This document shows positions 1 through 64,000 of a stretch of 64,000 nucleotides of DNA, piece after piece. Position 1 is the first letter of the stretch. Each line of letters opens with the position of its first letter. Below the pieces are notes generated by a model, which worked only from the letters and a program-made list of their open reading frames with translations, was not told the DNA's origin and did not search any database. The translations under genes and the position numbers were made by a program. Where the stretch lies: NCBI RefSeq assembly GCF_018449475.1, contig NZ_JAHCQH010000015.1, forward strand, positions 372,001-436,000, in the 5' to 3' direction. Source of the DNA: Ancylobacter radicis (lineage in GTDB: Bacteria; Pseudomonadota; Alphaproteobacteria; Rhizobiales; Xanthobacteraceae).

Positions 1-473
1 AAACGGTCGATCTCTCGCAACTGGTCCGCGAGAGCCTCGCCCTCGTCGAGCGCGAGCTTACCCGTCATCATATCGCGGTCGAACTCGATCTCGCCGATGC
101 ACTGCCGGTGGTAACCGGAGACCGCGTGCAATTGCAGCAGATCGTCATCAACCTTGCCGTCAACGCGGTGCAAGCCATGGAGGGCGCTCCCCGCCCCCGC
201 CGGTTGAAGCTGCGCACCCGCGCGCTGGAGTGGGCGGAGGGCGAGGCGGCGCGCCTTGACATCACCGACAGCGGTGTGGGCGCCGACACCGAGGCCATGT
301 CACGGCTGTTCGAGCCGTTCTATACCTCGAAGCCGGACGCCATGGGCCTCGGCCTGTCGATCAGCCGATATCTCGTCGAGGCCCATGGCGGCGTCATCGA
401 GGCAACTCTCAATTCCGATCGCGGCATGACATTCGCCGTGATCCTGCCGGCAGCGAAGGAGCAAAGCCTGTGA
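1..473 (+). CDS. Sensor histidine kinase, C-terminal part (5' end outside window)
   Basis: The reading frame is open from base 3, so this is the end of a larger gene. What is seen is the second half of the histidine kinase core: an N-box region ([20 protein letters not shown] is close to the FixL/TodS type), a G1-like DSGVG, the F-box FEPFYTSK and the G2 motif MGLGLSISR. It should bind ATP and phosphorylate a partner regulator. The downstream FixJ-type regulator overlaps its stop codon by 4 bases, so the two are very probably a cognate pair. The sensor domain is not visible, so the signal is unknown. The C-terminal sequence resembles that of the kinase at 3593. Confidence 0.9.
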
Positions 474-1126
474 GCGCCATCTCCGCCCAAGGCGGCAAGG
501 CCGCTGCGCCCGACCCGCTGGTGATCGTGGTCGATGACGATGCCGGCCTGCGCGAGGCGCTGTCCAGCCTGTTCCGCTCGATCGGGCTGAAGGTGGAGCT
601 GTTCGGCTCGGCGGCCGAGTTCCTCGCCGCCCGTATCCCGGATGTGCCACGCTGTCTGGTCCTCGACATCCGCCTGCCGGGCGTCAGCGGGCTCGACTTC
701 CAGTCGCAACTCGCGCGCTCGGGCATGAACATGCCCACCATTTTCATGACCGGCTATGGGGATATCCCGATGACGGTGCGGGCGATGAAGGCCGGTGCCG
801 TCGATTTTCTCACCAAGCCCTTTCGGGATCAGGACATGCTTGATGCCGTGGTGCAGGCCATCGAACAGGACAAGACCCGCCGGCAGGCGGATCAGGCGGT
901 GGCCAGCGTGCAACTTCTCTATGAGACGCTGACCGCACGCGAGAAGGAGGTGATGGCGCTCGTCACCTCCGGGCTCATGAACAAGCAGGTGGCCGGCGAA
1001 ATCGGGCTGAGCGAAATCACCGTAAAGATCCATCGCGGCCACGTGATGCGCAAGATGGGCGCCCGCTCACTGGCCGATCTCGTGCGCATGGCGGAGACGC
1101 TGGGGCTTTCGACACCGAAAAGATAG
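470..1126 (+). CDS. FixJ/LuxR-type two-component response regulator
   Basis: 218 residues. An N-terminal receiver (about 16-130) has the acidic pocket VDDD, the phospho-acceptor Asp66 in VLDIRLP and Lys in LTKPF. A C-terminal LuxR/NarL-type helix-turn-helix (about 150-215) is seen in [15 protein letters not shown] and the recognition helix region [16 protein letters not shown]. It starts at GTG 470, overlapping the kinase stop, which points to translational coupling. The family (FixJ, TodT, AgmR types) activates transcription after phosphorylation. Its targets cannot be read from the sequence; a dyad-like motif shared at 3466 and 10591 is one speculative candidate binding site. Confidence 0.92.
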
Positions 1127-1237
1127 ACCCGGCAAACCTTGATATGATTCACGTCAGGGCCGTAGAGCGCAATATAGCTCAAGGTCAGGGAACGCAGCCA
1201 CCGCGCGCCCGCCGCCGACCGGGAAGGATACTCAATC

Positions 1238-1609
1238 GTGCGCCACGCCCAGATGGTCGCGATCATCGACGATGACGAGCAGGTCCGCACCGCGACGGCC
1301 AGCCTCGTCCGATCGCTTGGTCTCGCCACACGCACCTTCGCCTCGGCCGAGGATTTCCTACTCTCGCCCGAGCAAGGCGTGGCTGACTGTGTCATCACCG
1401 ATGTGCAGATGCCCGGCATGAGCGGCGTGGAGTTGCAGGCGGCGTTGCGGGCCAAGGGAAGCCGCACGCCGCTCATCTTCATCACCGCCTTTCCCGAGGA
1501 CCGTATCCGGCGGCAGGTGACGCTGGCCGGCGCGGTCGGCTTCCTCGCCAAGCCGTTCGACGGCCAGGAGATGATCGCCTGCCTCGACGCGGCGCTGGCC
1601 GGCGCCTGA
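1238..1609 (+). CDS. Stand-alone response-regulator receiver protein
   Basis: 123 residues, one CheY-like receiver domain and nothing else. The acidic residues IIDDDE, the phospho-Asp in ITDVQMPGMSG and Lys in LAKPF are all present, so it should accept phosphate. It lacks an output domain and therefore probably acts as a phosphate sink or protein-protein adaptor. The start is GTG 1238; an in-frame ATG at 1253 is an alternative. It follows the FixJ-type regulator by about 110 bases and may be fed by the same kinase. A strong intrinsic terminator follows at 1652. Confidence 0.85.
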   Translation: MRHAQMVAIIDDDEQVRTATASLVRSLGLATRTFASAEDFLLSPEQGVADCVITDVQMPGMSGVELQAALRAKGSRTPLIFITAFPEDRIRRQVTLAGAVGFLAKPFDGQEMIACLDAALAGA

Positions 1610-1651
1610 CACCCGGACGCCACCATCTCTTCTCACGCTCCCCTTTCGAAG

Positions 1652-1678
1652 AACGCCGGCACCCCGTGCCGGCGTTTT
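1652..1678 (+). terminator. Intrinsic terminator after the receiver gene
   Basis: A perfect 11-bp stem (AACGCCGGCAC / GTGCCGGCGTT) with a 3-base loop ends in TTTT. It closes the two-component transcription unit before the Dps gene. Confidence 0.85.
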
Positions 1679-1837
1679 GCGTTGCGCAGGGATGGGGCGC
1701 GACACACGCAAGTATGAGGCCGCCACCCCAAGGGCCGATTTCACGGCGCGGGCCATGGGCCTAGCCTCCTCAGGGTCAGGTGAGCGAGCGGCCCTCTCCG
1801 CCGCCAGCCCCGCCCTTTCTTCCCAGGAGTGACCCCG

Positions 1838-2356
1838 ATGACCACTTCCCCCGCCAAGGAGCGCCAGATGGCGCCGCTGCGCACCCCGACCGACCTTGGC
1901 GCCGACGCGACGCGGGACATCGCCGCCGCGCTCACCGGCGTGCTGGCCGACATGTTCGCGCTCTATCTCAAGACCAAGAACTTCCACTGGCACATGTCCG
2001 GCCCGCATTTTCGCGACTACCACCTGATGCTGGACGAGCAGGGCGAGCAGATCTTCGCCACCACCGACGCGCTGGCCGAGCGGGCCCGCAAGGTCGGCGG
2101 CACCACGCTGCGCTCGATCGGCCATGCCGCGCGGCTCCAGCGCCTCGCCGACAACGATGCCGATTACGTCACCGCGTCCGACATGCTCGCCGAGCTGGCC
2201 GAGGACAACCGCCAGATGACCGGCTTCCTGCGTGCCGCCCACGCGGTGTGCGAGCAGTATAACGACGTCGCCTCCACCAGCCTGATCGAGGTCTGGATCG
2301 ACGAGACCGAGCGCCGCAGCTGGTTCCTGTACGAGGCCACCCGCTCCAATCATTGA
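1838..2356 (+). CDS. dps: Dps/ferritin-like DNA-protection protein
   Basis: 172 residues from ATG 1838; an upstream GTG at 1829 is in frame, but AGGAG at 1825-1829 sits 8 bases before the ATG and would overlap the GTG, so the ATG is preferred. The Dps ferroxidase signature is clear: KTKNFHWHMSGPHF followed by an acidic stretch (YHLMLDEQGEQIFATTD). Dps proteins form cytoplasmic dodecamers that oxidise and store iron with peroxide and shield DNA. It is followed by a peroxiredoxin and a DsbA-like protein on the same strand, which suggests an oxidative-stress cluster. Confidence 0.92.
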   Translation: MTTSPAKERQMAPLRTPTDLGADATRDIAAALTGVLADMFALYLKTKNFHWHMSGPHFRDYHLMLDEQGEQIFATTDALAERARKVGGTTLRSIGHAARLQRLADNDADYVTASDMLAELAEDNRQMTGFLRAAHAVCEQYNDVASTSLIEVWIDETERRSWFLYEATRSNH

Positions 2357-2420
2357 CGCCGGTCGGCGGCCGGACCCGGCCACCGCCCTCATCGATGGCG
2401 GCAACTCCACGGAGGCTTTC

Positions 2421-2930
2421 ATGTCCGCGTTCCAGACCACGGCCCTCCCCGCCGGAGAGGTCGCCCCCGATTTCACCCTGCCGGCGACGCCGGACCAGAT
2501 GCTCGCGCTCTCCGACCTGCGCGGCCAGCCGGTCATCCTCGCCTTCTACCCCGCCGACTGGAGCCCGGTCTGCGGCGACCAGATGGTGCTCTACAATCAG
2601 GTTCTGCCCGAGTTCCGGCATCTGGGCGCGCATCTCGTCGGTATCTCCACCGACGGGGTGTGGTGTCACGCCGCCTTCGCCCATGACCGCGGCCTGCACT
2701 TCCCGCTGCTGGCCGATTTCGAGCCCAAGGGCGAGATCGCCCGCCGCTACGGCGTCTACCGGCCGCATGAAGGCACCAGCGAGCGGGCACTCTTCGTGAT
2801 CGACGCGGAAGGCGTGATCCGCTGGAGCTATGTCTCCCCGGTCGGCCTCAACCCCGGCGCGGACGGGATTCTCGACGCGCTCGAAAGCCTCGCCGGCAAG
2901 AGAGACGTCACCAAGGAAGCCGTGTCATGA
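2421..2930 (+). CDS. Peroxiredoxin (AhpC/TSA family)
   Basis: 169 residues with the thioredoxin-fold peroxiredoxin layout. The peroxidatic Cys51 lies in PADWSPVCGDQ, and a second Cys82 in GVWCHAAF is at the position used as a resolving or partner cysteine in some AhpE/Bcp-like enzymes. It has no signal peptide, so it is cytoplasmic and should reduce peroxides using thiols. Its stop overlaps the start of the DsbA-like gene (ATGA), so the two are translationally coupled and may be redox partners (inference). Confidence 0.9.
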   Translation: MSAFQTTALPAGEVAPDFTLPATPDQMLALSDLRGQPVILAFYPADWSPVCGDQMVLYNQVLPEFRHLGAHLVGISTDGVWCHAAFAHDRGLHFPLLADFEPKGEIARRYGVYRPHEGTSERALFVIDAEGVIRWSYVSPVGLNPGADGILDALESLAGKRDVTKEAVS

Positions 2931-3454
2931 GCCTCACCCCCGCCGTCGGCCCCCACGACCACAGCGAAGGCCTGCCGGACGCGCCGGTCACGCTGGTCGA
3001 GTATGGCGACTATGAATGCCCCTATTGCGGCGAGGCCTACCCGGAGCTGAAGGCCGTGCAGCGCCTGATGGGTGACCGGCTGCGCTTCGTGTTCCGCAAC
3101 TTTCCGCTCACCGAGGCCCACCCGCACGCCGCCCATGCGGCAGCGATGGCCGAGGCCGCGGCCGGCATCGGCAAGTTCTGGGAGATGCACGACATGCTCT
3201 ATGAGCACCAGGGTGCACTCGACGATAGAAGCCTTACCCGCTATGGCACCATCGTGGGCCTGACGATGGGGCAGATCGAGCAGGCGCTGTCCGGCGCCCA
3301 TGACGAGGTGCTGCGCCGCGATTTCATGAGCGGACTGCGCAGCGGCGTGAACGGCACCCCCGCCCTCTTCATCAACGGCCAGCGTTATGACGGCTCGCGC
3401 GATGCGGATAGCCTCGTTGAGGTGCTGCGCGCCGTAGCCCGCGACGTCGCTTGA
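2927..3454 (+). CDS. DsbA-family thioredoxin-fold protein (cytoplasmic)
   Basis: 175 residues. The active site CPYC (Cys31, Cys34) follows YGDYE, and the cis-proline loop GTPALFING is near residue 145. The family catalyses thiol-disulfide exchange. Unlike true periplasmic DsbA it has no signal peptide, so it probably works in the cytoplasm, perhaps reducing the adjacent peroxiredoxin, with which its start codon overlaps. That partnership is inferred from gene order only. Confidence 0.88.
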   Translation: MSLTPAVGPHDHSEGLPDAPVTLVEYGDYECPYCGEAYPELKAVQRLMGDRLRFVFRNFPLTEAHPHAAHAAAMAEAAAGIGKFWEMHDMLYEHQGALDDRSLTRYGTIVGLTMGQIEQALSGAHDEVLRRDFMSGLRSGVNGTPALFINGQRYDGSRDADSLVEVLRAVARDVA

Positions 3455-3465
3455 AGGTCCCCTCG

Positions 3466-3484
3466 ACGGAACCCATACCAAAGG
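3466..3484. promoter_or_regulatory. Candidate operator/promoter motif, copy 1 (upstream of kinase)
   Basis: ACGGAACCCATACCAAAGG is nearly identical to ACGGCACCCATACCAAGG at 10591. Both lie about 110 bases before the start of a regulatory gene (kinase at 3593, AraC at 10721). The core ATACC-AA(A)-GG is dyad-like. Its function is not known. Confidence 0.4.
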
Positions 3485-3486
3485 AT

Positions 3487-3510
3487 GCCCGCCCTATACG
3501 TGGGGCGGGC
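3487..3510 (+). terminator. GC hairpin after the stress genes
   Basis: A perfect 8-bp stem GCCCGCCC / GGGCGGGC with an 8-base loop lies 33 bases after the DsbA-like gene. There is no T-run, so it may be a weak or Rho-assisted terminator or an mRNA-stabilising hairpin. Confidence 0.45.
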
Positions 3511-3592
3511 GCGATACCCTCGCAAAGCCCATGACAGGCAGAATGGAATGATTAATATCGCGCGCGAGATAAAACGGGGTTGATCCACGCGC

Positions 3593-5500
3593 ATGCGACG
3601 AACGACGACGCCGGGACCCTTCGCATCGCGCTGCCGCTACGCGGGAGCGGCGCTGCTGGCGGCTTCGATCTTCACCATCGACACGCTCACCGCGCTCGGC
3701 AGTGCGGTGGCGGTGCTCTATGCGCTGGTTCTGATCATTGTCGCCGATATCGGCTCGCGCCGATCGATCCTTGGCTGGTCGCTGCTCTGCATCGCGCTGA
3801 CCCTGACCAGCTTCGGCTATATGCACGGGCTGCAGGGGCATATCGAAGCGACGCTGCGCCTGTTGTTCAGCCTCGCCGCCCTGCTCGCCACCACCTTCCT
3901 GATGATGCGCCGCCATGCTGACCGGCAGGCGCTGGAAGCGCAGGCCGAACTGCTCAACATCACCAACGACGCCATCTATCTCAGCGATTCGACCGACCAG
4001 GTGATCTACTGGAACCGCGGCGCGGAAGTTCTCTACGGCTGGTCGTTCGACGAGGCGCAGGGGCGTGACGCGCACCAATTGCTGAAGACGCGGTTTCCCC
4101 AATCGCGCGGCGCGGTCGAGCGCAGTCTCGCCGCCACGGGCGCATGGGAGGGCGAGGTCATCCAGTCGACGCGCGACGGGCGCGAGGTAACGGCGCTCAG
4201 CCGCTGGCTGCGGCGCGACGATATCGGCCAGCGCGGTGGGCGCACGCTGGAGAGCAATACCGACATCACCACGCGCAAGGCCGCCGAGGAAGCCCTGCGC
4301 CGGAGCGAGCGTCGCTACCGCACGATCTTCGAGAATCTCGCCGTTGCCATCTGGGAGCACGATCTGCGCCCGATGAAGGCTGAACTTGACGCCTTGCGGG
4401 CACAGGGCGTCGACGATCTCGCCGCCTATCTGGTCCGCTATCCCGATTTCGTGCGGCGCATGCGGGCCTCGGTGCGCATCATCGACGTGAACACGACGGC
4501 GCTGCGCATGATGGGCGTCGCCTCGAAGGACGAGTTCTTCACCTCGCTCGACCAGTTCCTGGCCGACGAGGACGCCCAGTTCGGCGGCTTCCTGCTGGCC
4601 CTCGACCGCGATGCGCCCCATTGGGAGACCGAATCCACGCTGCGGACGCGCTCCGGCGAGTTGCTGCGCGTCATCGTCGCCTTCAACTTTCCCGGCGATG
4701 GCGCGCTCGATTGCGTGCAGGCCAGCGTGCTCAACATCACCGAACGGGTGCGGGTGCAGGAGACGCTGCAGCGCACCCGCGACCAGCTCGACCACGCGCT
4801 GCGGGCCGCCACGATCGGCGAGGTGTCGGCGTCCATCGCTCATGAGATCAACCAGCCGCTTGCTGCCATCGCCATCCATGCGGACGCGGCTGGGCGCTGG
4901 ATGGACCGCGATCCACCCGACCTCGACGAGGTTCGCGCCTCGGTGCGCGAAGCCGCTGTGGCGGCGCGGCGGGCGTCGGACGTGGTGCGGCGGGTCCGCT
5001 CCTTCATGACCAAGGTCGAACCCGAGCGGGCACCGCTGGCCATCGACCCGGTGGTGGAAGAGGCGGTGCATCTGACCCGGCACGAACTGGCGAGCCACGG
5101 CGCGACGCTGATCCCGGCGCTGGACGCCTGCGGCATGCTGGTGCAGGGCGACCGCATCCTGCTCCAGCAGGTGCTCATCAACCTGATGACCAATGCCGCG
5201 CAGGCCATGGCGGTGAGCGCGAGCACGGAGCGCACCATCCGCCTTCTCACGCGCCGCGTGCGCGGCGGCGTCGCCATCGACGTCTGCGACACCGGGCCCG
5301 GCTTTACCCCGGAGACGGCGCAGAAGGCGTTCGAGCCGTTCTTCACCACCAAGGCCAACGGCATGGGGCTCGGCCTCGCCATGTGCCGCACCATCATCGG
5401 CGTGCATGAGGGGGAGATCAGCATCGCCCCCACGGCCGGCGCGGGCGGCGGGGGGCGGGTATCGATCTGGCTGCCGGCGCTGGCGGCGCCAGCCCCGTGA
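3593..5500 (+). CDS. Membrane PAS-domain sensor histidine kinase
   Basis: 635 residues. Residues 1-110 hold about four hydrophobic segments. They are followed by a PAS domain (LLNITNDAIYLSDSTDQVIYW, about 120-230), a second PAS-like region after RSERRYRTIFENLAVAIWEHD (about 238-395), a HisKA domain with the phospho-acceptor His417 in SIAHEINQPLAA, and an ATPase domain with the N-box LLQQVLINLMTNAAQAM, FEPFFTTK and MGLGLAMC. It is anchored in the inner membrane and senses an unknown signal. No response regulator is adjacent; the FixJ-type protein at 470 is a possible partner because the kinase upstream of it is of the same subfamily. Confidence 0.92.
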   Translation: MRRTTTPGPFASRCRYAGAALLAASIFTIDTLTALGSAVAVLYALVLIIVADIGSRRSILGWSLLCIALTLTSFGYMHGLQGHIEATLRLLFSLAALLATTFLMMRRHADRQALEAQAELLNITNDAIYLSDSTDQVIYWNRGAEVLYGWSFDEAQGRDAHQLLKTRFPQSRGAVERSLAATGAWEGEVIQSTRDGREVTALSRWLRRDDIGQRGGRTLESNTDITTRKAAEEALRRSERRYRTIFENLAVAIWEHDLRPMKAELDALRAQGVDDLAAYLVRYPDFVRRMRASVRIIDVNTTALRMMGVASKDEFFTSLDQFLADEDAQFGGFLLALDRDAPHWETESTLRTRSGELLRVIVAFNFPGDGALDCVQASVLNITERVRVQETLQRTRDQLDHALRAATIGEVSASIAHEINQPLAAIAIHADAAGRWMDRDPPDLDEVRASVREAAVAARRASDVVRRVRSFMTKVEPERAPLAIDPVVEEAVHLTRHELASHGATLIPALDACGMLVQGDRILLQQVLINLMTNAAQAMAVSASTERTIRLLTRRVRGGVAIDVCDTGPGFTPETAQKAFEPFFTTKANGMGLGLAMCRTIIGVHEGEISIAPTAGAGGGGRVSIWLPALAAPAP

Positions 5501-5503
5501 CCC

Positions 5504-6388
5504 TCAGGACGGACCGGCCAGCCGCGCGGCAAGCGCGTCGATGAACAGCCGCACTTTCGACGGCACCATCCGCCGCGTCGGATAGACCGCCCAGATGGTG
5601 AGCGGTTCGGGCGTGGCATCGGCCAGCACGATTTCCCGCAGCCGCCCGGCGGCAAGTTCCTCGCGAATATGCCAGTCCGACAGATTGGCGATGCCCAGCC
5701 CGCCGACACAGGCTTCCTGCACCGCGTCGAGCGAATTGGCGGAAAAGCGCCCGCGCACGCTCACCCGCCGCCGGCCGCTCGCCGTTCGGAACAGCCAGTG
5801 CGGCGCGAGGCTGGAGGTCAGGCACACATGATCGGCCAGAGCGTCCAGCCTCTCCGGCACGCCGAAGCGCCCGGCATAGGCGGGCGCCGCCACCAGACGG
5901 CGGGGGCTGTCGGCGAGCTTGCGGGCGATCAGGCTGGTGTCGGCGAGATCGGCGATGCGGATGCCGAGATCGAGCCCCTCCGCGACGATGTCGACCACCG
6001 CGTCGGTCAGCTGCAGCTCGACCTCGATGCGCGGATGCGCCTGCATGAAGTCGACGATGAGCGGCGCCATGACCTTGCGCCCGAAGGCAAGCGAGGCGCT
6101 CATGCGCAAGAGCCCGCTCGGCTCGCCGCTGCGCCCATGCAGGCTGGCCAGCGCGGCGGCATGGTCTTCCACCAGCGCCTGCGCATGGGGCAGGAAGGCC
6201 AAGCCGTCATCGGTAAAGGAGAGCGAGCGCGTCGTGCGCTGCACCAGCCGCACGCCGAGTTCCTGTTCGAGCTTGGCCAGCAGCCGGCTCGCCGCCATGG
6301 GCGAGAGATGCAATCGCCGCGCCGCCCCCGCAAGGCTGCCGGCGGAGGCGAGTTCGACAAGCAGCGTGACGGCGGCCAGATCAAGCAT
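5504..6388 (-). CDS. LysR-family transcriptional regulator
   Basis: 294 residues. The N-terminal winged helix-turn-helix is seen in AGSLAGAARRLHLSPMAASRLLAKLEQELG, and a periplasmic-binding-like effector domain follows from about residue 90 (LRMSASLAFGRKVMAPLI). It is divergent from the MFS gene at 6523, so it most likely controls that transporter and itself, as is usual in the family. The inducer is unknown. Its 3' end lies only 3 bases from the stop of the kinase gene on the opposite strand. Confidence 0.93.
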   Translation of the reverse strand: MLDLAAVTLLVELASAGSLAGAARRLHLSPMAASRLLAKLEQELGVRLVQRTTRSLSFTDDGLAFLPHAQALVEDHAAALASLHGRSGEPSGLLRMSASLAFGRKVMAPLIVDFMQAHPRIEVELQLTDAVVDIVAEGLDLGIRIADLADTSLIARKLADSPRRLVAAPAYAGRFGVPERLDALADHVCLTSSLAPHWLFRTASGRRRVSVRGRFSANSLDAVQEACVGGLGIANLSDWHIREELAAGRLREIVLADATPEPLTIWAVYPTRRMVPSKVRLFIDALAARLAGPS

Positions 6389-6398
6389 AACGGAATTC

Positions 6399-6432
6399 GT
6401 TATAGTCGTGTATCTTGAGAAGACACTATAAC
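6399..6432. promoter_or_regulatory. Inverted repeat between lysR and MFS genes (candidate LysR operator)
   Basis: GTTATAGT (6399-6406) and ACTATAAC (6425-6432) form a perfect 8-bp inverted repeat in an unusually AT-rich divergent intergenic region, beginning 10 bases upstream of the lysR start. This placement fits an autoregulatory LysR site. Confidence 0.55.
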
Positions 6433-6522
6433 AAATACCATGGCAGCTATATCTCCGATGCCGAAAAGCCCGGTTGCCGCGACGAACCTGAAGGTCCGCC
6501 GCGCCGGATGCAGGAGATGACC

Positions 6523-7710
6523 ATGACCACCCAGGACCGCGTGCAGGCGCCGACGACCCTCGGCATCGGCACCACTTTCGCGATGGCCGCCGCCGCGGGC
6601 CTTGCCGTCGCCAACATCTATTACAACCAGCCCATGCTCGCGATTATCGAGCAAGACCTGCCGGGCGACCTCACCGCCGCCATTCCCACGGCAACGCAGC
6701 TCGGCTACGCCGCTGGCCTGTTCCTGCTGGTGCCGCTCGGCGATCTGATCGAGCGGCGCCGGCTGATCGTCGGCCAGTTCATTCTGCTCGCCGCCGCCCT
6801 TGCCCTGGTGGCGATGGCGCCGAGCGCCGGAATGATCCTTGCCGCGTCTTTCGTCGTCGGCCTCGGCTCCACCGTGGCGCAGCAGATCGTCCCGCTGGCG
6901 GCCCATATGGCAGCGCCGGAAAAGCGGGGCGCGACGGTCGGCACGGTGATGGCGGGGCTGCTCACCGGCATCCTGCTCAGCCGGACGCTTGCCGGCCTCG
7001 TCGCCACCTATGGCGGCTGGCGCGAGATGTACTGGCTCGCAGTGCCTCTGGCGCTGGCCGCCGCCGGCCTGATGGCCGCGACCCTGCCGCACAGCGCACC
7101 GGATTCGACCCTGAGCTATGGCCGGCTCCTGCGCTCGATCGGCCATTTGTGGGTGGAGTTTCCGGCCCTGCGGATCGCCGCCCTGACCCAGGCAGCCCTG
7201 TTCGCCACCTTCACCGCCTTCTGGACCATTCTCGCCTTCCGTCTGGAGCAGCCGGAATTCGGGCTCGGCGCGGATGTCGCCGGCCTGTTCGGTCTGGTCG
7301 GCGCCGTCGGCGTGCTGGCGGCCCCGCTCGCCGGGCGCTTCGCGGATCGGCACGGCCCTGCCCATGCCGTGGTGCTGGGTGCCGTCGTGACGCTCGTCTC
7401 GTGGATCGTCTTCGGCCTGTGGGGCTCGCTCCTCGGCCTCGTGGTGGGTGTCGTGCTGCTCGATTTCGGCATCCAGGGCGCACTGGTCTCCAACCAGCAT
7501 ATCGTCTTCGCCCTGCGCCCGGCGGCGCGCGCCCGGCTCAACACCGTGCTGATGGGCGCGATGTTCCTCGGCGGCGCGATCGGCTCGGCTCTCGCGACCC
7601 TCGCCTGGCAGAACGGCGGCTGGGGGTTGGTGTGCCTGCTTGGCCTCGGCTTCGCCAGCGTCGGCACCGCGATCCAGCTCTGGCAGCTTGTGATCCGTCA
7701 CGCGCGCTGA
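6523..7710 (+). CDS. MFS transporter (drug:H+ antiporter-like)
   Basis: 395 residues from ATG 6523, chosen because GGAG at 6513-6516 sits 6 bases upstream; the longer reading from 6415 starts with a non-hydrophobic, atypical leader. About 12 transmembrane segments are visible. The N-terminal [10 protein letters not shown] motif is typical of a group of MFS efflux proteins (COG2814-like). It should export an unknown small molecule across the inner membrane by proton antiport. It is divergently arranged with the LysR regulator at 5504, its probable controller. Confidence 0.88.
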
Positions 7711-7791
7711 TCGCAGGCCTTCCCGGCGCGCACGGCCGTGCAGCGAAGTGGCATCCCGGAAAGGCCGGTCGCGATGACAGGCATAATGCAG

Positions 7792-7819
7792 GGGGTCGAA
7801 CCTGAAAGGGTTCGGCCCC
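7792..7819 (+). other. Hairpin between the two transporter units
   Basis: GGGGTCGAACC / GGTTCGGCCCC form an 11-bp stem with one mismatch and a 6-base loop. There is no T-run. It may be a weak terminator for the MFS gene or part of the leader of the downstream adaptor gene. Confidence 0.4.
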
Positions 7820-7846
7820 TCGTCATGTTGCAATGGATGTCACGCC

Positions 7847-8980
7847 ATGCCCGCCGACTCGACCCCGCCCGGGACGCCCGCGTCGGCGACGCCCCCCGCG
7901 CCCGCCCCGAGCGCCCCCGCATCGGCGGCACTGGCGAGCCTGCGGCGCGTCGTCATTCCGCTCATCGCCCTCGCCGTAGTGGCGGGCCTGCTGGTCTTCG
8001 CGAACGTCAACTGGGCGCGCTGGGCCAGCGAGCGATCCACCCAGTTCACCGATGACGCCTATGTGGCCGCCGACGTCTCCATCCTCAGCGCTCGCATCGC
8101 CGGCAATGTGCTGAGGGTTCTGGTCGACGACTACCAGACCGTGAAGGCCGGGCAGCCGCTGGTCGAGATCGACCCGGCCGATTATCAGGCGAGCCTTGCC
8201 GGAGCGCAGGCCTCGGTGGATGGGGCGGCGGCCGCGCTGGCCAACCTCGCCAATCAGGAAGAATTGCAGCGCGCGCTCATCCGTCAGGCGCAGGCGCAGC
8301 TTGTCTCCGCCCGCGCCGTGGCGACCGAGATGGAGGAGGAGTTCAACCGCCAGCAGACGTTGGTCGATGGCGGCATCGCCGGCACCCAGCAGCGGCTCCA
8401 GCAGGCCACCGCCAATCTCGCCAAGGCCGAAGCCGATGTGCGCGAGGCGGAAGCCGCGATCGAGGCGCAGAAGCGCCAGCTCGACGTGCTGCTGGGCCAG
8501 GAAGGTACGCTGCGCGCCGCGCTCGACGCCGCCCGCGCGACGCTGGAGACCGCCCGGCTGAAGCTCGGTTACACCAAAGTCGTCGCCCCGTTCGACGGCA
8601 CGGTCGGTGCCCGGCAGGTGCAGGTCGGCGATTATGTGAACGTCGGCACCAACCTCATCGCCGCCGTTCCGATCCCCGACGTCTATGTCCGGGCCGATTT
8701 CAAGGAGACGCAGCTCACCCATGTGGTGCCCGGCCAGAAGGTCGAGGTCACCGTCGACACCTTCCCCGGCCAGACGCTGATGGGCCATGTCGAGCGCATC
8801 TCGCCGGCCAGCGGCGCCGTGTTCGCCCTGCTGCCGCCGGACAATGCCACCGGCAATTTCACCAAGGTGGTGCAGCGCATCCCGGTCCGCATCACCCTCG
8901 ATCCCGGCCAGCCGCTGATCGCGCGGCTGCGCGCCGGCATGTCGGTCGAGGCGCGCATCCATGTCGAGCCGGGCTCATGA
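7847..8980 (+). CDS. HlyD/EmrA-type membrane fusion protein
   Basis: 377 residues. A proline/alanine-rich cytoplasmic start is followed by one membrane anchor (about 38-56), a first biotinyl-lipoyl half (VLRVLVDDYQTVKAGQPLVEI), a long alpha-helical coiled hairpin (about 115-240) and a second lipoyl/beta-barrel half (LGYTKVVAPFDGTVGARQV). It should bridge the inner-membrane pump to an outer-membrane channel. The pump gene overlaps its stop by 4 bases, which marks an EmrAB-like drug-export operon. No outer-membrane factor gene is adjacent. Confidence 0.9.
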   Translation: MPADSTPPGTPASATPPAPAPSAPASAALASLRRVVIPLIALAVVAGLLVFANVNWARWASERSTQFTDDAYVAADVSILSARIAGNVLRVLVDDYQTVKAGQPLVEIDPADYQASLAGAQASVDGAAAALANLANQEELQRALIRQAQAQLVSARAVATEMEEEFNRQQTLVDGGIAGTQQRLQQATANLAKAEADVREAEAAIEAQKRQLDVLLGQEGTLRAALDAARATLETARLKLGYTKVVAPFDGTVGARQVQVGDYVNVGTNLIAAVPIPDVYVRADFKETQLTHVVPGQKVEVTVDTFPGQTLMGHVERISPASGAVFALLPPDNATGNFTKVVQRIPVRITLDPGQPLIARLRAGMSVEARIHVEPGS

Positions 8981-10590
8981 GCGGGCCGGGCGAGACTGCC
9001 GCCCCCTCCGGGCAATCTCGCCCCCCGCTTGGCGCGCCGCTGCTGGCGGCCGGCGCCGCGCCGGACGTGCAGCCGGTATTGGCGGCGGCGGCGGTGCTGC
9101 TCGGCTCCTTTCTGGTCGGCTTCGACACGCGGCTTTTCTCCATCGGCCTGCCGGACCTGCGCGGCGCCTTCGGCCTCAGCTTCGATCAGGGGGCCTGGCT
9201 GAGCACGGTAGCCACCGCGCCGCAAATCTTCATCGCCCCCGCCGTGCCGTGGCTCGCCGCCACCTTCGGCGTGAGCCGCGTGCTGTTCTGGCCGAGCCTC
9301 GCCTATGCCGGGCTATCACTCATCATTCCGCAGGCGCAAGGCTTCGAGATGCTGCTGGCGCTGCACGCGCTGCGCGGCCTGCTGCTCGGCGTGTTCATCC
9401 CCGCCACCATCATGATCATCTTCCGCCGGCTGCCCATCGGCTGGTGGGTGCCGGCGATCGCCATCTACTGCTTCCGCCTCGCCTTCTCACAGAGCGTCGG
9501 CGTCGCCCTGCTCGGCTTCTATGACCAGTATCTCGGCTGGCAATGGGTCTATTGGCAGGACGTGTTCCTCGCCCCGCTGATCGGGCTGCTGATCCGACTG
9601 GGCACGCCGCGCCCCCGGATCGACATCGGCCTGCTGGAACGAGCGGACTGGGGCGGCATGGCGCTGCTCGGCACAAGCTGGGCGCTGATCTATGTCGCGC
9701 TCGACCAGGGCAACCGGCTGGACTGGCTGCAATCGGGGCTGATCCTCACCCTGCTTCTTGCCGGGATCGTGCTATTCGCCGGCTTCTTCCTGAATGAACT
9801 GCTGGTCGCCCACCCCTGGGCGAGCCACACGGTGATTGCCGGGCGCAACATCCTGCTCGCCTTCCTGGCCATCCTCTGCTTCGATCTCGCCGGCATTTCC
9901 AACAGCTATCTGGTGCCGAGCTTCCTGACCGTCGTCGGAGGGTTTCGGCCGGAACAGGTGGGCGTGCCGATCATGCTCGGCACGGCGGTGCCCCTGATGC
10001 TGCTGATGCCGCTGGCGGTCCTCGCGATCTGGCGGCTCGACGCGCGGGTGAGCCTCATCATCGGCTTTGCCGCCTTCGCCCTGGCGGCGCGGATGGGAAC
10101 CGGCATCAACCATGAATGGTCGCCCTGGACCTTCCTGCCGCTGCTGCTCATCCAGTCCGTCGGACAGGCCTTCACCTTCCTCGCCGCCGTCGTCTACATC
10201 CTCGCCAATTCCGATCCCAAGAACTCAACCTCGGTCGCCGCCTATGTGCAGGTGCTGCGCCTCGGCGGCGCGGAGACCGCGCTCAGCCTGATGGTGACGC
10301 TGCTGCGCCAGCGCGAGCAGCTGCATTCCTATCTGCTCGGGTTGCATGTCTCCTCGACCGACGTGAGCGCGGCGTTGCAGGGATTCGCCGCGCCTTTTGC
10401 CGGCGCGGGCGGATCGGCCCAGCTTGCCGCCGAGCGCGGGCTGTCGAGCCTTGCCGCGCTGGTGGCGCGCGAGGCGAATGTGCTCGCCTATATTGACGGC
10501 TTTCAGGTCAGCTACTGGGCGGCGCTGGCCGGCCTCGTGGTGATCGCCTTCATGGGAGCGCCCCCCAAGGGACCGCTCACGCCGCGTTGA
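8977..10590 (+). CDS. MFS transporter, EmrB/DHA2-like (14 TM)
   Basis: 537 residues with about 14 hydrophobic segments, the usual size of DHA2 drug:proton antiporters. The start overlaps the stop of the EmrA-like adaptor (ATGA), so adaptor and pump are co-translated. The sequence is divergent from classical EmrB (for example FDTRLFSIGLPDLRGAFGLS replaces the usual motif D1 region), and the substrate cannot be inferred. It should act in the inner membrane as the energised part of a tripartite exporter. Confidence 0.85.
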   Translation: MSGPGETAAPSGQSRPPLGAPLLAAGAAPDVQPVLAAAAVLLGSFLVGFDTRLFSIGLPDLRGAFGLSFDQGAWLSTVATAPQIFIAPAVPWLAATFGVSRVLFWPSLAYAGLSLIIPQAQGFEMLLALHALRGLLLGVFIPATIMIIFRRLPIGWWVPAIAIYCFRLAFSQSVGVALLGFYDQYLGWQWVYWQDVFLAPLIGLLIRLGTPRPRIDIGLLERADWGGMALLGTSWALIYVALDQGNRLDWLQSGLILTLLLAGIVLFAGFFLNELLVAHPWASHTVIAGRNILLAFLAILCFDLAGISNSYLVPSFLTVVGGFRPEQVGVPIMLGTAVPLMLLMPLAVLAIWRLDARVSLIIGFAAFALAARMGTGINHEWSPWTFLPLLLIQSVGQAFTFLAAVVYILANSDPKNSTSVAAYVQVLRLGGAETALSLMVTLLRQREQLHSYLLGLHVSSTDVSAALQGFAAPFAGAGGSAQLAAERGLSSLAALVAREANVLAYIDGFQVSYWAALAGLVVIAFMGAPPKGPLTPR

Positions 10591-10608
10591 ACGGCACCCA
10601 TACCAAGG
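10591..10608. promoter_or_regulatory. Candidate operator/promoter motif, copy 2 (upstream of araC-type gene)
   Basis: ACGGCACCCATACCAAGG, followed by TAT, contains the perfect dyad ATACC-AA-GGTAT. It matches copy 1 at 3466 at nearly all shared positions and lies 112 bases before the AraC-type gene. Confidence 0.4.
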
Positions 10609-10720
10609 TATCTGCTCGTCACACTCATCATATAGGAGCGGAAACCCAGCGTAGAATGGAGCTTCTCGCCCCAGGAAATATTCTCTGATCACACCGCTCG
10701 AGGATCAAGGGATTTCCGCC

Positions 10721-11551
10721 ATGTCGCTCCATATCGCGCCGCTCCCGAACTCTGCGCTTCCGATCGCTGCTCTCGGCACCCGCCCCGAGGAGCGGGATGG
10801 TCACGAGCGCCTTTCCGTCGAACTCGGCCATATGGGCGTGGTGGTGGCGATCGCCGCTCCTGCCGCCGAACCGGATACCGCGGCGACGCTGCGGCTCGAC
10901 GTGCCGCCGGCCGCCTTCGACCGCTATCTCGACCTGTTCGCCGGCGAGGATGCGGCGGGGCTCTCCAGTGCCGCCGACCCGGTGGTGCGCCGCCTGTCGC
11001 GCGCCCTGGACGCCGCGGAACGCGGGCAGACCCGGACGGCGCGCGAATTTGGCGGCCTTTATGCCGACGCGCTGCGCCTTGCCATCGTCGCCCGGCTCGC
11101 CGGCGCCCGCCCTGTGCCGGCCCATGACGACAGCGAGGATGCCGAGGATGCCCTCGCCTGCGATTCCCGCGCCGCACTCGACGCTCCCGCCCGCGAACCG
11201 CGTCGGCCGAAGTCCGGCCTGCCGAAATGGCGCTTCAAGCGGGTCGCCGCCTATGTCGAGGACCATCTCGGCGAGACCATCACCCTCGCCGACATGGCCA
11301 ATGCCGCCGGCCTCAGCCGCATGCATTTCGCGGCCCAGTTCCGCGTGCTGACCGGCCTGCGCCCGCATGAATATCTGCTGCGCCAGCGCATCGAGCGCGC
11401 CCAGAAGATGCTGGTCGAAACCCGTGACCCGCTGGTCGAGATTGCCCTGGCCGTCGGCTTCCAGACCCAGGCGCACTTCACCACCGTGTTCCGCCGCTTT
11501 GCCGGCGACACCCCCTATCAGTGGCGCTGCGCCAACCGCACGCGCAACTGA
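10721..11551 (+). CDS. AraC/XylS-family transcriptional regulator
   Basis: 276 residues. The C-terminal 100 residues carry the double helix-turn-helix: VEDHLGETITLADMANAAGL for the first, and DPLVEIALAVGFQTQAHFTT with FRRFAGDTPYQWR for the second. The N-terminal 170 residues show no recognisable ligand domain. AAGGGA 8 bases before the ATG supports the start. Its neighbours, the EmrAB-like exporter upstream and the haloperoxidase-like hydrolase downstream, are candidate targets. Confidence 0.9.
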   Translation: MSLHIAPLPNSALPIAALGTRPEERDGHERLSVELGHMGVVVAIAAPAAEPDTAATLRLDVPPAAFDRYLDLFAGEDAAGLSSAADPVVRRLSRALDAAERGQTRTAREFGGLYADALRLAIVARLAGARPVPAHDDSEDAEDALACDSRAALDAPAREPRRPKSGLPKWRFKRVAAYVEDHLGETITLADMANAAGLSRMHFAAQFRVLTGLRPHEYLLRQRIERAQKMLVETRDPLVEIALAVGFQTQAHFTTVFRRFAGDTPYQWRCANRTRN

Positions 11552-11860
11552 GCCGGCCTCATACCTGAGGATGATTGCCTCATCCTCAGGAGTGGTACCG
11601 AGACACGTTCGCCGGATTGCCGGCGCCGCCAATCGCGGTAGGTTTGGCACCATCCCGGGGCGCCTGATCGCCCTCGCCGACCGCCTACCGGGAGCCGAAC
11701 CTGACCATTCAGCCTTTCCCGTCCGTCGCCTCCTGCCGCGAAATTCTCGCCCTCAGGCCCGGCGCCGCAACCTTCGCAGCCCTGCCGGACATCCGCGATT
11801 GCGGCGCGCCCGGCACAGCCATCCACCAGCCTGCCTGCTTCCCCTGAAAGGACCGAGACC
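11552..11860. other. Intergenic region, 309 bases
   Basis: It holds a perfect inverted repeat at 11564-11590 and an AAAGGA ribosome-binding site at 11847-11852 for the downstream hydrolase. No convincing small gene or RNA is seen in the rest. Confidence 0.6.
11564..11590. repeat. Perfect 11-bp inverted repeat
   Basis: CCTGAGGATGA and TCATCCTCAGG are separated by TTGCC, 12 bases after the AraC-type stop codon. There is no T-run. It could be a transcription-end hairpin or a copy of a dispersed intergenic palindrome. Confidence 0.6.
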
Positions 11861-12697
11861 ATGGGTTACGTCACCACCAAGGACGGCGTCGAAATCTTCT
11901 ACAAGGATTGGGGTCCGAAGGACGCCCAGCCGATCGTCTTCCATCACGGCTGGCCGCTGAGCTCCGACGACTGGGACGCCCAGATGCTGTATTTCCTCAG
12001 CCAGGGCTTCCGGGTCGTGGCCAGCGACCGTCGTGGCCATGGCCGCTCCGAGCAGGTCAGCGACGGGCACGACATGGATCACTACGCCGCCGACGTCTCG
12101 GCTGTGGTCGAGCATCTCGACCTCAAGAACGCCGTCCATATCGGCCACTCGACTGGCGGCGGTCAGGTCGCCCGCTACGTCGCTAAGTTCGGCATTCCGC
12201 AGGGCCGCGTCGCCAAGGCCGTGCTGGTCGCCGCCGTGCCGCCGATCATGCTGAAGACCGAGGCCTATCCCGGCGGCCTGCCGATCGAGGTGTTCGACGG
12301 CTTCCGCGCCGCTCTGGCCGCCAACCGCGCGCAGTTCTTCCTCGACGTCGCCGCCGGCCCGTTCTACGGCTTCAACCGCGATGGCGCGAAGGTTTCGCAG
12401 GGCGTGATCGACAATTGGTGGCGCCAGGGCATGACGGGCAGCGCGAAGGCGCATTATGAGGGCATCAAGGCCTTCTCCGAGACCGACCAGACCGGCGACC
12501 TCAAGGCGATGACCGTCCCCACCCTCGTCCTGCAGGGCGACGACGACCAGATCGTGCCGCACAAGAACGCCAGCGCGCTCCAGGCGGAACTGCTGCCGAA
12601 CCCCACGCTGAAGGTCTATCCGGGCTTCCCGCACGGCATGCTGACCACCCATGCCGACGTGATCAACCCGGACATCCTCGCCTTCATCAAGGGCTGA
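11861..12697 (+). CDS. Alpha/beta hydrolase, cofactor-free chloroperoxidase family
   Basis: 278 residues, the usual length of bacterial cofactor-independent haloperoxidases and esterases. The nucleophile elbow GHSTGG gives Ser97, the acid lies in LQGDDDQIVP (about 227-229) and the base is His258 in GFPHGM. HHGWPLSSDDWD forms the oxyanion region. The family hydrolyses esters and, with acetate and peroxide, can form peracids; the physiological substrate is usually unknown. It is cytoplasmic with no signal peptide, and a terminator follows directly. Confidence 0.9.
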   Translation: MGYVTTKDGVEIFYKDWGPKDAQPIVFHHGWPLSSDDWDAQMLYFLSQGFRVVASDRRGHGRSEQVSDGHDMDHYAADVSAVVEHLDLKNAVHIGHSTGGGQVARYVAKFGIPQGRVAKAVLVAAVPPIMLKTEAYPGGLPIEVFDGFRAALAANRAQFFLDVAAGPFYGFNRDGAKVSQGVIDNWWRQGMTGSAKAHYEGIKAFSETDQTGDLKAMTVPTLVLQGDDDQIVPHKNASALQAELLPNPTLKVYPGFPHGMLTTHADVINPDILAFIKG

Positions 12698-12717
12698 TCC
12701 CGTTCATCCGCGCCATG

Positions 12718-12755
12718 GAGGGCCGGCCGCACCCAGCGGTCGGCCTTCTGCTTTT
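12718..12755 (+). terminator. Intrinsic terminator after the hydrolase gene
   Basis: A 10-bp stem GGCCGGCCGC / GCGGTCGGCC (one G-T pair) with loop ACCCA is followed by TTCTGCTTTT. It separates the hydrolase from the convergent nrsF-like gene, whose stop codon lies at its edge. Confidence 0.8.
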
Positions 12756-13390
12756 CACCAGCGCAGCAGGCGCCGGCCCAGCACATAGCCGGCAGCGGTG
12801 ACGATGAGGATCGCCAGCGCGTACCAGGTGGCGAGGAAAAGCGGGCTGTCATCGGGGCAATGCAGCGCATACACCGTCGCGCCGATGGCACCGGCGGCGA
12901 GGCCCGCCGCGGCGCCGGCAAGGCCCGGATCGGCCGGCGCGGAGGCGCGCAGCGCCCAGAGGATCGCCGCCAGCGGGGCGAGCGAGACGGTCGGAATGAA
13001 GAAAAGACAGAAGCTGGCGTGCAGCCCTTCCAGACACTCCACCCAACGGGCCGGCGGCAGCACGGCGAGTTCGAGAAGCACCGCCGCCACCAGCAGTGCC
13101 AAGGGTATGGCCAGCAGCCGCACCCGCCCGCCCGGCGCCACGCCTGGCCGCCCCACGCGGAACAGCAGCAGGCCCGCGCACAGCGCAAGGGCCAGCGTGA
13201 AGCCGATCTTGAACATGACCCGGATCGTCTCGGCGGCCTGAGCGAGGTCCGGTCGCAGACCCACCGTCGCCAGCAGCACGCCAAGAGCGGCGATCACGCC
13301 CGCGCCGAGGGCCAGACCGAGCGCACGGTCGAGCCGAACCCGGACGGGGGCGTCCTCGGTCAGCAGGCTTATCAGCTCGTCCGTCTTCAC
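12755..13390 (-). CDS. nrsF: NrsF-like anti-sigma factor (DUF1109), six-TM membrane protein
   Basis: 211 residues with about six transmembrane segments, the DUF1109/NrsF layout. Cys119 in WVECL and Cys178 in LHCPDDSP lie in predicted outside loops, matching the two cysteines known to be needed for signal sensing in Caulobacter NrsF. It should hold the ECF sigma factor at the membrane and release it on copper or redox stress. Its start overlaps the sigma factor stop by 4 bases, a typical sigma/anti-sigma arrangement. The bufferin operon is divergent. The gene name rests on family resemblance. Confidence 0.88.
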   Translation of the reverse strand: MKTDELISLLTEDAPVRVRLDRALGLALGAGVIAALGVLLATVGLRPDLAQAAETIRVMFKIGFTLALALCAGLLLFRVGRPGVAPGGRVRLLAIPLALLVAAVLLELAVLPPARWVECLEGLHASFCLFFIPTVSLAPLAAILWALRASAPADPGLAGAAAGLAAGAIGATVYALHCPDDSPLFLATWYALAILIVTAAGYVLGRRLLRW

Positions 13391-13944
13391 AATGTCTCAC
13401 TCCGGTAAAGCCGCGCCAGCGTCTTCAGCGCCCGATGCAGCGCCACACGCACGGCGCCCTCGCTCATGTGGAGCCGCTCGGCGGTCTCGCGCACCCCGGC
13501 CCCTCCGAGCGATATGGAACGCACGATGTCGCGCTGCGGCTCCTTCAACCGCTCCAGCAACGCCTCGATATCCAGCCGATCGCCGGGATCGGTGGCCTCT
13601 TCCGCCTCCAATGTCTCCATCACATCGTCGATCGGCGTGGTCATCTCGCGTCCGCGCCGCCGCAGGCTGTCGATCAGCTTGTTGCGCACGATGGTCGACA
13701 GCCACGGCCCGATCGGCCGGGCGGGGTCCCAGGTGCCGCGCTTGAGATGCACCGCGATGAGCACCTCCTGCACCACATCCTCGACATCGCTCTCCGACGC
13801 GCCGAAGGACCGGCAGCGCCGCAGCGCGACGGCGCGCAGATGCGGGGTCACGGCCGCGAGGAAGCGCCGGTAGGCAAGGCTGTCGCCCGCCATGGCCCGG
13901 CGCATCCACTCCGCCCACTGCGCTTCCCGGTCCGCCTGCGTCAC
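13387..13944 (-). CDS. sigF: ECF RNA polymerase sigma factor, SigF-like
   Basis: 185 residues. Region 2 is seen in RRCRSFGASESDVEDVVQEVLIAVHLKR and region 4 in LKEPQRDIVRSISLGGAGVRETAERLHMSEGAVRVALHRAL. It begins at GTG 13944. It is coupled to the NrsF-like membrane anti-sigma factor and divergent from a bufferin operon, as for Caulobacter SigF. A GTAACA-N16-CGTA promoter-like element lies just upstream, so it may transcribe its own gene; this would give a very short leader. The symbol is assigned by analogy. Confidence 0.9.
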   Translation of the reverse strand: MTQADREAQWAEWMRRAMAGDSLAYRRFLAAVTPHLRAVALRRCRSFGASESDVEDVVQEVLIAVHLKRGTWDPARPIGPWLSTIVRNKLIDSLRRRGREMTTPIDDVMETLEAEEATDPGDRLDIEALLERLKEPQRDIVRSISLGGAGVRETAERLHMSEGAVRVALHRALKTLARLYRSETL

Positions 13945-13955
13945 GTCATCCCCGA

Positions 13956-13981
13956 TACGCCGCCGGCACCGTTTTTGTTAC
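13956..13981 (-). promoter_or_regulatory. ECF-type promoter candidate for sigF-nrsF
   Basis: Reading the minus strand, GTAACA (13981-13976), a 16-base spacer and CGTA (13959-13956) match the SigF-type ECF consensus (GTAAC at -35). The same spacing occurs in front of bufA1. The expected transcript start is only a few bases before GTG 13944. Confidence 0.6.
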
Positions 13982-14092
13982 CGGCCCCGTGTCGTTTTTA
14001 TCTGGATCGGATGGGACGGGCGCGCGCGCAACCCTTTTCTGCCCCCGACCTGCCGAACACGGTCCCGTGATCGGGAAATCGGCGCGACGGCT

Positions 14093-14118
14093 GTAACGCG
14101 GCCGGGGGTGCCGGCGTA
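14093..14118 (+). promoter_or_regulatory. ECF-type promoter candidate for the bufferin operon
   Basis: GTAACG (14093-14098), a 16-base spacer and CGTA (14115-14118) mirror the element before sigF. It lies about 45 bases before the bufA1 start, where a sigma-factor-controlled promoter is expected. Confidence 0.65.
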
Positions 14119-14163
14119 ACGGTGATGTCGGCCCTGTCAGCCGGCCCAATGGAGATCATTGTC

Positions 14164-14448
14164 ATGAAGAACAGCGTCGCCACGCTGGCGCTGGCGGGTT
14201 CGCTCGCCACGGCCATCGCCACCCTTGCCGCGCCCTCCGCCTTCGCCGCCGCCGACAAGGAAAAGTGCTTCGGCGTCGCCCTGAAGGGGCAGAATGACTG
14301 CGCCGCCGGCCCCGGCACCACCTGCGCCGGCACTTCCAAGGTGGATTACCAGCAGAACGCCTGGAAGCTCGTGCCGACCGGCACCTGCGAGAAGATGAAG
14401 ACGCCCAGCGGCATGGGCTCGCTGAAAGCCGGCCCGGCGCCGACCTGA
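14164..14448 (+). CDS. bufA1: Bufferin precursor BufA1 (DUF2282), secreted copper-binding RiPP
   Basis: 94 residues from ATG 14164, supported by GGAG 9 bases upstream. A signal peptide runs to about residue 28 (cleavage near AFA-AAD). Four cysteines (35, 46, 54, 75) sit in [24 protein letters not shown] and VPTGTC, the DUF2282/BufA1 signature. Bufferins are peptides whose cysteines are converted by an MNIO enzyme into copper-chelating heterocycles and exported to the periplasm. The maturase, its partner and a DoxX protein follow in one operon. Confidence 0.92.
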
Positions 14449-14512
14449 GAACGGCCACCGGCGGCGCGGCAGAGCCCGCGCCGCCCCTTTCCTCAAGCCA
14501 GGGAGCTGGCGC

Positions 14513-15370
14513 GTGATTTCCTCAAGCCTTCCGCGCGGTCCGGGCGTCGGCTTCAAGCCGGAGCATTTCGCCGCCATCGCCGCCGCGCCGCAGCCCGTCG
14601 GCTTCTTCGAGGTCCATGCCGAAAATTATATGGGCGCGGGCGGGCCGCCCCATGCCCAGCTCGGCCGGCTACGCGCCGATTACGCCCTGTCCATCCATGG
14701 CGTCGGCCTGTCCATCGGCTCCATGCAGCCGCTGGATCGGGAACATCTTAGCCGGCTTCGTGCCCTGTGCGAACGCTATCAGCCGGAGAGCTTCTCCGAG
14801 CACCTCGCCTGGTCGAGCCATGACAGCGTGTTCCTCAACGACCTGCTGCCACTGCCCTACACGCCGGCAACGCTGCATCACGTCGCCGGGCATATCGACC
14901 TCGTGCAGGAGACGCTGGGCCGGCAGATGCTGCTGGAGAACCCGGCGACCTATCTCACTTTCGCGCAGAGCACGCTGGAGGAGACCGATTTCCTCGCCGA
15001 ACTCGTGCGCCGCACCGGCTGCGGCCTGCTGCTCGACATCAATAATGTCTTCGTCGCCGCCACCAACCATCATCTCGATGCCCGCGCCTATCTCGCCCGC
15101 TTCCCGCTCACGGCGGTGCGCGAAATTCATCTCAGCGGCCATTCGGAGACGGTGGACGACCAGGGCGCGCCGCTGCTGATCGACAGCCACGACACGCCGG
15201 TCAAGGATCCGGTCTGGGCGCTCTATGAGGAGGTGATCGCCCGCACCGGGCCCATCGCCACCCTCATCGAATGGGACAATGACGTCCCGGAATGGCCGGT
15301 CCTGCGGGCCGAGGCGGAAGCGGCGGGCGCCCTGCTCGCCCACGCCGCGCGGCATGAACAGGCGGCGTGA
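14513..15370 (+). CDS. bufB: BufB, MNIO (DUF692) multinuclear iron oxygenase
   Basis: 285 residues from GTG 14513 with GGGAG 7 bases upstream. It has the DUF692 TIM-barrel, with the expected metal-ligand set visible: His62 in IHGVG, Glu96/His97 in SFSEHL, Glu142 in LLENPATYL, Asp175 in DINN, His206/His210 in EIHLSGH, Asp224/His226 in DSHD and Glu253. MNIO enzymes modify cysteines of precursor peptides using iron and oxygen. Placed directly after the BufA1 precursor, it should install the thiooxazole-type copper-binding groups. Confidence 0.92.
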
Positions 15371-15374
15371 GGGC

Positions 15375-16160
15375 ATGATGCGCAATTCCCCGCCGTCCGC
15401 CCCGCTCGTCACGCAGGTCGCCTTCGCCGCGGCGGTGACCGACCCGGACCGCGCCGTCCCGGCCGGCCTTGCCGCCTGGAATGGCGGGGTGCCCGAACGG
15501 CGCTTCGCGGTCTACCGCAACAACGTCACGGTGAGCCTGATGGAGGCGCTCGGGGCGCGCTATCCGGCGGTCAGGGCCATTGTCGGCGCGGATTTCTTCG
15601 CCGCCATGGCCCGGCTCTACGTCGCCGCCCATCCGCCGCGTTCGCCGCTGATGATGGTCTATGGCGAGGATTTCGCCGATTTCCTCGCCGGGTTTGAGCC
15701 CGCCGAGAGCCTGCCTTATCTGCCCGATATCGCCCGGCTGGAAGCGGCCCGCAGCCGCGCCTATCACGCTGCCGACGCCGCCCCGCTCGACCCGGCCGGC
15801 CTCGCCGGCCTGTCCCCGGAGGCGATCGCCGCCCTGCGCCTTGCCCCGCACCCCGCTTTCGCGCTCATCCGCTCGGTCCATCCCGTGGTGACGATCTGGG
15901 CGATGAATGAAGGCGAGCGCGAGCCCGGCCCGATCGAGCCATGGGAGGGCGAGGACGCCCTCGTCACCCGCCCGCATCTGGATGTCGCCGTGCATCGCCT
16001 GCCACCGGGCGCCGGCGCCTTCATCGCCGCGCTGGCGGAGGGTGCGCCGCTCCGCGACGCCGCCGGGCACGGCCTTGCCGCCGCGCCGGAATTCGACCTG
16101 TCCGCCGCGCTCGCCCTCGTGCTGGCCAGCGGCGCCTTCACGGGAGCGATTGATGACTGA
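15375..16160 (+). CDS. bufC: BufC, DUF2063 partner of the MNIO enzyme
   Basis: 261 residues from ATG 15375 (ATG 15354 overlapping bufB and ATG 15378 are alternatives). The N-terminal DUF2063 domain is recognised by ERRFAVYRNNVTVSLMEALGARYPAVRAIVG, followed by a YGEDFADFL segment and a winged C-terminal half. Such proteins bind the precursor leader and present it to the DUF692 enzyme. The gene follows bufB by 4 bases and overlaps the DoxX gene by 8 bases, confirming one operon. Confidence 0.88.
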   Translation: MMRNSPPSAPLVTQVAFAAAVTDPDRAVPAGLAAWNGGVPERRFAVYRNNVTVSLMEALGARYPAVRAIVGADFFAAMARLYVAAHPPRSPLMMVYGEDFADFLAGFEPAESLPYLPDIARLEAARSRAYHAADAAPLDPAGLAGLSPEAIAALRLAPHPAFALIRSVHPVVTIWAMNEGEREPGPIEPWEGEDALVTRPHLDVAVHRLPPGAGAFIAALAEGAPLRDAAGHGLAAAPEFDLSAALALVLASGAFTGAIDD

Positions 16161-16605
16161 TCTTGCCCGCCTCCTCGCCGCCGGGCGCGACCTCGCCGGG
16201 CGCATCCCGCATGATGTCATCGCGCTGATCGCCCGGCTCTCCATCGCCGGCGTGTTCTGGCAGTCCGGCCAGACCAAGGTCGACGGCTTCATGGTCACCG
16301 ACAGCGCGGTGTTCCTGTTCGAGAACGAGTACCGGCTACCGCTGGTCGATCCGGTGATCGGCGCCCATCTCGCCGCGCTGGCCGAGCACCTGTTCCCGCT
16401 GCTGCTGGTCATCGGCCTCGCCAGCCGGCTCTCCGCCCTGGCACTGCTGGTCATGACGCTGGTGATCCAGCTTCTGGTCTATCCCGGCGCCTGGCCGACC
16501 CATGGCACCTGGGCGGCCTGCCTGCTCATCATCCTCGCGCAGGGGCCGGGCCGGTTCTCGCTCGACCATCTGCTCGCCCCGCGGCTCGGGCTGCGTCCCG
16601 CCTGA
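16153..16605 (+). CDS. bufD: DoxX-family membrane protein of the bufferin operon (BufD)
   Basis: 150 residues from ATG 16153, overlapping the end of bufC. Four hydrophobic segments and the DoxX-type motif FWQSGQTKVDGF are visible. DoxX proteins are small inner-membrane proteins linked to redox metabolism; those in bufferin operons have no settled function. Being last in the operon before a strong terminator, it belongs to the bufferin unit. Confidence 0.85.
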   Translation: MTDLARLLAAGRDLAGRIPHDVIALIARLSIAGVFWQSGQTKVDGFMVTDSAVFLFENEYRLPLVDPVIGAHLAALAEHLFPLLLVIGLASRLSALALLVMTLVIQLLVYPGAWPTHGTWAACLLIILAQGPGRFSLDHLLAPRLGLRPA

Positions 16606-16612
16606 AACGACA

Positions 16613-16636
16613 AAAGGCGGGATCGCTCCCGCCTTT
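16613..16636. terminator. Bidirectional intrinsic terminator
   Basis: The 10-bp stem AAAGGCGGGA / TCCCGCCTTT with loop TCGC carries A/T runs on both sides. It can end both the bufferin operon (plus) and the rhamnonate operon (minus), which converge here. Confidence 0.85.
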
Positions 16637-16656
16637 GCCTATCTGCCCAAAGGCGC

Positions 16657-17844
16657 TCAGCCGACCGGATAGGGCCGGTGCAGCGTCACCTCGGGGTTCA
16701 GCCGCACGCCGAAGCCCGGCTTGTCGAGCGCGCTCGCCTTCATCCGCCCGTTCACCGGCACCGGCTCGTCGAGCAGCAGCGGCGTGAACATCGGCACCAC
16801 CTGGTCGGGCACCGGATGCATCATCAGGAACTCGGCGAAGGGCGAGTTCTGCCGGGTGATGACGAAATGGTAGCTGTAGACCGAGGAGCCGTGCGGCACG
16901 ACCAGCTTGGAATGGGCATCCGCCAGCGCGGAGATCTTGATCAGCTCGGTGACGCCGCCGCACCAGCCGACATCCGGCTGGATGATGTCGCAGCACTCCA
17001 TCTCCAGCAGCATGCGGAAGCCCCAGCGGGTCGCCTCATGCTCGCCGGTGGTCACCAGCATACCCTTCGGCACGTTCTTCTTGAGTTCCGCATAGCCCCA
17101 ATAGTCGTCCGGGGAGAGGCATTCCTCGATCCATTTCAGCCCGTATTCCTGCGCCTTGTGGGCGAGCCGCGTCGCGTAGTTCACGTCGAGGCTCATCCAG
17201 CAATCGTACATCAGCCAGAAATCGTCACCGCAGCGCGAACGCATGTCGGCGAGCAGCTCGATGTTCTTCTTGAGTCCCTCCTCGCCCTCGGCCGGCACAT
17301 GGTGCAGCGGCAGCTTGCCGCCGATGAAGCCCATTTCCTTGGCGAGGTCCGGCCGCGCGCCGGTGGCGTAGAACTGGAGTTCGTCGCGCACCGGGCCGCC
17401 GAGCAGGGCATGCACCGGCTCCTGGCGCACCTTGGCGAGCAGGTCCCACAGCGCCAGGTCGACGCCGGAAATGGTGTTCAGCACCACACCCTTGCGGCCG
17501 TAATACTGGGTGGCGAAATACATCTGGTCCCAGATCTTCTCGATCTCGGTGACCTTGCGGCCGATCAGGAAGCGGGAGAGATGCTTCTCGACGATGAAGG
17601 CGCCGATCTCGCCGGCCGTCGTCACCGCGAAGCCGACCGTGCCGTCATCGGCCTCGATCTCCACCACCAGCGTGCCCAGCACATTGATGCCGAAGCTCTG
17701 CCGGCTCTGGCGGTATTCCGGGTATTTGCCCATCGGCGTGCCGATGTGGTCGTCGATCCAGTGGCCCTTGCCCTGGTCGTGATAGTCCGCACCACCGCCC
17801 CGGACGGTGAAGGCACGCACGGCTGTGATGGTCGGCATGGTCAT
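16657..17844 (-). CDS. rhmD: L-rhamnonate dehydratase (enolase superfamily)
   Basis: 395 residues from ATG 17844, with GGGAG upstream. Very close to E. coli RhmD over its length: [47 protein letters not shown] and [20 protein letters not shown]. Metal ligands are Asp214 (YDCWM), Glu240 or 241 (WIEECL) and Glu268 (TGEHE); Asp291/His318 ([19 protein letters not shown]) form the catalytic dyad. It converts L-rhamnonate to 2-keto-3-deoxy-L-rhamnonate in the cytoplasm. It is last in a minus-strand operon with a matching transporter, dehydrogenase and hydrolase. Confidence 0.93.
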
Positions 17845-17906
17845 GGTGGAAGCTCCCGGAAAGGTCGGAACCCGCGGCCGCACGGGGCGGCCGCGGGGAA
17901 GAGGGG

Positions 17907-19229
17907 TCAGCGGCTGGAGGCCGGGGCGGCAGCCGGGCGCGTCTCGCGGCCGACGCCGATCGCGGCGAGGGCGAAGACCAGCAGCGCGCCGATCAGCGTC
18001 GTGCCGGCCAGCAGATAGAGACCGGCGGCACCCGATTCGAAGAACTTCTCGGCCCAGTTCTTCACGTTCGGCGCCACAAAGCCGCCGAGCGAGCCGAGCG
18101 AGTTGATCAGGGCGATGCCGCCCGCTGCCGCCACGCCGCCGAGATAGCCGGTCGGCAGGGTCCAGAAGATCGGCTGCACCGAGATGAAGCCGGCGGCCGC
18201 GAAACACAGCGCGATCATCGACAGCAGCGGCGAGCCGGAGGCGACCGAGGCGGCGATGCCGGCGGCGCAGACCACGAGGATGCCGCCGGCGAACAGACGG
18301 CGCTCACCGGTGCGGTCGGACAAGCGCGGCAGGTAATAGGTCGCGGCGAGCGCGCAGACCCACGGGATCGCCGTGACGATGCCGACGGTCAGGCCGACAT
18401 TGGTGCCGAGCAGCCCGGCCACCTGCGTCGGCAGGTAGAACACCACGCCATAGACGCTCATCTGGATGATGAAATAGATCAGCGCGAAATAGAGCACCCG
18501 GCCGCTCGCCAAGGCCGCCAGCGTGCCGCGCGGGCCATGCGCCTGCTTCTCCATCTCCTCGGACTTCAGCGCCGCGTCGAGCGCCGCCTTTTCCTGCGCG
18601 CTCAGCCATTTGGCGTCGGCGGGCTTGTTGTCGAGGTAGAAATAGGCCCAGACGCCGACCACCGAGGCCAGCAGCCCCTCGATCATGAACATCCACTGCC
18701 AGCCATGCAGCCCGCCAGAACCCTGGAACTCCAGCAGCAGGCCGGACAGCGGCGAGCCGAAGATGAAGGCCAGCGGGGCGCCGAAATAGAACAGCCCCAT
18801 GGCGCGGCCGCGGGCGAAGGAGGGGAACCAGTAGGTCAGGTACAGGATCACGCCGGGGAAAAAGCCGGCCTCGGCAACGCCAAGCGCGACGCGCAGCGCG
18901 TAGAAGGTCATCTCGTCATGGGCGAACATCATCGCCGCCGAGATCAGGCCCCACGTCACCATGATGCGGGCCATCCAGACCTTGGCGCCGACGCGGTGCA
19001 TGATGAGGTTGGAGGGCACCTCGAACAGCGCATAGCCGAGGAAGAAGATCGAGGCGCCGAAGGCGAAGGCGGCGTCCGAAATGCCGGTATCGGCCTGGAA
19101 CGCCTTCTTGGCGAAGCCGACATTGGCGCGGTCGAGGAAGGCCAGCACATACATCAGCAGCAGGAACGGCAGCAGCCGCTTGGTAACCTTGTCGATCGTG
19201 GCGAGTAGAGTTGGTGTCTGCGCGACCAT
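17907..19229 (-). CDS. MFS transporter, probable L-rhamnonate uptake (RhmT-like)
   Basis: 440 residues from ATG 19229, supported by GGGAGG 8 bases upstream. About 12 transmembrane segments are present, and the anion:cation symporter (ACS) family signature is seen in [34 protein letters not shown] and [23 protein letters not shown] members import sugar acids by proton symport. Its place between the rhamnonate dehydratase and the dehydrogenase makes L-rhamnonate the most likely substrate, although related aldonates cannot be excluded. Confidence 0.9.
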
Positions 19230-19342
19230 GCGGGCGCCCTCCCAGGGGGTTGATGGACATAGGCCGCCGTTGCGCCGGAGTGCATCCGGTCGCCGGGGTC
19301 TTGTTTGATTGTTGAGGAGCCGCTGGTTACCGGCGGCGCCCG

Positions 19343-20095
19343 TCAGTAGACGGCGCGGCCGCCGGAAATATCGAACACGGCGCCGGTGGTGAAGGCGCAG
19401 TCCTCGGAGGACAGCCAGCCGATCAGCGCGGCGGCCTCGTCCACGGCGAGGAAACGGTTCATCGGGATCTTCGAGAGCATGAAGTCGATATGTTCCTGCT
19501 TCATCTGGTTGAAGATCTCGGTCTTCGCCGCCGCCGGCGTGATGGCGTTGACGAGGATGTTGCTGGTCGCCAGTTCCTTGCCGAGCGACTTGGTCAGGCC
19601 GATCAGCCCCGCCTTCGAGGCCGAGTAGTGCGAGGCGTTCGGATTGCCTTCCTTGCCGGCGATGGAGGCGACATTGACGATGCGCCCCCAGCCATTCTTC
19701 AGCAGTTCCGGCACCACCGCCTTGCAGGTGAGGAACGGGCCGACGAGATTGACGTCGACCACACGCCGCCAGGTCTCGGTGTCGAGTTCCCAGAGCTTGC
19801 CATTGCCGCCGGTGATGCCGGCATTGTTGACGAGAATGTCGATCTTGCCATGCGCCGCGACGACGGCGGCGGTCGCCGCGCTCACCGAGGCCTCGTCGGT
19901 CAGTTCCACCACATGGGTCGTGACCTTGCCCTGCGCGGCGAGGGCGGCGGCCGCCTCGTCGAGACGGGCGGCGTCGATGTCCCACAGGGCGACGGAGGCA
20001 CCGGAGGCGAGCATCCGCTCGGCGGTGGCGTAGCCGATGCCGCGCGCGCCGCCGGTGATGATGGCCACGCGACCGGCCAGATCGAGAGTGTTCAT
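19343..20095 (-). CDS. SDR dehydrogenase, probable 2-keto-3-deoxy-L-rhamnonate 4-dehydrogenase
   Basis: 250 residues, classical SDR. The NAD-binding GGARGIG is at 15-21 and the catalytic Ser144, Tyr157 and Lys161 (HYSASK) are intact; ILVNNAG is at about 87-93. Asp39/Asp41 at the end of beta-2 (ALWDID) favour NAD(+) over NADP(+). In the diketo-hydrolase (LRA5/LRA6) route an SDR oxidises the dehydratase product to 2,4-diketo-3-deoxy-L-rhamnonate. The FAH-type hydrolase encoded just upstream supplies the following step, which is the main evidence for this role over L-rhamnose 1-dehydrogenase. Confidence 0.85.
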   Translation of the reverse strand: MNTLDLAGRVAIITGGARGIGYATAERMLASGASVALWDIDAARLDEAAAALAAQGKVTTHVVELTDEASVSAATAAVVAAHGKIDILVNNAGITGGNGKLWELDTETWRRVVDVNLVGPFLTCKAVVPELLKNGWGRIVNVASIAGKEGNPNASHYSASKAGLIGLTKSLGKELATSNILVNAITPAAAKTEIFNQMKQEHIDFMLSKIPMNRFLAVDEAAALIGWLSSEDCAFTTGAVFDISGGRAVY

Positions 20096-20112
20096 GATCG
20101 CGGTAATCCTGC

Positions 20113-20958
20113 TTACGCCGAAGCGACGGTGGTCTGCTGCTGCTCGCCGAGGCCGGCGATGGCGAGGCGCATGGTCTGGCCGGCCTTGAGATAGACCGGC
20201 GGCTTCTGGCCGAGACCGACGCCCGGCGGGGTGCCGGTGGAGATGACGTCGCCCGGCTGAAGGCTCATGAACTGGCTGATATAGGAGACGATGAACGGCA
20301 CGTTGAAGATCATCGTGCGGGTCGAGCCGTTCTGGTAACGCTTGCCGTCGACCTCCAGCCACATGTCGAGCACATGCGGATCGGTGATCTCGTCGGTGGT
20401 CACCAGCCAGGGGCCGAGGGGACCGAACGTGTCGCAGCCCTTGCCCTTGTCCCACTGGCCGCCACGCTCAAGCTGGAAATGGCGCTCGGACACGTCGTTG
20501 ATGACGCAATAGCCGGCGACGTGGTCATAGGCGTCCTCGACCGACACATATTTCGCGGTCTTGCCGATGACGATGCCGAGCTCGACCTCCCAGTCGGTCT
20601 TCTGCGAGCCGCGGGGGATCTCGACATTGTCATAGGGCCCGACGATGCAGTTCGGCGGCTTCATGAACAGCACCGGCTCGTCGGGAATCGCCATGCCCGC
20701 TTCCTCGGCATGGTCGGTATAGTTCAGGCCGACGCAGATGAACTTGCCGACGCGGCCGACGCAGGCGCCGATGCGCGGCGCGCCCTCGACGGCCGGCAGG
20801 CTCGACGGGTCGAGCGCGCGAAGATTGGCAAGGCTCTCGGGCAGCAGCGCGTCGCCGGCAATGTCGGTCACATGGGCCGACAGGTCGCGCAGCACGCCCG
20901 TGCCATCCACCAGACCGGGCTTCTCGGCCCCATACTCACCGTAGCGAACGAGCTTCAT
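20113..20958 (-). CDS. FAH-family hydrolase, probable 2,4-diketo-3-deoxy-L-rhamnonate hydrolase
   Basis: 281 residues from ATG 20958 (GGGAG 8 bases upstream). The fumarylacetoacetate-hydrolase fold is shown by FICVGLNYTDHAEEAG, EPVLFMKPPNCIVGP, the metal-binding DWEVELGIVIG and GDVISTGTPPGVG. In the LRA6-type step it would cleave the diketo acid to pyruvate and L-lactate. It is the first gene of the operon FAH-SDR-MFS-RhmD and is divergent from a LysR regulator. The same fold also acts in L-fuconate and L-arabinonate routes, so specificity rests on the RhmD neighbour. Confidence 0.88.
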   Translation of the reverse strand: MKLVRYGEYGAEKPGLVDGTGVLRDLSAHVTDIAGDALLPESLANLRALDPSSLPAVEGAPRIGACVGRVGKFICVGLNYTDHAEEAGMAIPDEPVLFMKPPNCIVGPYDNVEIPRGSQKTDWEVELGIVIGKTAKYVSVEDAYDHVAGYCVINDVSERHFQLERGGQWDKGKGCDTFGPLGPWLVTTDEITDPHVLDMWLEVDGKRYQNGSTRTMIFNVPFIVSYISQFMSLQPGDVISTGTPPGVGLGQKPPVYLKAGQTMRLAIAGLGEQQQTTVASA

Positions 20959-21028
20959 CGGCACATCTCCCTGTCTCATCGCCACCTTCTGCGGGCAGCA
21001 CCTGTTGGTCACTAGCCCTAGCCCCGGC

Positions 21029-21087
21029 AGCGATAACTGAATAATGAAAATTCGGACTTAGCTAATTCCATCTGGTAATCGCTAGCG
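21029..21087. promoter_or_regulatory. Divergent control region of the rhamnonate operon and its LysR gene
   Basis: The spacer between the two start codons is AT-rich for this genome. AGCGAT (21029-21034) and ATCGCT (21078-21083) are inverted halves, and CGCTAGCG (21080-21087) is a palindrome; either could belong to a LysR site. No clear -35/-10 pair was assigned. Confidence 0.3.
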
Positions 21088-21109
21088 GTACTCCCGGCCG
21101 GATAAAGCC

Positions 21110-22054
21110 ATGACCCTGCTCGCCACCCATCTCGTCAGCCGGCTGCGCCTCAAGCATTTGCGGCTGGTGGATTCGCTAGCCCGCAGCGGCAATCTGCACC
21201 GCGTGGCGGTCGAGATGCACATGACGCAGCCCGCCGCCACCAAGATGCTGCAAGACGCAGAGCAGCTTCTCGGCGCGCAACTGTTCGAGCGTCGCCCCCG
21301 CGCCATGGTGCTGACCGAGATCGGCACCTTCGTCGCCGATTATGCCGCCCGCCTGCTGCGCGAGACCGACAGCTTCGCGGAGGGGCTCGACAATCTCAAG
21401 GCCGGCGGCTTCGGCGCGCTCGCCATCGGCGCCATCATGGCGACCACACCGGGCCTGCTGCCGCGCGCCATCGCCGAACTCAAGCAGCGCCGCCCGCTGA
21501 TGACCATCCGCCTCATCGCCGCCACCAGCGACATCCTGCTGGAGGCGCTCAGCCGTAACGAGATCGCCCTGGCGCTCGGTCGCCTCACCGAACCGAAGGA
21601 CGCGCTGGCCTTCGACATCGAGCCGCTCGCCACCGAGGAACTGTGGATCTTTACCGCCGCCGACCATCCGCTGGCCAGCCGCGAGAGCGTGAGCATGGCC
21701 GAGCTGGCGCGGCTGCCCTGGGTGCTTCAGCCCCACACCAGCCCGATGCGCCGCCTCATCGAACTGACGCTGGCCCGGCAAGGCCTCGGCTCGCTCGACA
21801 ACCGGGTGGAGACCACCTCCATCTTCGCCACCCTGCATCTGGTGCGCGAAGCCGGCATGATCGCCTGCCTGCCGAAGTCCATTCTGGTCGAGGGCGTCGC
21901 CCGCGGCACCTTCGCCCGCCTGCCGGTCGCCCTGCCGAACCAGCTCGGGCCGCTCGGCATCATCACCCGCAAAGGCGAGACGCCCTCGGCCAACGCCGCT
22001 GATTTCATTGATGTATTGCGCTCGATGACGGCGCCCGGCGAAGAGTTGGGCTGA
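21110..22054 (+). CDS. LysR-family regulator, probable controller of the rhamnonate operon
   Basis: 314 residues. The N-terminal DNA-binding part reads SGNLHRVAVEMHMTQPAATKMLQDAEQLLG, and an effector-binding domain follows from about residue 95 (GFGALAIGAIMATTPGLLPRA). It resembles the GbpR-like LysR group that senses sugars and aldonates. Divergent placement 151 bases from the FAH-SDR-MFS-RhmD operon makes it the likely regulator, with a pathway intermediate as a plausible inducer (inference). Confidence 0.9.
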   Translation: MTLLATHLVSRLRLKHLRLVDSLARSGNLHRVAVEMHMTQPAATKMLQDAEQLLGAQLFERRPRAMVLTEIGTFVADYAARLLRETDSFAEGLDNLKAGGFGALAIGAIMATTPGLLPRAIAELKQRRPLMTIRLIAATSDILLEALSRNEIALALGRLTEPKDALAFDIEPLATEELWIFTAADHPLASRESVSMAELARLPWVLQPHTSPMRRLIELTLARQGLGSLDNRVETTSIFATLHLVREAGMIACLPKSILVEGVARGTFARLPVALPNQLGPLGIITRKGETPSANAADFIDVLRSMTAPGEELG

Positions 22055-22227
22055 GGTGCCGGCGCCACTGTTGCTAATTGTTTATCGTGAATGCCGGGCG
22101 ATGCACCCCAACCGCCTCGACACGGCATGGCCCCTCGTTTTACGATAATTCCTATTTCGCAATGGGTCTTCAACGTCTCGCTGGGTGCAGGCCAAGCAGC
22201 TGCGACGATCCCCTATTGGATATTTTG

Positions 22228-23502
22228 ATGGAACGCGCACCCATCCCCGCTCCCCAGCCAGTGTCGTCCCGGCCGGGCCGCGGCAATCCGCGCATCCTGA
22301 TGTACAGCCACGACACCTACGGGCTCGGCCATATCCGCCGCTCGCGCGCCATCGCCAATGCGCTGGTCGCCGCCCATGGCGACCTGTCGGTGCTGATCAT
22401 TTCCGGCTCCTCGCTCGCCGGCAGCTTCAACTTCGCTCCCGGTATCGACTTCGTCCATGTGCCCGGCGTCGCCAAGAGCGAGAATGGCAGCTACGCCAGC
22501 GCGAATCTGCGCCTCGACGTGTCGGAAGTCACCGCCATCCGCGAGGCGCTGATCCGCCAGACGGCGGAATCGTTCCGGCCGGACATCTTCATCGCCGACA
22601 AGGAGCCCGCCGGCTTCCGGGGTGAATTGCTGCCCAGCCTCAAACTCATGGGCAGCATGGGCACGCGCCGCATCATCGGCGTGCGCGATGTGCTCGACAG
22701 CCCCGAAGTCATTCGCGCCGAATGGCACGACAAGGGCGCCATCCGCGCCATGACCGACTATTACGACGACGTGCTGGTCTATGGCACGGAGGACTTCTAC
22801 CGCCCGCTCGACGGCATCCCGATGCCGGCGGACCTGCATTCGCGCATCGTCTATACCGGCTATCTGCGGCGCTCCGTGCCGGGGGGTGCTGCCGCGATGC
22901 GCTATCCGCGCGCCACCAAGGGGCCGTTCATCCTTGTCACCACCGGCGGCGGCGCCGATGGCGCGGGGCTGATCGACTGGGTGATCTCGGCCTATGAGGC
23001 CGCCCCCGACATTCCGCTGCCGGCGGTCATCACCTTCGGGCCCTTCCTGTCAAACAAGCAGCGCGGCCAGTTCCTGGAGCGCATCGAACGCCTGCCCAAG
23101 GTCGACGCCATCACCTTCGACCCGAAGATCGAGCGGCTGATGAGCCGGGCCACCGCCGTCGTCGCCATGGGCGGCTACAACACGTTCTGCGAGATATTGT
23201 CCTTCGACAAGCCGGCGCTGCTGGTGCCGCGCTCGCGGCCGCGTCAGGAGCAGTTGATCCGCGCCACACGGGCGCAGAAGCTCGGGCTCCTGCAAATGCT
23301 GATCGACCCGGTGGAAGCCGGCGAGGCCGAGCGCGACCCGCTGGTGATGGCGCAGGCCCTCACCGCCCTGCGCGACCAGCCCCGCCCCTCGCAGGCCAAC
23401 ATGCCCGGCGTGCTGGACGGGCTGAACCGCATCGCCAGCCACCTCGAACCGCATCTGGGCACGCAGGCCGAACGCGCCACGGCATCGGGCGTCGGGGGCT
23501 GA
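22228..23502 (+). CDS. MurG-like glycosyltransferase (COG4671-type)
   Basis: 424 residues from ATG 22228; an in-frame ATG at 22162 has no ribosome-binding site. The N-terminal YSHDTYGLGHIRRSRAIANAL and the C-terminal AVVAMGGYNTFCEILSFDKPAL with PRSRPRQEQLIRA are typical of GT-B enzymes of the MurG/GT28 kind that bind a UDP-sugar in the C-terminal half. No signal peptide or membrane segment is seen, so it acts on the cytoplasmic side. It leads a four-gene glycan cluster with 1-4 base spacings or overlaps. The acceptor is unknown. Confidence 0.85.
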   Translation: MERAPIPAPQPVSSRPGRGNPRILMYSHDTYGLGHIRRSRAIANALVAAHGDLSVLIISGSSLAGSFNFAPGIDFVHVPGVAKSENGSYASANLRLDVSEVTAIREALIRQTAESFRPDIFIADKEPAGFRGELLPSLKLMGSMGTRRIIGVRDVLDSPEVIRAEWHDKGAIRAMTDYYDDVLVYGTEDFYRPLDGIPMPADLHSRIVYTGYLRRSVPGGAAAMRYPRATKGPFILVTTGGGADGAGLIDWVISAYEAAPDIPLPAVITFGPFLSNKQRGQFLERIERLPKVDAITFDPKIERLMSRATAVVAMGGYNTFCEILSFDKPALLVPRSRPRQEQLIRATRAQKLGLLQMLIDPVEAGEAERDPLVMAQALTALRDQPRPSQANMPGVLDGLNRIASHLEPHLGTQAERATASGVGG

Positions 23503-23503
23503 A

Positions 23504-24838
23504 TTGCTCGATCCTGATCCGTCGCGCGCGGCGCGCCTTAGCGATGCGGCGCGCCCTGGCGATGCCGCGGCCGCGCCCCGTCCCGTTCGCATCGCCATCG
23601 TGCTCAAGGGCTATCCACGCCTGTCCGAGACCTTCATCGCCCAGGAAATCCTGGAGCTGGAGCGGCGCGGCCTCACCTTCGACATCTGGTCGCTGCGCCG
23701 CCCGACCGACCGCTATCATCACCCGATGCATGAGGCGATCGCCGCCCGTCTGCTCTATCTACCGGAATATCTGAAGGACGATCCCGCCCGCGTCTGGAAG
23801 GGCCTTGTCCACGCCATACGCCATCTGCGCTTTCGCGAGCTGATGGGGGTCTTTCTGCGCGACCTCATCCGCGACCCGACGCCCAACCGGATGCGCCGGC
23901 TCGGCCAGGCCTGCGTGCTCGCGCGCGAAGTCGATCCCGCGATCGGCCATCTCCATGTGCATTTCCTGCACACGCCGGGCTCGGTGACGCGCTATGCCGC
24001 GCGGCTGACCGGGCGCAGCTTCTCCTTCTCCGCCCATGCCAAGGACATCTGGACCACCCCGGAATGGGAGCGCCGCGAGAAGATCGCGGACGCCGCCTGG
24101 GGCGTGACCTGCACCGCCGATGGCTGGCGCGAACTCACCCGCGTAGCCGGCAATGCAGGGGACAAGGTCGAGCTGGTCTATCACGGCCTCGATCTCGACC
24201 GCTTCCCGCCCCCGCCCCAGCGCGTGCGCACGGCGGATGGCAGCGACCCGGCGGACCCGGTGCGGCTGGTCGCGGTCGGCCGCGCCGTGGCCAAGAAGGG
24301 GTTCGACACGCTGCTCGACGCGCTGGGCCGCCTGCCGCCGACACTCCACTGGCGCCTCGTTCATATCGGCACCGGCCCGCTCATCGCCCCGCTGAAGGCG
24401 CAGGCGGAAAAGCTCGGCATTGCCGGGCGGATCGAGTGGCGCGGTAGTCAGGCACAGACGGCGGTGATCGCCGCGCTGCGCGCGGCCGATCTGTTCGTGC
24501 TGCCGAGCCAGCCGGGCGAGGATGGCGACCGCGACGGCCTGCCCAATGTCATCATGGAAGCGGCGACGCAGGCGCTACCCATCGTCTCTACGCGCTTTGC
24601 CGGCGTGCCGGAATTCGTCACCGATGGCGAGAATGGCCTGCTGGTGCCGCCGGCCGACGCCCCCGCTCTGGCGCAGGCGCTGGCGGCGCTGATCGCCGAT
24701 CCCGCCCGCCGCCGCGTGCTGGGCGCAGCGGCGCTGGCGCGGCTCAAGGCCGATTTCACCTTCGAGGCCGGCATCGACCGTCTGGAGAACCGGCTGCGCC
24801 AGTCGGCGGAGGCCATGAGCCTGCCGGCCGGGCGCTGA
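23504..24838 (+). CDS. Family 4 glycosyltransferase (WcaL/AmsK-like)
   Basis: 444 residues, starting at TTG 23504, 1 base after the previous stop, with GGGGG 6 bases upstream. GT-B fold: IAIVLKGYPRLSETFIAQEI at the N-terminus, HVHFLHTPGSVTRYAARLTG, FSAHAKDIW, VYHGLDLDRF, VGRAVAKKGFDTLL, and the nucleotide-sugar EX7E-type region DGLPNVIMEAATQALPIV. It resembles colanic-acid type GT4 transferases of exopolysaccharide clusters. It should add a sugar to a lipid-linked intermediate or another small acceptor in the cytoplasm. Confidence 0.88.
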   Translation: MLDPDPSRAARLSDAARPGDAAAAPRPVRIAIVLKGYPRLSETFIAQEILELERRGLTFDIWSLRRPTDRYHHPMHEAIAARLLYLPEYLKDDPARVWKGLVHAIRHLRFRELMGVFLRDLIRDPTPNRMRRLGQACVLAREVDPAIGHLHVHFLHTPGSVTRYAARLTGRSFSFSAHAKDIWTTPEWERREKIADAAWGVTCTADGWRELTRVAGNAGDKVELVYHGLDLDRFPPPPQRVRTADGSDPADPVRLVAVGRAVAKKGFDTLLDALGRLPPTLHWRLVHIGTGPLIAPLKAQAEKLGIAGRIEWRGSQAQTAVIAALRAADLFVLPSQPGEDGDRDGLPNVIMEAATQALPIVSTRFAGVPEFVTDGENGLLVPPADAPALAQALAALIADPARRRVLGAAALARLKADFTFEAGIDRLENRLRQSAEAMSLPAGR

Positions 24839-24842
24839 CCCG

Positions 24843-25961
24843 ATGCGCTGCCTGTTCCTCGCGCCGCTGAAATCCCCCGACCACCCTGTCCCCTCCGGCG
24901 ACCGCACCATGGCGCGGCTGTTCCTCAAACTGCTGCGCCGGCTCGGCTATGAGACGGCGCTGGCCTCGCACCTGCGCAGCTTCCACACCGATCCGGCGGC
25001 GGTCGACTGGGCGGCGCTGGAGCAGGAGGCGGCGCAAGAGGTCGAGCGCATCCTTGCCGCTACCGATCCCGCCGCGGTCGCCTGCGTCTTCACCTACCAC
25101 GTCTATTACAAGGCCCCGGACCTGATCGGCCCCGCCCTCGCAGCACGGCTCGGCGTGCCCTATGTGATCGCGGAAGCCTCCCGCGCCCCGAAACGCGCCA
25201 GCGGCCCGTTCGCGCCGGGCCATGCGCGGGCCGAGGCCGCGATCAATGCGGCGGCGCTCATTCTCGCCCTCACCGGCGCCGACCGCGAGGTGCTGGACCG
25301 GCTGCGCCCGCCGCATCAGCGTGTCGCCGATCTCAAGCCCTTTCTCGATCTGGCCGACTGGCCGCAGGCCGGTGCCTCTCCCAAGCCGCGCGGCGACGGC
25401 CCCGCCCGCCTCGTCACGCTGGCCATGATGCGGCCGGGCGACAAGCTCGCCTCCTATGGCCAGCTTGCGCAGGCCCTCACCAATCTCGAAGCCGATTGGG
25501 CACTCGACATCATCGGTGACGGGCCCGCGCGCCCGGAGGTCGAGGCCGCCTTTGCGCCCCTCGGCGACCGCGTCCGCTTCCATGGCGCGATCAGTGACCG
25601 TGCCGCACTCGGCGCCCTGTTCCATGCGTCCGATCTCTTCGTCTGGCCGGGCGTCAACGAGGCGTTCGGAGCCGCCTATCTGGAAGCGCAGGCGCATGGC
25701 CTGCCCTGCCTCGCCGCTTCCTATGGCGGCATTGCCGACGCGATGATCCCCGGCGAGACCGGCCTTCTCACCCCCGCCGGCGACATCCCTGCCCTGCGCG
25801 CCGCCTTGGCAGGGCTGATCGCCGATCCGGCCCGACGCCATGCCATGGGTGCGGCCGCCGCCCGCTTCATCGCCGCCGAGCGCGATCTTCCCGCCGCCGC
25901 CACCACGCTGGCCGCCGCCTTCCGCGCCTGCGACATACCCCTGCCGCAGGACCGTGCATGA
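24843..25961 (+). CDS. Family 4 glycosyltransferase
   Basis: 372 residues, 4 bases after the previous gene. Conserved GT4 features are the C-terminal donor site GDRVRFHGAISDRAALGALF, FVWPGVNEAFGAAYLEAQAHGLPCLAASYGG and an N-terminal SGDRTMARLFLKLL loop where many GT4 enzymes hold the acceptor. It overlaps the next gene by 4 bases (ATGA). Function within the cluster is unassigned; cytoplasmic, no signal peptide. Confidence 0.85.
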   Translation: MRCLFLAPLKSPDHPVPSGDRTMARLFLKLLRRLGYETALASHLRSFHTDPAAVDWAALEQEAAQEVERILAATDPAAVACVFTYHVYYKAPDLIGPALAARLGVPYVIAEASRAPKRASGPFAPGHARAEAAINAAALILALTGADREVLDRLRPPHQRVADLKPFLDLADWPQAGASPKPRGDGPARLVTLAMMRPGDKLASYGQLAQALTNLEADWALDIIGDGPARPEVEAAFAPLGDRVRFHGAISDRAALGALFHASDLFVWPGVNEAFGAAYLEAQAHGLPCLAASYGGIADAMIPGETGLLTPAGDIPALRAALAGLIADPARRHAMGAAAARFIAAERDLPAAATTLAAAFRACDIPLPQDRA

Positions 25962-27904
25962 CTGTGCCCATGACGACACCCCACGTGATGATCGCCGTCA
26001 CCCATCTGCTCGGCGTCGGCCATCTCGCCCGCATGGCGGCGGTCGGGCGGGCACTCGCCCGCGCCGGTTGGCGGGTGACGATCGCCTCCGGCGGCCGGCC
26101 CGCCGCCACGGTGAACACGCAGGGCTGCACCCTCGTTCAGCTTCCCCCGGTGCATTGCGTCGGGACGGATTTCTCCACCCTCTATGCCGCACCCGGCGTG
26201 CTGGCCGATGCCGCCACTTTCGCCACCCGCACGGACGCCCTTCTGGCCGCCTTCGACCACGCCGCGCCGGATGTGCTGATCACCGAGCTCTATCCGCTCG
26301 GCCGCCGCTCTCTGGCGCCGGAATTCGACGCGCTGCTCGCCCATGCCCGGAGCCGTCAGCCCCGGCCGGTGGTGCTCGGCTCGGTCCGGGACGTGCTGAA
26401 TCCACCCTCGCGGCCGGAGCGGGCGGAACAGGCGCTCGCCAAGCTTGGGATCTTTTATGACGGTGTGCTGTTCCACGGCGCCGCCGAGGTGGTGCCGCTG
26501 GGAGCGTCATGGCCGAGCAGCCCGGCGCTGGAGCGGCGGCTGATCGAGACCGGCTATGTGCATGATGGCGCGCGTGGCGCCGAGGCCGATAGCGGGACGG
26601 ACGGGACCGACGAGATCCTCGTCTCCGGCGGCGGTTCGGCGGCCGGTCTGCCGCTCGCGCGGCTGGCGCTGCAGGCCGCAACGCTCCTGCCGGAACGGCG
26701 CTGGCGGGTGCTGGTAGGCACCGCCGTCTCGCCCGAGGCCTTCGCGGCGCTCAATCGCCTTGCTCCCGCCCATGCGACGGTGGAGCGGGCGCGGCCGGAC
26801 TTTCCCGCCGTGCTCGCCCGCGCCGCGCTCTCGGTAAGCCAGGCCGGCTACAACACGGTGCTCGACCTCGCCGCGGCACAGGCCCGCGCCATCCTCGTGC
26901 CCTTCGCGGAAGGGGCCGAGAAGGAGCAGACCCTGCGCGCCGGCGAACTCGCCCAGCGCGGCCTTGCCCGCGTGCTGGCGCTGGAGACGCTGACGGCGCC
27001 GGCGCTGGCGGAGGCCGCCCGCGAACGCCTCGCCGCGCCCCGGCCGGACTGGTCCGCCATTGGCCGCGACGGGGCGGCGCGCACCGCGCAGGTGCTGACG
27101 GAGCAGCTCGCCCGGCGCCGCGCGGTGGACGCGGCATGGGGCAGGCTCGATGCCGTGCTGGCGCAGGCCCGCGCGCTGGGGCGCATGATTGACCTGTGGT
27201 GGCGTGACGACGATGCGATGGCGCCGACCCCGGCTCTGGAGAGCCTGCTTGCCCGCGCCGCCCGTTGGCAGGCCCCGCTGACTCTTGCCGTCATTCCCGC
27301 CCGCGCCCAGCCGGCGCTCGCCGCCCGGCTGTCCGAGATCGACAGGGTGGATGTGGCGGTGCACGGCTTCGCCCATGCCAACCACGCCCCCCCGACGGAC
27401 AAGAAGGCCGAGTTCGGCGCCCACCGCCTCACCGAGGTGATGATTGTCGAGGCGCAGAGCGCGTGCGAGCAGTTGAAAGAGCTGTTCGGAAGCCAGTTCC
27501 TCCCGGTCTTCGTACCGCCCTGGAACCGCATCGCCCCGGACCTGCTGCCGGCACTTCCCGGCGTGGGCTATCAGGCCGTCTCGACCTTCCGGCGCCGCAC
27601 CGCGCGCGAGGCCGCGCCCGGCCTCCTCGCCCTCAACACCCATTGGGACCCGATCGACTGGAAGGGCGGCGGCGGGCTCGCCGACGAAGCCGGGCTGATC
27701 GACCTGATGACGGATCTGATCGCCGGGGAACTCGCGGCCGCGCCGGGCGAACTGGAGCCGATCGGCCTGCTCACCCACCATCTCGTTCATGATGGCTGGA
27801 TCGACCGCTTCCTCGACGAGATGATCGACCGGCTTCTCGCCTCCGGTGCCGCGCGCTTCGTGTCGGCCCGCGCGGTGATCGCCGCTCAGGCCGGGCGCCG
27901 GTAG
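25958..27904 (+). CDS. Fusion: MurG-like glycosyltransferase + polysaccharide deacetylase-like domain
   Basis: 648 residues. Residues 1 to about 390 form a COG4671/MurG-type transferase (AVTHLLGVGHLARMAAVGRAL; SVSQAGYNTVLDLAAAQARAILVPFAEG). From about 405 a NodB-like carbohydrate esterase domain follows: an acidic metal motif in DLWWRDDDAM (about 411-420), the His pair in HGFAHANH (469-476) and VPPWNRI. It may transfer an N-acetylated sugar and deacetylate it. Neither half has an export signal, so both act in the cytoplasm, unlike most deacetylases. Its last 19 bases overlap the convergent methyltransferase gene. Confidence 0.85.
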   Translation: MTVPMTTPHVMIAVTHLLGVGHLARMAAVGRALARAGWRVTIASGGRPAATVNTQGCTLVQLPPVHCVGTDFSTLYAAPGVLADAATFATRTDALLAAFDHAAPDVLITELYPLGRRSLAPEFDALLAHARSRQPRPVVLGSVRDVLNPPSRPERAEQALAKLGIFYDGVLFHGAAEVVPLGASWPSSPALERRLIETGYVHDGARGAEADSGTDGTDEILVSGGGSAAGLPLARLALQAATLLPERRWRVLVGTAVSPEAFAALNRLAPAHATVERARPDFPAVLARAALSVSQAGYNTVLDLAAAQARAILVPFAEGAEKEQTLRAGELAQRGLARVLALETLTAPALAEAARERLAAPRPDWSAIGRDGAARTAQVLTEQLARRRAVDAAWGRLDAVLAQARALGRMIDLWWRDDDAMAPTPALESLLARAARWQAPLTLAVIPARAQPALAARLSEIDRVDVAVHGFAHANHAPPTDKKAEFGAHRLTEVMIVEAQSACEQLKELFGSQFLPVFVPPWNRIAPDLLPALPGVGYQAVSTFRRRTAREAAPGLLALNTHWDPIDWKGGGGLADEAGLIDLMTDLIAGELAAAPGELEPIGLLTHHLVHDGWIDRFLDEMIDRLLASGAARFVSARAVIAAQAGRR

Positions 27905-28386
27905 AGATGATAGCGCCCCTCGCGGGCGCCGGGCGGCAGCGCCACGCCCTCGCAGCCGGCAAGCTCCAGCGGCAGGTCGGACATGACGAGCCCGCCGGCC
28001 GCCATCAGCGGCGGCAGCAGGCGTGCCGACATGGCGGCGACCTGCCGGTTGCTCTCGCGGTCGAACGAGCCGAGATCGACATTGGCCAGCACCACGCGCC
28101 CGGCAAGGCGCGGGGCGAGCGGGGGCAGCGTCTGCTCGATCTCGCCGAGCATGAGATAATCGGGAGCCGGCTGGCAGTCGGGATAGGCCTTGTTCACCCG
28201 GTCGAAGACGAAGATCTCCCGCTCCGGCAGATGCCGGCGCAGATGATCGAAGGTGCGCCCGAGACCGAGCCCCAGCTCCACCACCGGCCCCGGCCGGTCG
28301 GCAATGGCGGCGAAGGCATAGGCGAGGCAGGCGTGCTGCGCCTCCAGGCGGTACAGCGTCTTCTCAAGGCGTGACAGGTCGGACAT
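27886..28386 (-). CDS. Small SAM-dependent methyltransferase (Methyltransf_17-like)
   Basis: 166 residues. The Rossmann motif VVELGLGLGRTFDHLRRHLP (about 35-54) matches the SAM-binding loop, with VFDRVNKAYPDC after the next strand and LANVDLGS further on. It resembles the short alphaproteobacterial family PF12692, whose substrate is unknown. It is the last gene of the long minus-strand unit, 17 bases after the OppC-like permease, and its end overlaps the glycosyltransferase fusion on the other strand. It could serve either system. Confidence 0.75.
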   Translation of the reverse strand: MSDLSRLEKTLYRLEAQHACLAYAFAAIADRPGPVVELGLGLGRTFDHLRRHLPEREIFVFDRVNKAYPDCQPAPDYLMLGEIEQTLPPLAPRLAGRVVLANVDLGSFDRESNRQVAAMSARLLPPLMAAGGLVMSDLPLELAGCEGVALPPGAREGRYHLYRRPA

Positions 28387-28403
28387 CGGTCGGGATCAAG
28401 GCC

Positions 28404-29600
28404 TCAGCGATAGGGATCGGCGGCGTCGCGCAGCCCGTCGCCGAGGAAATTGAAGGCGAGGATCACCACGATCACCGGCACCACCGGCAGGATCAGCCAG
28501 GGATAGAGCACGACGATATTGATGTTCTGCGCCTCGTTCAGCATCACGCCCCAGCTTGTGATGGGCGGACGCAGGCCGAGCCCGAGGAAGGACAGCGCGG
28601 TCTCGCCGAGGATCATCGAGGGAATGGCGATGGTCGCCATGGCGATGAGATGGCTCATGAAGCCGGGCACGAGATGGCGGAACACGATGCGCGGCGTGCG
28701 CGCGCCCATCAGCTGGGCGGCGACGACATAATCATCCTCGCGCAGCGACAGCAGCTTGGAGCGCACGGCGCGGGCGAGCCCGGTCCAGTCCATCAGCCCG
28801 AGGATCACCGTGATACCGAAATAGACCAGGATCGGGCTCCAGCTCGGCGGCATTATGGAGGAGAGCGCCAGCCAGAGCGGGATATGCGGCAGCGACTGCA
28901 CCACCTCGATGGCGCGCTGCACGACAAGATCGAACAGGCCGCCATAATAGCCGGCCAAGCCGCCGATCACGACGCCCAGCGAGAAGCTCACGGCAATGCC
29001 GATGAGGCCGATGGTGAGCGAGATGCGCGCGCCATAGATGAGGCGCGAGAGCATGTCGCGGCCGAGACGGTCGGTGCCGAGCAGGAACAGCGTGCCCCCC
29101 TCGCCCGGACACATCAGATGCACATTGCCCTCGATCAGCCCCCAGAACTGGTAGCTGTCGCCGCGGCAGAAGAAGCGCACGGGATAGATCCGGGCGGTGT
29201 CCTCGCTATAGGTCCGGCGCAGCGTGTTCATGTCGAGCTGGTAGTTCAGCCCATAGGTGAACGGCCCGACAAAGCTGCCCTCATGGAACAGGTGGATCGC
29301 CTGCGGTGGGCTGCGGATGAAGTCGATGTGGCGTTCCTGATAATTATAGGGTGCGAGAAACTCGCAGATCAGGATCGACGCATAGAGCACCGCCAGGAAG
29401 ATGCCGGAGGCGAGCGCAAGACGGTGGCGCTTGAACTTCCACCACATCAGCGTGAGCTGGGAGGCGAGGTGCACCCGCTCCTGCTGCCGCGTCATCGGCT
29501 CCATCGCATTGGGGTCGAACGGACCCGTGGCGACATAATGCGCCAGCGGCGCGCCGGGCGGCGGCAGGGCCGGCACGTCGGGGGAAACGGGCATGCTCAT
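28404..29600 (-). CDS. Peptide-type ABC transporter permease (OppC/DppC-like)
   Basis: 398 residues, longer than typical DppC (about 300) because of a roughly 150-residue loop between the first and second membrane segments that includes FFCRGDSYQFWG. The OppC signatures FLLGTDRLGRDMLSRLIYGARISL and ALSFLGLGLRPPITSWGVML are clear, with the coupling-helix region before it. It overlaps the OppB-like gene by 4 bases. Together they form the membrane channel of an importer for oligopeptides or similar molecules. Confidence 0.92.
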   Translation of the reverse strand: MSMPVSPDVPALPPPGAPLAHYVATGPFDPNAMEPMTRQQERVHLASQLTLMWWKFKRHRLALASGIFLAVLYASILICEFLAPYNYQERHIDFIRSPPQAIHLFHEGSFVGPFTYGLNYQLDMNTLRRTYSEDTARIYPVRFFCRGDSYQFWGLIEGNVHLMCPGEGGTLFLLGTDRLGRDMLSRLIYGARISLTIGLIGIAVSFSLGVVIGGLAGYYGGLFDLVVQRAIEVVQSLPHIPLWLALSSIMPPSWSPILVYFGITVILGLMDWTGLARAVRSKLLSLREDDYVVAAQLMGARTPRIVFRHLVPGFMSHLIAMATIAIPSMILGETALSFLGLGLRPPITSWGVMLNEAQNINIVVLYPWLILPVVPVIVVILAFNFLGDGLRDAADPYR

Positions 29601-30598
29601 TTCGTGCTGCCCCCCTGAAGCCGAATGCGCGGATCAAGAAAGGCGAGCGCGATGTCGGAGATCAGCACACCGACCACGGTGAGGCAGGACAGGAACAGCA
29701 GGAACGAGCCGGCCAGATACATGTCCTGGCTCTGCAAGGCGCGCAGCAGCAGCGGCCCGGTGGTCTGCAGCGAGAGCACGACGGCGGTGAGCTCCGAGCC
29801 CGAGACGATGCTCGGGAGAACGTCGCCAATATGCGAGACGAAGAAGTTGAGCGACATACGCAGCGGGTATTTGCGCAGCGCCTTGCCGGGCGGCAGGCCC
29901 TTGGCCTTGGCGGTCACGTAATACTGCTTCTGCAACTCGTCGAGCAGATTGGCGCGGATGGCGCGAACCATGGTCCCCGTGCCGCCGGCGCCGATGATGA
30001 TCACCGGTATCCACAGATGGGCGAGGATCGACTGCGCCTTCTCCCAGCTCATCGGCTGGTTGAAATAGACCGGGTCCATCAGCCCGCCGATGGAGAGCCC
30101 GAACCAGACATTGGCGAAATACATGAAGATCAGGGCGAGCAGGAAATGCGGGATGGCGATGCCCAGCAGGCCGAGAAAGGTCAGCCCGTAATCGCCCCAG
30201 CTATATTGGTGGGTGGCCGAATAGATGCCGATCGGAAAGGCGACGATCCAGGTCATCAGGATGGTGCAGACCGACACCAGAACGGTGAGGGCGAGGCGCT
30301 CGCCCACGACATCGCGCACCGGCATTTCATACTCGAAGGAGTAGCCGAAATCGCCCTGCACGAAGCCGGTGATCCAGAGGAAATACCGTTCGATGATCGG
30401 TTTGTCGAAGCCATATTCGCGGCGCAGGAACTCGATCCGGCTGGTATCGGCCTTCTCGCCCTGGGCAGCCATTTCCGCCACATAGGTCTCGAAATAGTCG
30501 CTCGGCGGAAGCTCCATGACGGTGAAGATCAGCGCGCTGGTCACGAGCAGCGTCGGGATCATGAGGAGGATGCGACGGAGGATGTAGCGCAGCAGCAT
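29597..30598 (-). CDS. Peptide-type ABC transporter permease (OppB/DppB-like)
   Basis: 333 residues with six membrane segments. It opens with the OppB motif MLLRYILRRILLMIPTLLVTS, and DYFETYVAEMAAQGEK and FLRREYGFDKPIIERYFLW form the first periplasmic loop. The coupling helix region is AIRANLLDELQKQYYVTAKAKG. It is the partner of the OppC-like protein and follows the binding-protein gene by 2 bases. The substrate is unknown. Confidence 0.92.
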   Translation of the reverse strand: MLLRYILRRILLMIPTLLVTSALIFTVMELPPSDYFETYVAEMAAQGEKADTSRIEFLRREYGFDKPIIERYFLWITGFVQGDFGYSFEYEMPVRDVVGERLALTVLVSVCTILMTWIVAFPIGIYSATHQYSWGDYGLTFLGLLGIAIPHFLLALIFMYFANVWFGLSIGGLMDPVYFNQPMSWEKAQSILAHLWIPVIIIGAGGTGTMVRAIRANLLDELQKQYYVTAKAKGLPPGKALRKYPLRMSLNFFVSHIGDVLPSIVSGSELTAVVLSLQTTGPLLLRALQSQDMYLAGSFLLFLSCLTVVGVLISDIALAFLDPRIRLQGGSTK

Positions 30599-30600
30599 CG

Positions 30601-32535
30601 TCAGTCTCTCATGACATCGAGCTTGGACACACCGTCATCGAGCCAGAACGTGTCCGGCAGATAGATGCCGAAATAGGCGCCGGGCTCGAAGCTGTAGATG
30701 CCGACATCGGGCACGTTGCGCAGCTTGTCGCTGACGATCACCGGCTGCGACAGGCGATTGACGATGCCGATGGTGAAAACCTGCTCGGCATTGATCTCCA
30801 GCATGCGCGACCAGATGCTGGCCCTCTCCTCGGTCGTGACGGAGTGGCGCCAGCTCTTGGCCAGGGCGATCAGTTCCTGCGCCGCCGGCAGGTCGGGCTT
30901 CTCGCCCTCGCGGCCGGCACTGTCGACATATTGCCCCCAGAGCGGCCACTGGAACTGCATGGAATTGGCCGGCGCCAGCGCCTCCGGCGACATGTCCGGT
31001 CCGGGAAGCGCGTTGTCCATGCCGGGCCACACCGCCATCATCACATTGCCGGCGATGACGCCCCGGCGCAGCAGGTCGCGCTGCGTGCCGCGCACGAACA
31101 GCTTGATCCCGATTTTCGCCCAGTCAAAGCCGACGAGTTCGAGGATGTCGGTCTCCTCCATATTGTCGGCGGAGGTCTCGACCGTGATCTCGGCCCGCCG
31201 CCCGTCCGGCAGCAGGCGGAAGCCCTCGTCGTCGCGCTTGTCCAGCCCGGCGGCGTCGAGCAGCTGGTTGGCGAGCTTTGGATCATATTGCGACCAGGCC
31301 CGGTCGTATTTTTCCTTGTAGAGCGTGCTGGCGGGGATGACGGTGTTGGCGCCTTCATGGCCGAGCCCGAAGAAGATCACCTGATTGATGTCGTGCCGGT
31401 TGATGGCGACGGAAAGGGCGCGGCGGACATTGACGTCGCGCAGCAGCCGGCGCCAGACCTCGTCCTTCACGTTGAGATTGGGGATCAGCGCGACAAAGGC
31501 CCCCTCGCCCCGTTCCCACAGCCGCACCTTGTAATGGCCGCGCGCCTCGCTGGCCTTGAGGAAGGTGTAGTCGGCGAAGGAGATGTAGCGCGCCTGCAGA
31601 TCCGAGCCGCCCGCCGCCACCTTGGCCGGAATCAGCGAGGAGGTGCCGATCGACATGGTGATCTCGTCGATATAGGGCAGTTGCCGCCCTTCCTCGTCGA
31701 CCCGGTGATAGAATGGGTTGCGGCGGAACACGAAGAATTCCGCCGGCGGCCGGGTGAGCGGAATCCACGGACCGAGCAGCGGCAGCTCGGGATTTTCCGG
31801 CCGGTAGGAGCGCGCCATGCGGTCATGCAGCGCGGTCCAGTCCTTCACCCGCTCCAGCTTGATGAGCCCCGACAGCTTCAGCGGATCGGCGTATGTCTGG
31901 TCGAACAGCTTCATGTAATGGGCGGGCATGGCGATGACGAGCGGCTGGGCGCCGGCCAGCGCCGGCAGGAAGCCGGGATTGGGCGTCGACCAGCTGTAGC
32001 GGACCGTCGTTTCGTCGATCACCTCGAAGCGCGCCGGCTCGCCCAGAACCTTCATCTGCAGCGGCGGACCGCCGGGGCTGAGCCGCTCGCTATTGGCGAC
32101 GTCCTCCCACCAGTAGCGGAAATCCTCGGCGGTGAAGGGATGCCCGTCCGACCAACGGTGCCCCTTGCGCAGATGCAGGGTGAAGATGCGCCCCTCCTCG
32201 ACATCGACGCTTTCGAGTATGTCGGGGACGAGATTGCCCTTGGTGTCGAACACCACCAGACGGGCATAGCCGTAGATGGTGATGAAGCGGATGTCGCGCT
32301 GGTCGCCCATCAGCATGCGCAGCGTGCCGCCATAATGGCCGGGCTCGCGACCCATCGCCGGCAGGTCGATCACGCGGGGATGTTCGGGAAGCCGTTCGGC
32401 AAGCGGCGGCAGGCGCCCTTCGAGAATGGCCCGCACGAAGACCGGCGGCTCAAGCGAGAGGTCGCGCCCGCGCGCTTCGACACCCACAATGGCGGCAATC
32501 AGGAAAAGCAGCGAAAGAAGCCAGCGCGCCATCAT
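30601..32535 (-). CDS. ABC transporter substrate-binding protein, family 5
   Basis: 644 residues from ATG 32535, with GAGGG 5 bases upstream. A signal peptide (ARWLLSLLFLIAAIVGVEA) leads into an SBP family 5 fold: FTLHLRKGHRWSDGHPFTAEDF, NPNL-type hinge segments and RALSVAINRHDINQVIFFG. It is about 100 residues longer than OppA/DppA. Such proteins bind peptides, opines, glycosides or nickel complexes in the periplasm. It is encoded between the fused ATPase and the two permeases; no ligand can be assigned. Confidence 0.9.
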   Translation of the reverse strand: MMARWLLSLLFLIAAIVGVEARGRDLSLEPPVFVRAILEGRLPPLAERLPEHPRVIDLPAMGREPGHYGGTLRMLMGDQRDIRFITIYGYARLVVFDTKGNLVPDILESVDVEEGRIFTLHLRKGHRWSDGHPFTAEDFRYWWEDVANSERLSPGGPPLQMKVLGEPARFEVIDETTVRYSWSTPNPGFLPALAGAQPLVIAMPAHYMKLFDQTYADPLKLSGLIKLERVKDWTALHDRMARSYRPENPELPLLGPWIPLTRPPAEFFVFRRNPFYHRVDEEGRQLPYIDEITMSIGTSSLIPAKVAAGGSDLQARYISFADYTFLKASEARGHYKVRLWERGEGAFVALIPNLNVKDEVWRRLLRDVNVRRALSVAINRHDINQVIFFGLGHEGANTVIPASTLYKEKYDRAWSQYDPKLANQLLDAAGLDKRDDEGFRLLPDGRRAEITVETSADNMEETDILELVGFDWAKIGIKLFVRGTQRDLLRRGVIAGNVMMAVWPGMDNALPGPDMSPEALAPANSMQFQWPLWGQYVDSAGREGEKPDLPAAQELIALAKSWRHSVTTEERASIWSRMLEINAEQVFTIGIVNRLSQPVIVSDKLRNVPDVGIYSFEPGAYFGIYLPDTFWLDDGVSKLDVMRD

Positions 32536-32543
32536 GTCCGCCC

Positions 32544-34475
32544 TCACGCCGCCGTCAGGTCGCGGGCGGTGCAGCCCGCGTCGGCCAGCACGCAATGGCC
32601 GCCGCCGAGGTCGATCAGGCCGAGGCGGCCGGGCGCGGCGGGGCGGAATTCCTCCGGCCAGCTGGCCGGATCGGAGGCGCCGCCGGTCGGCACGCAGCTG
32701 GCGAAATCGAGCCGCCGGTCGAGGTCCGGCAGCGGCACGGCCTTGAGCAGGGTGCGCGTATAGGGATGCGCCGGCCGGGTGAAGATCGCCTCGCGCGGGC
32801 CGATCTCGACGAGGCGCCCGCGCGCCATCACCGCGATCCGCGCCGCCATGTAGTGCACCACGGCGAGATTGTGCGAGATGAAGAAATAGGTCAGCCCGAG
32901 CGAGGACTGAAGGTCCTTCAGCAGGTTCAGCACCTGCGCCTGCACCGACACGTCGAGCGCGGAGACCGGCTCGTCGCAGATGATGAGATCCGGGTTGAGC
33001 GCGAGCGCGCGGGCGATGCCGATGCGCTGGCGCTGCCCGCCGGAAAAGCTATGCGGGTAGCGGCTGAGGAAGCGCGGATCGAGCCCGACGCATTCCATCA
33101 GTTCCATCGCCCGGCGCTTCTGCTCAGTGTCGGACAGGCGGTTCTGGATGATCATCGGCTCGCGGATGATGTCGAGCACCGTCATGCGCGGCGAGAGCGA
33201 GGACACCGGGTCCTGGAAGATCATCTGCATGCGCGGGCGGAAGGCGCGCAGCTGCGCCTCGCCCAGCGCCAGCACATCGACCGGACCCGTGCCGTCATTG
33301 AACACGACCGAGCCGGCATCGGCGCTGCGCGAGCGCATCAGCATGTGACCGACCGTGGTCTTGCCGGAGCCGCTCTCGCCCACCAGCCCGAGGCACTGGC
33401 CTCGCGCCACGTCGAAGCTTACATCCTCCACCGCGACGACGCGGTTATTCTTCGCGCCATAGCTCTTGCGCAGGTTCCGCACGCTGAGCAGCGGCGGCGT
33501 GTTGGCGGTGATCTCGCGCCGGGCAAGGCTCTGGGGCAGCACCGGCGCCACCTCGCGCAGCGCGACCAGCCGCTCGCCCGGCTTCATGTCGAAATCGGGC
33601 GAGGCCTTCAGCAGGGCCTTGAGATAGGGATGCTGCGGGCGGCGGAACACGTCGTCCACCGTGCCGGCCTCCATCACCTGCCCGCGATAGACCACCACCA
33701 CCTCGTCGGCCATGTTGGCGACCACGCCGAGATCATGGGTGATGAGCAGGATCGCCATGCCCATCTCGGCCTGAAGCTGCTTCATCAGCTTCAGCACCTG
33801 CGCCTGAATGGTCACGTCGAGCGCGGTGGTCGGCTCGTCGGCGATCAGCAGCGCCGGCTGGCAGATCAGCGCCATGGCCAGCATGGCGCGCTGGCGCAGC
33901 CCGCCGGACAGCTCGAACGGGTACTGGTCATAGGAGCGGTGCGGATCACGGAAGCCGACAAGGCCGAGCATGTGCTCGGTCACCCGCCGGGCCTCCCGCC
34001 GTGGCTTGCGCTGGTGAAGCTGAAGCGCCTCCTCGATCTGGTTGCCGATCGTGTGCACCGGCGAGAGCGAGGACATGGGCTCCTGGAAGATCATGCCGAT
34101 CCGCCCGCCGCGCAGCTTGCGGATGGCGCGCCCGTCGCGCGGCAGGGTGGCGATGTCGACGCCCGCGCCCGCCTTGGCGGGATCGGCGAACAGGATGCGG
34201 CCGGCCTCGATCACGCCGTTGCGCGGCAGCAGGCCCATCACCGCCTGCGAGATGACGGTCTTGCCCGATCCGCTCTCGCCGACCAGCGCGACCGTCTTGC
34301 CGGCCGGCACACGCAGCGAGATGCCCTTGACGACCTCGGTGAGCTGGCCATGGGTGGCGAAGGAGAGGTGAAGATCCTCGATGCGCAGGACATCTGTGCG
34401 CAGAACGTCCGTGCGCAGCCCGTCCGTGCCCGGCGGCCTTGTTTCCGGCCGGATCGCCCGCCCCACGTCCTGCAT
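32544..34475 (-). CDS. Fused OppD-OppF ABC ATPase
   Basis: 643 residues from ATG 34475 (GTG 34487 is possible, but its purine-rich stretch abuts the codon). Two complete ATPase modules are joined: first Walker A GESGSGKT, signature [10 protein letters not shown] and [13 protein letters not shown]; second [24 protein letters not shown] and [13 protein letters not shown]. Both keep the catalytic Glu. The OppD/OppF C-terminal extensions ([10 protein letters not shown]) are present. It powers the importer encoded downstream. Three near-identical 15-base units (34383-34427) encode a small repeat near the N-terminus. Confidence 0.93.
34383..34427. repeat. Three tandem 15-base units inside the fused ATPase gene
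   Basis: GCGCAGGACATCTGT, GCGCAGAACGTCCGT and GCGCAGCCCGTCCGT follow one another in frame and encode a short repeated stretch (L-R-T-D-V-type) before the first ATPase domain. Confidence 0.8.
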
Positions 34476-34510
34476 CGTTTCCCGCACTCCCCCTGCCCTC
34501 GCGCCGCGCG

Positions 34511-36250
34511 TCAGGAGTGCGCGGGATTGAGCATGCCCAGCCTTAGCTTGCCTGCCATGATCGCGTCGAGCGTGGTCACGTCCGGTATCGCATAGGCGGA
34601 GACACTCATGCCGTTCGAATCCAGCGTCATCTCGCGCTTCGTCAGATGCGAAAAATCAAAGCCGGAAGCCTCCGCCGTCTCCGTCGACACCACATAGTCG
34701 GCCACGAACTCCTTCGACGCCGCCTCAAGCGCGACCGCCACCGCCACCGTATTGCCGATCGCTCGGATCAGATTGTCAGAGACCCCGTCGCCGACACGGG
34801 CCAGCACGATGGAGCCGGTATGGATGCCGATACCGGCGCGGACCGGGATCGGCAGCGCCCCGCGCATCTCCGAATTCAGCAGTTCCAGCACGCGGGTCAT
34901 GTCCCGTGCCGCCCGCAGCGCGGCGCGGGCGCCGCCGGCCCGCTTGTCGGAGGCGTCGAACACCGCCATCAGCCCGTCGCCATACATCTGGTCAATGCGC
35001 CCGCCATGGCTCTCCACCGCCTGGGTCATCTCGGAGGAGAAGCGATTGACCAGCACGGCGATCTCATAGGGAAGCCGGTTATGGGTGAGCGTGCTGAAGG
35101 CCCGCAGGTCCAGCACCAGAACGGTGGCGTCGCGCTCGATGGCCCATTCCCGCGCCTCCGCGTCCTGATCGCCGCCCAATTGCCGGCCGAGCACCGGCAT
35201 CAGCACGCGCACCGACAGATCGTGCTCGGGGCGGATCTGGCAGGCGAGCCGCACGCTGCCCGGCGCGCCGATGCTGGCCAGCACCGCGCGTTCGGCACCG
35301 AAGGGCTGGGGCAGGGTCTCGGCGCCGGAGAGGATCTGCACCCGGCAGGTCGAGCAGCGCCCGCGCCCGCGGCAGGTGGACGGGTGCGGTATGTGATACA
35401 TGCGGCTCGCCTCCAGCAGCGAGGTGCCGCACGGCACCTCCACCGGGCCATAGCCGCGATAGGTGACGGTCACGGTGTGGACCACCCGCCGGCGAATGTA
35501 GAAGACGCCGATCAGGCCGACAAAGCCGAGCGCGAAACCGGCCACGCCGCTGTAGACCAGCGTGCTCGCGCGATCGAGGCCGGCGATCTGTTCCGGCGTG
35601 CGCGCGGCCGGCGCCGGGCGGTGTATCGCCTCGCGGCCGCCGGCGACGAAGCCCGCCAGGGCAAGGACCGGGATCAGCACCGCCAGCACCAGCCCGCCGA
35701 CCCGCACATTGCGGTACCAGTGCATGTAGCGCAGCGCGTGGTGCATCCCGATGACGCCATGGCTCCAGGAGACGACCAGCAGCATCGACTGCGAGAACAG
35801 CGCGGCGGGAAACAGGTTGTACAGAATGGCGTGATAGCTGATGTCCGCGTCGAACCAGGAACTGGCGACCCGCGTGTTCAGCACATGGCCGGCGACCAGA
35901 AGCGGGATCGCCAGGCCGGAGACGATCTGCCACGCCTCATCCTTCGGCATCCGCCAGGTCCGGCGCAGCGCGATGCGGTAGGAGGCGAGCACCATATGGG
36001 TGAGCGCGGCACCATAGAGCAGCACAGTGCCCGGCCAGGACTGCCAGAGCAGCCAGCGCCAGTGCTGCGCATATTCCATCGCGCCCACGCCGAAGATGCC
36101 GACGGCATGGTTGAGCAGATGCGTCAGCACGAAGGCGAACAGGATGATCCCCGACCACAGCCGTGCCATGCACGCCCAGGGCAGATCGCGGAGATCGCCG
36201 CGTGCCTCGACGGCCGTGTGGCGTGAAGGGCTGGTCGAGGTCAGCGACAT
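34511..36250 (-). CDS. Membrane heme-anchor / [2Fe-2S] ferredoxin / class III cyclase protein (CyaC-like)
   Basis: 579 residues. Residues 30-255 hold six hydrophobic segments rich in membrane histidines (HLLNH, THM, GHVLN, YHAILYN, SHGVIGMHH), like the succinate-dehydrogenase-type diheme anchor of Sinorhizobium CyaC. A [2Fe-2S] ferredoxin domain follows (Cys293, 299, 302 and 337), then a class III cyclase domain (375-560) with metal Asp381 and Asp425 (YGDGLMAVF). The usual Asn and Arg of the VNxAxRL motif are Ala503 and Ala507 (GNTVAVAVALE), so catalysis is doubtful. It should sense redox state at the inner membrane. It follows a cyclic-nucleotide-binding gene by 9 bases. Confidence 0.88.
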   Translation of the reverse strand: MSLTSTSPSRHTAVEARGDLRDLPWACMARLWSGIILFAFVLTHLLNHAVGIFGVGAMEYAQHWRWLLWQSWPGTVLLYGAALTHMVLASYRIALRRTWRMPKDEAWQIVSGLAIPLLVAGHVLNTRVASSWFDADISYHAILYNLFPAALFSQSMLLVVSWSHGVIGMHHALRYMHWYRNVRVGGLVLAVLIPVLALAGFVAGGREAIHRPAPAARTPEQIAGLDRASTLVYSGVAGFALGFVGLIGVFYIRRRVVHTVTVTYRGYGPVEVPCGTSLLEASRMYHIPHPSTCRGRGRCSTCRVQILSGAETLPQPFGAERAVLASIGAPGSVRLACQIRPEHDLSVRVLMPVLGRQLGGDQDAEAREWAIERDATVLVLDLRAFSTLTHNRLPYEIAVLVNRFSSEMTQAVESHGGRIDQMYGDGLMAVFDASDKRAGGARAALRAARDMTRVLELLNSEMRGALPIPVRAGIGIHTGSIVLARVGDGVSDNLIRAIGNTVAVAVALEAASKEFVADYVVSTETAEASGFDFSHLTKREMTLDSNGMSVSAYAIPDVTTLDAIMAGKLRLGMLNPAHS

Positions 36251-36259
36251 GGTGCGCCG

Positions 36260-36784
36260 TCAGTGAACGGGCGTATTGGAAGAGGGGGCCGGCGCGGCGA
36301 TCTTGCGGCCCGCATCGACCGCGGGCGTGCCGGTCGGCAGACGCTGCACGAGCTGGGCGCAGATATTGTTCAGATCCATGATCTGCCGGCCAAGCTCGCT
36401 CATCACCGCATGGTTGAACGGCGCGGATTCCCGCAGGAGCTGCAGGAACGGCTCGCGGTCGATCCGCAGCGCGGTGATGGTGGTCTCGGCGGTGATGGTG
36501 GCCATCCGGTTCTGGTCGCACAGCACGCCGGCTTCGCCCAGCAGCGCGCCGCGCACATGCTCGGCGAAGTCGATCACGCCGTTCACCGTGTTGAGCGAGA
36601 CCTTGAACTGGCCCTCCAGCACCACATAGACGGCATCGGAGGTATCGCCTTGCGCATAGATGACCTCGCCGGGGTGGAACACCACGCGGTCGGCGATCAT
36701 CGCCAGCAGCTTGAGCTTGGAGCTCTCAACCTTATGAAACATCCGGAACTTCTGGAGCGACCGGACTTCATCTTCGATGGTCAT
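36260..36784 (-). CDS. Cyclic-nucleotide-binding domain protein without DNA-binding domain
   Basis: 174 residues, a single CRP-type cNMP-binding domain (about 10-135): FHPGEVIYAQGDTSDAVYVVLEG and a phosphate-binding cassette GEAGVLCDQNRMAT with Glu84, Arg93 and Thr96 kept, so cyclic nucleotide binding looks feasible. A helical tail and a Pro/Ala-rich end follow; there is no helix-turn-helix. It is coupled to the ABC-like gene (ATGA overlap) and lies next to the cyclase-like gene. It probably acts by protein contact rather than as a transcription factor. Confidence 0.85.
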   Translation of the reverse strand: MTIEDEVRSLQKFRMFHKVESSKLKLLAMIADRVVFHPGEVIYAQGDTSDAVYVVLEGQFKVSLNTVNGVIDFAEHVRGALLGEAGVLCDQNRMATITAETTITALRIDREPFLQLLRESAPFNHAVMSELGRQIMDLNNICAQLVQRLPTGTPAVDAGRKIAAPAPSSNTPVH

Positions 36785-39513
36785 TTCACGGCCTCCTGAG
36801 GTGACGGCGCCGGGACGGGCGTCTCCACGCTCTGTTCGGGCGCCGTCGCCTCGGCGGCGCCCCTGCGCTCGATTCCGGTGAGTTTCGCCCCTTCGAACGT
36901 CATCACCAGATCGAACGCACTTAGATCATCATCGTTCGACTGCGCGGCAATGACGGTTTTCCCGGACATCGCCTCGAAAATATTACTCATGATCATATGC
37001 GCCTCTGCCGCTCCGAAGCTAGAGAGGGCGCCATCGAGAATGAGAATGTCCGGCCGGCGCAGCATGGCGCGCCCCAGCTGGACGGTGACGCGCTGCTGCG
37101 GCGAGAGCAGCCGGCCGCCGGGCCCGGCCTCCTGGTCGAGGCCGCGCGAGACCACGAAGGCCTCCAGATCGAGTTCGCCCAGCATCTCCGCCGCCGCGAC
37201 GACGATCTTGTCGCGCATATGCGCCTTGCCGTAGCGCACGCGGCCGAACAGCAGGTTGTCGCGGATCGAGGCGGCGGGCATCAGCCGGCCGGGATCGTAG
37301 AACTCGATCTCCCCCGCATCCGCCGCCGGCAGGAATTCGCGGAAGCTGGCCCGCGCCCGCAGCACGCGCGCGACCAGCTGGTCGTCGATCAGATTGAGCC
37401 GGTGCTGCGGCTCGACATACATCAGCGCGTAGCCGACCAGCTTGTCGCGCAGCTCCGCCGAGAACTGGCGCCGCTGGCCGCGCTGCCAGGCGACCTGCAC
37501 CTGCGGCCACAGATCGCCCAGCTCCGCCTCGTCGATGAAGGAATAGCGTTCGCGCAGCGGGTTGTCGGCGGCGAGGCCCTGAAAGGCTTCCGCCACCGTC
37601 TCCACCATCTTCAGGCCGATGCCGGTGAGCGGGCCGACCAGCGCCTCGGCGGCGATGATCGAGCGCACGAACGGGTCATTGGCGAGGTTTTCCGGCGCGA
37701 AACGCTTGCCGATCGAGACTCCGAACAGCAGATTCTCGCCGATCGAGGCGCTGGTGTTGAACTGGTTCGGGGTGAAGGTCTCGACATAGCTGCCCATGCC
37801 GCGCTCGTTGAAGCGGGCATGGATCGCCGTGCGGGCTTGCAGCATCCGGGTCGCCACGCCCTCGTCGAGTTCGTCGCCCAGACGGCTGCTCATGCCCACC
37901 CGGAAGATGTCCTCATAGCCCCGCACGACGCGCAGCGCCTCAATGATCGCGCCGTTGAGCGCCTGCGGCCCCTCGATGCCGAAGCCGCGATAATCGATCC
38001 AGTCGGCATCCGGGGAGACGGTGGGATTGTCCGTCATCCGCGCCTCGTCGCGCCAGTAGCGGGCCCAGACGTCCTTCGGCTCCTCCTCGGGCGGCGCCGC
38101 CCGGCGCAGCGCCAGGCAGAGATTGTCGCGGATCGTGCCGGACATGATGTAGGGCTCGCCGGAGACATAGAGCATCACCGCGCTCGCCTGCGCGTCGGTC
38201 ATCGTGCCGATCTCGTGGCTGCCGATGGTGACGCTGCCCTGATAATCGGTGATCTGGCGGCCGAGCACCTTGGGCAGCACGTCGCGCGCGCTCCCGGTCG
38301 AGCCGACCAGCGCCACCCGCGCCGGGCGGGCGATGGCGGCGGACATGCGGTCGACCTGTACCATGCCGCGCCCGTTCACCACGCGCAGCCCGACCAGGGT
38401 GATCGGTGTCTCCGAAGGGATCGGCGCCGGCGGCTCGGCCGGCTCCTCCGGCATCATGAATTCCTTGGAGAAGGCACCGACCACCTGCTCGTATTTCACC
38501 GTCACGTCGGCCCGCTGCTGGTCCCAGTCGATCAGTTCCTTGATCGGGGTCGGCAGGTCGCGATAGGCGGCGATCACGGCCACCAGCTGGCCGATGTCGA
38601 GCCGGCCCTGCAAGGCGAGATAGCCGCCCAGCGTGTAGAAGACGAAGGGGGTGAGCTGGGCCAGCAGGTTGTTGAGATATTTGACCGCGAATTTGCGCCG
38701 GTAGAGCCGCAGCCGGATGTCGAACAGCGTGCCGAGCCGCTTGCCGATCTCCGAGGCGGTAAAGCCGGTGACGCCGAACACATGCAGCGCCGGAACCGCC
38801 TCCATCATCTCGCCGATGCGCCCGGCCAGCACGCGCGATTCGATCTGCCGCATCCGCCCGAGCCGGATCTGCTCGCGGCGCAGATGCGGGATGACGATGC
38901 CCTGCACCAGGATCAGCGCCAGCGCCAGCGTTCCCAGCCACAGATTCTGCACCAGGATGAAGGCCATGGCGGTCAGCGCCTGGGTGCCGAGGAAGGCCGG
39001 GGTGATGAAGGCCTCGCCGAAGAAGCCGCCGATCGGCTCCACCTCGTCCTTGATCATCGAGGTGACTTCGGCCGATTTGGTGGTGCGCACATCCTCCGGG
39101 CGAAAGCGCATGGCGAGCGCGAACAGCTCGAAGCGCAGGCGCCGCAGCATCCGCTCGCCGAGCACGCCCTTGCGGATGTTGATGACGTATTTGAACCAGC
39201 CATTGATCAGCGTGAGCACGAGGAAAACCATGCTCAGCGCGAACAGATAGGGCACCTGGGCTAGCATCAGCCCATCGGTGACATGCCAGCTCCAGCCGCC
39301 GAGGAAATCGGGCAGGGACAAAGTGATGTCGAACAGGCGGGCAGTGGTCTCGCCATGGGCGAAGACATCGCCCTGGATCGCCTCGTTGACGATGCGCTTG
39401 GGCACATCGAGCGACCACCAGTAAAACGGCAGCGAAAACAGCACGAAACACAGCACGATGAGCTGCTCGCGCCGGCTGTGCCGCCAGACATACCGAAAGA
39501 AGTTAGCGGCCAA
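36781..39513 (-). CDS. ABC-exporter-like protein with degenerate nucleotide-binding domain
   Basis: 910 residues from TTG 39513. Residues 1-345 resemble a type I exporter membrane domain (about six TM segments, GRIGEMMEAVPALHVFG). The ATPase part (370-880) is broken at nearly every motif: Walker A GSTGSARDV (404-412) lacks Lys, the signature is LSPQQ (803-807), Walker B ILILDGALS has Gly828 for the catalytic Glu, and the switch His is Gln858. A roughly 300-residue insertion separates Walker A from the signature and holds repeats of the IRDNLLFG segment. ATP-driven transport is unlikely; a scaffold or sensor role is possible. It heads the eight-gene unit. Confidence 0.85.
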   Translation of the reverse strand: MAANFFRYVWRHSRREQLIVLCFVLFSLPFYWWSLDVPKRIVNEAIQGDVFAHGETTARLFDITLSLPDFLGGWSWHVTDGLMLAQVPYLFALSMVFLVLTLINGWFKYVINIRKGVLGERMLRRLRFELFALAMRFRPEDVRTTKSAEVTSMIKDEVEPIGGFFGEAFITPAFLGTQALTAMAFILVQNLWLGTLALALILVQGIVIPHLRREQIRLGRMRQIESRVLAGRIGEMMEAVPALHVFGVTGFTASEIGKRLGTLFDIRLRLYRRKFAVKYLNNLLAQLTPFVFYTLGGYLALQGRLDIGQLVAVIAAYRDLPTPIKELIDWDQQRADVTVKYEQVVGAFSKEFMMPEEPAEPPAPIPSETPITLVGLRVVNGRGMVQVDRMSAAIARPARVALVGSTGSARDVLPKVLGRQITDYQGSVTIGSHEIGTMTDAQASAVMLYVSGEPYIMSGTIRDNLCLALRRAAPPEEEPKDVWARYWRDEARMTDNPTVSPDADWIDYRGFGIEGPQALNGAIIEALRVVRGYEDIFRVGMSSRLGDELDEGVATRMLQARTAIHARFNERGMGSYVETFTPNQFNTSASIGENLLFGVSIGKRFAPENLANDPFVRSIIAAEALVGPLTGIGLKMVETVAEAFQGLAADNPLRERYSFIDEAELGDLWPQVQVAWQRGQRRQFSAELRDKLVGYALMYVEPQHRLNLIDDQLVARVLRARASFREFLPAADAGEIEFYDPGRLMPAASIRDNLLFGRVRYGKAHMRDKIVVAAAEMLGELDLEAFVVSRGLDQEAGPGGRLLSPQQRVTVQLGRAMLRRPDILILDGALSSFGAAEAHMIMSNIFEAMSGKTVIAAQSNDDDLSAFDLVMTFEGAKLTGIERRGAAEATAPEQSVETPVPAPSPQEAVK

Positions 39514-39616
39514 GGCCTTTACGCCCTTCGTGTGGAAAGCCTAAGATTTTGACCGTCATAAATAGGTGCGCCGCCTCTCACGCGCATCGGCGATCACAGA
39601 ATGATGACAGGCTAGC

Positions 39617-40639
39617 ATGAAGTCCCTGCGCACGCTCGGCTTTCCATTGGTTCGAACCGCGGCCGGCACGGCCCTGCTGGTCCTGGCATCTTTTTCCTCT
39701 CCCGGCCATGCCAGCGATGCGGACGGGCAGAACCTCGTGCTGGAGGACGGCTTCGAGGGGACCGACTTCGCCCCCGGCGGCGGCCTCTATTACAAGAACA
39801 ATCACGAGCAGGGCGCCGGCAGCCACGCCTTCCAAAGCGACGTCGTGCGTTCCGGCAAGGGCGCGCTCGATCTGTCGGTGCGCCCGCAATGCCCGGCCGA
39901 CAACGAGCTGTGCAGCGAGCGGGCCGAGGTGTGGGAGAAGCCCGACATCCTCGTGCGCTATGGCGACCCGGTCTGGTACGCCTTCTCCATGAAGATGGCC
40001 GAGCCGATCCCGGCCGAGCGCCACCGCTATGTGATGGCGCAGTGGAAGCGCGAGATCGACCCCGGCGCGATGGGCGATTACAGCCCGCTGCTGGCGCTGC
40101 GCCTCATGGAAGGCAAGCTCGCCGTCACCATCGACACCGACACCGGCGCCTTTGCCGAGACCGGCACGGGAGAGCGCGCCACCGGCTGCCGGCCGGGCGA
40201 GGCCGCCGCCGCCCTGCCGGACGAGTACAACCAGTTCCGCGCGCTGGTCGCCGTCGAGCCGGGTGGGCGCGATGCGGCGGACGCCGGCTTTCCCGGCTGC
40301 ACGCCCGACCTCATCGTGACGCCGCGCGGCGGCACCCTGCCCGCGCTCTCATCCGGCTGGGTGGATTTCGTCTTTCTGGTGAAGCCCGGCCCCACGGGCG
40401 ACGGGCGGATCGAGATCATCACCAACGGGCAGTGGATCGCCACAGTCGAGGGCAAGATCGGCCATGAAGGGCCGGGCCTCGGCGACCATCTCTATTTCAA
40501 GTTCGGCCCCTACCGCGCCGGGCGGGACAATATCTGGCGGCTCTATTACGACGATTTCCGCCGCGGCCCGGCCTGCACCGATGTGGCTCCGGCCGAGACC
40601 TGCGCCAAGGTGACGACGAGCACCGCGCTTATTCCTTGA
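39617..40639 (+). CDS. Secreted polysaccharide-lyase-like protein (heparin lyase I fold family)
   Basis: 340 residues. A signal peptide ends near residue 32 (PGHAS). The body resembles PF14099 proteins: LVLEDGFEG near the N-terminus, GKGALDLSVRP, VWYAFSMKM and the terminal KFGPYRAGRDNIWRLYYDDF characteristic of the jelly-roll. The family cleaves uronic-acid polysaccharides, and many exopolysaccharide loci carry one. Here it lies near a UDP-sugar dehydrogenase gene, so a role in trimming a periplasmic or extracellular glycan is plausible. Six cysteines may form disulfides. Confidence 0.8.
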   Translation: MKSLRTLGFPLVRTAAGTALLVLASFSSPGHASDADGQNLVLEDGFEGTDFAPGGGLYYKNNHEQGAGSHAFQSDVVRSGKGALDLSVRPQCPADNELCSERAEVWEKPDILVRYGDPVWYAFSMKMAEPIPAERHRYVMAQWKREIDPGAMGDYSPLLALRLMEGKLAVTIDTDTGAFAETGTGERATGCRPGEAAAALPDEYNQFRALVAVEPGGRDAADAGFPGCTPDLIVTPRGGTLPALSSGWVDFVFLVKPGPTGDGRIEIITNGQWIATVEGKIGHEGPGLGDHLYFKFGPYRAGRDNIWRLYYDDFRRGPACTDVAPAETCAKVTTSTALIP

Positions 40640-40670
40640 AAGGACTGCGCTGTGTTTCCCACCGGGCAGC

Positions 40671-41048
40671 CTATTTGGTACTGTCCGACGATGTTTTTGT
40701 GAAATTGCGTATCCTTCCTAGGAGGGCCTGCACCTCAGAATAAGACATCAAAGAAATACTCCAATTAAAGTCCACAAGAACATCTTCTTCGACAAGAATT
40801 TTGTGACTCTTTCCGTCAAGCGCCCCGTATACTGTATTTGGACAATAATCCTGCTCGTCATCATACTCAATACGATAATTTGGGGCTTTCCCTTCACCCA
40901 TCACACCGATACGAACTATTGATGAGCCATGAAGTCGCTTGCACTCGTGCATATGATGAAAAATTCCGACAATATAATTCTCGGGTTTATTCAGAGTACC
41001 TAACACCGTTTCCAACGTCGCATCTTTAGATATTTTAAATTTGGACAT
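40671..41048 (-). CDS. Hypothetical protein, AT-rich orphan
   Basis: 125 residues; no family is recognised. The gene and its upstream flank (to about 41130) are far richer in A/T than anything else here, with codons such as AAA, TTT, ATA and AAT that its neighbours avoid. No signal peptide or membrane segment is seen. Residues such as FHHMHECKRLH and YDDEQDYC suggest a small soluble domain. Recent acquisition is likely. A GAGG lies shortly before the start codon. It may be an accessory or immunity-like cargo gene, but nothing in the sequence shows this. Confidence 0.65.
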   Translation of the reverse strand: MSKFKISKDATLETVLGTLNKPENYIVGIFHHMHECKRLHGSSIVRIGVMGEGKAPNYRIEYDDEQDYCPNTVYGALDGKSHKILVEEDVLVDFNWSISLMSYSEVQALLGRIRNFTKTSSDSTK

Positions 41049-41135
41049 TCGAACCTCAACAATTGAAATTTAAAATCATTCCCAAATTATACCATCGACA
41101 ATGAAACTAAAATATCCCTAGGCAAGCTAAATCTA

Positions 41136-42488
41136 TCACGCCTTAACCAGCGCCGCCGGGGCGAGGCCGTGCCGGGCGAAAACGTTGCGCGTGTCCACCA
41201 CCACCCGCGCATGCGTGGCCACCAGCGCATAGTCCACCTCGTCATGATCGGTGGCGACCAGCACCGCATCGACGCCGGCGACCAGCTCGGCGGTGAGTTC
41301 CTGCGAGGCCTTGCCGTTGAGCTGCGCGTGGCGGCGGGTCGGCGGCAGGGCGGCGACGAAGGGGTCGTGGAATTCGCACAGCCCGCCGCGCTCGTCGATC
41401 AGCTCCATCAGCTTCAGCGCCGGGCTCTCGCGCACATCGTCGACATTCTTCTTGTAGGCCGCGCCCAGCACGAGGATGCGCGCCCCGGCGAGGCCGCGAC
41501 CGGCATGCCGGTCCAGCGCCTCGGCCAGACGGTCGATGACGATGTAGGGCATGCGGGTGTTGATCTGGCCGGCCAGTTCGATGAAGCGCGTCTCGATGTC
41601 GAATTCGCGCGCCTTCCAGGTGAGATAGAACGGATCGATCGGGATGCAGTGCCCGCCCAGCCCGGGACCGGGGTAGAACGGCATGAAGCCGAACGGCTTG
41701 GTCGCCGCCGCCTCCATCACCTCCCAGATGTCGATGCCCATCGCCGCGTAAACGGTCTTCAGCTCGTTCACGAGGGCGATATTGACCGAGCGGAAGATGT
41801 TCTCCGTGAGTTTGGCGGCCTCGGCGACCTGGGTCGAGGACACCGGCACCACCTTGCTGACCAGCGGGCGGTACAGTGCTTCGGCCAGCCGACCGGCCGC
41901 CGCGCCGTCTCCGCCGACCACCTTGGGAATGGTGGCGGTCGAGAAGCTGGCATTGCCGGGGTCCTCGCGCTCCGGCGAGAAGGCGAGGAAGATGTCGCGG
42001 CCCGAGACCAGCCCGCCCGCTTCCAGAATCGGCTTCACCACTTCCACCGTGGTGCCCGGCCATGTCGTGGATTCCAGCACGATGAGCTGCCCGGCCTTCA
42101 GCGTGCGGGCAATGGTGCGGGCCGTGTCGGCGACATAGGAGAGGTCCGGTTCGCGCTGGCGGGTCAGCGGCGTCGGCACGCAGATGATGATGGCGTCGCA
42201 GTCGGCGAGGCGGGCGAAGTCGGTGGTCGCGCTGAAGCGGCCGGTGGCCAGCGCGCCCTCCATCCGCTCGGCGGGAATGTATTTGATGACCTGCCGGCCG
42301 GCCGCGATCTCCGCCACGCGGCGCGGGTTGATGTCGAGGCCGATGACCGGGAAGCCAGCCTCCACCGCCACCAGAGCCAGCGGCAGCCCGACATAGCCGA
42401 GACCGATGATGCCGATGACGGCGCTTTTTTCCTCGATCCGCGCGCCAAGCTGCGCGGCGGCATCGGTGGCCGGGCTGTTCTCGTGCAT
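41136..42488 (-). CDS. UDP-N-acetylhexosamine/UDP-glucose 6-dehydrogenase family
   Basis: 450 residues. The N-terminal Rossmann motif GLGYVGLPLA (30-39), the catalytic Cys281 in GLGGHCIPIDP, Lys226 in EAAKLTEN and the C-terminal domain AAYKKNVDDVRESPAL are all intact. It oxidises a UDP-sugar at C6 with two NAD(+) in the cytoplasm to give a uronic acid donor. The sequence is nearer the WbpA/WecC group (UDP-GlcNAc or UDP-ManNAc) than Ugd, but substrate assignment is uncertain. It probably feeds surface polysaccharide synthesis; no such transferase is adjacent. Confidence 0.88.
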   Translation of the reverse strand: MHENSPATDAAAQLGARIEEKSAVIGIIGLGYVGLPLALVAVEAGFPVIGLDINPRRVAEIAAGRQVIKYIPAERMEGALATGRFSATTDFARLADCDAIIICVPTPLTRQREPDLSYVADTARTIARTLKAGQLIVLESTTWPGTTVEVVKPILEAGGLVSGRDIFLAFSPEREDPGNASFSTATIPKVVGGDGAAAGRLAEALYRPLVSKVVPVSSTQVAEAAKLTENIFRSVNIALVNELKTVYAAMGIDIWEVMEAAATKPFGFMPFYPGPGLGGHCIPIDPFYLTWKAREFDIETRFIELAGQINTRMPYIVIDRLAEALDRHAGRGLAGARILVLGAAYKKNVDDVRESPALKLMELIDERGGLCEFHDPFVAALPPTRRHAQLNGKASQELTAELVAGVDAVLVATDHDEVDYALVATHARVVVDTRNVFARHGLAPAALVKA

Positions 42489-42577
42489 GCGGCAGGCTCT
42501 TTCGGCGCTACGGACGGGACCGTTGAACCTCTAGCCGCCCCGCGCGCGCCGCACAATCTGCGCGGCCATCAGGCCGA

Positions 42578-43831
42578 TCACGACTCGACGCTCAGGGGAA
42601 ACACCGCCGTCTGGAGCAGCCCCGGCCGGATATTGCGCAGGGTCAGCGTGCCGCCGTGGCGCATGATGATCTCATGGGCGATGGCGAGGCCGAGGCCGGC
42701 GCCGGGGGTCGGCGCGGTGCGCGCGGGATCGATGCGGAAGAACGGCTCGAACACGCGCGGCAGCAGCGCCTCGGGAATGCCCGGACCCCGGTCCTCGATC
42801 TCGATGATGGCGCGCGTCTGGTCGGCATGCAGGCGCAGCGTGGCGCCCCGACCATGGGTGGCGGCATTGATGATCAGGTTGCGCAAGGCGCGCCGCAGCG
42901 CGAGCGGACGGCCCATGATGGTCGCCGGCGCCAGCACGCCGCACTGCACCTGCACGCCGAGCACGCCCAGTTCGGTGGCGACCTCGGCCACCAGCGCGTC
43001 GAGCCGCACCGGCTCGCCCCCACCGCCGGCCACTTCCTCGCGCACCAGACGGATCGCGCTGTCGGCGATCCGGTCCAGCTCGTCGAGATCGGCCACCCAG
43101 GCGGCCCGCTCCTCGTCGGCCAGGAATTCGGCGCGCAGCCGCATCCGGGTCATCGGCGTGCGCAGGTCGTGACCGGCCGCCGCGACGAGGCGCATCCGGC
43201 TCTCCATCGCTTCCTTGAGCCGTGCCGAAAGACGGTTGATCGCCTGCGCGGCGGCCCGGACCTCGGTCGGGCCTTTCTCCTCCAGCGGCGCCAGCTCGCC
43301 ATCCGGGCCGATGGCGGCGGCGGCGCTCTCCAGCAGGGCGAGCGGCTGGGTCAGGCGGCGCACGGCCGCGACGATGACCAGCGTGGTGCCGAGCGTGATG
43401 ATGAGTATCCAGCCCACGAACACCCATTCATTGCCTTGGATCGGCGGCATCGGCATGGACATGACCAGCCAGCGGCCATCCGCCAGCTTGGCCGAGACGA
43501 CCGGCCAGGGTTCCCCGTGCACATTGGCGACGCGCAGGCTGGTGACGACGCCGCGCCGCGCCAGCGCCCCGCCGATGCCCTCCGTCGGGCCGGGGATCGG
43601 TTCCCCCTCGACCGGCGCCAGCGCGATGCGGGCATTGCCGAGGTCCGGCATCGCCGCGGGAGAGCGCATGGCGAGGTCGATCATCAGCGCGATCTGCCCG
43701 GCCACGGCATCGTCGAATTCGCGGATCGGCGGCGGCGGCAGCAGCGCCAGCGAGAGCGCGGTGGCCAGCGCCACGACGGTCAGCACCGCCCCGACCAGCA
43801 GCGCGATCAGCCGGGTACGGATCGTGTTCAT
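42578..43831 (-). CDS. Sensor histidine kinase, EnvZ/OmpR type
   Basis: 417 residues from ATG 43831, overlapping the regulator stop (ATGA). Two membrane segments (about 9-30 and 136-157) enclose a small periplasmic sensor; HAMP follows (RRLTQPLALLESAAAAIG), then HisKA with His221 in AAAGHDLRTPMTRM, and an ATPase domain (NLIINAATHG, EDRGPGIP, GAGLGLAIAHEI). It should phosphorylate the co-transcribed OmpR-type regulator in response to an envelope signal. The divergent macAB genes suggest export of a toxic or envelope-active compound as the response. Confidence 0.93.
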   Translation of the reverse strand: MNTIRTRLIALLVGAVLTVVALATALSLALLPPPPIREFDDAVAGQIALMIDLAMRSPAAMPDLGNARIALAPVEGEPIPGPTEGIGGALARRGVVTSLRVANVHGEPWPVVSAKLADGRWLVMSMPMPPIQGNEWVFVGWILIITLGTTLVIVAAVRRLTQPLALLESAAAAIGPDGELAPLEEKGPTEVRAAAQAINRLSARLKEAMESRMRLVAAAGHDLRTPMTRMRLRAEFLADEERAAWVADLDELDRIADSAIRLVREEVAGGGGEPVRLDALVAEVATELGVLGVQVQCGVLAPATIMGRPLALRRALRNLIINAATHGRGATLRLHADQTRAIIEIEDRGPGIPEALLPRVFEPFFRIDPARTAPTPGAGLGLAIAHEIIMRHGGTLTLRNIRPGLLQTAVFPLSVES

Positions 43832-44592
43832 GGCGCCTCGACGTCCGAGCCCGGCGCCGCCTCCACCCGCGCGGCGAGCTGGTAGCCGCCATTGCGCAGG
43901 GTCTTGATGATCTGGAAATTGCCGGCATCGCCCAGCTTGCGGCGCAGCCGGCTGATCAGCACGTCGATCGAGCGGTCGAAGCCGCTGGAGCCGCGCCCCT
44001 GGGTGATGTCGAGCAGTTGCTCGCGCGAGAGCATCCGGCCCGGACGCTCGATGAAGGCGAGCAGCAGGTCGAATTCCGCGCCGGTGAAGATCAGTTCCTC
44101 GCCCTGCGCATCCCACACCCGGCGCAGCGTCGGGTCGGCGGTGAAGCCGGCGAAGCGCAGCCGCCCCGGCCGGGCCTCGCTGGCCGGCTCGTCGCGCAGA
44201 TGGGTGCGGCGCAGCACCGCGCGGATGCGCGCCACCAGCTCGCGCGGGTTGAACGGCTTGCCGAGATAGTCGTCGGCCCCGATCTCCAGCCCGATGATGC
44301 GGTCGACATCCTCCTTCAGCGCGGTCAGAAGAATGATCGGGATATGCGACTGGGCGCGGAAGCTGCGGCACAGTTCGAGGCCGGAAGTATCGGGCAGCAT
44401 GAGGTCGAGCACGATCAGGTCGAACCGGCCATTGGCGAGCTGGCGCTCCGCCTCGCGTCCGGTCTCCGCCAGGGTGACGCGGAAGGACTGGCCGGTCAGG
44501 TAGCGCCCGAGCAGCTTGCGGATCTCCTGATCGTCATCGACGACGAGGATATGGGGGCCGGTCTCGGCCTCGGCTTTGATCATGTCCGTCAT
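43828..44592 (-). CDS. OmpR-family response regulator
   Basis: 254 residues. Receiver: ILVVDDDQEIRKLL, phospho-Asp63 in VLDLMLPDTSG, Lys in LGKPFNP. The C-terminal winged helix (about 150-240) shows LTFTGAEFDLL-like spacing (ELIFTGAEFDLLLAFIERPG) and RSIDVLISRLRRKLGD. It is first in the operon, with the kinase following, and is divergent from macA. The 197-base spacer contains repeated GTTGC/GCAACCC half-sites that it may bind. Confidence 0.93.
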   Translation of the reverse strand: MTDMIKAEAETGPHILVVDDDQEIRKLLGRYLTGQSFRVTLAETGREAERQLANGRFDLIVLDLMLPDTSGLELCRSFRAQSHIPIILLTALKEDVDRIIGLEIGADDYLGKPFNPRELVARIRAVLRRTHLRDEPASEARPGRLRFAGFTADPTLRRVWDAQGEELIFTGAEFDLLLAFIERPGRMLSREQLLDITQGRGSSGFDRSIDVLISRLRRKLGDAGNFQIIKTLRNGGYQLAARVEAAPGSDVEAP

Positions 44593-44618
44593 GGTCCCCC
44601 TTTAGCCGGACGTGTCGC

Positions 44619-44643
44619 GGGTTGCCGAAGAATTTCGCAACCC
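44619..44643. promoter_or_regulatory. Inverted repeat in the regulator-macA spacer, copy 1
   Basis: GGGTTGC (44619-44625) and GCAACCC (44637-44643) are perfect inverted halves 27 bases upstream of the regulator start. The same GCAACCC half recurs at 44753. It is a candidate response-regulator site. Confidence 0.4.
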
Positions 44644-44746
44644 AGCATTGCCAAGGCCGGGCTAGCAATATTCAGCCATAATATGGCCCCTTCGGACGAC
44701 CACCAGCCACGTCCGGAACTACGCGAGCAACACTTTCTCCCTACAT

Positions 44747-44759
44747 GTTGCGGCAACCC
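44747..44759. promoter_or_regulatory. Inverted repeat in the regulator-macA spacer, copy 2
   Basis: GTTGC-G-GCAAC followed by CC reuses the half-sites of copy 1 with a 1-base spacer, 31 bases before the macA start. Binding here could control macAB. Confidence 0.4.
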
Positions 44760-44789
44760 GAGGGCTTCGGCCGCACTGACGGAAGAATT

Positions 44790-46016
44790 ATGTCGCGCAT
44801 CAGGAAGATCATTCTCGTCATCCTCGCCGTCGCGGCGCTCGCCGCGGCGGGTGTCGGCGTGGCGCGCTATACGGCGCAGGATCCGACGGCGACGCTGCTC
44901 ACCGCCACGGTAACGCGCGGCGACATCGAGGAGGCCGTGCTCGCCAGCGGCACGCTGAAACCGGTCAACCTGGTCGCCGTCGGTTCGCAGGCCTCCGGCC
45001 GCATCACCCGCGTGCTGGTCAAGCTCGGCGACACGGTGAAGGCCGGCGACCTGCTGGCCGAGATCGATTCCGTCACCCAGCTCAATTCGCTGCGCACCGC
45101 CGAGGCCTCGCTCGCCAATGTGCGCGCCCAGCTCGCCGAGAAGGAGGCGCTGCTCTACCGCGATCAGGCGATCCTGGCGCGCCAGCGGTCCATGGTGACG
45201 CAGAAAATCGTCTCGCAGGCCGATTTCGAGGCCGCCGATGCCGATGTGAAGGCGACGATGGCGCAGATCGACGCGCTGAAGGCCCAGATCATCGAGGCCC
45301 AGGTCGCGGTCGAGACCGCGCAGGCCAATCTCGGCTACACCCGCATCACCGCGCCCAGCGACGGCACCGTGCTCGCCATCGTCAGCCAGCAGGGCCAGAC
45401 GGTGAATGCCAGCCAGTCCGCCCCGACCATCGTCGTGCTCGGCCAGCTCGACACCATGCTGGTGCGGGCGGAGATTTCCGAGGCCGATGTGGTGCGCGCG
45501 CAAGCGGGCCAGCCGGCCTGGTTCACCATTCTCGGCGACCGCGACCGGCGCTACGAGGCGGCGCTGATGTCCATCGAGCCGGCCCCGGAATCGATCAAGA
45601 GCGACGACAGCTTCAGCACCTCGACCAGCAGCAGCAGCAGTTCGTCGTCGAGTTCCTCCACCTCGTCCTCAGCGATCTACTACAACGGCATCCTCGAAGT
45701 GCCGAACCAGGACGGCAAGCTGCGCACCTATATGACGGCGGAGGTGCACATCGTCACCGGCGCCGCGAAGGGCGTGCTCACCATCCCCTCCATGGCGCTC
45801 GGCGCCCGCGATGCCGAGGGGCGGACCAGCGTGCGCGTGGTCACGCCCGACGGGCAGGTCGAGACCCGGCAGGTGGAGATCGGCCTCAACGACAAGACCA
45901 TCGCGGAAGTCCGCGCCGGCCTGTCGGAAGGCGAGCGCGTGGTGACCGGCGATACCACCAGCACCGCCGGCGCCGTAAGCGGCGGCATGGGCGGCCCGCC
46001 GCCGATGGGCATGTGA
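44790..46016 (+). CDS. macA: MacA-like periplasmic adaptor
   Basis: 408 residues from ATG 44790, with GGAAG shortly upstream; an earlier in-frame ATG at 44745 would add a non-hydrophobic leader. An N-terminal membrane anchor (RKIILVILAVAALAAAG) leads to a lipoyl half (ASGRITRVLVKLGDTVKAGDLLAEI), a helical hairpin (about 100-165), the second lipoyl half (LGYTRITAPSDGTVLAI) and a beta-barrel. A run of mostly serines (45608-45672) interrupts the barrel region and looks like a flexible linker. It couples the MacB ABC protein to an outer-membrane channel. Confidence 0.9.
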   Translation: MSRIRKIILVILAVAALAAAGVGVARYTAQDPTATLLTATVTRGDIEEAVLASGTLKPVNLVAVGSQASGRITRVLVKLGDTVKAGDLLAEIDSVTQLNSLRTAEASLANVRAQLAEKEALLYRDQAILARQRSMVTQKIVSQADFEAADADVKATMAQIDALKAQIIEAQVAVETAQANLGYTRITAPSDGTVLAIVSQQGQTVNASQSAPTIVVLGQLDTMLVRAEISEADVVRAQAGQPAWFTILGDRDRRYEAALMSIEPAPESIKSDDSFSTSTSSSSSSSSSSSTSSSAIYYNGILEVPNQDGKLRTYMTAEVHIVTGAAKGVLTIPSMALGARDAEGRTSVRVVTPDGQVETRQVEIGLNDKTIAEVRAGLSEGERVVTGDTTSTAGAVSGGMGGPPPMGM

Positions 46017-46023
46017 GGGCGCC

Positions 46024-48042
46024 ATGGCCGAACCCCTGATCGTCCTCGAAGGCCTGCGCCGCGATTTCCAGGCCGGCGAGGGCACGCTCACCGTGCTCAA
46101 GGACATCGACCTGACCATCGAGGCGGGCGAGATGGTGGCGATCGTCGGCGCCTCCGGCTCCGGCAAATCGACCCTGATGAACATTCTCGGCTGCCTCGAC
46201 CGGCCGAGCGCGGGCCACTACCGCGTCGCCGGCAAGGAGACCTCCGAGCTGGACGCGGACGAGCTGGCGGCGCTGCGGCGCGAGCATTTCGGCTTCATCT
46301 TCCAGCGTTACCATCTGCTCTCCGAGCTGACCGCGCTGGGCAATGTCGAGATGCCGGCCATCTATGCCGGCTGGAGCGCGCGGGACCGGCAGGCGCGCGC
46401 GGCCGCCCTGCTCGGCCGGCTCGGCATGGGCGATCGGCTGCGGCACCGTCCCGGCCAGCTCTCCGGCGGCCAGCAGCAGCGCGTCTCGATCGCCCGCGCC
46501 CTGATGAACGGGGCGGAGGTGATCCTCGCCGACGAGCCGACCGGCGCGCTGGACCGGCAGAGCGGCGAGGAGGTGCTGAAGATCCTCGGCGAGCTGAACG
46601 CCGAAGGCCGCACCGTCATCATCGTCACCCATGACATGAATGTCGCCGCCCGCGCCGGGCGGATCATCGAGCTGAGCGACGGGCTGGTCGTGGCCGACCG
46701 GCGGACCGAGCAAGCCACGCCCGAGCAAGCCGCCCCAGCGCCCGCCGCCGCCGCGCCGGCCGATCACCCGCCGGATTCCGCCCCGCAGCCCGCACCGGCA
46801 CGGATCGCCCGCGCCGCGCCCTCCTCCTGGCACAGCGGGCTGGACCAGTTCGGCGAGGCGTTCCGCATGGCGCTGCGCTCGATGAACGCGCATCGCCTGC
46901 GCACCGGCCTGACCATGCTCGGCATCGTCATCGGCATCGCCTCGGTGGTGTGCGTGGTGGCGCTGGGCGAAGGCTCAAGGCAGAAGGTGCTGTCCAATAT
47001 TTCCGGGCTCGGCACCAACACGATCGAGATTTTCGCCGGCAAGGATTTCGGCGACACCCGCTCGGGCAAGATCACCACGCTGGTGGTGGCGGATGCGCGC
47101 GAACTCGCCCGCCAGCCCTATGTCGCGGCCGCCACGCCCACGGTCTCCACCTCCAGCACCGTCCGCTTCGGCGCCAAGGAGGCGAGCGCGCTGGTGAACG
47201 GGGTGAGCGAGCAATATTTCGCCGCCAAGGGCACCAAGCTCGCCTCCGGCCGCTTCTTCGACGCGACGGACGTGGCAAACCGGGCGCTCGAGGTGGTGGT
47301 CGACGAGAACACCCGCAAGGCCCTGTTCGACGAGGTCGGCCTGTCGGCGCTCGGCCAAGTGATCTTCATCGGCAGCGTGCCCGCCCGCGTCATCGGAGTG
47401 ACGCAGACCCAGCAGGGCGGCTTCGGCTCGAGCCAGAACCTGTCGCTCTATCTGCCCTATACGACGGTGCAGACGCGCTTTCTCGGCAGCACCTCGCTAC
47501 GCTCGATCACGCTCAAGGTGCATGACGAGGTGGAGAGCGCCTATGCCGAGCAGGCGGTGACGGCCTTCCTCACCCAGCGCCACGGCACCAAGGACTTCTT
47601 CATCATCAACACCGACGACATCCGCCGGACCATCACCAGCACCACGCAGGCGCTGACCCTGCTGATCGCCGCCATCGCCGTCATCTCGCTCGTGGTCGGC
47701 GGCATCGGCGTGATGAACATCATGCTGGTCTCGGTCTCCGAGCGGGTCGGCGAGATCGGCGTGCGCATGGCGGTCGGCGCGCGGCAGAACAACATTCTGC
47801 AGCAGTTCCTCACCGAGGCGGTGATGGTGTGCCTGCTCGGGGGCATGCTCGGCATCGCGCTGGCGCTCGGCTTCGGCTTCGCCTTCAACCTGGTCGCCGG
47901 CTCGATGTTCAGCCTGATCTATTCATCCACCTCGATCATCGCCGCGGTGGCCTGTTCGAGCCTGATCGGCATCGTCTTCGGCTTCCTGCCGGCGCGCAGC
48001 GCCTCCAAGCTCGATCCGGTGGTGGCGCTGGCGCGGGATTAA
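46024..48042 (+). CDS. macB: MacB-like ABC transporter (ATPase-permease fusion)
   Basis: 672 residues. The N-terminal ATPase has Walker A GASGSGKST, signature LSGGQQQRVSIARAL, Walker B VILADEPTGALD and a His switch (VTHDM). An Ala/Pro-rich linker (about 240-265) leads to the MacB membrane domain: one TM, a large periplasmic domain, and three C-terminal TMs (SLVVGGIGVMNIMLVSVSERVGEIGVRMAVGAR). It drives export of antibiotics, siderophores or peptides from the periplasm. It starts 7 bases after macA; the two-component system on the other side is the probable regulator. Confidence 0.93.
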   Translation: MAEPLIVLEGLRRDFQAGEGTLTVLKDIDLTIEAGEMVAIVGASGSGKSTLMNILGCLDRPSAGHYRVAGKETSELDADELAALRREHFGFIFQRYHLLSELTALGNVEMPAIYAGWSARDRQARAAALLGRLGMGDRLRHRPGQLSGGQQQRVSIARALMNGAEVILADEPTGALDRQSGEEVLKILGELNAEGRTVIIVTHDMNVAARAGRIIELSDGLVVADRRTEQATPEQAAPAPAAAAPADHPPDSAPQPAPARIARAAPSSWHSGLDQFGEAFRMALRSMNAHRLRTGLTMLGIVIGIASVVCVVALGEGSRQKVLSNISGLGTNTIEIFAGKDFGDTRSGKITTLVVADARELARQPYVAAATPTVSTSSTVRFGAKEASALVNGVSEQYFAAKGTKLASGRFFDATDVANRALEVVVDENTRKALFDEVGLSALGQVIFIGSVPARVIGVTQTQQGGFGSSQNLSLYLPYTTVQTRFLGSTSLRSITLKVHDEVESAYAEQAVTAFLTQRHGTKDFFIINTDDIRRTITSTTQALTLLIAAIAVISLVVGGIGVMNIMLVSVSERVGEIGVRMAVGARQNNILQQFLTEAVMVCLLGGMLGIALALGFGFAFNLVAGSMFSLIYSSTSIIAAVACSSLIGIVFGFLPARSASKLDPVVALARD

Positions 48043-48045
48043 ACC

Positions 48046-49305
48046 TCAATAGATCGGGAAGCGGGCGCACAGCGCGCGCACCTCGTCCTGCAGGCGCGCC
48101 AGCAGAGCCCCGTGCTGCGGCGCGCGGCAGATTGCCGCGATCCAGCCGGCGATGGTGGCGAACTCATCCGGGCCGAAGCCGCGCGCGGTGCCGGCATTGG
48201 CGGAGAGCCGCAGCCCCGAGGGCGCCTCGGGCGGGCGGGCATCGAAGGGAATGAGGTTCTTGTTGACCGCCAGCCCGGCCTTTTCCAGCGCCTTGGCCGC
48301 GACATCGCCGGTGACGCCGAGCGGCGACAGGTCCACCAGCATCAACCCGCAATCGGTGCCGCCGCCGACGATGCGCAGCCCGGCCTCGGCCAGATGCGCG
48401 GCAAGCGTCCGCGCATTGTCCAGCACCGCCCGGTTATAGGCGGCGAATTCCGGCCGCAGCGCCTCGCCGAAACAGGCCGCCTTGCCGGCCACCGCATGCA
48501 TCATCACCGAGCCCTGAACGCCCGGGAAGATGCCGTAATTGATCCGGTCGCTGAGCGCGGGATCGTTCCACAGCACCAGCCCGCCGCGCGCGCCGCGCAG
48601 CGATTTGTAGGTGGTCGAGGTCACCACATGGGCGTGCGGCACCGGGTCGGGATAGAGACCCGTCGCCACCAGCCCGGCGAAATGCGCCATGTCGACCATG
48701 AACAGCGCGCCCACCTCGTCGGCAATGGCGCGCATGCCCTTGAAATCCAGCGCGAAGGGATAGGCCGAGCCGCCGGCGACGATCATCTTCGGCCGATGGT
48801 CCAGCGCGAGCTGGCGCAGCGCGTCGAGCTCGATGCGCTCGGTCTCCCGGCTCACCCCATAGCGCACGATGGTGTAGTCGCGCCCGGTCAGCGTCGCCGG
48901 ATGGCCATGGCTGATATGCCCGCCCGCCGCCGTGTCCATCGACAGGATGGTGTCGCCGAGCTTGAGCAGGCCGAGGAACACGCCGGCATTGGCGTTGGAG
49001 CCGGAATGCGGCTGCACATTGGCGAAGCGACAGCCGAACAGGCGCGTGGCCCGCTCCACCGCCAGCGCCTCGATGGCGTCGGCATATTCGGCCCCGCCAT
49101 AATAGCGCGCGTAGGGCAGGCCCTCGACCGTCTTGTTGGTCAGCACCGAGCCCTGCGCCTCCAGCACCAGGCGGGAGACGATGTTCTCGGAGGCGATCAG
49201 CTCGATCCCCTCCTGCTGGCGCGTGAGTTCGCCGCGCAAGGCGCGCGCGAGTTCCGGGTCGGCGTCGAGGCCGTCGGTGAAATAGCCGGCGTGGAGCGTG
49301 GACAT
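48046..49305 (-). CDS. Serine hydroxymethyltransferase-like PLP enzyme (variant active-site motif)
   Basis: 419 residues from ATG 49305. Overall SHMT: IELIASENIVS, LPYARYYGGAEYADAIE, NVQPHSGSNAN, MVDMAHFAGLVATG and the PLP lysine Lys234. The lysine motif is STTYKSLRGARGG, whereas housekeeping GlyA has TTTHKTLRGPRGG, so Tyr233 replaces the histidine next to the lysine. It therefore looks like a paralogue, perhaps for another hydroxy- or alpha-methyl amino acid. A class IV aminotransferase lies 34 bases upstream in the same direction, so the two probably work together. Confidence 0.85.
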   Translation of the reverse strand: MSTLHAGYFTDGLDADPELARALRGELTRQQEGIELIASENIVSRLVLEAQGSVLTNKTVEGLPYARYYGGAEYADAIEALAVERATRLFGCRFANVQPHSGSNANAGVFLGLLKLGDTILSMDTAAGGHISHGHPATLTGRDYTIVRYGVSRETERIELDALRQLALDHRPKMIVAGGSAYPFALDFKGMRAIADEVGALFMVDMAHFAGLVATGLYPDPVPHAHVVTSTTYKSLRGARGGLVLWNDPALSDRINYGIFPGVQGSVMMHAVAGKAACFGEALRPEFAAYNRAVLDNARTLAAHLAEAGLRIVGGGTDCGLMLVDLSPLGVTGDVAAKALEKAGLAVNKNLIPFDARPPEAPSGLRLSANAGTARGFGPDEFATIAGWIAAICRAPQHGALLARLQDEVRALCARFPIY

Positions 49306-49339
49306 GAGGCGACCTTGTGCGGCGGGACCCGCGACCTTC

Positions 49340-50281
49340 CTACACCGGTACCGGCAGCTCGGCGAGTTCACGCCGCACGGGCGTCATGTGCCAGCCGGCC
49401 TCGTGGCGCTTCCAGTATTCCTCGCGCAGCAGGGCGGAGATCGGCCCCGGCCGGTCATTGCCGAGAATGCGCACGCCGGACGCCGTGCCGACCCGCGCGA
49501 CCGGCATCACGCCGCCAGCGGTGGTGGCGGCGAACACCTCGTCGGCGTTCTCCAGCATCTCGCGGGTGACGGGAGCGATCGCCGCCTCGATGCCGAGCTC
49601 GGCGCAGATCTCCAGCACCGAGCGGCGGGTGATGCCCTGCAGGCTGCCGCGATCCGGCGTCACGATCCGTCCGTCCTGGACGATGAACACGTTGAAGCCC
49701 GGCCCCTCGGTGACGAAACCCTCGGCGTCGCACAGCACCGAGGTGTCGTAATGATTCGTGTGCGCCTCCAGCACGCTGGTGGTGAGGTCGGCCCACTGGA
49801 AGTTCTTCACCGTGGGATCGACGCTGGCATCGGGGATGCGCGGATTGGAGGCGATCATCAGATGCGCGCCGCGCGCCTGCACCTCGGGCGGGATCACGTC
49901 GATCCACGGCGCGGCATAGGCCATGAAATGATTGTCGCAATCGGCCGGGCGGCGCGAGCCGCGCACCCGCGGGCGCCCGCGCAGCGTCATCATCGACACA
50001 TAGGCGTCGTCGAGCCCGGTCAGCGCGACGCAGCGGTGCAGCACCGCCTCCATCTGCTCCCGGCTCTCCGCCGGGGCGAGCTGGCGCGCGGCCATGGCAC
50101 GGTGGAAACGGTCGAGATGGTCGGCGAGGCGGAAGAAGCCGCCGCGATAGACGTGCACCACGTCATAGACCACGTCGGAGCGGCTGAAACCCCAGTCGGT
50201 GAGCGGCACCGCCGCCTCGGCAAGGGGAACGAAGCGGCCGCGCACATAGGCGGCGCCTTCGCTGAAATCGGGTTCGCTCAC
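49340..50281 (-). CDS. Class IV PLP aminotransferase (D-amino acid / branched-chain type)
   Basis: 313 residues from GTG 50281, fixed by AAGGAGG 7 bases upstream. The fold type IV markers are RSDVVYDVVHVYRGGFFRL, the PLP lysine Lys159 in DPTVKNFQWADL and Glu192 in TEGPGFNVFIV. Such enzymes transfer amino groups to 2-oxo acids from D-alanine or branched-chain amino acids, or act as 4-amino-4-deoxychorismate lyases. The pairing with the SHMT paralogue suggests amino acid breakdown or interconversion; specificity is open. Confidence 0.85.
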   Translation of the reverse strand: MSEPDFSEGAAYVRGRFVPLAEAAVPLTDWGFSRSDVVYDVVHVYRGGFFRLADHLDRFHRAMAARQLAPAESREQMEAVLHRCVALTGLDDAYVSMMTLRGRPRVRGSRRPADCDNHFMAYAAPWIDVIPPEVQARGAHLMIASNPRIPDASVDPTVKNFQWADLTTSVLEAHTNHYDTSVLCDAEGFVTEGPGFNVFIVQDGRIVTPDRGSLQGITRRSVLEICAELGIEAAIAPVTREMLENADEVFAATTAGGVMPVARVGTASGVRILGNDRPGPISALLREEYWKRHEAGWHMTPVRRELAELPVPV

Positions 50282-50372
50282 GGCTCGGCCTCCTTGCTGC
50301 ACTGCACAAGCATGGCAGCAGCAGGGGGGCGGTTTCAAGAGCCGGCTTCAGGATTCGGGGTTCGACCAAAGA

Positions 50373-50395
50373 CGGGCGGGCGCGGCTCCCGCCCG
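50373..50395 (-). terminator. Intrinsic terminator after the DUF2778 gene
   Basis: On the minus strand CGGGCGGG / CCCGCCCG (8 bp, 7-base loop) begins just after the stop codon and is followed by TCTTTGG. It separates the DUF2778 gene from the aminotransferase unit. Confidence 0.6.
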
Positions 50396-50396
50396 A

Positions 50397-51428
50397 TCAG
50401 CTTCGCTTGCCGGTCAGCCAGGAGATCAGCGGGCTCGCCGGCTCGGCCGACTTCGGCATCGACTCGACCACGATCACCTCACTCACCTCGCCCTTCTTGA
50501 AGGCGGCGAGGAAGGCGTCGTAATCGGCCAGCGAGATGCAGCCATTGGAATCGCCGCGCGGGCCGAGCAGATAGGGATGCAGCAGGAAGCCGTTGCGGCC
50601 ATACATCTTGCCATCGCCGACCGGGGTCATGCGCACCGCCTCGGTGCCGTGGAACAGCGCCTCGCGCATGCGCAGCTTGTAGCGGTTGGGCGGGGTCGGG
50701 CCGTACATCTTCACATGCACGTAGCGCGCATCGTCGAACTTGTCGCCATAGCCCGAATGCGCCTCCAGCTTCTTGCCGTTCGGCAGATAGAGCTTCTTGG
50801 CGCGGATGTCGTAAATGGCGAAGCGGTCCTCGGCCGAGGGGTAGCGCAGCTCGTCCCGGACCTGCGGCTGGGTGTCGGCCGGCGTCTCAGGCGCGGCCTC
50901 AGGCGCCGATTCGGGCGCCTCGTCCTCGGGCATCGAGGGCGGCAGCATGGCGACCTGCGCCGGCGGGCCGGGCTTCTTCGGCGGCAGCGGCGCGAGGCTG
51001 AAGCTTTGTTCGGGCTCGTCGCCCGGCGTCATGCGGCCGGAAAATAGCGGGTTGGCCGGCGGCAGCGGCACGGTGACGACGGTCTCGACCGTCGGCTCGT
51101 CCTCCGGCGCGGGCACCGGGGCCACGGCGAGCAGGGACGGACGCACCGGCATGATGGCGGGCCGGAACAGCCAGCCTTCGGATTGCGGGATCTGGCCGGA
51201 CGAATAGAAATTGCTGATGTCGGTCACCGTGTGAACCGGCGCCACCACCGGCACATCCTCGACCGCGACGGCGAAGGGGGCGGGCGCGGCCGGCTGCATC
51301 CGCAGCTCGGGCTCGACGCGCGCAGCATCGGCCTGAGTCGGCACGAACACGTTGGACACCCAGGCCGCCGCCACCGCCACCGCGATGAAACTGGCAGAGC
51401 CGAGGATGAAGGTTCCGACAAGCCGCAT
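50397..51428 (-). CDS. Membrane-anchored DUF2778 (Tlde1-type) L,D-transpeptidase-like protein
   Basis: 343 residues. One N-terminal membrane segment (7-27), a long Pro/Ala/Glu-rich linker (about 90-190), then a DUF2778 domain (200-325): HSGYGDKFDDARYVHVKMYG, PTPPNRYKLRMRE, LFHGTEAVRMTPV and the likely catalytic His284 and Cys297 in LLHPYLLGPRGDSNGCIS. In Salmonella Tlde1 this domain is a type VI effector that cuts or exchanges peptidoglycan peptides. Here there is no secretion gene nearby and it is anchored in the periplasm, so a cell-wall housekeeping role is more likely. Confidence 0.85.
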   Translation of the reverse strand: MRLVGTFILGSASFIAVAVAAAWVSNVFVPTQADAARVEPELRMQPAAPAPFAVAVEDVPVVAPVHTVTDISNFYSSGQIPQSEGWLFRPAIMPVRPSLLAVAPVPAPEDEPTVETVVTVPLPPANPLFSGRMTPGDEPEQSFSLAPLPPKKPGPPAQVAMLPPSMPEDEAPESAPEAAPETPADTQPQVRDELRYPSAEDRFAIYDIRAKKLYLPNGKKLEAHSGYGDKFDDARYVHVKMYGPTPPNRYKLRMREALFHGTEAVRMTPVGDGKMYGRNGFLLHPYLLGPRGDSNGCISLADYDAFLAAFKKGEVSEVIVVESMPKSAEPASPLISWLTGKRS

Positions 51429-51871
51429 CAGGCGTCTCTACTCACATGGCGATACAGGCGACGAGCAGGCCCGGCCCAGGTCACGCCTGGACTGTACAGG
51501 TCATCCACGGTCGCGAACAGCCCCCGCCCGTGTCGGTCATCGACCTTGCGGGAAGCTGATCACGCCAAGGCTAGAACTGTTTGGGTAATATTTCATTAAT
51601 GCCCCAGCGGCAATGCCGCGCCGACTACCGCCGGCCGAAGTTGGCTGCCATGCGCGACACGCGCAGCTTGGCGGCTCACCGCCGCAAAGCTCTCACCGTC
51701 CGGCCCTGCGCCCGCCACAACTGGCGCGGCACGCCGCCGGGAAGGCGGAATTGCCGATACGCCCCATCGCCGGCGCCATCGCCACAGCCGCCGTGCCTTT
51801 CTCTGGCGGCGGCGCGATCCGATCCCATATCAGCGCAAGGCAGGCCCCAAGGGCATGCCCAGGAGAACCTC
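51429..51871. other. Divergent intergenic region, 443 bases
   Basis: It lies between the DUF2778 and Hsp20 starts. An AT-rich stretch at 51577-51600 is the only clear compositional feature, and AGGAG at 51861 is the Hsp20 ribosome-binding site. No convincing heat-shock (CTTG-type) promoter, hairpin thermosensor or small gene could be assigned. Confidence 0.5.
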
Positions 51872-52291
51872 ATGACGAAATCTGACCCCCGCGCCTGGAT
51901 GTGGTCGGACGCGATCGAGATGCTCAATCGCGCCGAGCGGATGCACCGCGAGATGTTCCAGCCGGCCCGGCTGGCGGAAGCCCCGGCGCGCCAGCGCGTG
52001 CCCTGCTGGGAGCCACCGGTCGATGTGCTGGAGACCGAGCGCGAACTGATCGTGCTGGCGGCGCTGCCCGGCGTCGATCCCGAGCGCATGACCGCGACCA
52101 TCCAGAACGGCGTGCTCACCATTGCCGGCGAGCGCATCCTTCCCGCCGAATTCCACCGCGCCACCATTCACCGCATGGAGCTGCCGCAGGGCCGCTTCGA
52201 GCGCCATCTGGCCCTGCCGGCCGGCCGCTACGAGGTGGCCCGCCCGCGCGTGGTCAATGGCTGCCTCGCCATCGTGCTGCGCAAGGTTTGA
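51872..52291 (+). CDS. Small heat-shock protein, Hsp20/alpha-crystallin family
   Basis: 139 residues from ATG 51872 (AGGAG 6 bases upstream). The alpha-crystallin domain (about 50-139) shows PVDVLETERELIVLAALPGV, the beta-strand NGVLTIAGER and ELPQGRFERHLALPAGRYE, the counterpart of the usual YGxFxRxxxLP motif. It lacks a clear C-terminal I-x-I tail beyond LAIVLRKV. It acts as an ATP-independent holdase. The lon gene starts 13 bases after its stop, so chaperone and protease are co-expressed. Confidence 0.9.
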   Translation: MTKSDPRAWMWSDAIEMLNRAERMHREMFQPARLAEAPARQRVPCWEPPVDVLETERELIVLAALPGVDPERMTATIQNGVLTIAGERILPAEFHRATIHRMELPQGRFERHLALPAGRYEVARPRVVNGCLAIVLRKV

Positions 52292-52304
52292 GGGGGAACA
52301 CGAC

Positions 52305-54764
<2,460 letters not shown>

Positions 54765-54855
54765 GCGGGCGCCGCGGGCCGGATGACGGCGGCGCCGTTA
54801 CCGGCTACAGCCTAGAGGCCGGCGCGTCTCGCCGCCGGCCTATCCGGGTTGCCGC

Positions 54856-56289
54856 ATGTCCAGCTTCTGGTCGACCTACTGGCCGCACATCTTCCTCGTC
54901 GTCTCCACCGTGATCGGCCTTGTCGCGGCGATCCATGCCGCCATGACCAAGGACGATGTGCGCGCCGCCATCGGCTGGGTCGGCGTCATCCTGCTCTCGC
55001 CGGTGATCGGCGCCTTCCTCTATCTGGTCGCCGGCATCAACCGGATCCGCCAGAGCGCGGCCGGGCGGCGGCGCGCCAGCCAGCAGCGGCGCCAGCATCA
55101 CGCGCGCCCGCCGATCGCCATCACCCTGTCGCCCAACCTCTCGGCGATGAAGCGGCTCGGCGACCGGGTGAGCGCCTTCCCGCTGACCACCGGCAACGCC
55201 GTGCGCCTGCTCGACAGCGGCGACGAGGCCTACCCGGACATGCTGGCGGCGATCCGCACCGCCCGGCGCCACATCGCCATGTCCACCTACATCTTCGACA
55301 ATGACCCGGTGGGCGCGGAATTCGCCGAGGCGCTGATCGCCGCGCAGCGCCGCGGCGTCGTGGTGCGGGTGCTGATCGACGCCATCGGCGCGCGCTATTC
55401 GCGCCCCTCCATCGTCGGCCGGCTGCGCCAGGGCGGCGTGGTCAACGCGCTGTTCATGGGCAATCTCATCGGCCTGCGCCTGCCCTATGCCAATCTGCGC
55501 AGCCACCGGAAGATGCTGATCGTCGACGGCGATCTCGCCTTCACCGGCGGCATGAACATCCGCGCCCAGTTCACCCGCCGCTACGGCGCCGACGACCCGG
55601 CCCGCGACACGCATTTCCGCGTCGAGGGTCCGGCGGTCGAGCAATTACTCACCGTGTTCTGCCAGGACTGGTCCTTCACCACCGGCGAGGTGCTGGAGGG
55701 CCCGGCCTGGGACGAGGCGCCGGAGAGCCCGCCGCGCGGCGAGGTGGCGGTGCGCCTCGTGCCCTCGGGCCCCGATCGCAACATCGCCTGCGCTCACAGC
55801 ATGATCATGGGCGCGCTCGCCATGGCGCAGAGCCGGGTGCGGATCTGCTCGCCCTATTTCCTGCCCGACCAGCAGCTCATCGGCGCGCTGGTGGTGGCCG
55901 GGCGGCGCGGCGTGGAGGTGGATATCGTCATCCCCGCCGCGAATAATCTGAAGCTGGTCGACTACGCCATGACCGCCCAGCTCGACCAGGTGCTGGAAGG
56001 CGAGTGCCGGGTCTGGCGCGCCGGCGGCATGTTCGACCATTCCAAGCTGATGGCGGTGGATGGGAGCTGGGCCTATGTCGGCTCGTCCAATCTCGATCCG
56101 CGCAGCCTCAGGCTGAATTTCGAGCTTGATCTCGAACTCTACCACAGCGCCATTGCCGGGGCGGTGGAGGCGCGGATCGGCGCGATGATGGGCGCGGGCG
56201 CGCCCGAGACGCTGGAGAGCCTGAAGGCCCGGCCTTTCCTCACGCGGCTGCGCAACCGCGCCATCTGGCTCGCCTCGCCCTATCTGTAA
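54856..56289 (+). CDS. cls: Cardiolipin synthase (phospholipase D family)
   Basis: 477 residues. Two N-terminal membrane segments (about 8-28 and 38-58) are followed by two HKD catalytic motifs, SHRKMLIVDGDLAFTGG and FDHSKLMAVDGSWAYVGSSN, the ClsA layout. It joins two phosphatidylglycerols to cardiolipin at the inner membrane. It sits 91 bases after lon on the same strand and could share in its stress response. Its 3' end converges on the glnII terminator. Confidence 0.92.
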   Translation: MSSFWSTYWPHIFLVVSTVIGLVAAIHAAMTKDDVRAAIGWVGVILLSPVIGAFLYLVAGINRIRQSAAGRRRASQQRRQHHARPPIAITLSPNLSAMKRLGDRVSAFPLTTGNAVRLLDSGDEAYPDMLAAIRTARRHIAMSTYIFDNDPVGAEFAEALIAAQRRGVVVRVLIDAIGARYSRPSIVGRLRQGGVVNALFMGNLIGLRLPYANLRSHRKMLIVDGDLAFTGGMNIRAQFTRRYGADDPARDTHFRVEGPAVEQLLTVFCQDWSFTTGEVLEGPAWDEAPESPPRGEVAVRLVPSGPDRNIACAHSMIMGALAMAQSRVRICSPYFLPDQQLIGALVVAGRRGVEVDIVIPAANNLKLVDYAMTAQLDQVLEGECRVWRAGGMFDHSKLMAVDGSWAYVGSSNLDPRSLRLNFELDLELYHSAIAGAVEARIGAMMGAGAPETLESLKARPFLTRLRNRAIWLASPYL

Positions 56290-56370
56290 GCGCCGGCGGG
56301 GCCGGCTTGCCCCCCTCCCGCGCGCTCCCTGTCCGGCTCCAGCCCCCGCGCAATTCCACGCATCGCGCCG

Positions 56371-56404
56371 CGCAAACAAAAAACCAGCCCCGAGGGGCTG
56401 GCTT
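56371..56404 (-). terminator. Intrinsic terminator of glnII
   Basis: On the minus strand CCAGCCCC / GGGGCTGG (8 bp, 2-base core loop; 56384-56401) is followed by a T-rich run TTTTTTTGTTTG. It ends the glnII transcript about 180 bases after the stop codon; no T-run follows on the plus side. Confidence 0.85.
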
Positions 56405-56582
56405 GAGGGGGAGACGGCAAAGCGTTCCGAAAGCGTGAAACTTATAGAAGCCCAGCGTTTCGCGAGCCTGTCATCTCGGGAGCTTGGCCGGCGCCTGCCG
56501 GGGCAGGCACCGGAAACAATGCCGTAAAGCGATGCCGGAAAACCGGGCCCGGGGCTCTCGCCCGCGGGCCCGGCTCAGGCGA

Positions 56583-57617
56583 TCACGCAGCCGCGGCGGC
56601 CTTGGTGGGCACTTCCGAGACCGTCTTCAGGATCTGCGAGGCGATCGCATAGGGGTCGCCCTGGGAGTTCGGGCGGCGATCCTCGAGATAGCCCTTGTAG
56701 TCGTTGCGCACGAAGCTGTGCGGAACGCGGATCGAGGCGCCACGATCAGCCACGCCGTAGGAGAACTTGTTCCACGGGGCGGTCTCGTGCTTGCCGGTCA
56801 GGCGCAGATGGTTGTCCGGGCCATAGACGGCGATGTGGTCGTCGAGGTTCTTCTCGAAGGCCGCCATGAGCGCCTCGAAATATTCCTTGCCGCCCACTTC
56901 ACGCATGTACTTCGTGGAGAAGTTGGCATGCATGCCCGAGCCGTTCCAATCGGTGTCGCCGAGCGGCTTGCAGTGGAACTCGATGTCCACGCCATACTGT
57001 TCGGTCAGGCGGAGCAGCAGGTAGCGGGCCATCCACACTTCGTCAGCAGCCCGCTTGGAGCCCTTGCCGAAAATCTGGAATTCCCACTGGCCCTTCGCGA
57101 CTTCCGCGTTGATGCCTTCATGGTTGATGCCGGCTTCGAGGCAGAGCTCAAGATGCTCTTCCACGATCTCGCGGGCGACGTCGCCGACATTCTTGAAGCC
57201 GACGCCGGTGTAATACGGGCCCTGCGGCGCGGGATAGCCATGCTCGGGGAAGCCGAGCGGACGGCCGTCCTTGTAGAAGAAGTATTCCTGCTCGAAGCCG
57301 AACCAGGCGCCTTCATCGTCCAGGATGGTGGCACGGGCATTGGTGGCATGCGGGGTGACGCCATCCGGCATCATCACTTCGCACATCACCAGCGCGCCGT
57401 TCTTGCGGGCCGGATCCGGGTAGATCGCAACCGGCTTCAGCACGCAGTCGGAGCTACGGCCCTCGGCCTGCATGGTGGACGAGCCGTCGAAGCCCCAGAG
57501 CGGGAGTTCCTCGAGCGACGGGAAGTGGTCGAATTCCTTGATCTGCGTCTTGCCGCGCAGATTCGGCGTCGGCTTGTAGCCGTCGAGCCAAATGTACTCG
57601 AGTTTGTACTTCGTCAT
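56583..57617 (-). CDS. glnII: Glutamine synthetase II (eukaryotic-type GSII)
   Basis: 344 residues, typical of rhizobial GlnII. LEYIWLDGYKP, LPLWGFDGSSTMQAEG, the catalytic region FGFEQEYFFY, NAEVAKGQWEFQIFG, DTDWNGSGMHANFSTKYMR and ASIRVPHSFVRNDYKGYLEDRRP are all present. It makes glutamine from glutamate, ammonium and ATP in the cytoplasm, under nitrogen limitation and without adenylylation control. A sigma-54 promoter match at 57717-57732 fits NtrC-dependent expression. DUF2735 is divergent, and a glutaminase gene lies beyond it. Confidence 0.96.
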   Translation of the reverse strand: MTKYKLEYIWLDGYKPTPNLRGKTQIKEFDHFPSLEELPLWGFDGSSTMQAEGRSSDCVLKPVAIYPDPARKNGALVMCEVMMPDGVTPHATNARATILDDEGAWFGFEQEYFFYKDGRPLGFPEHGYPAPQGPYYTGVGFKNVGDVAREIVEEHLELCLEAGINHEGINAEVAKGQWEFQIFGKGSKRAADEVWMARYLLLRLTEQYGVDIEFHCKPLGDTDWNGSGMHANFSTKYMREVGGKEYFEALMAAFEKNLDDHIAVYGPDNHLRLTGKHETAPWNKFSYGVADRGASIRVPHSFVRNDYKGYLEDRRPNSQGDPYAIASQILKTVSEVPTKAAAAA

Positions 57618-57716
57618 TGCGTATCTCTCACAAGCTAAGACCGGTGCCGCAGGCCCCCCGGTCGCTTCGCCGGCCGCGCGAGAAGTCGGTCGACCGCCAA
57701 CGGCTGCAAAAGCACA

Positions 57717-57732
57717 AGCAGGAGCCGTGCCA
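57717..57732 (-). promoter_or_regulatory. Sigma-54 promoter of glnII
   Basis: On the minus strand TGGCACG-GCTC-CTGCT matches the -24/-12 consensus TGGCACG-N4-TTGCW with one change. GG and GC are exactly 12 bases apart. Transcription would start near 57705, about 88 bases before the glnII start. Confidence 0.75.
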
Positions 57733-57973
57733 ACTGGCGCCGAAAGGCGCTGTGCGCGCCCTCCTCACGCGGGATGTGAACGAAGCGCGACACCCTGCCG
57801 CCGCCCCGAAAGGCGGGCGGCACCCCCGGCCGCGCGTCAGGCCCGTGCCGGCCTGTCCTTACGCAAGGCAGCCCCGCAAAAGCCGCGGCAACTAAAGTGC
57901 CGGCATCGCCGTTAACGCCGGGAGGGCTAAGGCTCGTTCGGCACTGCACAATTTCTGATCTTCTTGTGATCGT

Positions 57974-57991
57974 AAAATGTGCATTTTGCAC
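57974..57991. promoter_or_regulatory. Two overlapping palindromes before the DUF2735 gene
   Basis: AAAATG-TG-CATTTT (57974-57987) overlaps GTGCA-TTT-TGCAC (57979-57991), both perfect. They lie about 80 bases before the DUF2735 start in an AT-rich patch. They may be a regulator site; the regulator is unknown. Confidence 0.4.
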
Positions 57992-58066
57992 CAACGCCAT
58001 GCGGAACGTGCTAGATTGCCGTCAACGGCTGATGCGGGAACGCGCAGCCCATCAAGGAGAAACAGA

Positions 58067-58255
58067 ATGAGTGCCAGCGTCCATCGCGAAAGCGCGACGA
58101 TCTACCAGTTCCCGGTCGGTGGCCGGGCGAATGCGGCGAACCCGCGTCTCGACGACAAGGCCCGGCGCGAAGCCGCCGCCCAGCTCCCCGCCATCTCGTT
58201 CGGCAGCTGGTATCATGAAGAAGCCATCAAAGAGGATACGGGGCGCAAGAACTGA
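58067..58255 (+). CDS. Small DUF2735 family protein
   Basis: 62 residues from ATG 58067, with AAGGAGA 6 bases upstream. ATIYQFPVGGR near the N-terminus and GSWYHEEAIKED near the C-terminus are the DUF2735 hallmarks. These short alphaproteobacterial proteins commonly lie next to glnII, and their role is unknown; a link to nitrogen limitation is inferred from that context. It is soluble and has its own terminator. Confidence 0.85.
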   Translation: MSASVHRESATIYQFPVGGRANAANPRLDDKARREAAAQLPAISFGSWYHEEAIKEDTGRKN

Positions 58256-58317
58256 CAGCGGCCATCATCGGGATGATGACCATGTCACGCGCTCCGCGCT
58301 CCAAGCACGACGTTTCC

Positions 58318-58355
58318 AGAGGGCCGGCGATCTAGCGTCCGGCCCTCTTTGTTTC
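58318..58355 (+). terminator. Intrinsic terminator of the DUF2735 gene
   Basis: AGAGGGCCGG / CCGGCCCTCT (10-bp perfect stem, 11-base loop) is followed by TTGTTTC. Confidence 0.85.
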
Positions 58356-58390
58356 TGCGCCGCATTCAGGCGTTGCCGGGCCGCCCGCCC

Positions 58391-59317
58391 TCAGCCGAAG
58401 ATCGACCAGCCCATGCGCTGCGTCAGCATTTCCAGCGCGATGCGCCCGAGATGGGAATTGCCGCTGGCATCCAGCCCCGGCGACCACACCGCGATCGACG
58501 CCTTGCGCGGCGCCACCGCCAGAATACCCCCGCCCACCCCGCTCTTGCCCGGCAGGCCGACGCGATAGGCGAATTCGCCCGAGCCGTCATAATGGCCGCA
58601 GGTCAGCATCACCGCATTGATGCGCCGCGCCCGCTCCGGCGACACCACCGAAAAGCCGGTCGACGGGTTGCGCCCGCCATGCATCAGGAACCGCCCGGCC
58701 ATGGCCAGCTGCCGGCAGGTCATGGCGATCGCGCAATGGTGGAAATAGACCCCCAGCGTGTAATCGACCGGGTTCTCCAGCACGTCGAACGCCATCATGT
58801 AATTGGCCAGCGCCCGGTTGCGGAAGCCGGTGCGCTGCTCGGAGGCCGCCACCTTCTCGTCGATCGAGATGTTCGGGTCCTCGGCGATGAACTGGAGGAA
58901 GCGCAGGATCTCGCCCAGCGCCTCGCGCGGCTGGTGGCCGGACAGGATCGCGTCGGTGACGGCGATGGCGCCGGCATTGATGAACGGGTTGCGCGGAATG
59001 CCGTGCTCGGCCTCCAGCTGCACGATCGAGTTGAACGCGCTGCCGGAGGGCTCGCGCCCGACCCGGCGCCACAGCCGGTCGCCGATCTTGCCCAGCGCCA
59101 GCGTCAGGGTGAACACCTTTGAGATGCTCTGGATCGAGAACGCCATGTCGCAATCGCCGGCGGCGGCGACATGGCCCTCCGCATCCACCACGGCAATGCC
59201 GAAGGCGCCGGGATCGACATTGGCAAGTTCGGGAATATAGGTCGCCACCTCGCCGCGATCGGGGCGGGCACGCATTTCCTCGGCGATGTCACGAACGGTC
59301 TGGTCGAGGTCGGGCAC
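58391..59317 (-). CDS. glsA: Glutaminase (GlsA family)
   Basis: 308 residues, the usual size. The serine-dependent beta-lactamase-like active site SIQSISK gives nucleophile Ser64 and Lys67. [40 protein letters not shown] and [14 protein letters not shown] are conserved. It hydrolyses glutamine to glutamate and ammonium in the cytoplasm, the reverse of the reaction of glnII nearby, so the pair can control the glutamine pool. It is transcribed on its own toward the DUF2735 terminator region. Confidence 0.95.
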
Positions 59318-59542
59318 GGCGGGGGGATTCCTCGGCAGGGAACGGGGCGGGGGATGGGACAGGGACGTCCGATGTCAGCTCGCCCTTGCAATAGCCAAGC
59401 CGCGCTGCAACCGCCACCCCGCGCCGTCAGCGCGAGGCGCCTGGCGGCACGGCCGGAGGCATGCCCGATGGATGGCCTCACCCGCACACACTGGCCTGAT
59501 GCTCCACCTCACTGCACTGACGATCCGCCACCCCGGCGGGGG

Positions 59543-59562
59543 AAAAAGCCCTGTGTCAGGGC
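59543..59562 (-). terminator. Intrinsic terminator overlapping the glpK stop codon
   Basis: On the minus strand GCCCTG-ACA-CAGGGC followed by TTTTT. The stem includes the last codon and stop (TGA) of glpK. Confidence 0.8.
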
Positions 59563-61061
59563 ATCGTCAGGCGGCGCACCGCGTCCTGCCAACCGGCCAG
59601 CTTGGTGGTCCGGGTTTCCGGCGCCATGCTCGGCATGAAGCGCCGGTCGAGCCGCCAGCTATCGGCGAACCGCTCCGGCGCCGGCAGGATTCCCGCTTGA
59701 AAACCAGCGAGATAGGCCGCGCCGAGGGCCGTCGTCTCGCGCACCACCGGCCGGTCGACCGGCGCGGCGAGCAGGTCGGAGAGGCGTTGCATGGCCAGAT
59801 TCGAGGCCGCCATGCCGCCATCGACGCGCAGCACAGTGGCCCGCGCCGCCGCCTTGCCGGACGCCTGTTTCCAGTCCGCCCGCATCGCCTCCAGGAGGTC
59901 AGATGTCTGATAACAAACACTTTCCAGCGCCGCGAGGGCGAATTCCGCTCGCGTGGTGGCGCGCGTCAGGCCGAACAGCGCGCCGCGCACATCCGGGTTC
60001 CAATGCGGCGCGCCGAGGCCGACAAAGGCCGGCACGAGATAGATCTGCTGGGCGGGATCCGCCGTCTCGGCGAGCGCCTCGCTCTCCGCCGAGGTGCCGA
60101 TAATGCCCAGCCCGTCGCGCAGCCACTGCACCGCGGCGCCGGCAACAAAGATAGATCCTTCAAGGGCATATGTGCGCTTGCCGGCGAGTTGATAGGCGAT
60201 CGTGGTGAGCAGCCGGTTGGACGAGGCGACCGGCGTGTCGCCGGTATTGAGCAAGACGAAGCAGCCCGTGCCATAGGTAGACTTGATCATGCCCGGCAGG
60301 AAGCAGGCCTGCCCGACGGTCGCCGCCTGCTGGTCGCCGGCCATGCCGCCAATGGCGATGGCGCCGCCGAAGAATTCCGGCTTGGTGGTCCCGAAGGCGG
60401 CGGCGGAATCCTTCACCTCCGGCAGGATCGAGCGCGGCACCCGCAGGAGCGCCAGCATGTCCTCGTCCCATTCGCCGGTGCGGATGTTGAACAGCAGGGT
60501 GCGCGCCGCATTGGTGGCATCCGTCGCGTGGACCTCGCCGCCCGTGAGTTTCCACAGAATCCAGGAATCCACAGTGCCGAAAGCGAGTTCGCCCCGCTCG
60601 GCGCGGGCGCGGGCGCCGGGGACGTGATCGAGAATCCAGCTGATCTTGGTGCCGGAGAAATAAGGATCGAGAATGAGGCCGGTGCGCTCGCTCACCAAGG
60701 GTTCATGCCCCTCGGCGCGCAGCCTGGCGCACAGCTCGGCGGTGCGCCGGTCCTGCCAGACAATGGCCCGGTAGATCGCGGTTCCGGTGCGGCGATCCCA
60801 CACCACGGTGGTCTCACGCTGGTTGGTGATGCCGATGGAGGCGATGTCGGCGGCGGTGGCGCCGGCCTTGGCGATGGCCTCGCGGCAGGTGGCGAGAGTG
60901 GTCTGCCACAGATCCTCCGCCTCATGCTCGACCCAGCCAGAGGCCGGAAAATGCTGAGGAAATTCCTGCTGCGCCATGGCGGCAGGGGAGGTGTCGGGCC
61001 GGAACAGGATGGCACGGGAGGAAGTCGTGCCCTGGTCAATGGCGAGGAGATAGGAACTCAT
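59556..61061 (-). CDS. glpK: Glycerol kinase
   Basis: 501 residues, normal length. FGGY-family motifs: the ATP-binding [16 protein letters not shown] at the N-terminus, [16 protein letters not shown], the glycerol-site [25 protein letters not shown] and the second signature [20 protein letters not shown]. It phosphorylates glycerol to sn-glycerol-3-phosphate in the cytoplasm. It is the last gene of the glycerol ABC transporter operon and follows glpV after a 137-base spacer containing a hairpin. Confidence 0.95.
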
Positions 61062-61151
61062 GACGGCGTCTCACCTCGAAGGCTGCGGGCACTTCAGCCC
61101 AGCCACCACGTGCCATGATCGAAGGGAAAAGTCTTCCCGCAGCACAAGACG

Positions 61152-61180
61152 CCGCCCTCCCCCGCGTGGGGAGAGGGCGG
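61152..61180. other. Hairpin between glpV and glpK
   Basis: CCGCCCTC (61152-61159) and GAGGGCGG (61173-61180) pair around a CCCC/GGGG inner stem. There is no T-run on the minus strand. Such intercistronic hairpins often protect the upstream binding-protein mRNA and lower expression of the next gene. Confidence 0.55.
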
Positions 61181-61198
61181 AATCGGGCTGTTGCGGGA

Positions 61199-62956
61199 TC
61201 AGTTCTTGTTCGGCGGGGTTGCCGGCCAGGACTTGATGAGGGCGTCGTAGTCGATGGTCTCGCCCTTGGGCTTTTCGTTGGCGAGCTTGGGCTGGGGGGC
61301 GAGGTTGCCTTCCTTCTTGGCGAGCTCGACCCAGTACTCCATCGGCTTCTTGGCGTTCAGCTTCGGGCCGCACTCGCCCTGCACGCCGGAACGCTCCAGG
61401 CGCTCCATCACCGAGTCCTGCGCCGCCGCGAGGGCGTCCATCGCCGCCTGCGGGGTCTTGGCGCCGGAGGAGGCGTCACCGATGTTCTGCCACCACAGCT
61501 GCGCCAGCTTCGGGTAATCCGGCACGTTCGAGCCGGTCGGCGACCACTGCACGCGGGCCGGCGAGCGGTAGAACTCGACGAGGCCGCCGAGCTTGGGCGC
61601 CCGTTCGGTCATCGCCGGCGACCAGATGTCGCTCTCGCGGATGAAGGTCAGGCCCACCATGCTCTTCTTCAGCGACACGGTCTTCGACGTCACGAACTGG
61701 GCGTAGAGCCAGGCCGCCTTGCGCCGGTCCACCGGGGTGGACTTCAAGAGCGTCCAGGAACCGACGTCCTGGTAGCCCAGCTTCATGCCGTCCTTCCAGT
61801 AGGCGCCCTTCGGCGACGGGGCCATGCGCCACTTCGGCGTGCCGTCGGCGTTCATCACCGGAAGGCCGGGCTTCACCATGTCGGCGGTGAAGGCAGTGTA
61901 CCAGAACATCTGCTGGGCGATGGTGCCCTGCGCCGGCACCGGGCCGGCCTCGGAGAAGGTCATGCCGAGCGCCTGCGGCGGCGTGTATTTCTTCAGCCAC
62001 TCGATATACTTGACGATCGAATAGACCGCCGCCGGGCCGTTGGTGTCGCCACCGCGCTCCACCGAGGAGCCGGTCGGGCGGCAGCCTTCCATGCGGATGC
62101 CCCATTCGTCGACCGGCTTGCCGTTCGGCAGGCCGCGATCGCCATTGCCGGCCATGGACAGCCACGCATCGGTGAAGCGCCAGCCGAGCGAGGGATCCTT
62201 CTTGCCATAGTCCATGTTGCCATAGACCTTGACGCCGTCGATCTCCTTCACATCGTTGGTGAAGAAGTCGGCGATGTCCTCATAGGCCGACCAGTTCACC
62301 GGCACGCCGAGATCATAGCCGTACTTGGCCTTGAAGCGGGCCTTGTAGTCCGGGTTGGTGAACCAGTCGTAGCGGAACCAGTAGAGGTTGGCGAACTGCT
62401 GGTCGGGCAGCTGGTAGAGCTTGCCGTCCGGCGCGGTGGTAAAGGACAGACCAATGAAGTCCTTGAGGTCGAGCGTCGGGGAGGTGACGTCCTTGCCCTC
62501 GGCGGCCATCCAGTCGGTCAGCGGCACGGCCTGCTTGTAGCGGAAATGCGTGCCGATGAGGTCGGAATCGTTCACCCACGCATCGTAGATGTTCTTGCCC
62601 GACTGCATCTGCGTCTGGATCTTCTCGACGACGTCACCTTCCTGGATGAGGTCGTGGGTGAGCTTGATCCCGGTGATTTCCGAGAACGCCTTGGCGAGAA
62701 CCTTGGCCTCGTATTCATGGGTGGTGATGGTCTCGGAGACGACGTTGATCTCCATGCCCTTGAAGGGCTCGGCCGCCTTGATGAACCACTGGAGTTCCTT
62801 CAGCTGCTCGTCCTTCGACAGCGTCGAGGGCTGGAACTCCGCGTCGATCCACTTCTTGGCAGCAGCCTCATCCGCGCGCGCGGGTGGCGCGAAGGCGAAC
62901 AGCACCATGGTACTGGCTGCGACCAGCAATCTTGTCCGGCGTGACATCTGCTTCAT
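61199..62956 (-). CDS. glpV: Glycerol ABC transporter substrate-binding protein (GlpV-like)
   Basis: 585 residues from ATG 62956, with GGGAGG upstream. A signal peptide ends near PPARADEAA. The large family 1 binding-protein fold resembles rhizobial GlpV: KKWIDAEFQPSTLSKDEQ, EITGIKLTHDLIQEGDVVEKI, LRTDWAA-like entry loops and EYWVELAKKEGN near the end. It captures glycerol in the periplasm. The neighbours glpU, glpQ and glpK, in the order known from rhizobial glpSTPQUV loci, support the assignment. Confidence 0.92.
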   Translation of the reverse strand: MKQMSRRTRLLVAASTMVLFAFAPPARADEAAAKKWIDAEFQPSTLSKDEQLKELQWFIKAAEPFKGMEINVVSETITTHEYEAKVLAKAFSEITGIKLTHDLIQEGDVVEKIQTQMQSGKNIYDAWVNDSDLIGTHFRYKQAVPLTDWMAAEGKDVTSPTLDLKDFIGLSFTTAPDGKLYQLPDQQFANLYWFRYDWFTNPDYKARFKAKYGYDLGVPVNWSAYEDIADFFTNDVKEIDGVKVYGNMDYGKKDPSLGWRFTDAWLSMAGNGDRGLPNGKPVDEWGIRMEGCRPTGSSVERGGDTNGPAAVYSIVKYIEWLKKYTPPQALGMTFSEAGPVPAQGTIAQQMFWYTAFTADMVKPGLPVMNADGTPKWRMAPSPKGAYWKDGMKLGYQDVGSWTLLKSTPVDRRKAAWLYAQFVTSKTVSLKKSMVGLTFIRESDIWSPAMTERAPKLGGLVEFYRSPARVQWSPTGSNVPDYPKLAQLWWQNIGDASSGAKTPQAAMDALAAAQDSVMERLERSGVQGECGPKLNAKKPMEYWVELAKKEGNLAPQPKLANEKPKGETIDYDALIKSWPATPPNKN

Positions 62957-63006
62957 TGCTTCCTCCCGTCTCTCCGAGAAATTGCGGCCTTCGCCGCTTT
63001 TGTGCG

Positions 63007-63312
63007 TCACACGAGGCGGAACACCGCCAGTGCGTAGACAAGGCAGAGCGCCAGCGCCCAGCCAAGTTCGGGTCCCACCAGGGCAAGCCAGGCGAGATTG
63101 ATGAAGGCGCTGCCCAGCAGCGTGATGAAGAAGCGGTCGCCGCGCGTCGTCGGGATACCGAGAACGCCGACGCGGGCGCGCTCAGGCTTCCAGACCGCAA
63201 TGACCGTCAGGATGACCAGAAGGCTGGCGATGACGGCGAAGAACACGCCGGTCTGCCAGGTCCACGCCATCCAGGCGAGGTTCTCGGCGAGGTGGCTGGT
63301 GGTCTCTTCCAT
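63007..63312 (-). CDS. glpU: GlpU-like small membrane protein (DUF2160)
   Basis: 101 residues with three hydrophobic segments; MAWTWQTGVFFAVIA, GIPTTRGDRFFITLLGSAFINLAWL and YALAVFRLV are the DUF2160 hallmarks. The protein is found only with glycerol ABC transporters; its function is unknown, perhaps assembly or stability of the permease. It lies between glpQ and glpV with short spacers. Confidence 0.92.
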   Translation of the reverse strand: MEETTSHLAENLAWMAWTWQTGVFFAVIASLLVILTVIAVWKPERARVGVLGIPTTRGDRFFITLLGSAFINLAWLALVGPELGWALALCLVYALAVFRLV

Positions 63313-63323
63313 CGCAACCTCCC

Positions 63324-64000
<677 letters not shown>

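Follow-up and report, generated by a model that had tools for sequence, protein, structure and literature searches.

What kind of system is encoded when a redox-sensing, cyclase-like protein stands in one run of genes with a cyclic-nucleotide receptor, an exporter-like membrane protein and a peptide-type importer? The question is raised by a locus of Ancylobacter radicis, examined here within a stretch of 64,000 nucleotides (positions 372,001 to 436,000 of contig NZ_JAHCQH010000015.1) that is called the window throughout. The reading we prefer, to which about an even chance is given, is that the window holds the Ancylobacter version of a widespread Hyphomicrobiales glycan cluster with a cyclic-nucleotide-controlled module, whose cyclase has here turned into a redox pseudocyclase.

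Layout and conservation of the unit

Eight minus-strand open reading frames had been reported by the initial annotation at 27886-39513, and the ORF list places them there. The unit starts with a pseudo-ABC exporter (36781..39513, 910 aa, TTG start; ABC_membrane and weak ABC_tran in Pfam), in which an exporter-type membrane domain is joined to a degenerate nucleotide-binding domain (NBD) with a large insert. It is followed by a single-domain cyclic-nucleotide-binding (CNB) protein (36260..36784, 174 aa; cNMP_binding) and by a CyaC-like redox protein (34511..36250, 579 aa; Fer2 and Guanylate_cyc) that combines six transmembrane helices (6TM), a [2Fe-2S] domain and a class III cyclase domain. Further along lie an OppD-OppF type fused ATPase with two ABC domains (32544..34487; two ABC_tran stretches and oligo_HPY), a family 5 solute-binding protein (SBP; SBP_bac_5) at 30601..32535 from an inner ATG, its longest listed ORF starting at 32595, an OppB-type and an OppC-type permease (29597..30598 and 28404..29600; both BPD_transp_1), and a SAM methyltransferase (27886..28386; Methyltransf_17), whose Pfam family also occurs in the corresponding cluster of Rhizobium etli. 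The gene assignments first proposed are backed by Pfam in all eight cases, apart from the 6TM heme part. The first three genes supply the elements expected of a sensor, a receptor and a partner in the membrane.

If each ORF is taken from its longest listed start, the genes are separated by -4, 9, 23, -52, 2, -4 and 17 bases. Inner ATG codons are visible near 34475 for OppDF and near 32535 for the SBP, and by using them 23 becomes 35 and -52 becomes 8, which recovers the reported spacing of -4, 9, 35, 8, 2, -4 and 17. Promoters or terminators that would split the unit were sought in a sequence scan, which showed nothing at the gene junctions; promoter-like sites numbered 2 against 1.6 expected and terminator-like sites 7 against 3.9 expected (sd 2.2), the three minus-strand ones among the latter lying inside genes.

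The gene order across relatives, proposed as a check on the unit, finds both halves as neighbours throughout the genus carriers and in parts of other families. The complete set of eight, with order and strand unchanged, is present in 13/13 further genomes of the genus that have a full-length cyclase. Outside the genus, the eight genes are in order in one genome of family f35 (L065), seven of them, without the methyltransferase, in family f42 (L066), while two loci of family f52 hold the pseudo-ABC, CNB, cyclase, OppDF and a partial SBP before the contig end (L070) and, on a short contig, cyclase, OppDF, SBP and OppB (L068). Conservation of the eight-gene order exceeds chance. The cyclase, the pseudo-ABC and the SBP each have close orthologues in an identical set of 14 of the 30 genus genomes, the block being absent from the other 16; since adjacent genes are inherited together, this co-occurrence shows one block rather than independent associations.

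The importer and its glycan neighbourhood

The initial annotation had also read the remaining genes as a complete importer. A full Opp/Dpp-type set is indeed present, with a family 5 SBP, two BPD_transp_1 permeases and an OppD/OppF ATPase. What did not stand is the picture of the unit as a sensor plus an importer and nothing else, because it is part of a larger cluster with glycosyltransferases, UDP-glucose dehydrogenase and a polysaccharide lyase. Four plus-strand glycosyltransferase genes (22078..27904) converge on the unit, namely one of GT28_C type (22078-23502), two of GT1/GT4 type (23504-24838 and 24843-25961) and a fourth (25958-27904) for which GT28_C is the sole Pfam match; the last two stand beside the unit in 13/13 genus loci. 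On the other side, a polysaccharide lyase (PF14099; 39617..40639, plus strand) diverges from the unit and is kept in 11/13 genus loci, and a UDP-glucose/GDP-mannose dehydrogenase (41136..42488, minus strand) is near it in 13/13. The spacer between pseudo-ABC and lyase (39514-39616) is short and divergent; blocks around ATCATGCTAG..GTCATCAT and GTGATC are similar in the lyase-bearing genus relatives and possibly mark a shared control region.

As to substrate, neither the SBP nor the two permeases pass any cut-off of the curated NCBIfam substrate models. The cut-offs of some models, among them nickel and opine ones, are exceeded by the fused ATPase, perhaps as its two domains add up.

Most unfused pseudo-ABC loci have genes predicted to encode glycosyltransferases, an Opp-type importer or both nearby. 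By using thresholds set by us (OppB or OppC at 50% identity, or SBP at 45%, for an Opp orthologue; at least 35% for a glycosyltransferase), 75 unfused loci gave an Opp orthologue in 42 (18 families), a glycosyltransferase in 55, either in 61 and neither in 14; outside family f1 the count for either is 48/62. The 32 cyclase loci without a pseudo-ABC gave Opp in 2, a glycosyltransferase in 1 and either in 2, and of these two loci one, L068, lies on a fragmentary contig, and the other, L099, has a pseudo-ABC elsewhere on its contig. No Opp or glycosyltransferase orthologue was found at these thresholds in the 13 loci with a fused pseudo-ABC. Among 72,556 plasmid records the pseudo-ABC family is present in 261, mostly from Rhizobium (144) and Sinorhizobium (80), and R. 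etli CFN 42, R. etli CIAT 652 and Sinorhizobium meliloti RCAM1750 hold cyclase, OppDF-SBP-permeases, glycosyltransferases, pseudo-ABC and CNB together. On one Ruegeria and one Methylobacterium plasmid no annotated cyclase or glycan genes stand beside the ABC protein, in a gene table that is incomplete. A DUF3095 protein lies inside the R. etli cluster (L176:532-1707), and for the redA/redB annotation in R. etli CIAT 652 no matching paper was found in the open-access literature.

These counts bear on the idea that importer and sensor trio are independent and merely lie side by side, the trio serving the glycosyltransferases. The Opp genes of other families have another position or orientation or are absent, glycosyltransferases outnumber Opp orthologues among the unfused loci, and four loci of family f50 (L067, L069, L071 and L072) have the trio with no Opp genes behind it. 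However, the genes form a single run in every full-length genus locus, in L065 and, less the methyltransferase, in L066, and the 18 families with Opp orthologues near a pseudo-ABC also speak for a connection. Independence is judged unlikely, albeit a serious contender.

The pseudo-ABC protein and its CNB partner

Across the loci compared, a predicted ABC-exporter-type protein without ATPase residues is almost always paired with or fused to a CNB domain and is often found close to a class III cyclase. The Walker A Lys is present in 0/89 rows (the window and 88 loci) and Glu at the catalytic position in 5/89, the window NBD being without it; signatures are variable, LSPQQ in the window and some near consensus elsewhere (LSAGQ, LSSGQ). 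Judged by these residues, the ABC protein of the unit can probably not pump. Its exporter fold is indicated by ABC_membrane, by profile matches to solved exporters and by Foldseek matches, global matches to solved ABC proteins being weak (query-normalised TM at most 0.39). In the predicted structure (mean pLDDT 85.8) the membrane part looks like that of an exporter, and the NBD contains an insert, for the most part helical, at about 480-735. Three IRDNL-like stretches give a hint of internal repetition.

The 88 pseudo-ABC loci come from 76 genomes of 31 families. In 73 loci the CNB is encoded next to the pseudo-ABC and in 13 it forms the C-terminal part of the same protein, together 86/88. The exceptions are L069, where tblastn does find a CNB, and L134, where a search of the 1.3 kb that remain up to the contig start gave none. 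The stretch includes a class III cyclase in 66/88; 28 of the loci had been chosen by cyclase, and among the 60 chosen by pseudo-ABC alone a CNB accompanies 59 and a class III cyclase 38. In the order sample, the pseudo-ABC is found at E <= 1e-60 in 93/297 genomes, part of which the 88-locus set covers.

The fused form is a second, paralogous pseudo-ABC (L116-L122, L124-L127, L174 and L175; 13 loci, four families), with a large class III cyclase nearby in 11/13 (open frames of 634-1136 aa). In L116-L120 the cyclase farther from the fused protein (1041-1136 aa frames) reads D-Q-D-A-R, without Lys and Asn; catalysis may have been lost a second time there. An apparent fusion of CNB and cyclase (732- and 722-aa CNB rows at L078 and L088) was rejected, since a trimmed profile found no ORF with both; the long rows most likely come from a match that was extended beyond the gene end.

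A putative redox sensor with intact ligands and an altered cyclase domain

In the Ancylobacter lineage the predicted CyaC-like cyclase has its redox ligands intact and its catalytic residues replaced. In the sensor, His44, His85, His122 and His164 of the 6TM part and Cys293, Cys299, Cys302 and Cys337 of the [2Fe-2S] part are invariant in 61/61 aligned rows. The 6TM part is a putative heme anchor as in CyaC-type cyclases, an assignment that draws on the invariant His and on the helices of the AF2 model, Pfam giving no match; the Fer2 match and the four Cys point to a putative [2Fe-2S] domain. The model (mean pLDDT 88.7) has a class III cyclase fold, and in the fold search the target-normalised TM to Spirulina CyaC (1wc1) was 0.84-0.86, the best 50 matches being all cyclases, with no succinate dehydrogenase anchor among them.

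The class III set consists of two metal-binding Asp, an adenine-binding Lys, a transition-state Asn and an Arg. In alignments to solved cyclases, the window protein reads D-Q-D-A-A for metal Asp, Lys, metal Asp, Asn and Arg; the set is thus incomplete, with Lys, Asn and Arg all replaced. The messenger-making domain seems, from these residues, to have lost its catalytic equipment, and the earlier description of a signalling module with a nucleotide domain is not supported as it stood: ordinary cAMP output is unlikely because the key catalytic residues are missing.

The history of this loss was followed in a tree of 334 N-terminal columns from which the cyclase domain was left out, so that the trait itself is not in the tree. 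The window protein and 21 others form one clade (support 99/99; five families) in which Lys and Asn are missing in 22/22 rows and Arg in 15/22; both metal Asp are kept in 20/22, L063 and L064 lacking the second Asp as well. These losses are one clade and one event, not repeated tests. Eight cyclases beside ABC-CNB pairs in other families keep all five residues, as does L130, and on this ground the loss looks secondary. Outside the clade, L102, L104-L108 and L110 are without Lys and keep Asn and Arg, and L100 is without Asn and Arg. The cyclase domain is not decaying freely, since its pairwise dN/dS is 0.14-0.35 in five comparisons among 13 genus rows. Retention of the metal Asp in most of the clade means that a weak or altered cyclase is possible.

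The only PF00211 domain of the host genome is the one in the unit, and a search for classes I and III found no class I cyclase there. Among 30 genus genomes PF00211 is found in 14, the module carriers, seven of which have one match only.

The receptor shows a change of its own. The window CNB keeps the cassette Glu and Arg and departs from the canonical R[AST]A[ST][AVI], a motif present in 0/20 CNBs of the dead-cyclase clade, 45/54 other adjacent CNBs and 12/13 fused ones. As Glu is kept in 19/20 and Arg in 20/20 of the clade CNBs, the protein may still bind a nucleotide. Motif loss and cyclase loss fall in one clade, and their co-change is suggestive but does not amount to a statistical test. 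The pairwise dN/dS of the CNB is 0.13-0.25 (five comparisons among the 13 genus rows), and the host genome encodes four CNB proteins.

Two readings would keep a messenger. A different product or an altered chemistry, such as a cyclic pyrimidine of Pycsar type that the CNB would bind, might be considered, as PADLOC PycC models match the cyclase domain (best 8.2e-18), Pyc effector models match the CNB protein (best 1.2e-12) and the solved cUMP synthase 7r65 is among the fold matches. But these PADLOC matches may reflect shared domains only, neither the pseudo-ABC nor the methyltransferase has one, the locus sits in a conserved glycan cluster, and a change of base would by itself hardly explain the loss of the transition-state Asn; this reading is judged improbable. 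Ordinary adenylate cyclase activity of CyaC type, in which the quinone state sets cAMP, the CNB binds it and the substitutions are tolerated, would fit the class III fold, the metal Asp retained in 20/22 clade rows and an architecture that is the same as that of S. meliloti CyaC (PMC10463352). Against it stand the replaced Lys, Asn and Arg of the window, the replaced Lys and Asn of all 22 clade rows and the changed CNB motif of the same clade, and we regard it as quite improbable. That cyclase and ABC protein are relics heading for loss, as the lost residues and the 16 block-free genus genomes might suggest, is very improbable, given that all three proteins are under purifying selection in the five dN/dS comparisons made, that the frames are open in 14 carriers and that the redox ligands are invariant.

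Variants of the sensor were also seen. At G198:C1:2364947-2365936, G150:C70:60745-61761 and G087:C3:102957-103967, open frames of 384-498 aa match the 6TM and [2Fe-2S] part and nothing further, perhaps redox parts without a cyclase; those of G198 and G150 lie about 10 kb from the main locus. Family f20 (G065, G132, G160, G207, G263 and G294) has matches to the 6TM part only, in open frames of 260-380 aa. At L136, L137, L140, L147-L149, L152, L154-L161, L163-L166 and L171 the cyclase close to the ABC-CNB pair is without the heme part; its residues are D-K-D-N-K, Lys taking the place of Arg.

Proposed mode of action

For the glycan cluster with a cyclic-nucleotide-controlled module, an ancestral mode can be pictured in which the cyclase would make cAMP or another cNMP, the CNB subunit would bind it, and the pseudo-ABC would change shape and thereby switch an envelope-glycan or import function. 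In the sister families a cNMP would act on the CNB subunit of the pseudo-ABC, a pairing of proteins that the ABC-CNB fusions make likely. In the window, the redox input can hardly give cAMP, which leaves a contact relay or an altered product: the quinone or [2Fe-2S] redox state may pass by protein contact from the pseudocyclase to the CNB/pseudo-ABC pair, the nucleotide signal being absent or altered. The output is probably on the glycan or its fragments, given the neighbouring genes, and the importer would most likely take up fragments tied to the same glycan. In its strongest form, offered tentatively as a possibility that we favour less than the general reading, this is a relay of pseudoenzymes, where a diheme/[2Fe-2S] sensor would move a dead cyclase, which would in turn contact the CNB of an inactive ABC exporter, a diffusible messenger playing no part, all descended from a nucleotide-using version kept in sister families.

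An ABC protein free of ATPase residues, with a CNB subunit and often near a cyclase, represents an apparently undescribed module that is also found in model rhizobia. In alphaproteobacteria, the pseudo-ABC/CNB pair could serve cyclic nucleotides as a direct target in the membrane. Sister families combine one type of redox sensor with either a live or a dead cyclase, which makes the possibility of messenger-free redox signalling through a cyclase domain directly testable.

Comparison with known systems

SUR and CFTR are ABC proteins that act as a regulator or a channel. The proposed likeness of the pseudo-ABC to them lies in the ABC-exporter fold, the impaired ATPase and a regulatory use, and KATP/SUR chains are among its fold matches; unlike them, it has no Walker A Lys in 89 rows, a large insert and a CNB subunit. 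Pycsar resembles the window in pairing a cyclase with a CNB-domain partner, as reflected in the PADLOC model matches, and differs in that the partner here, a pseudo-ABC exporter, belongs to a glycan cluster and gave no match to a known Pycsar effector in the PADLOC models.

In the open-access literature no description of this gene composition or of such a pseudocyclase was found, in line with the initial remark that no described system of this composition was known; the sensor protein by itself has a described relative in CyaC (PMC10463352). S. meliloti CyaC (SMc01818) is a quinone-responsive diheme-B/[2Fe-2S] adenylate cyclase that senses the quinone redox state via two hemes b, forms cAMP and acts together with two regulators, Clr and CycR (PMC10463352). 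Both proteins unite 6TM with conserved His, the [2Fe-2S] Cys set and a class III domain, the features of CyaC being taken from its published description (PMC10463352), and the window protein differs by the absence of Lys, Asn and Arg. The neighbours differ too, with a TetR-type CycR for CyaC and CNB, pseudo-ABC and Opp genes in the window.

A close parallel also exists at the level of the whole cluster. Gene order and strands in R. etli CFN 42 plasmid p42e (L176) and S. meliloti RCAM1750 (L177) differ from those of the window, and the R. etli cyclase (447 aa) has a Guanylate_cyc match and, unlike the window protein, no Fer2 match. Nevertheless, both clusters share with the window a cyclase, OppDF-SBP-two permeases, glycosyltransferases, a nucleotide sugar dehydrogenase, the pseudo-ABC and the CNB.
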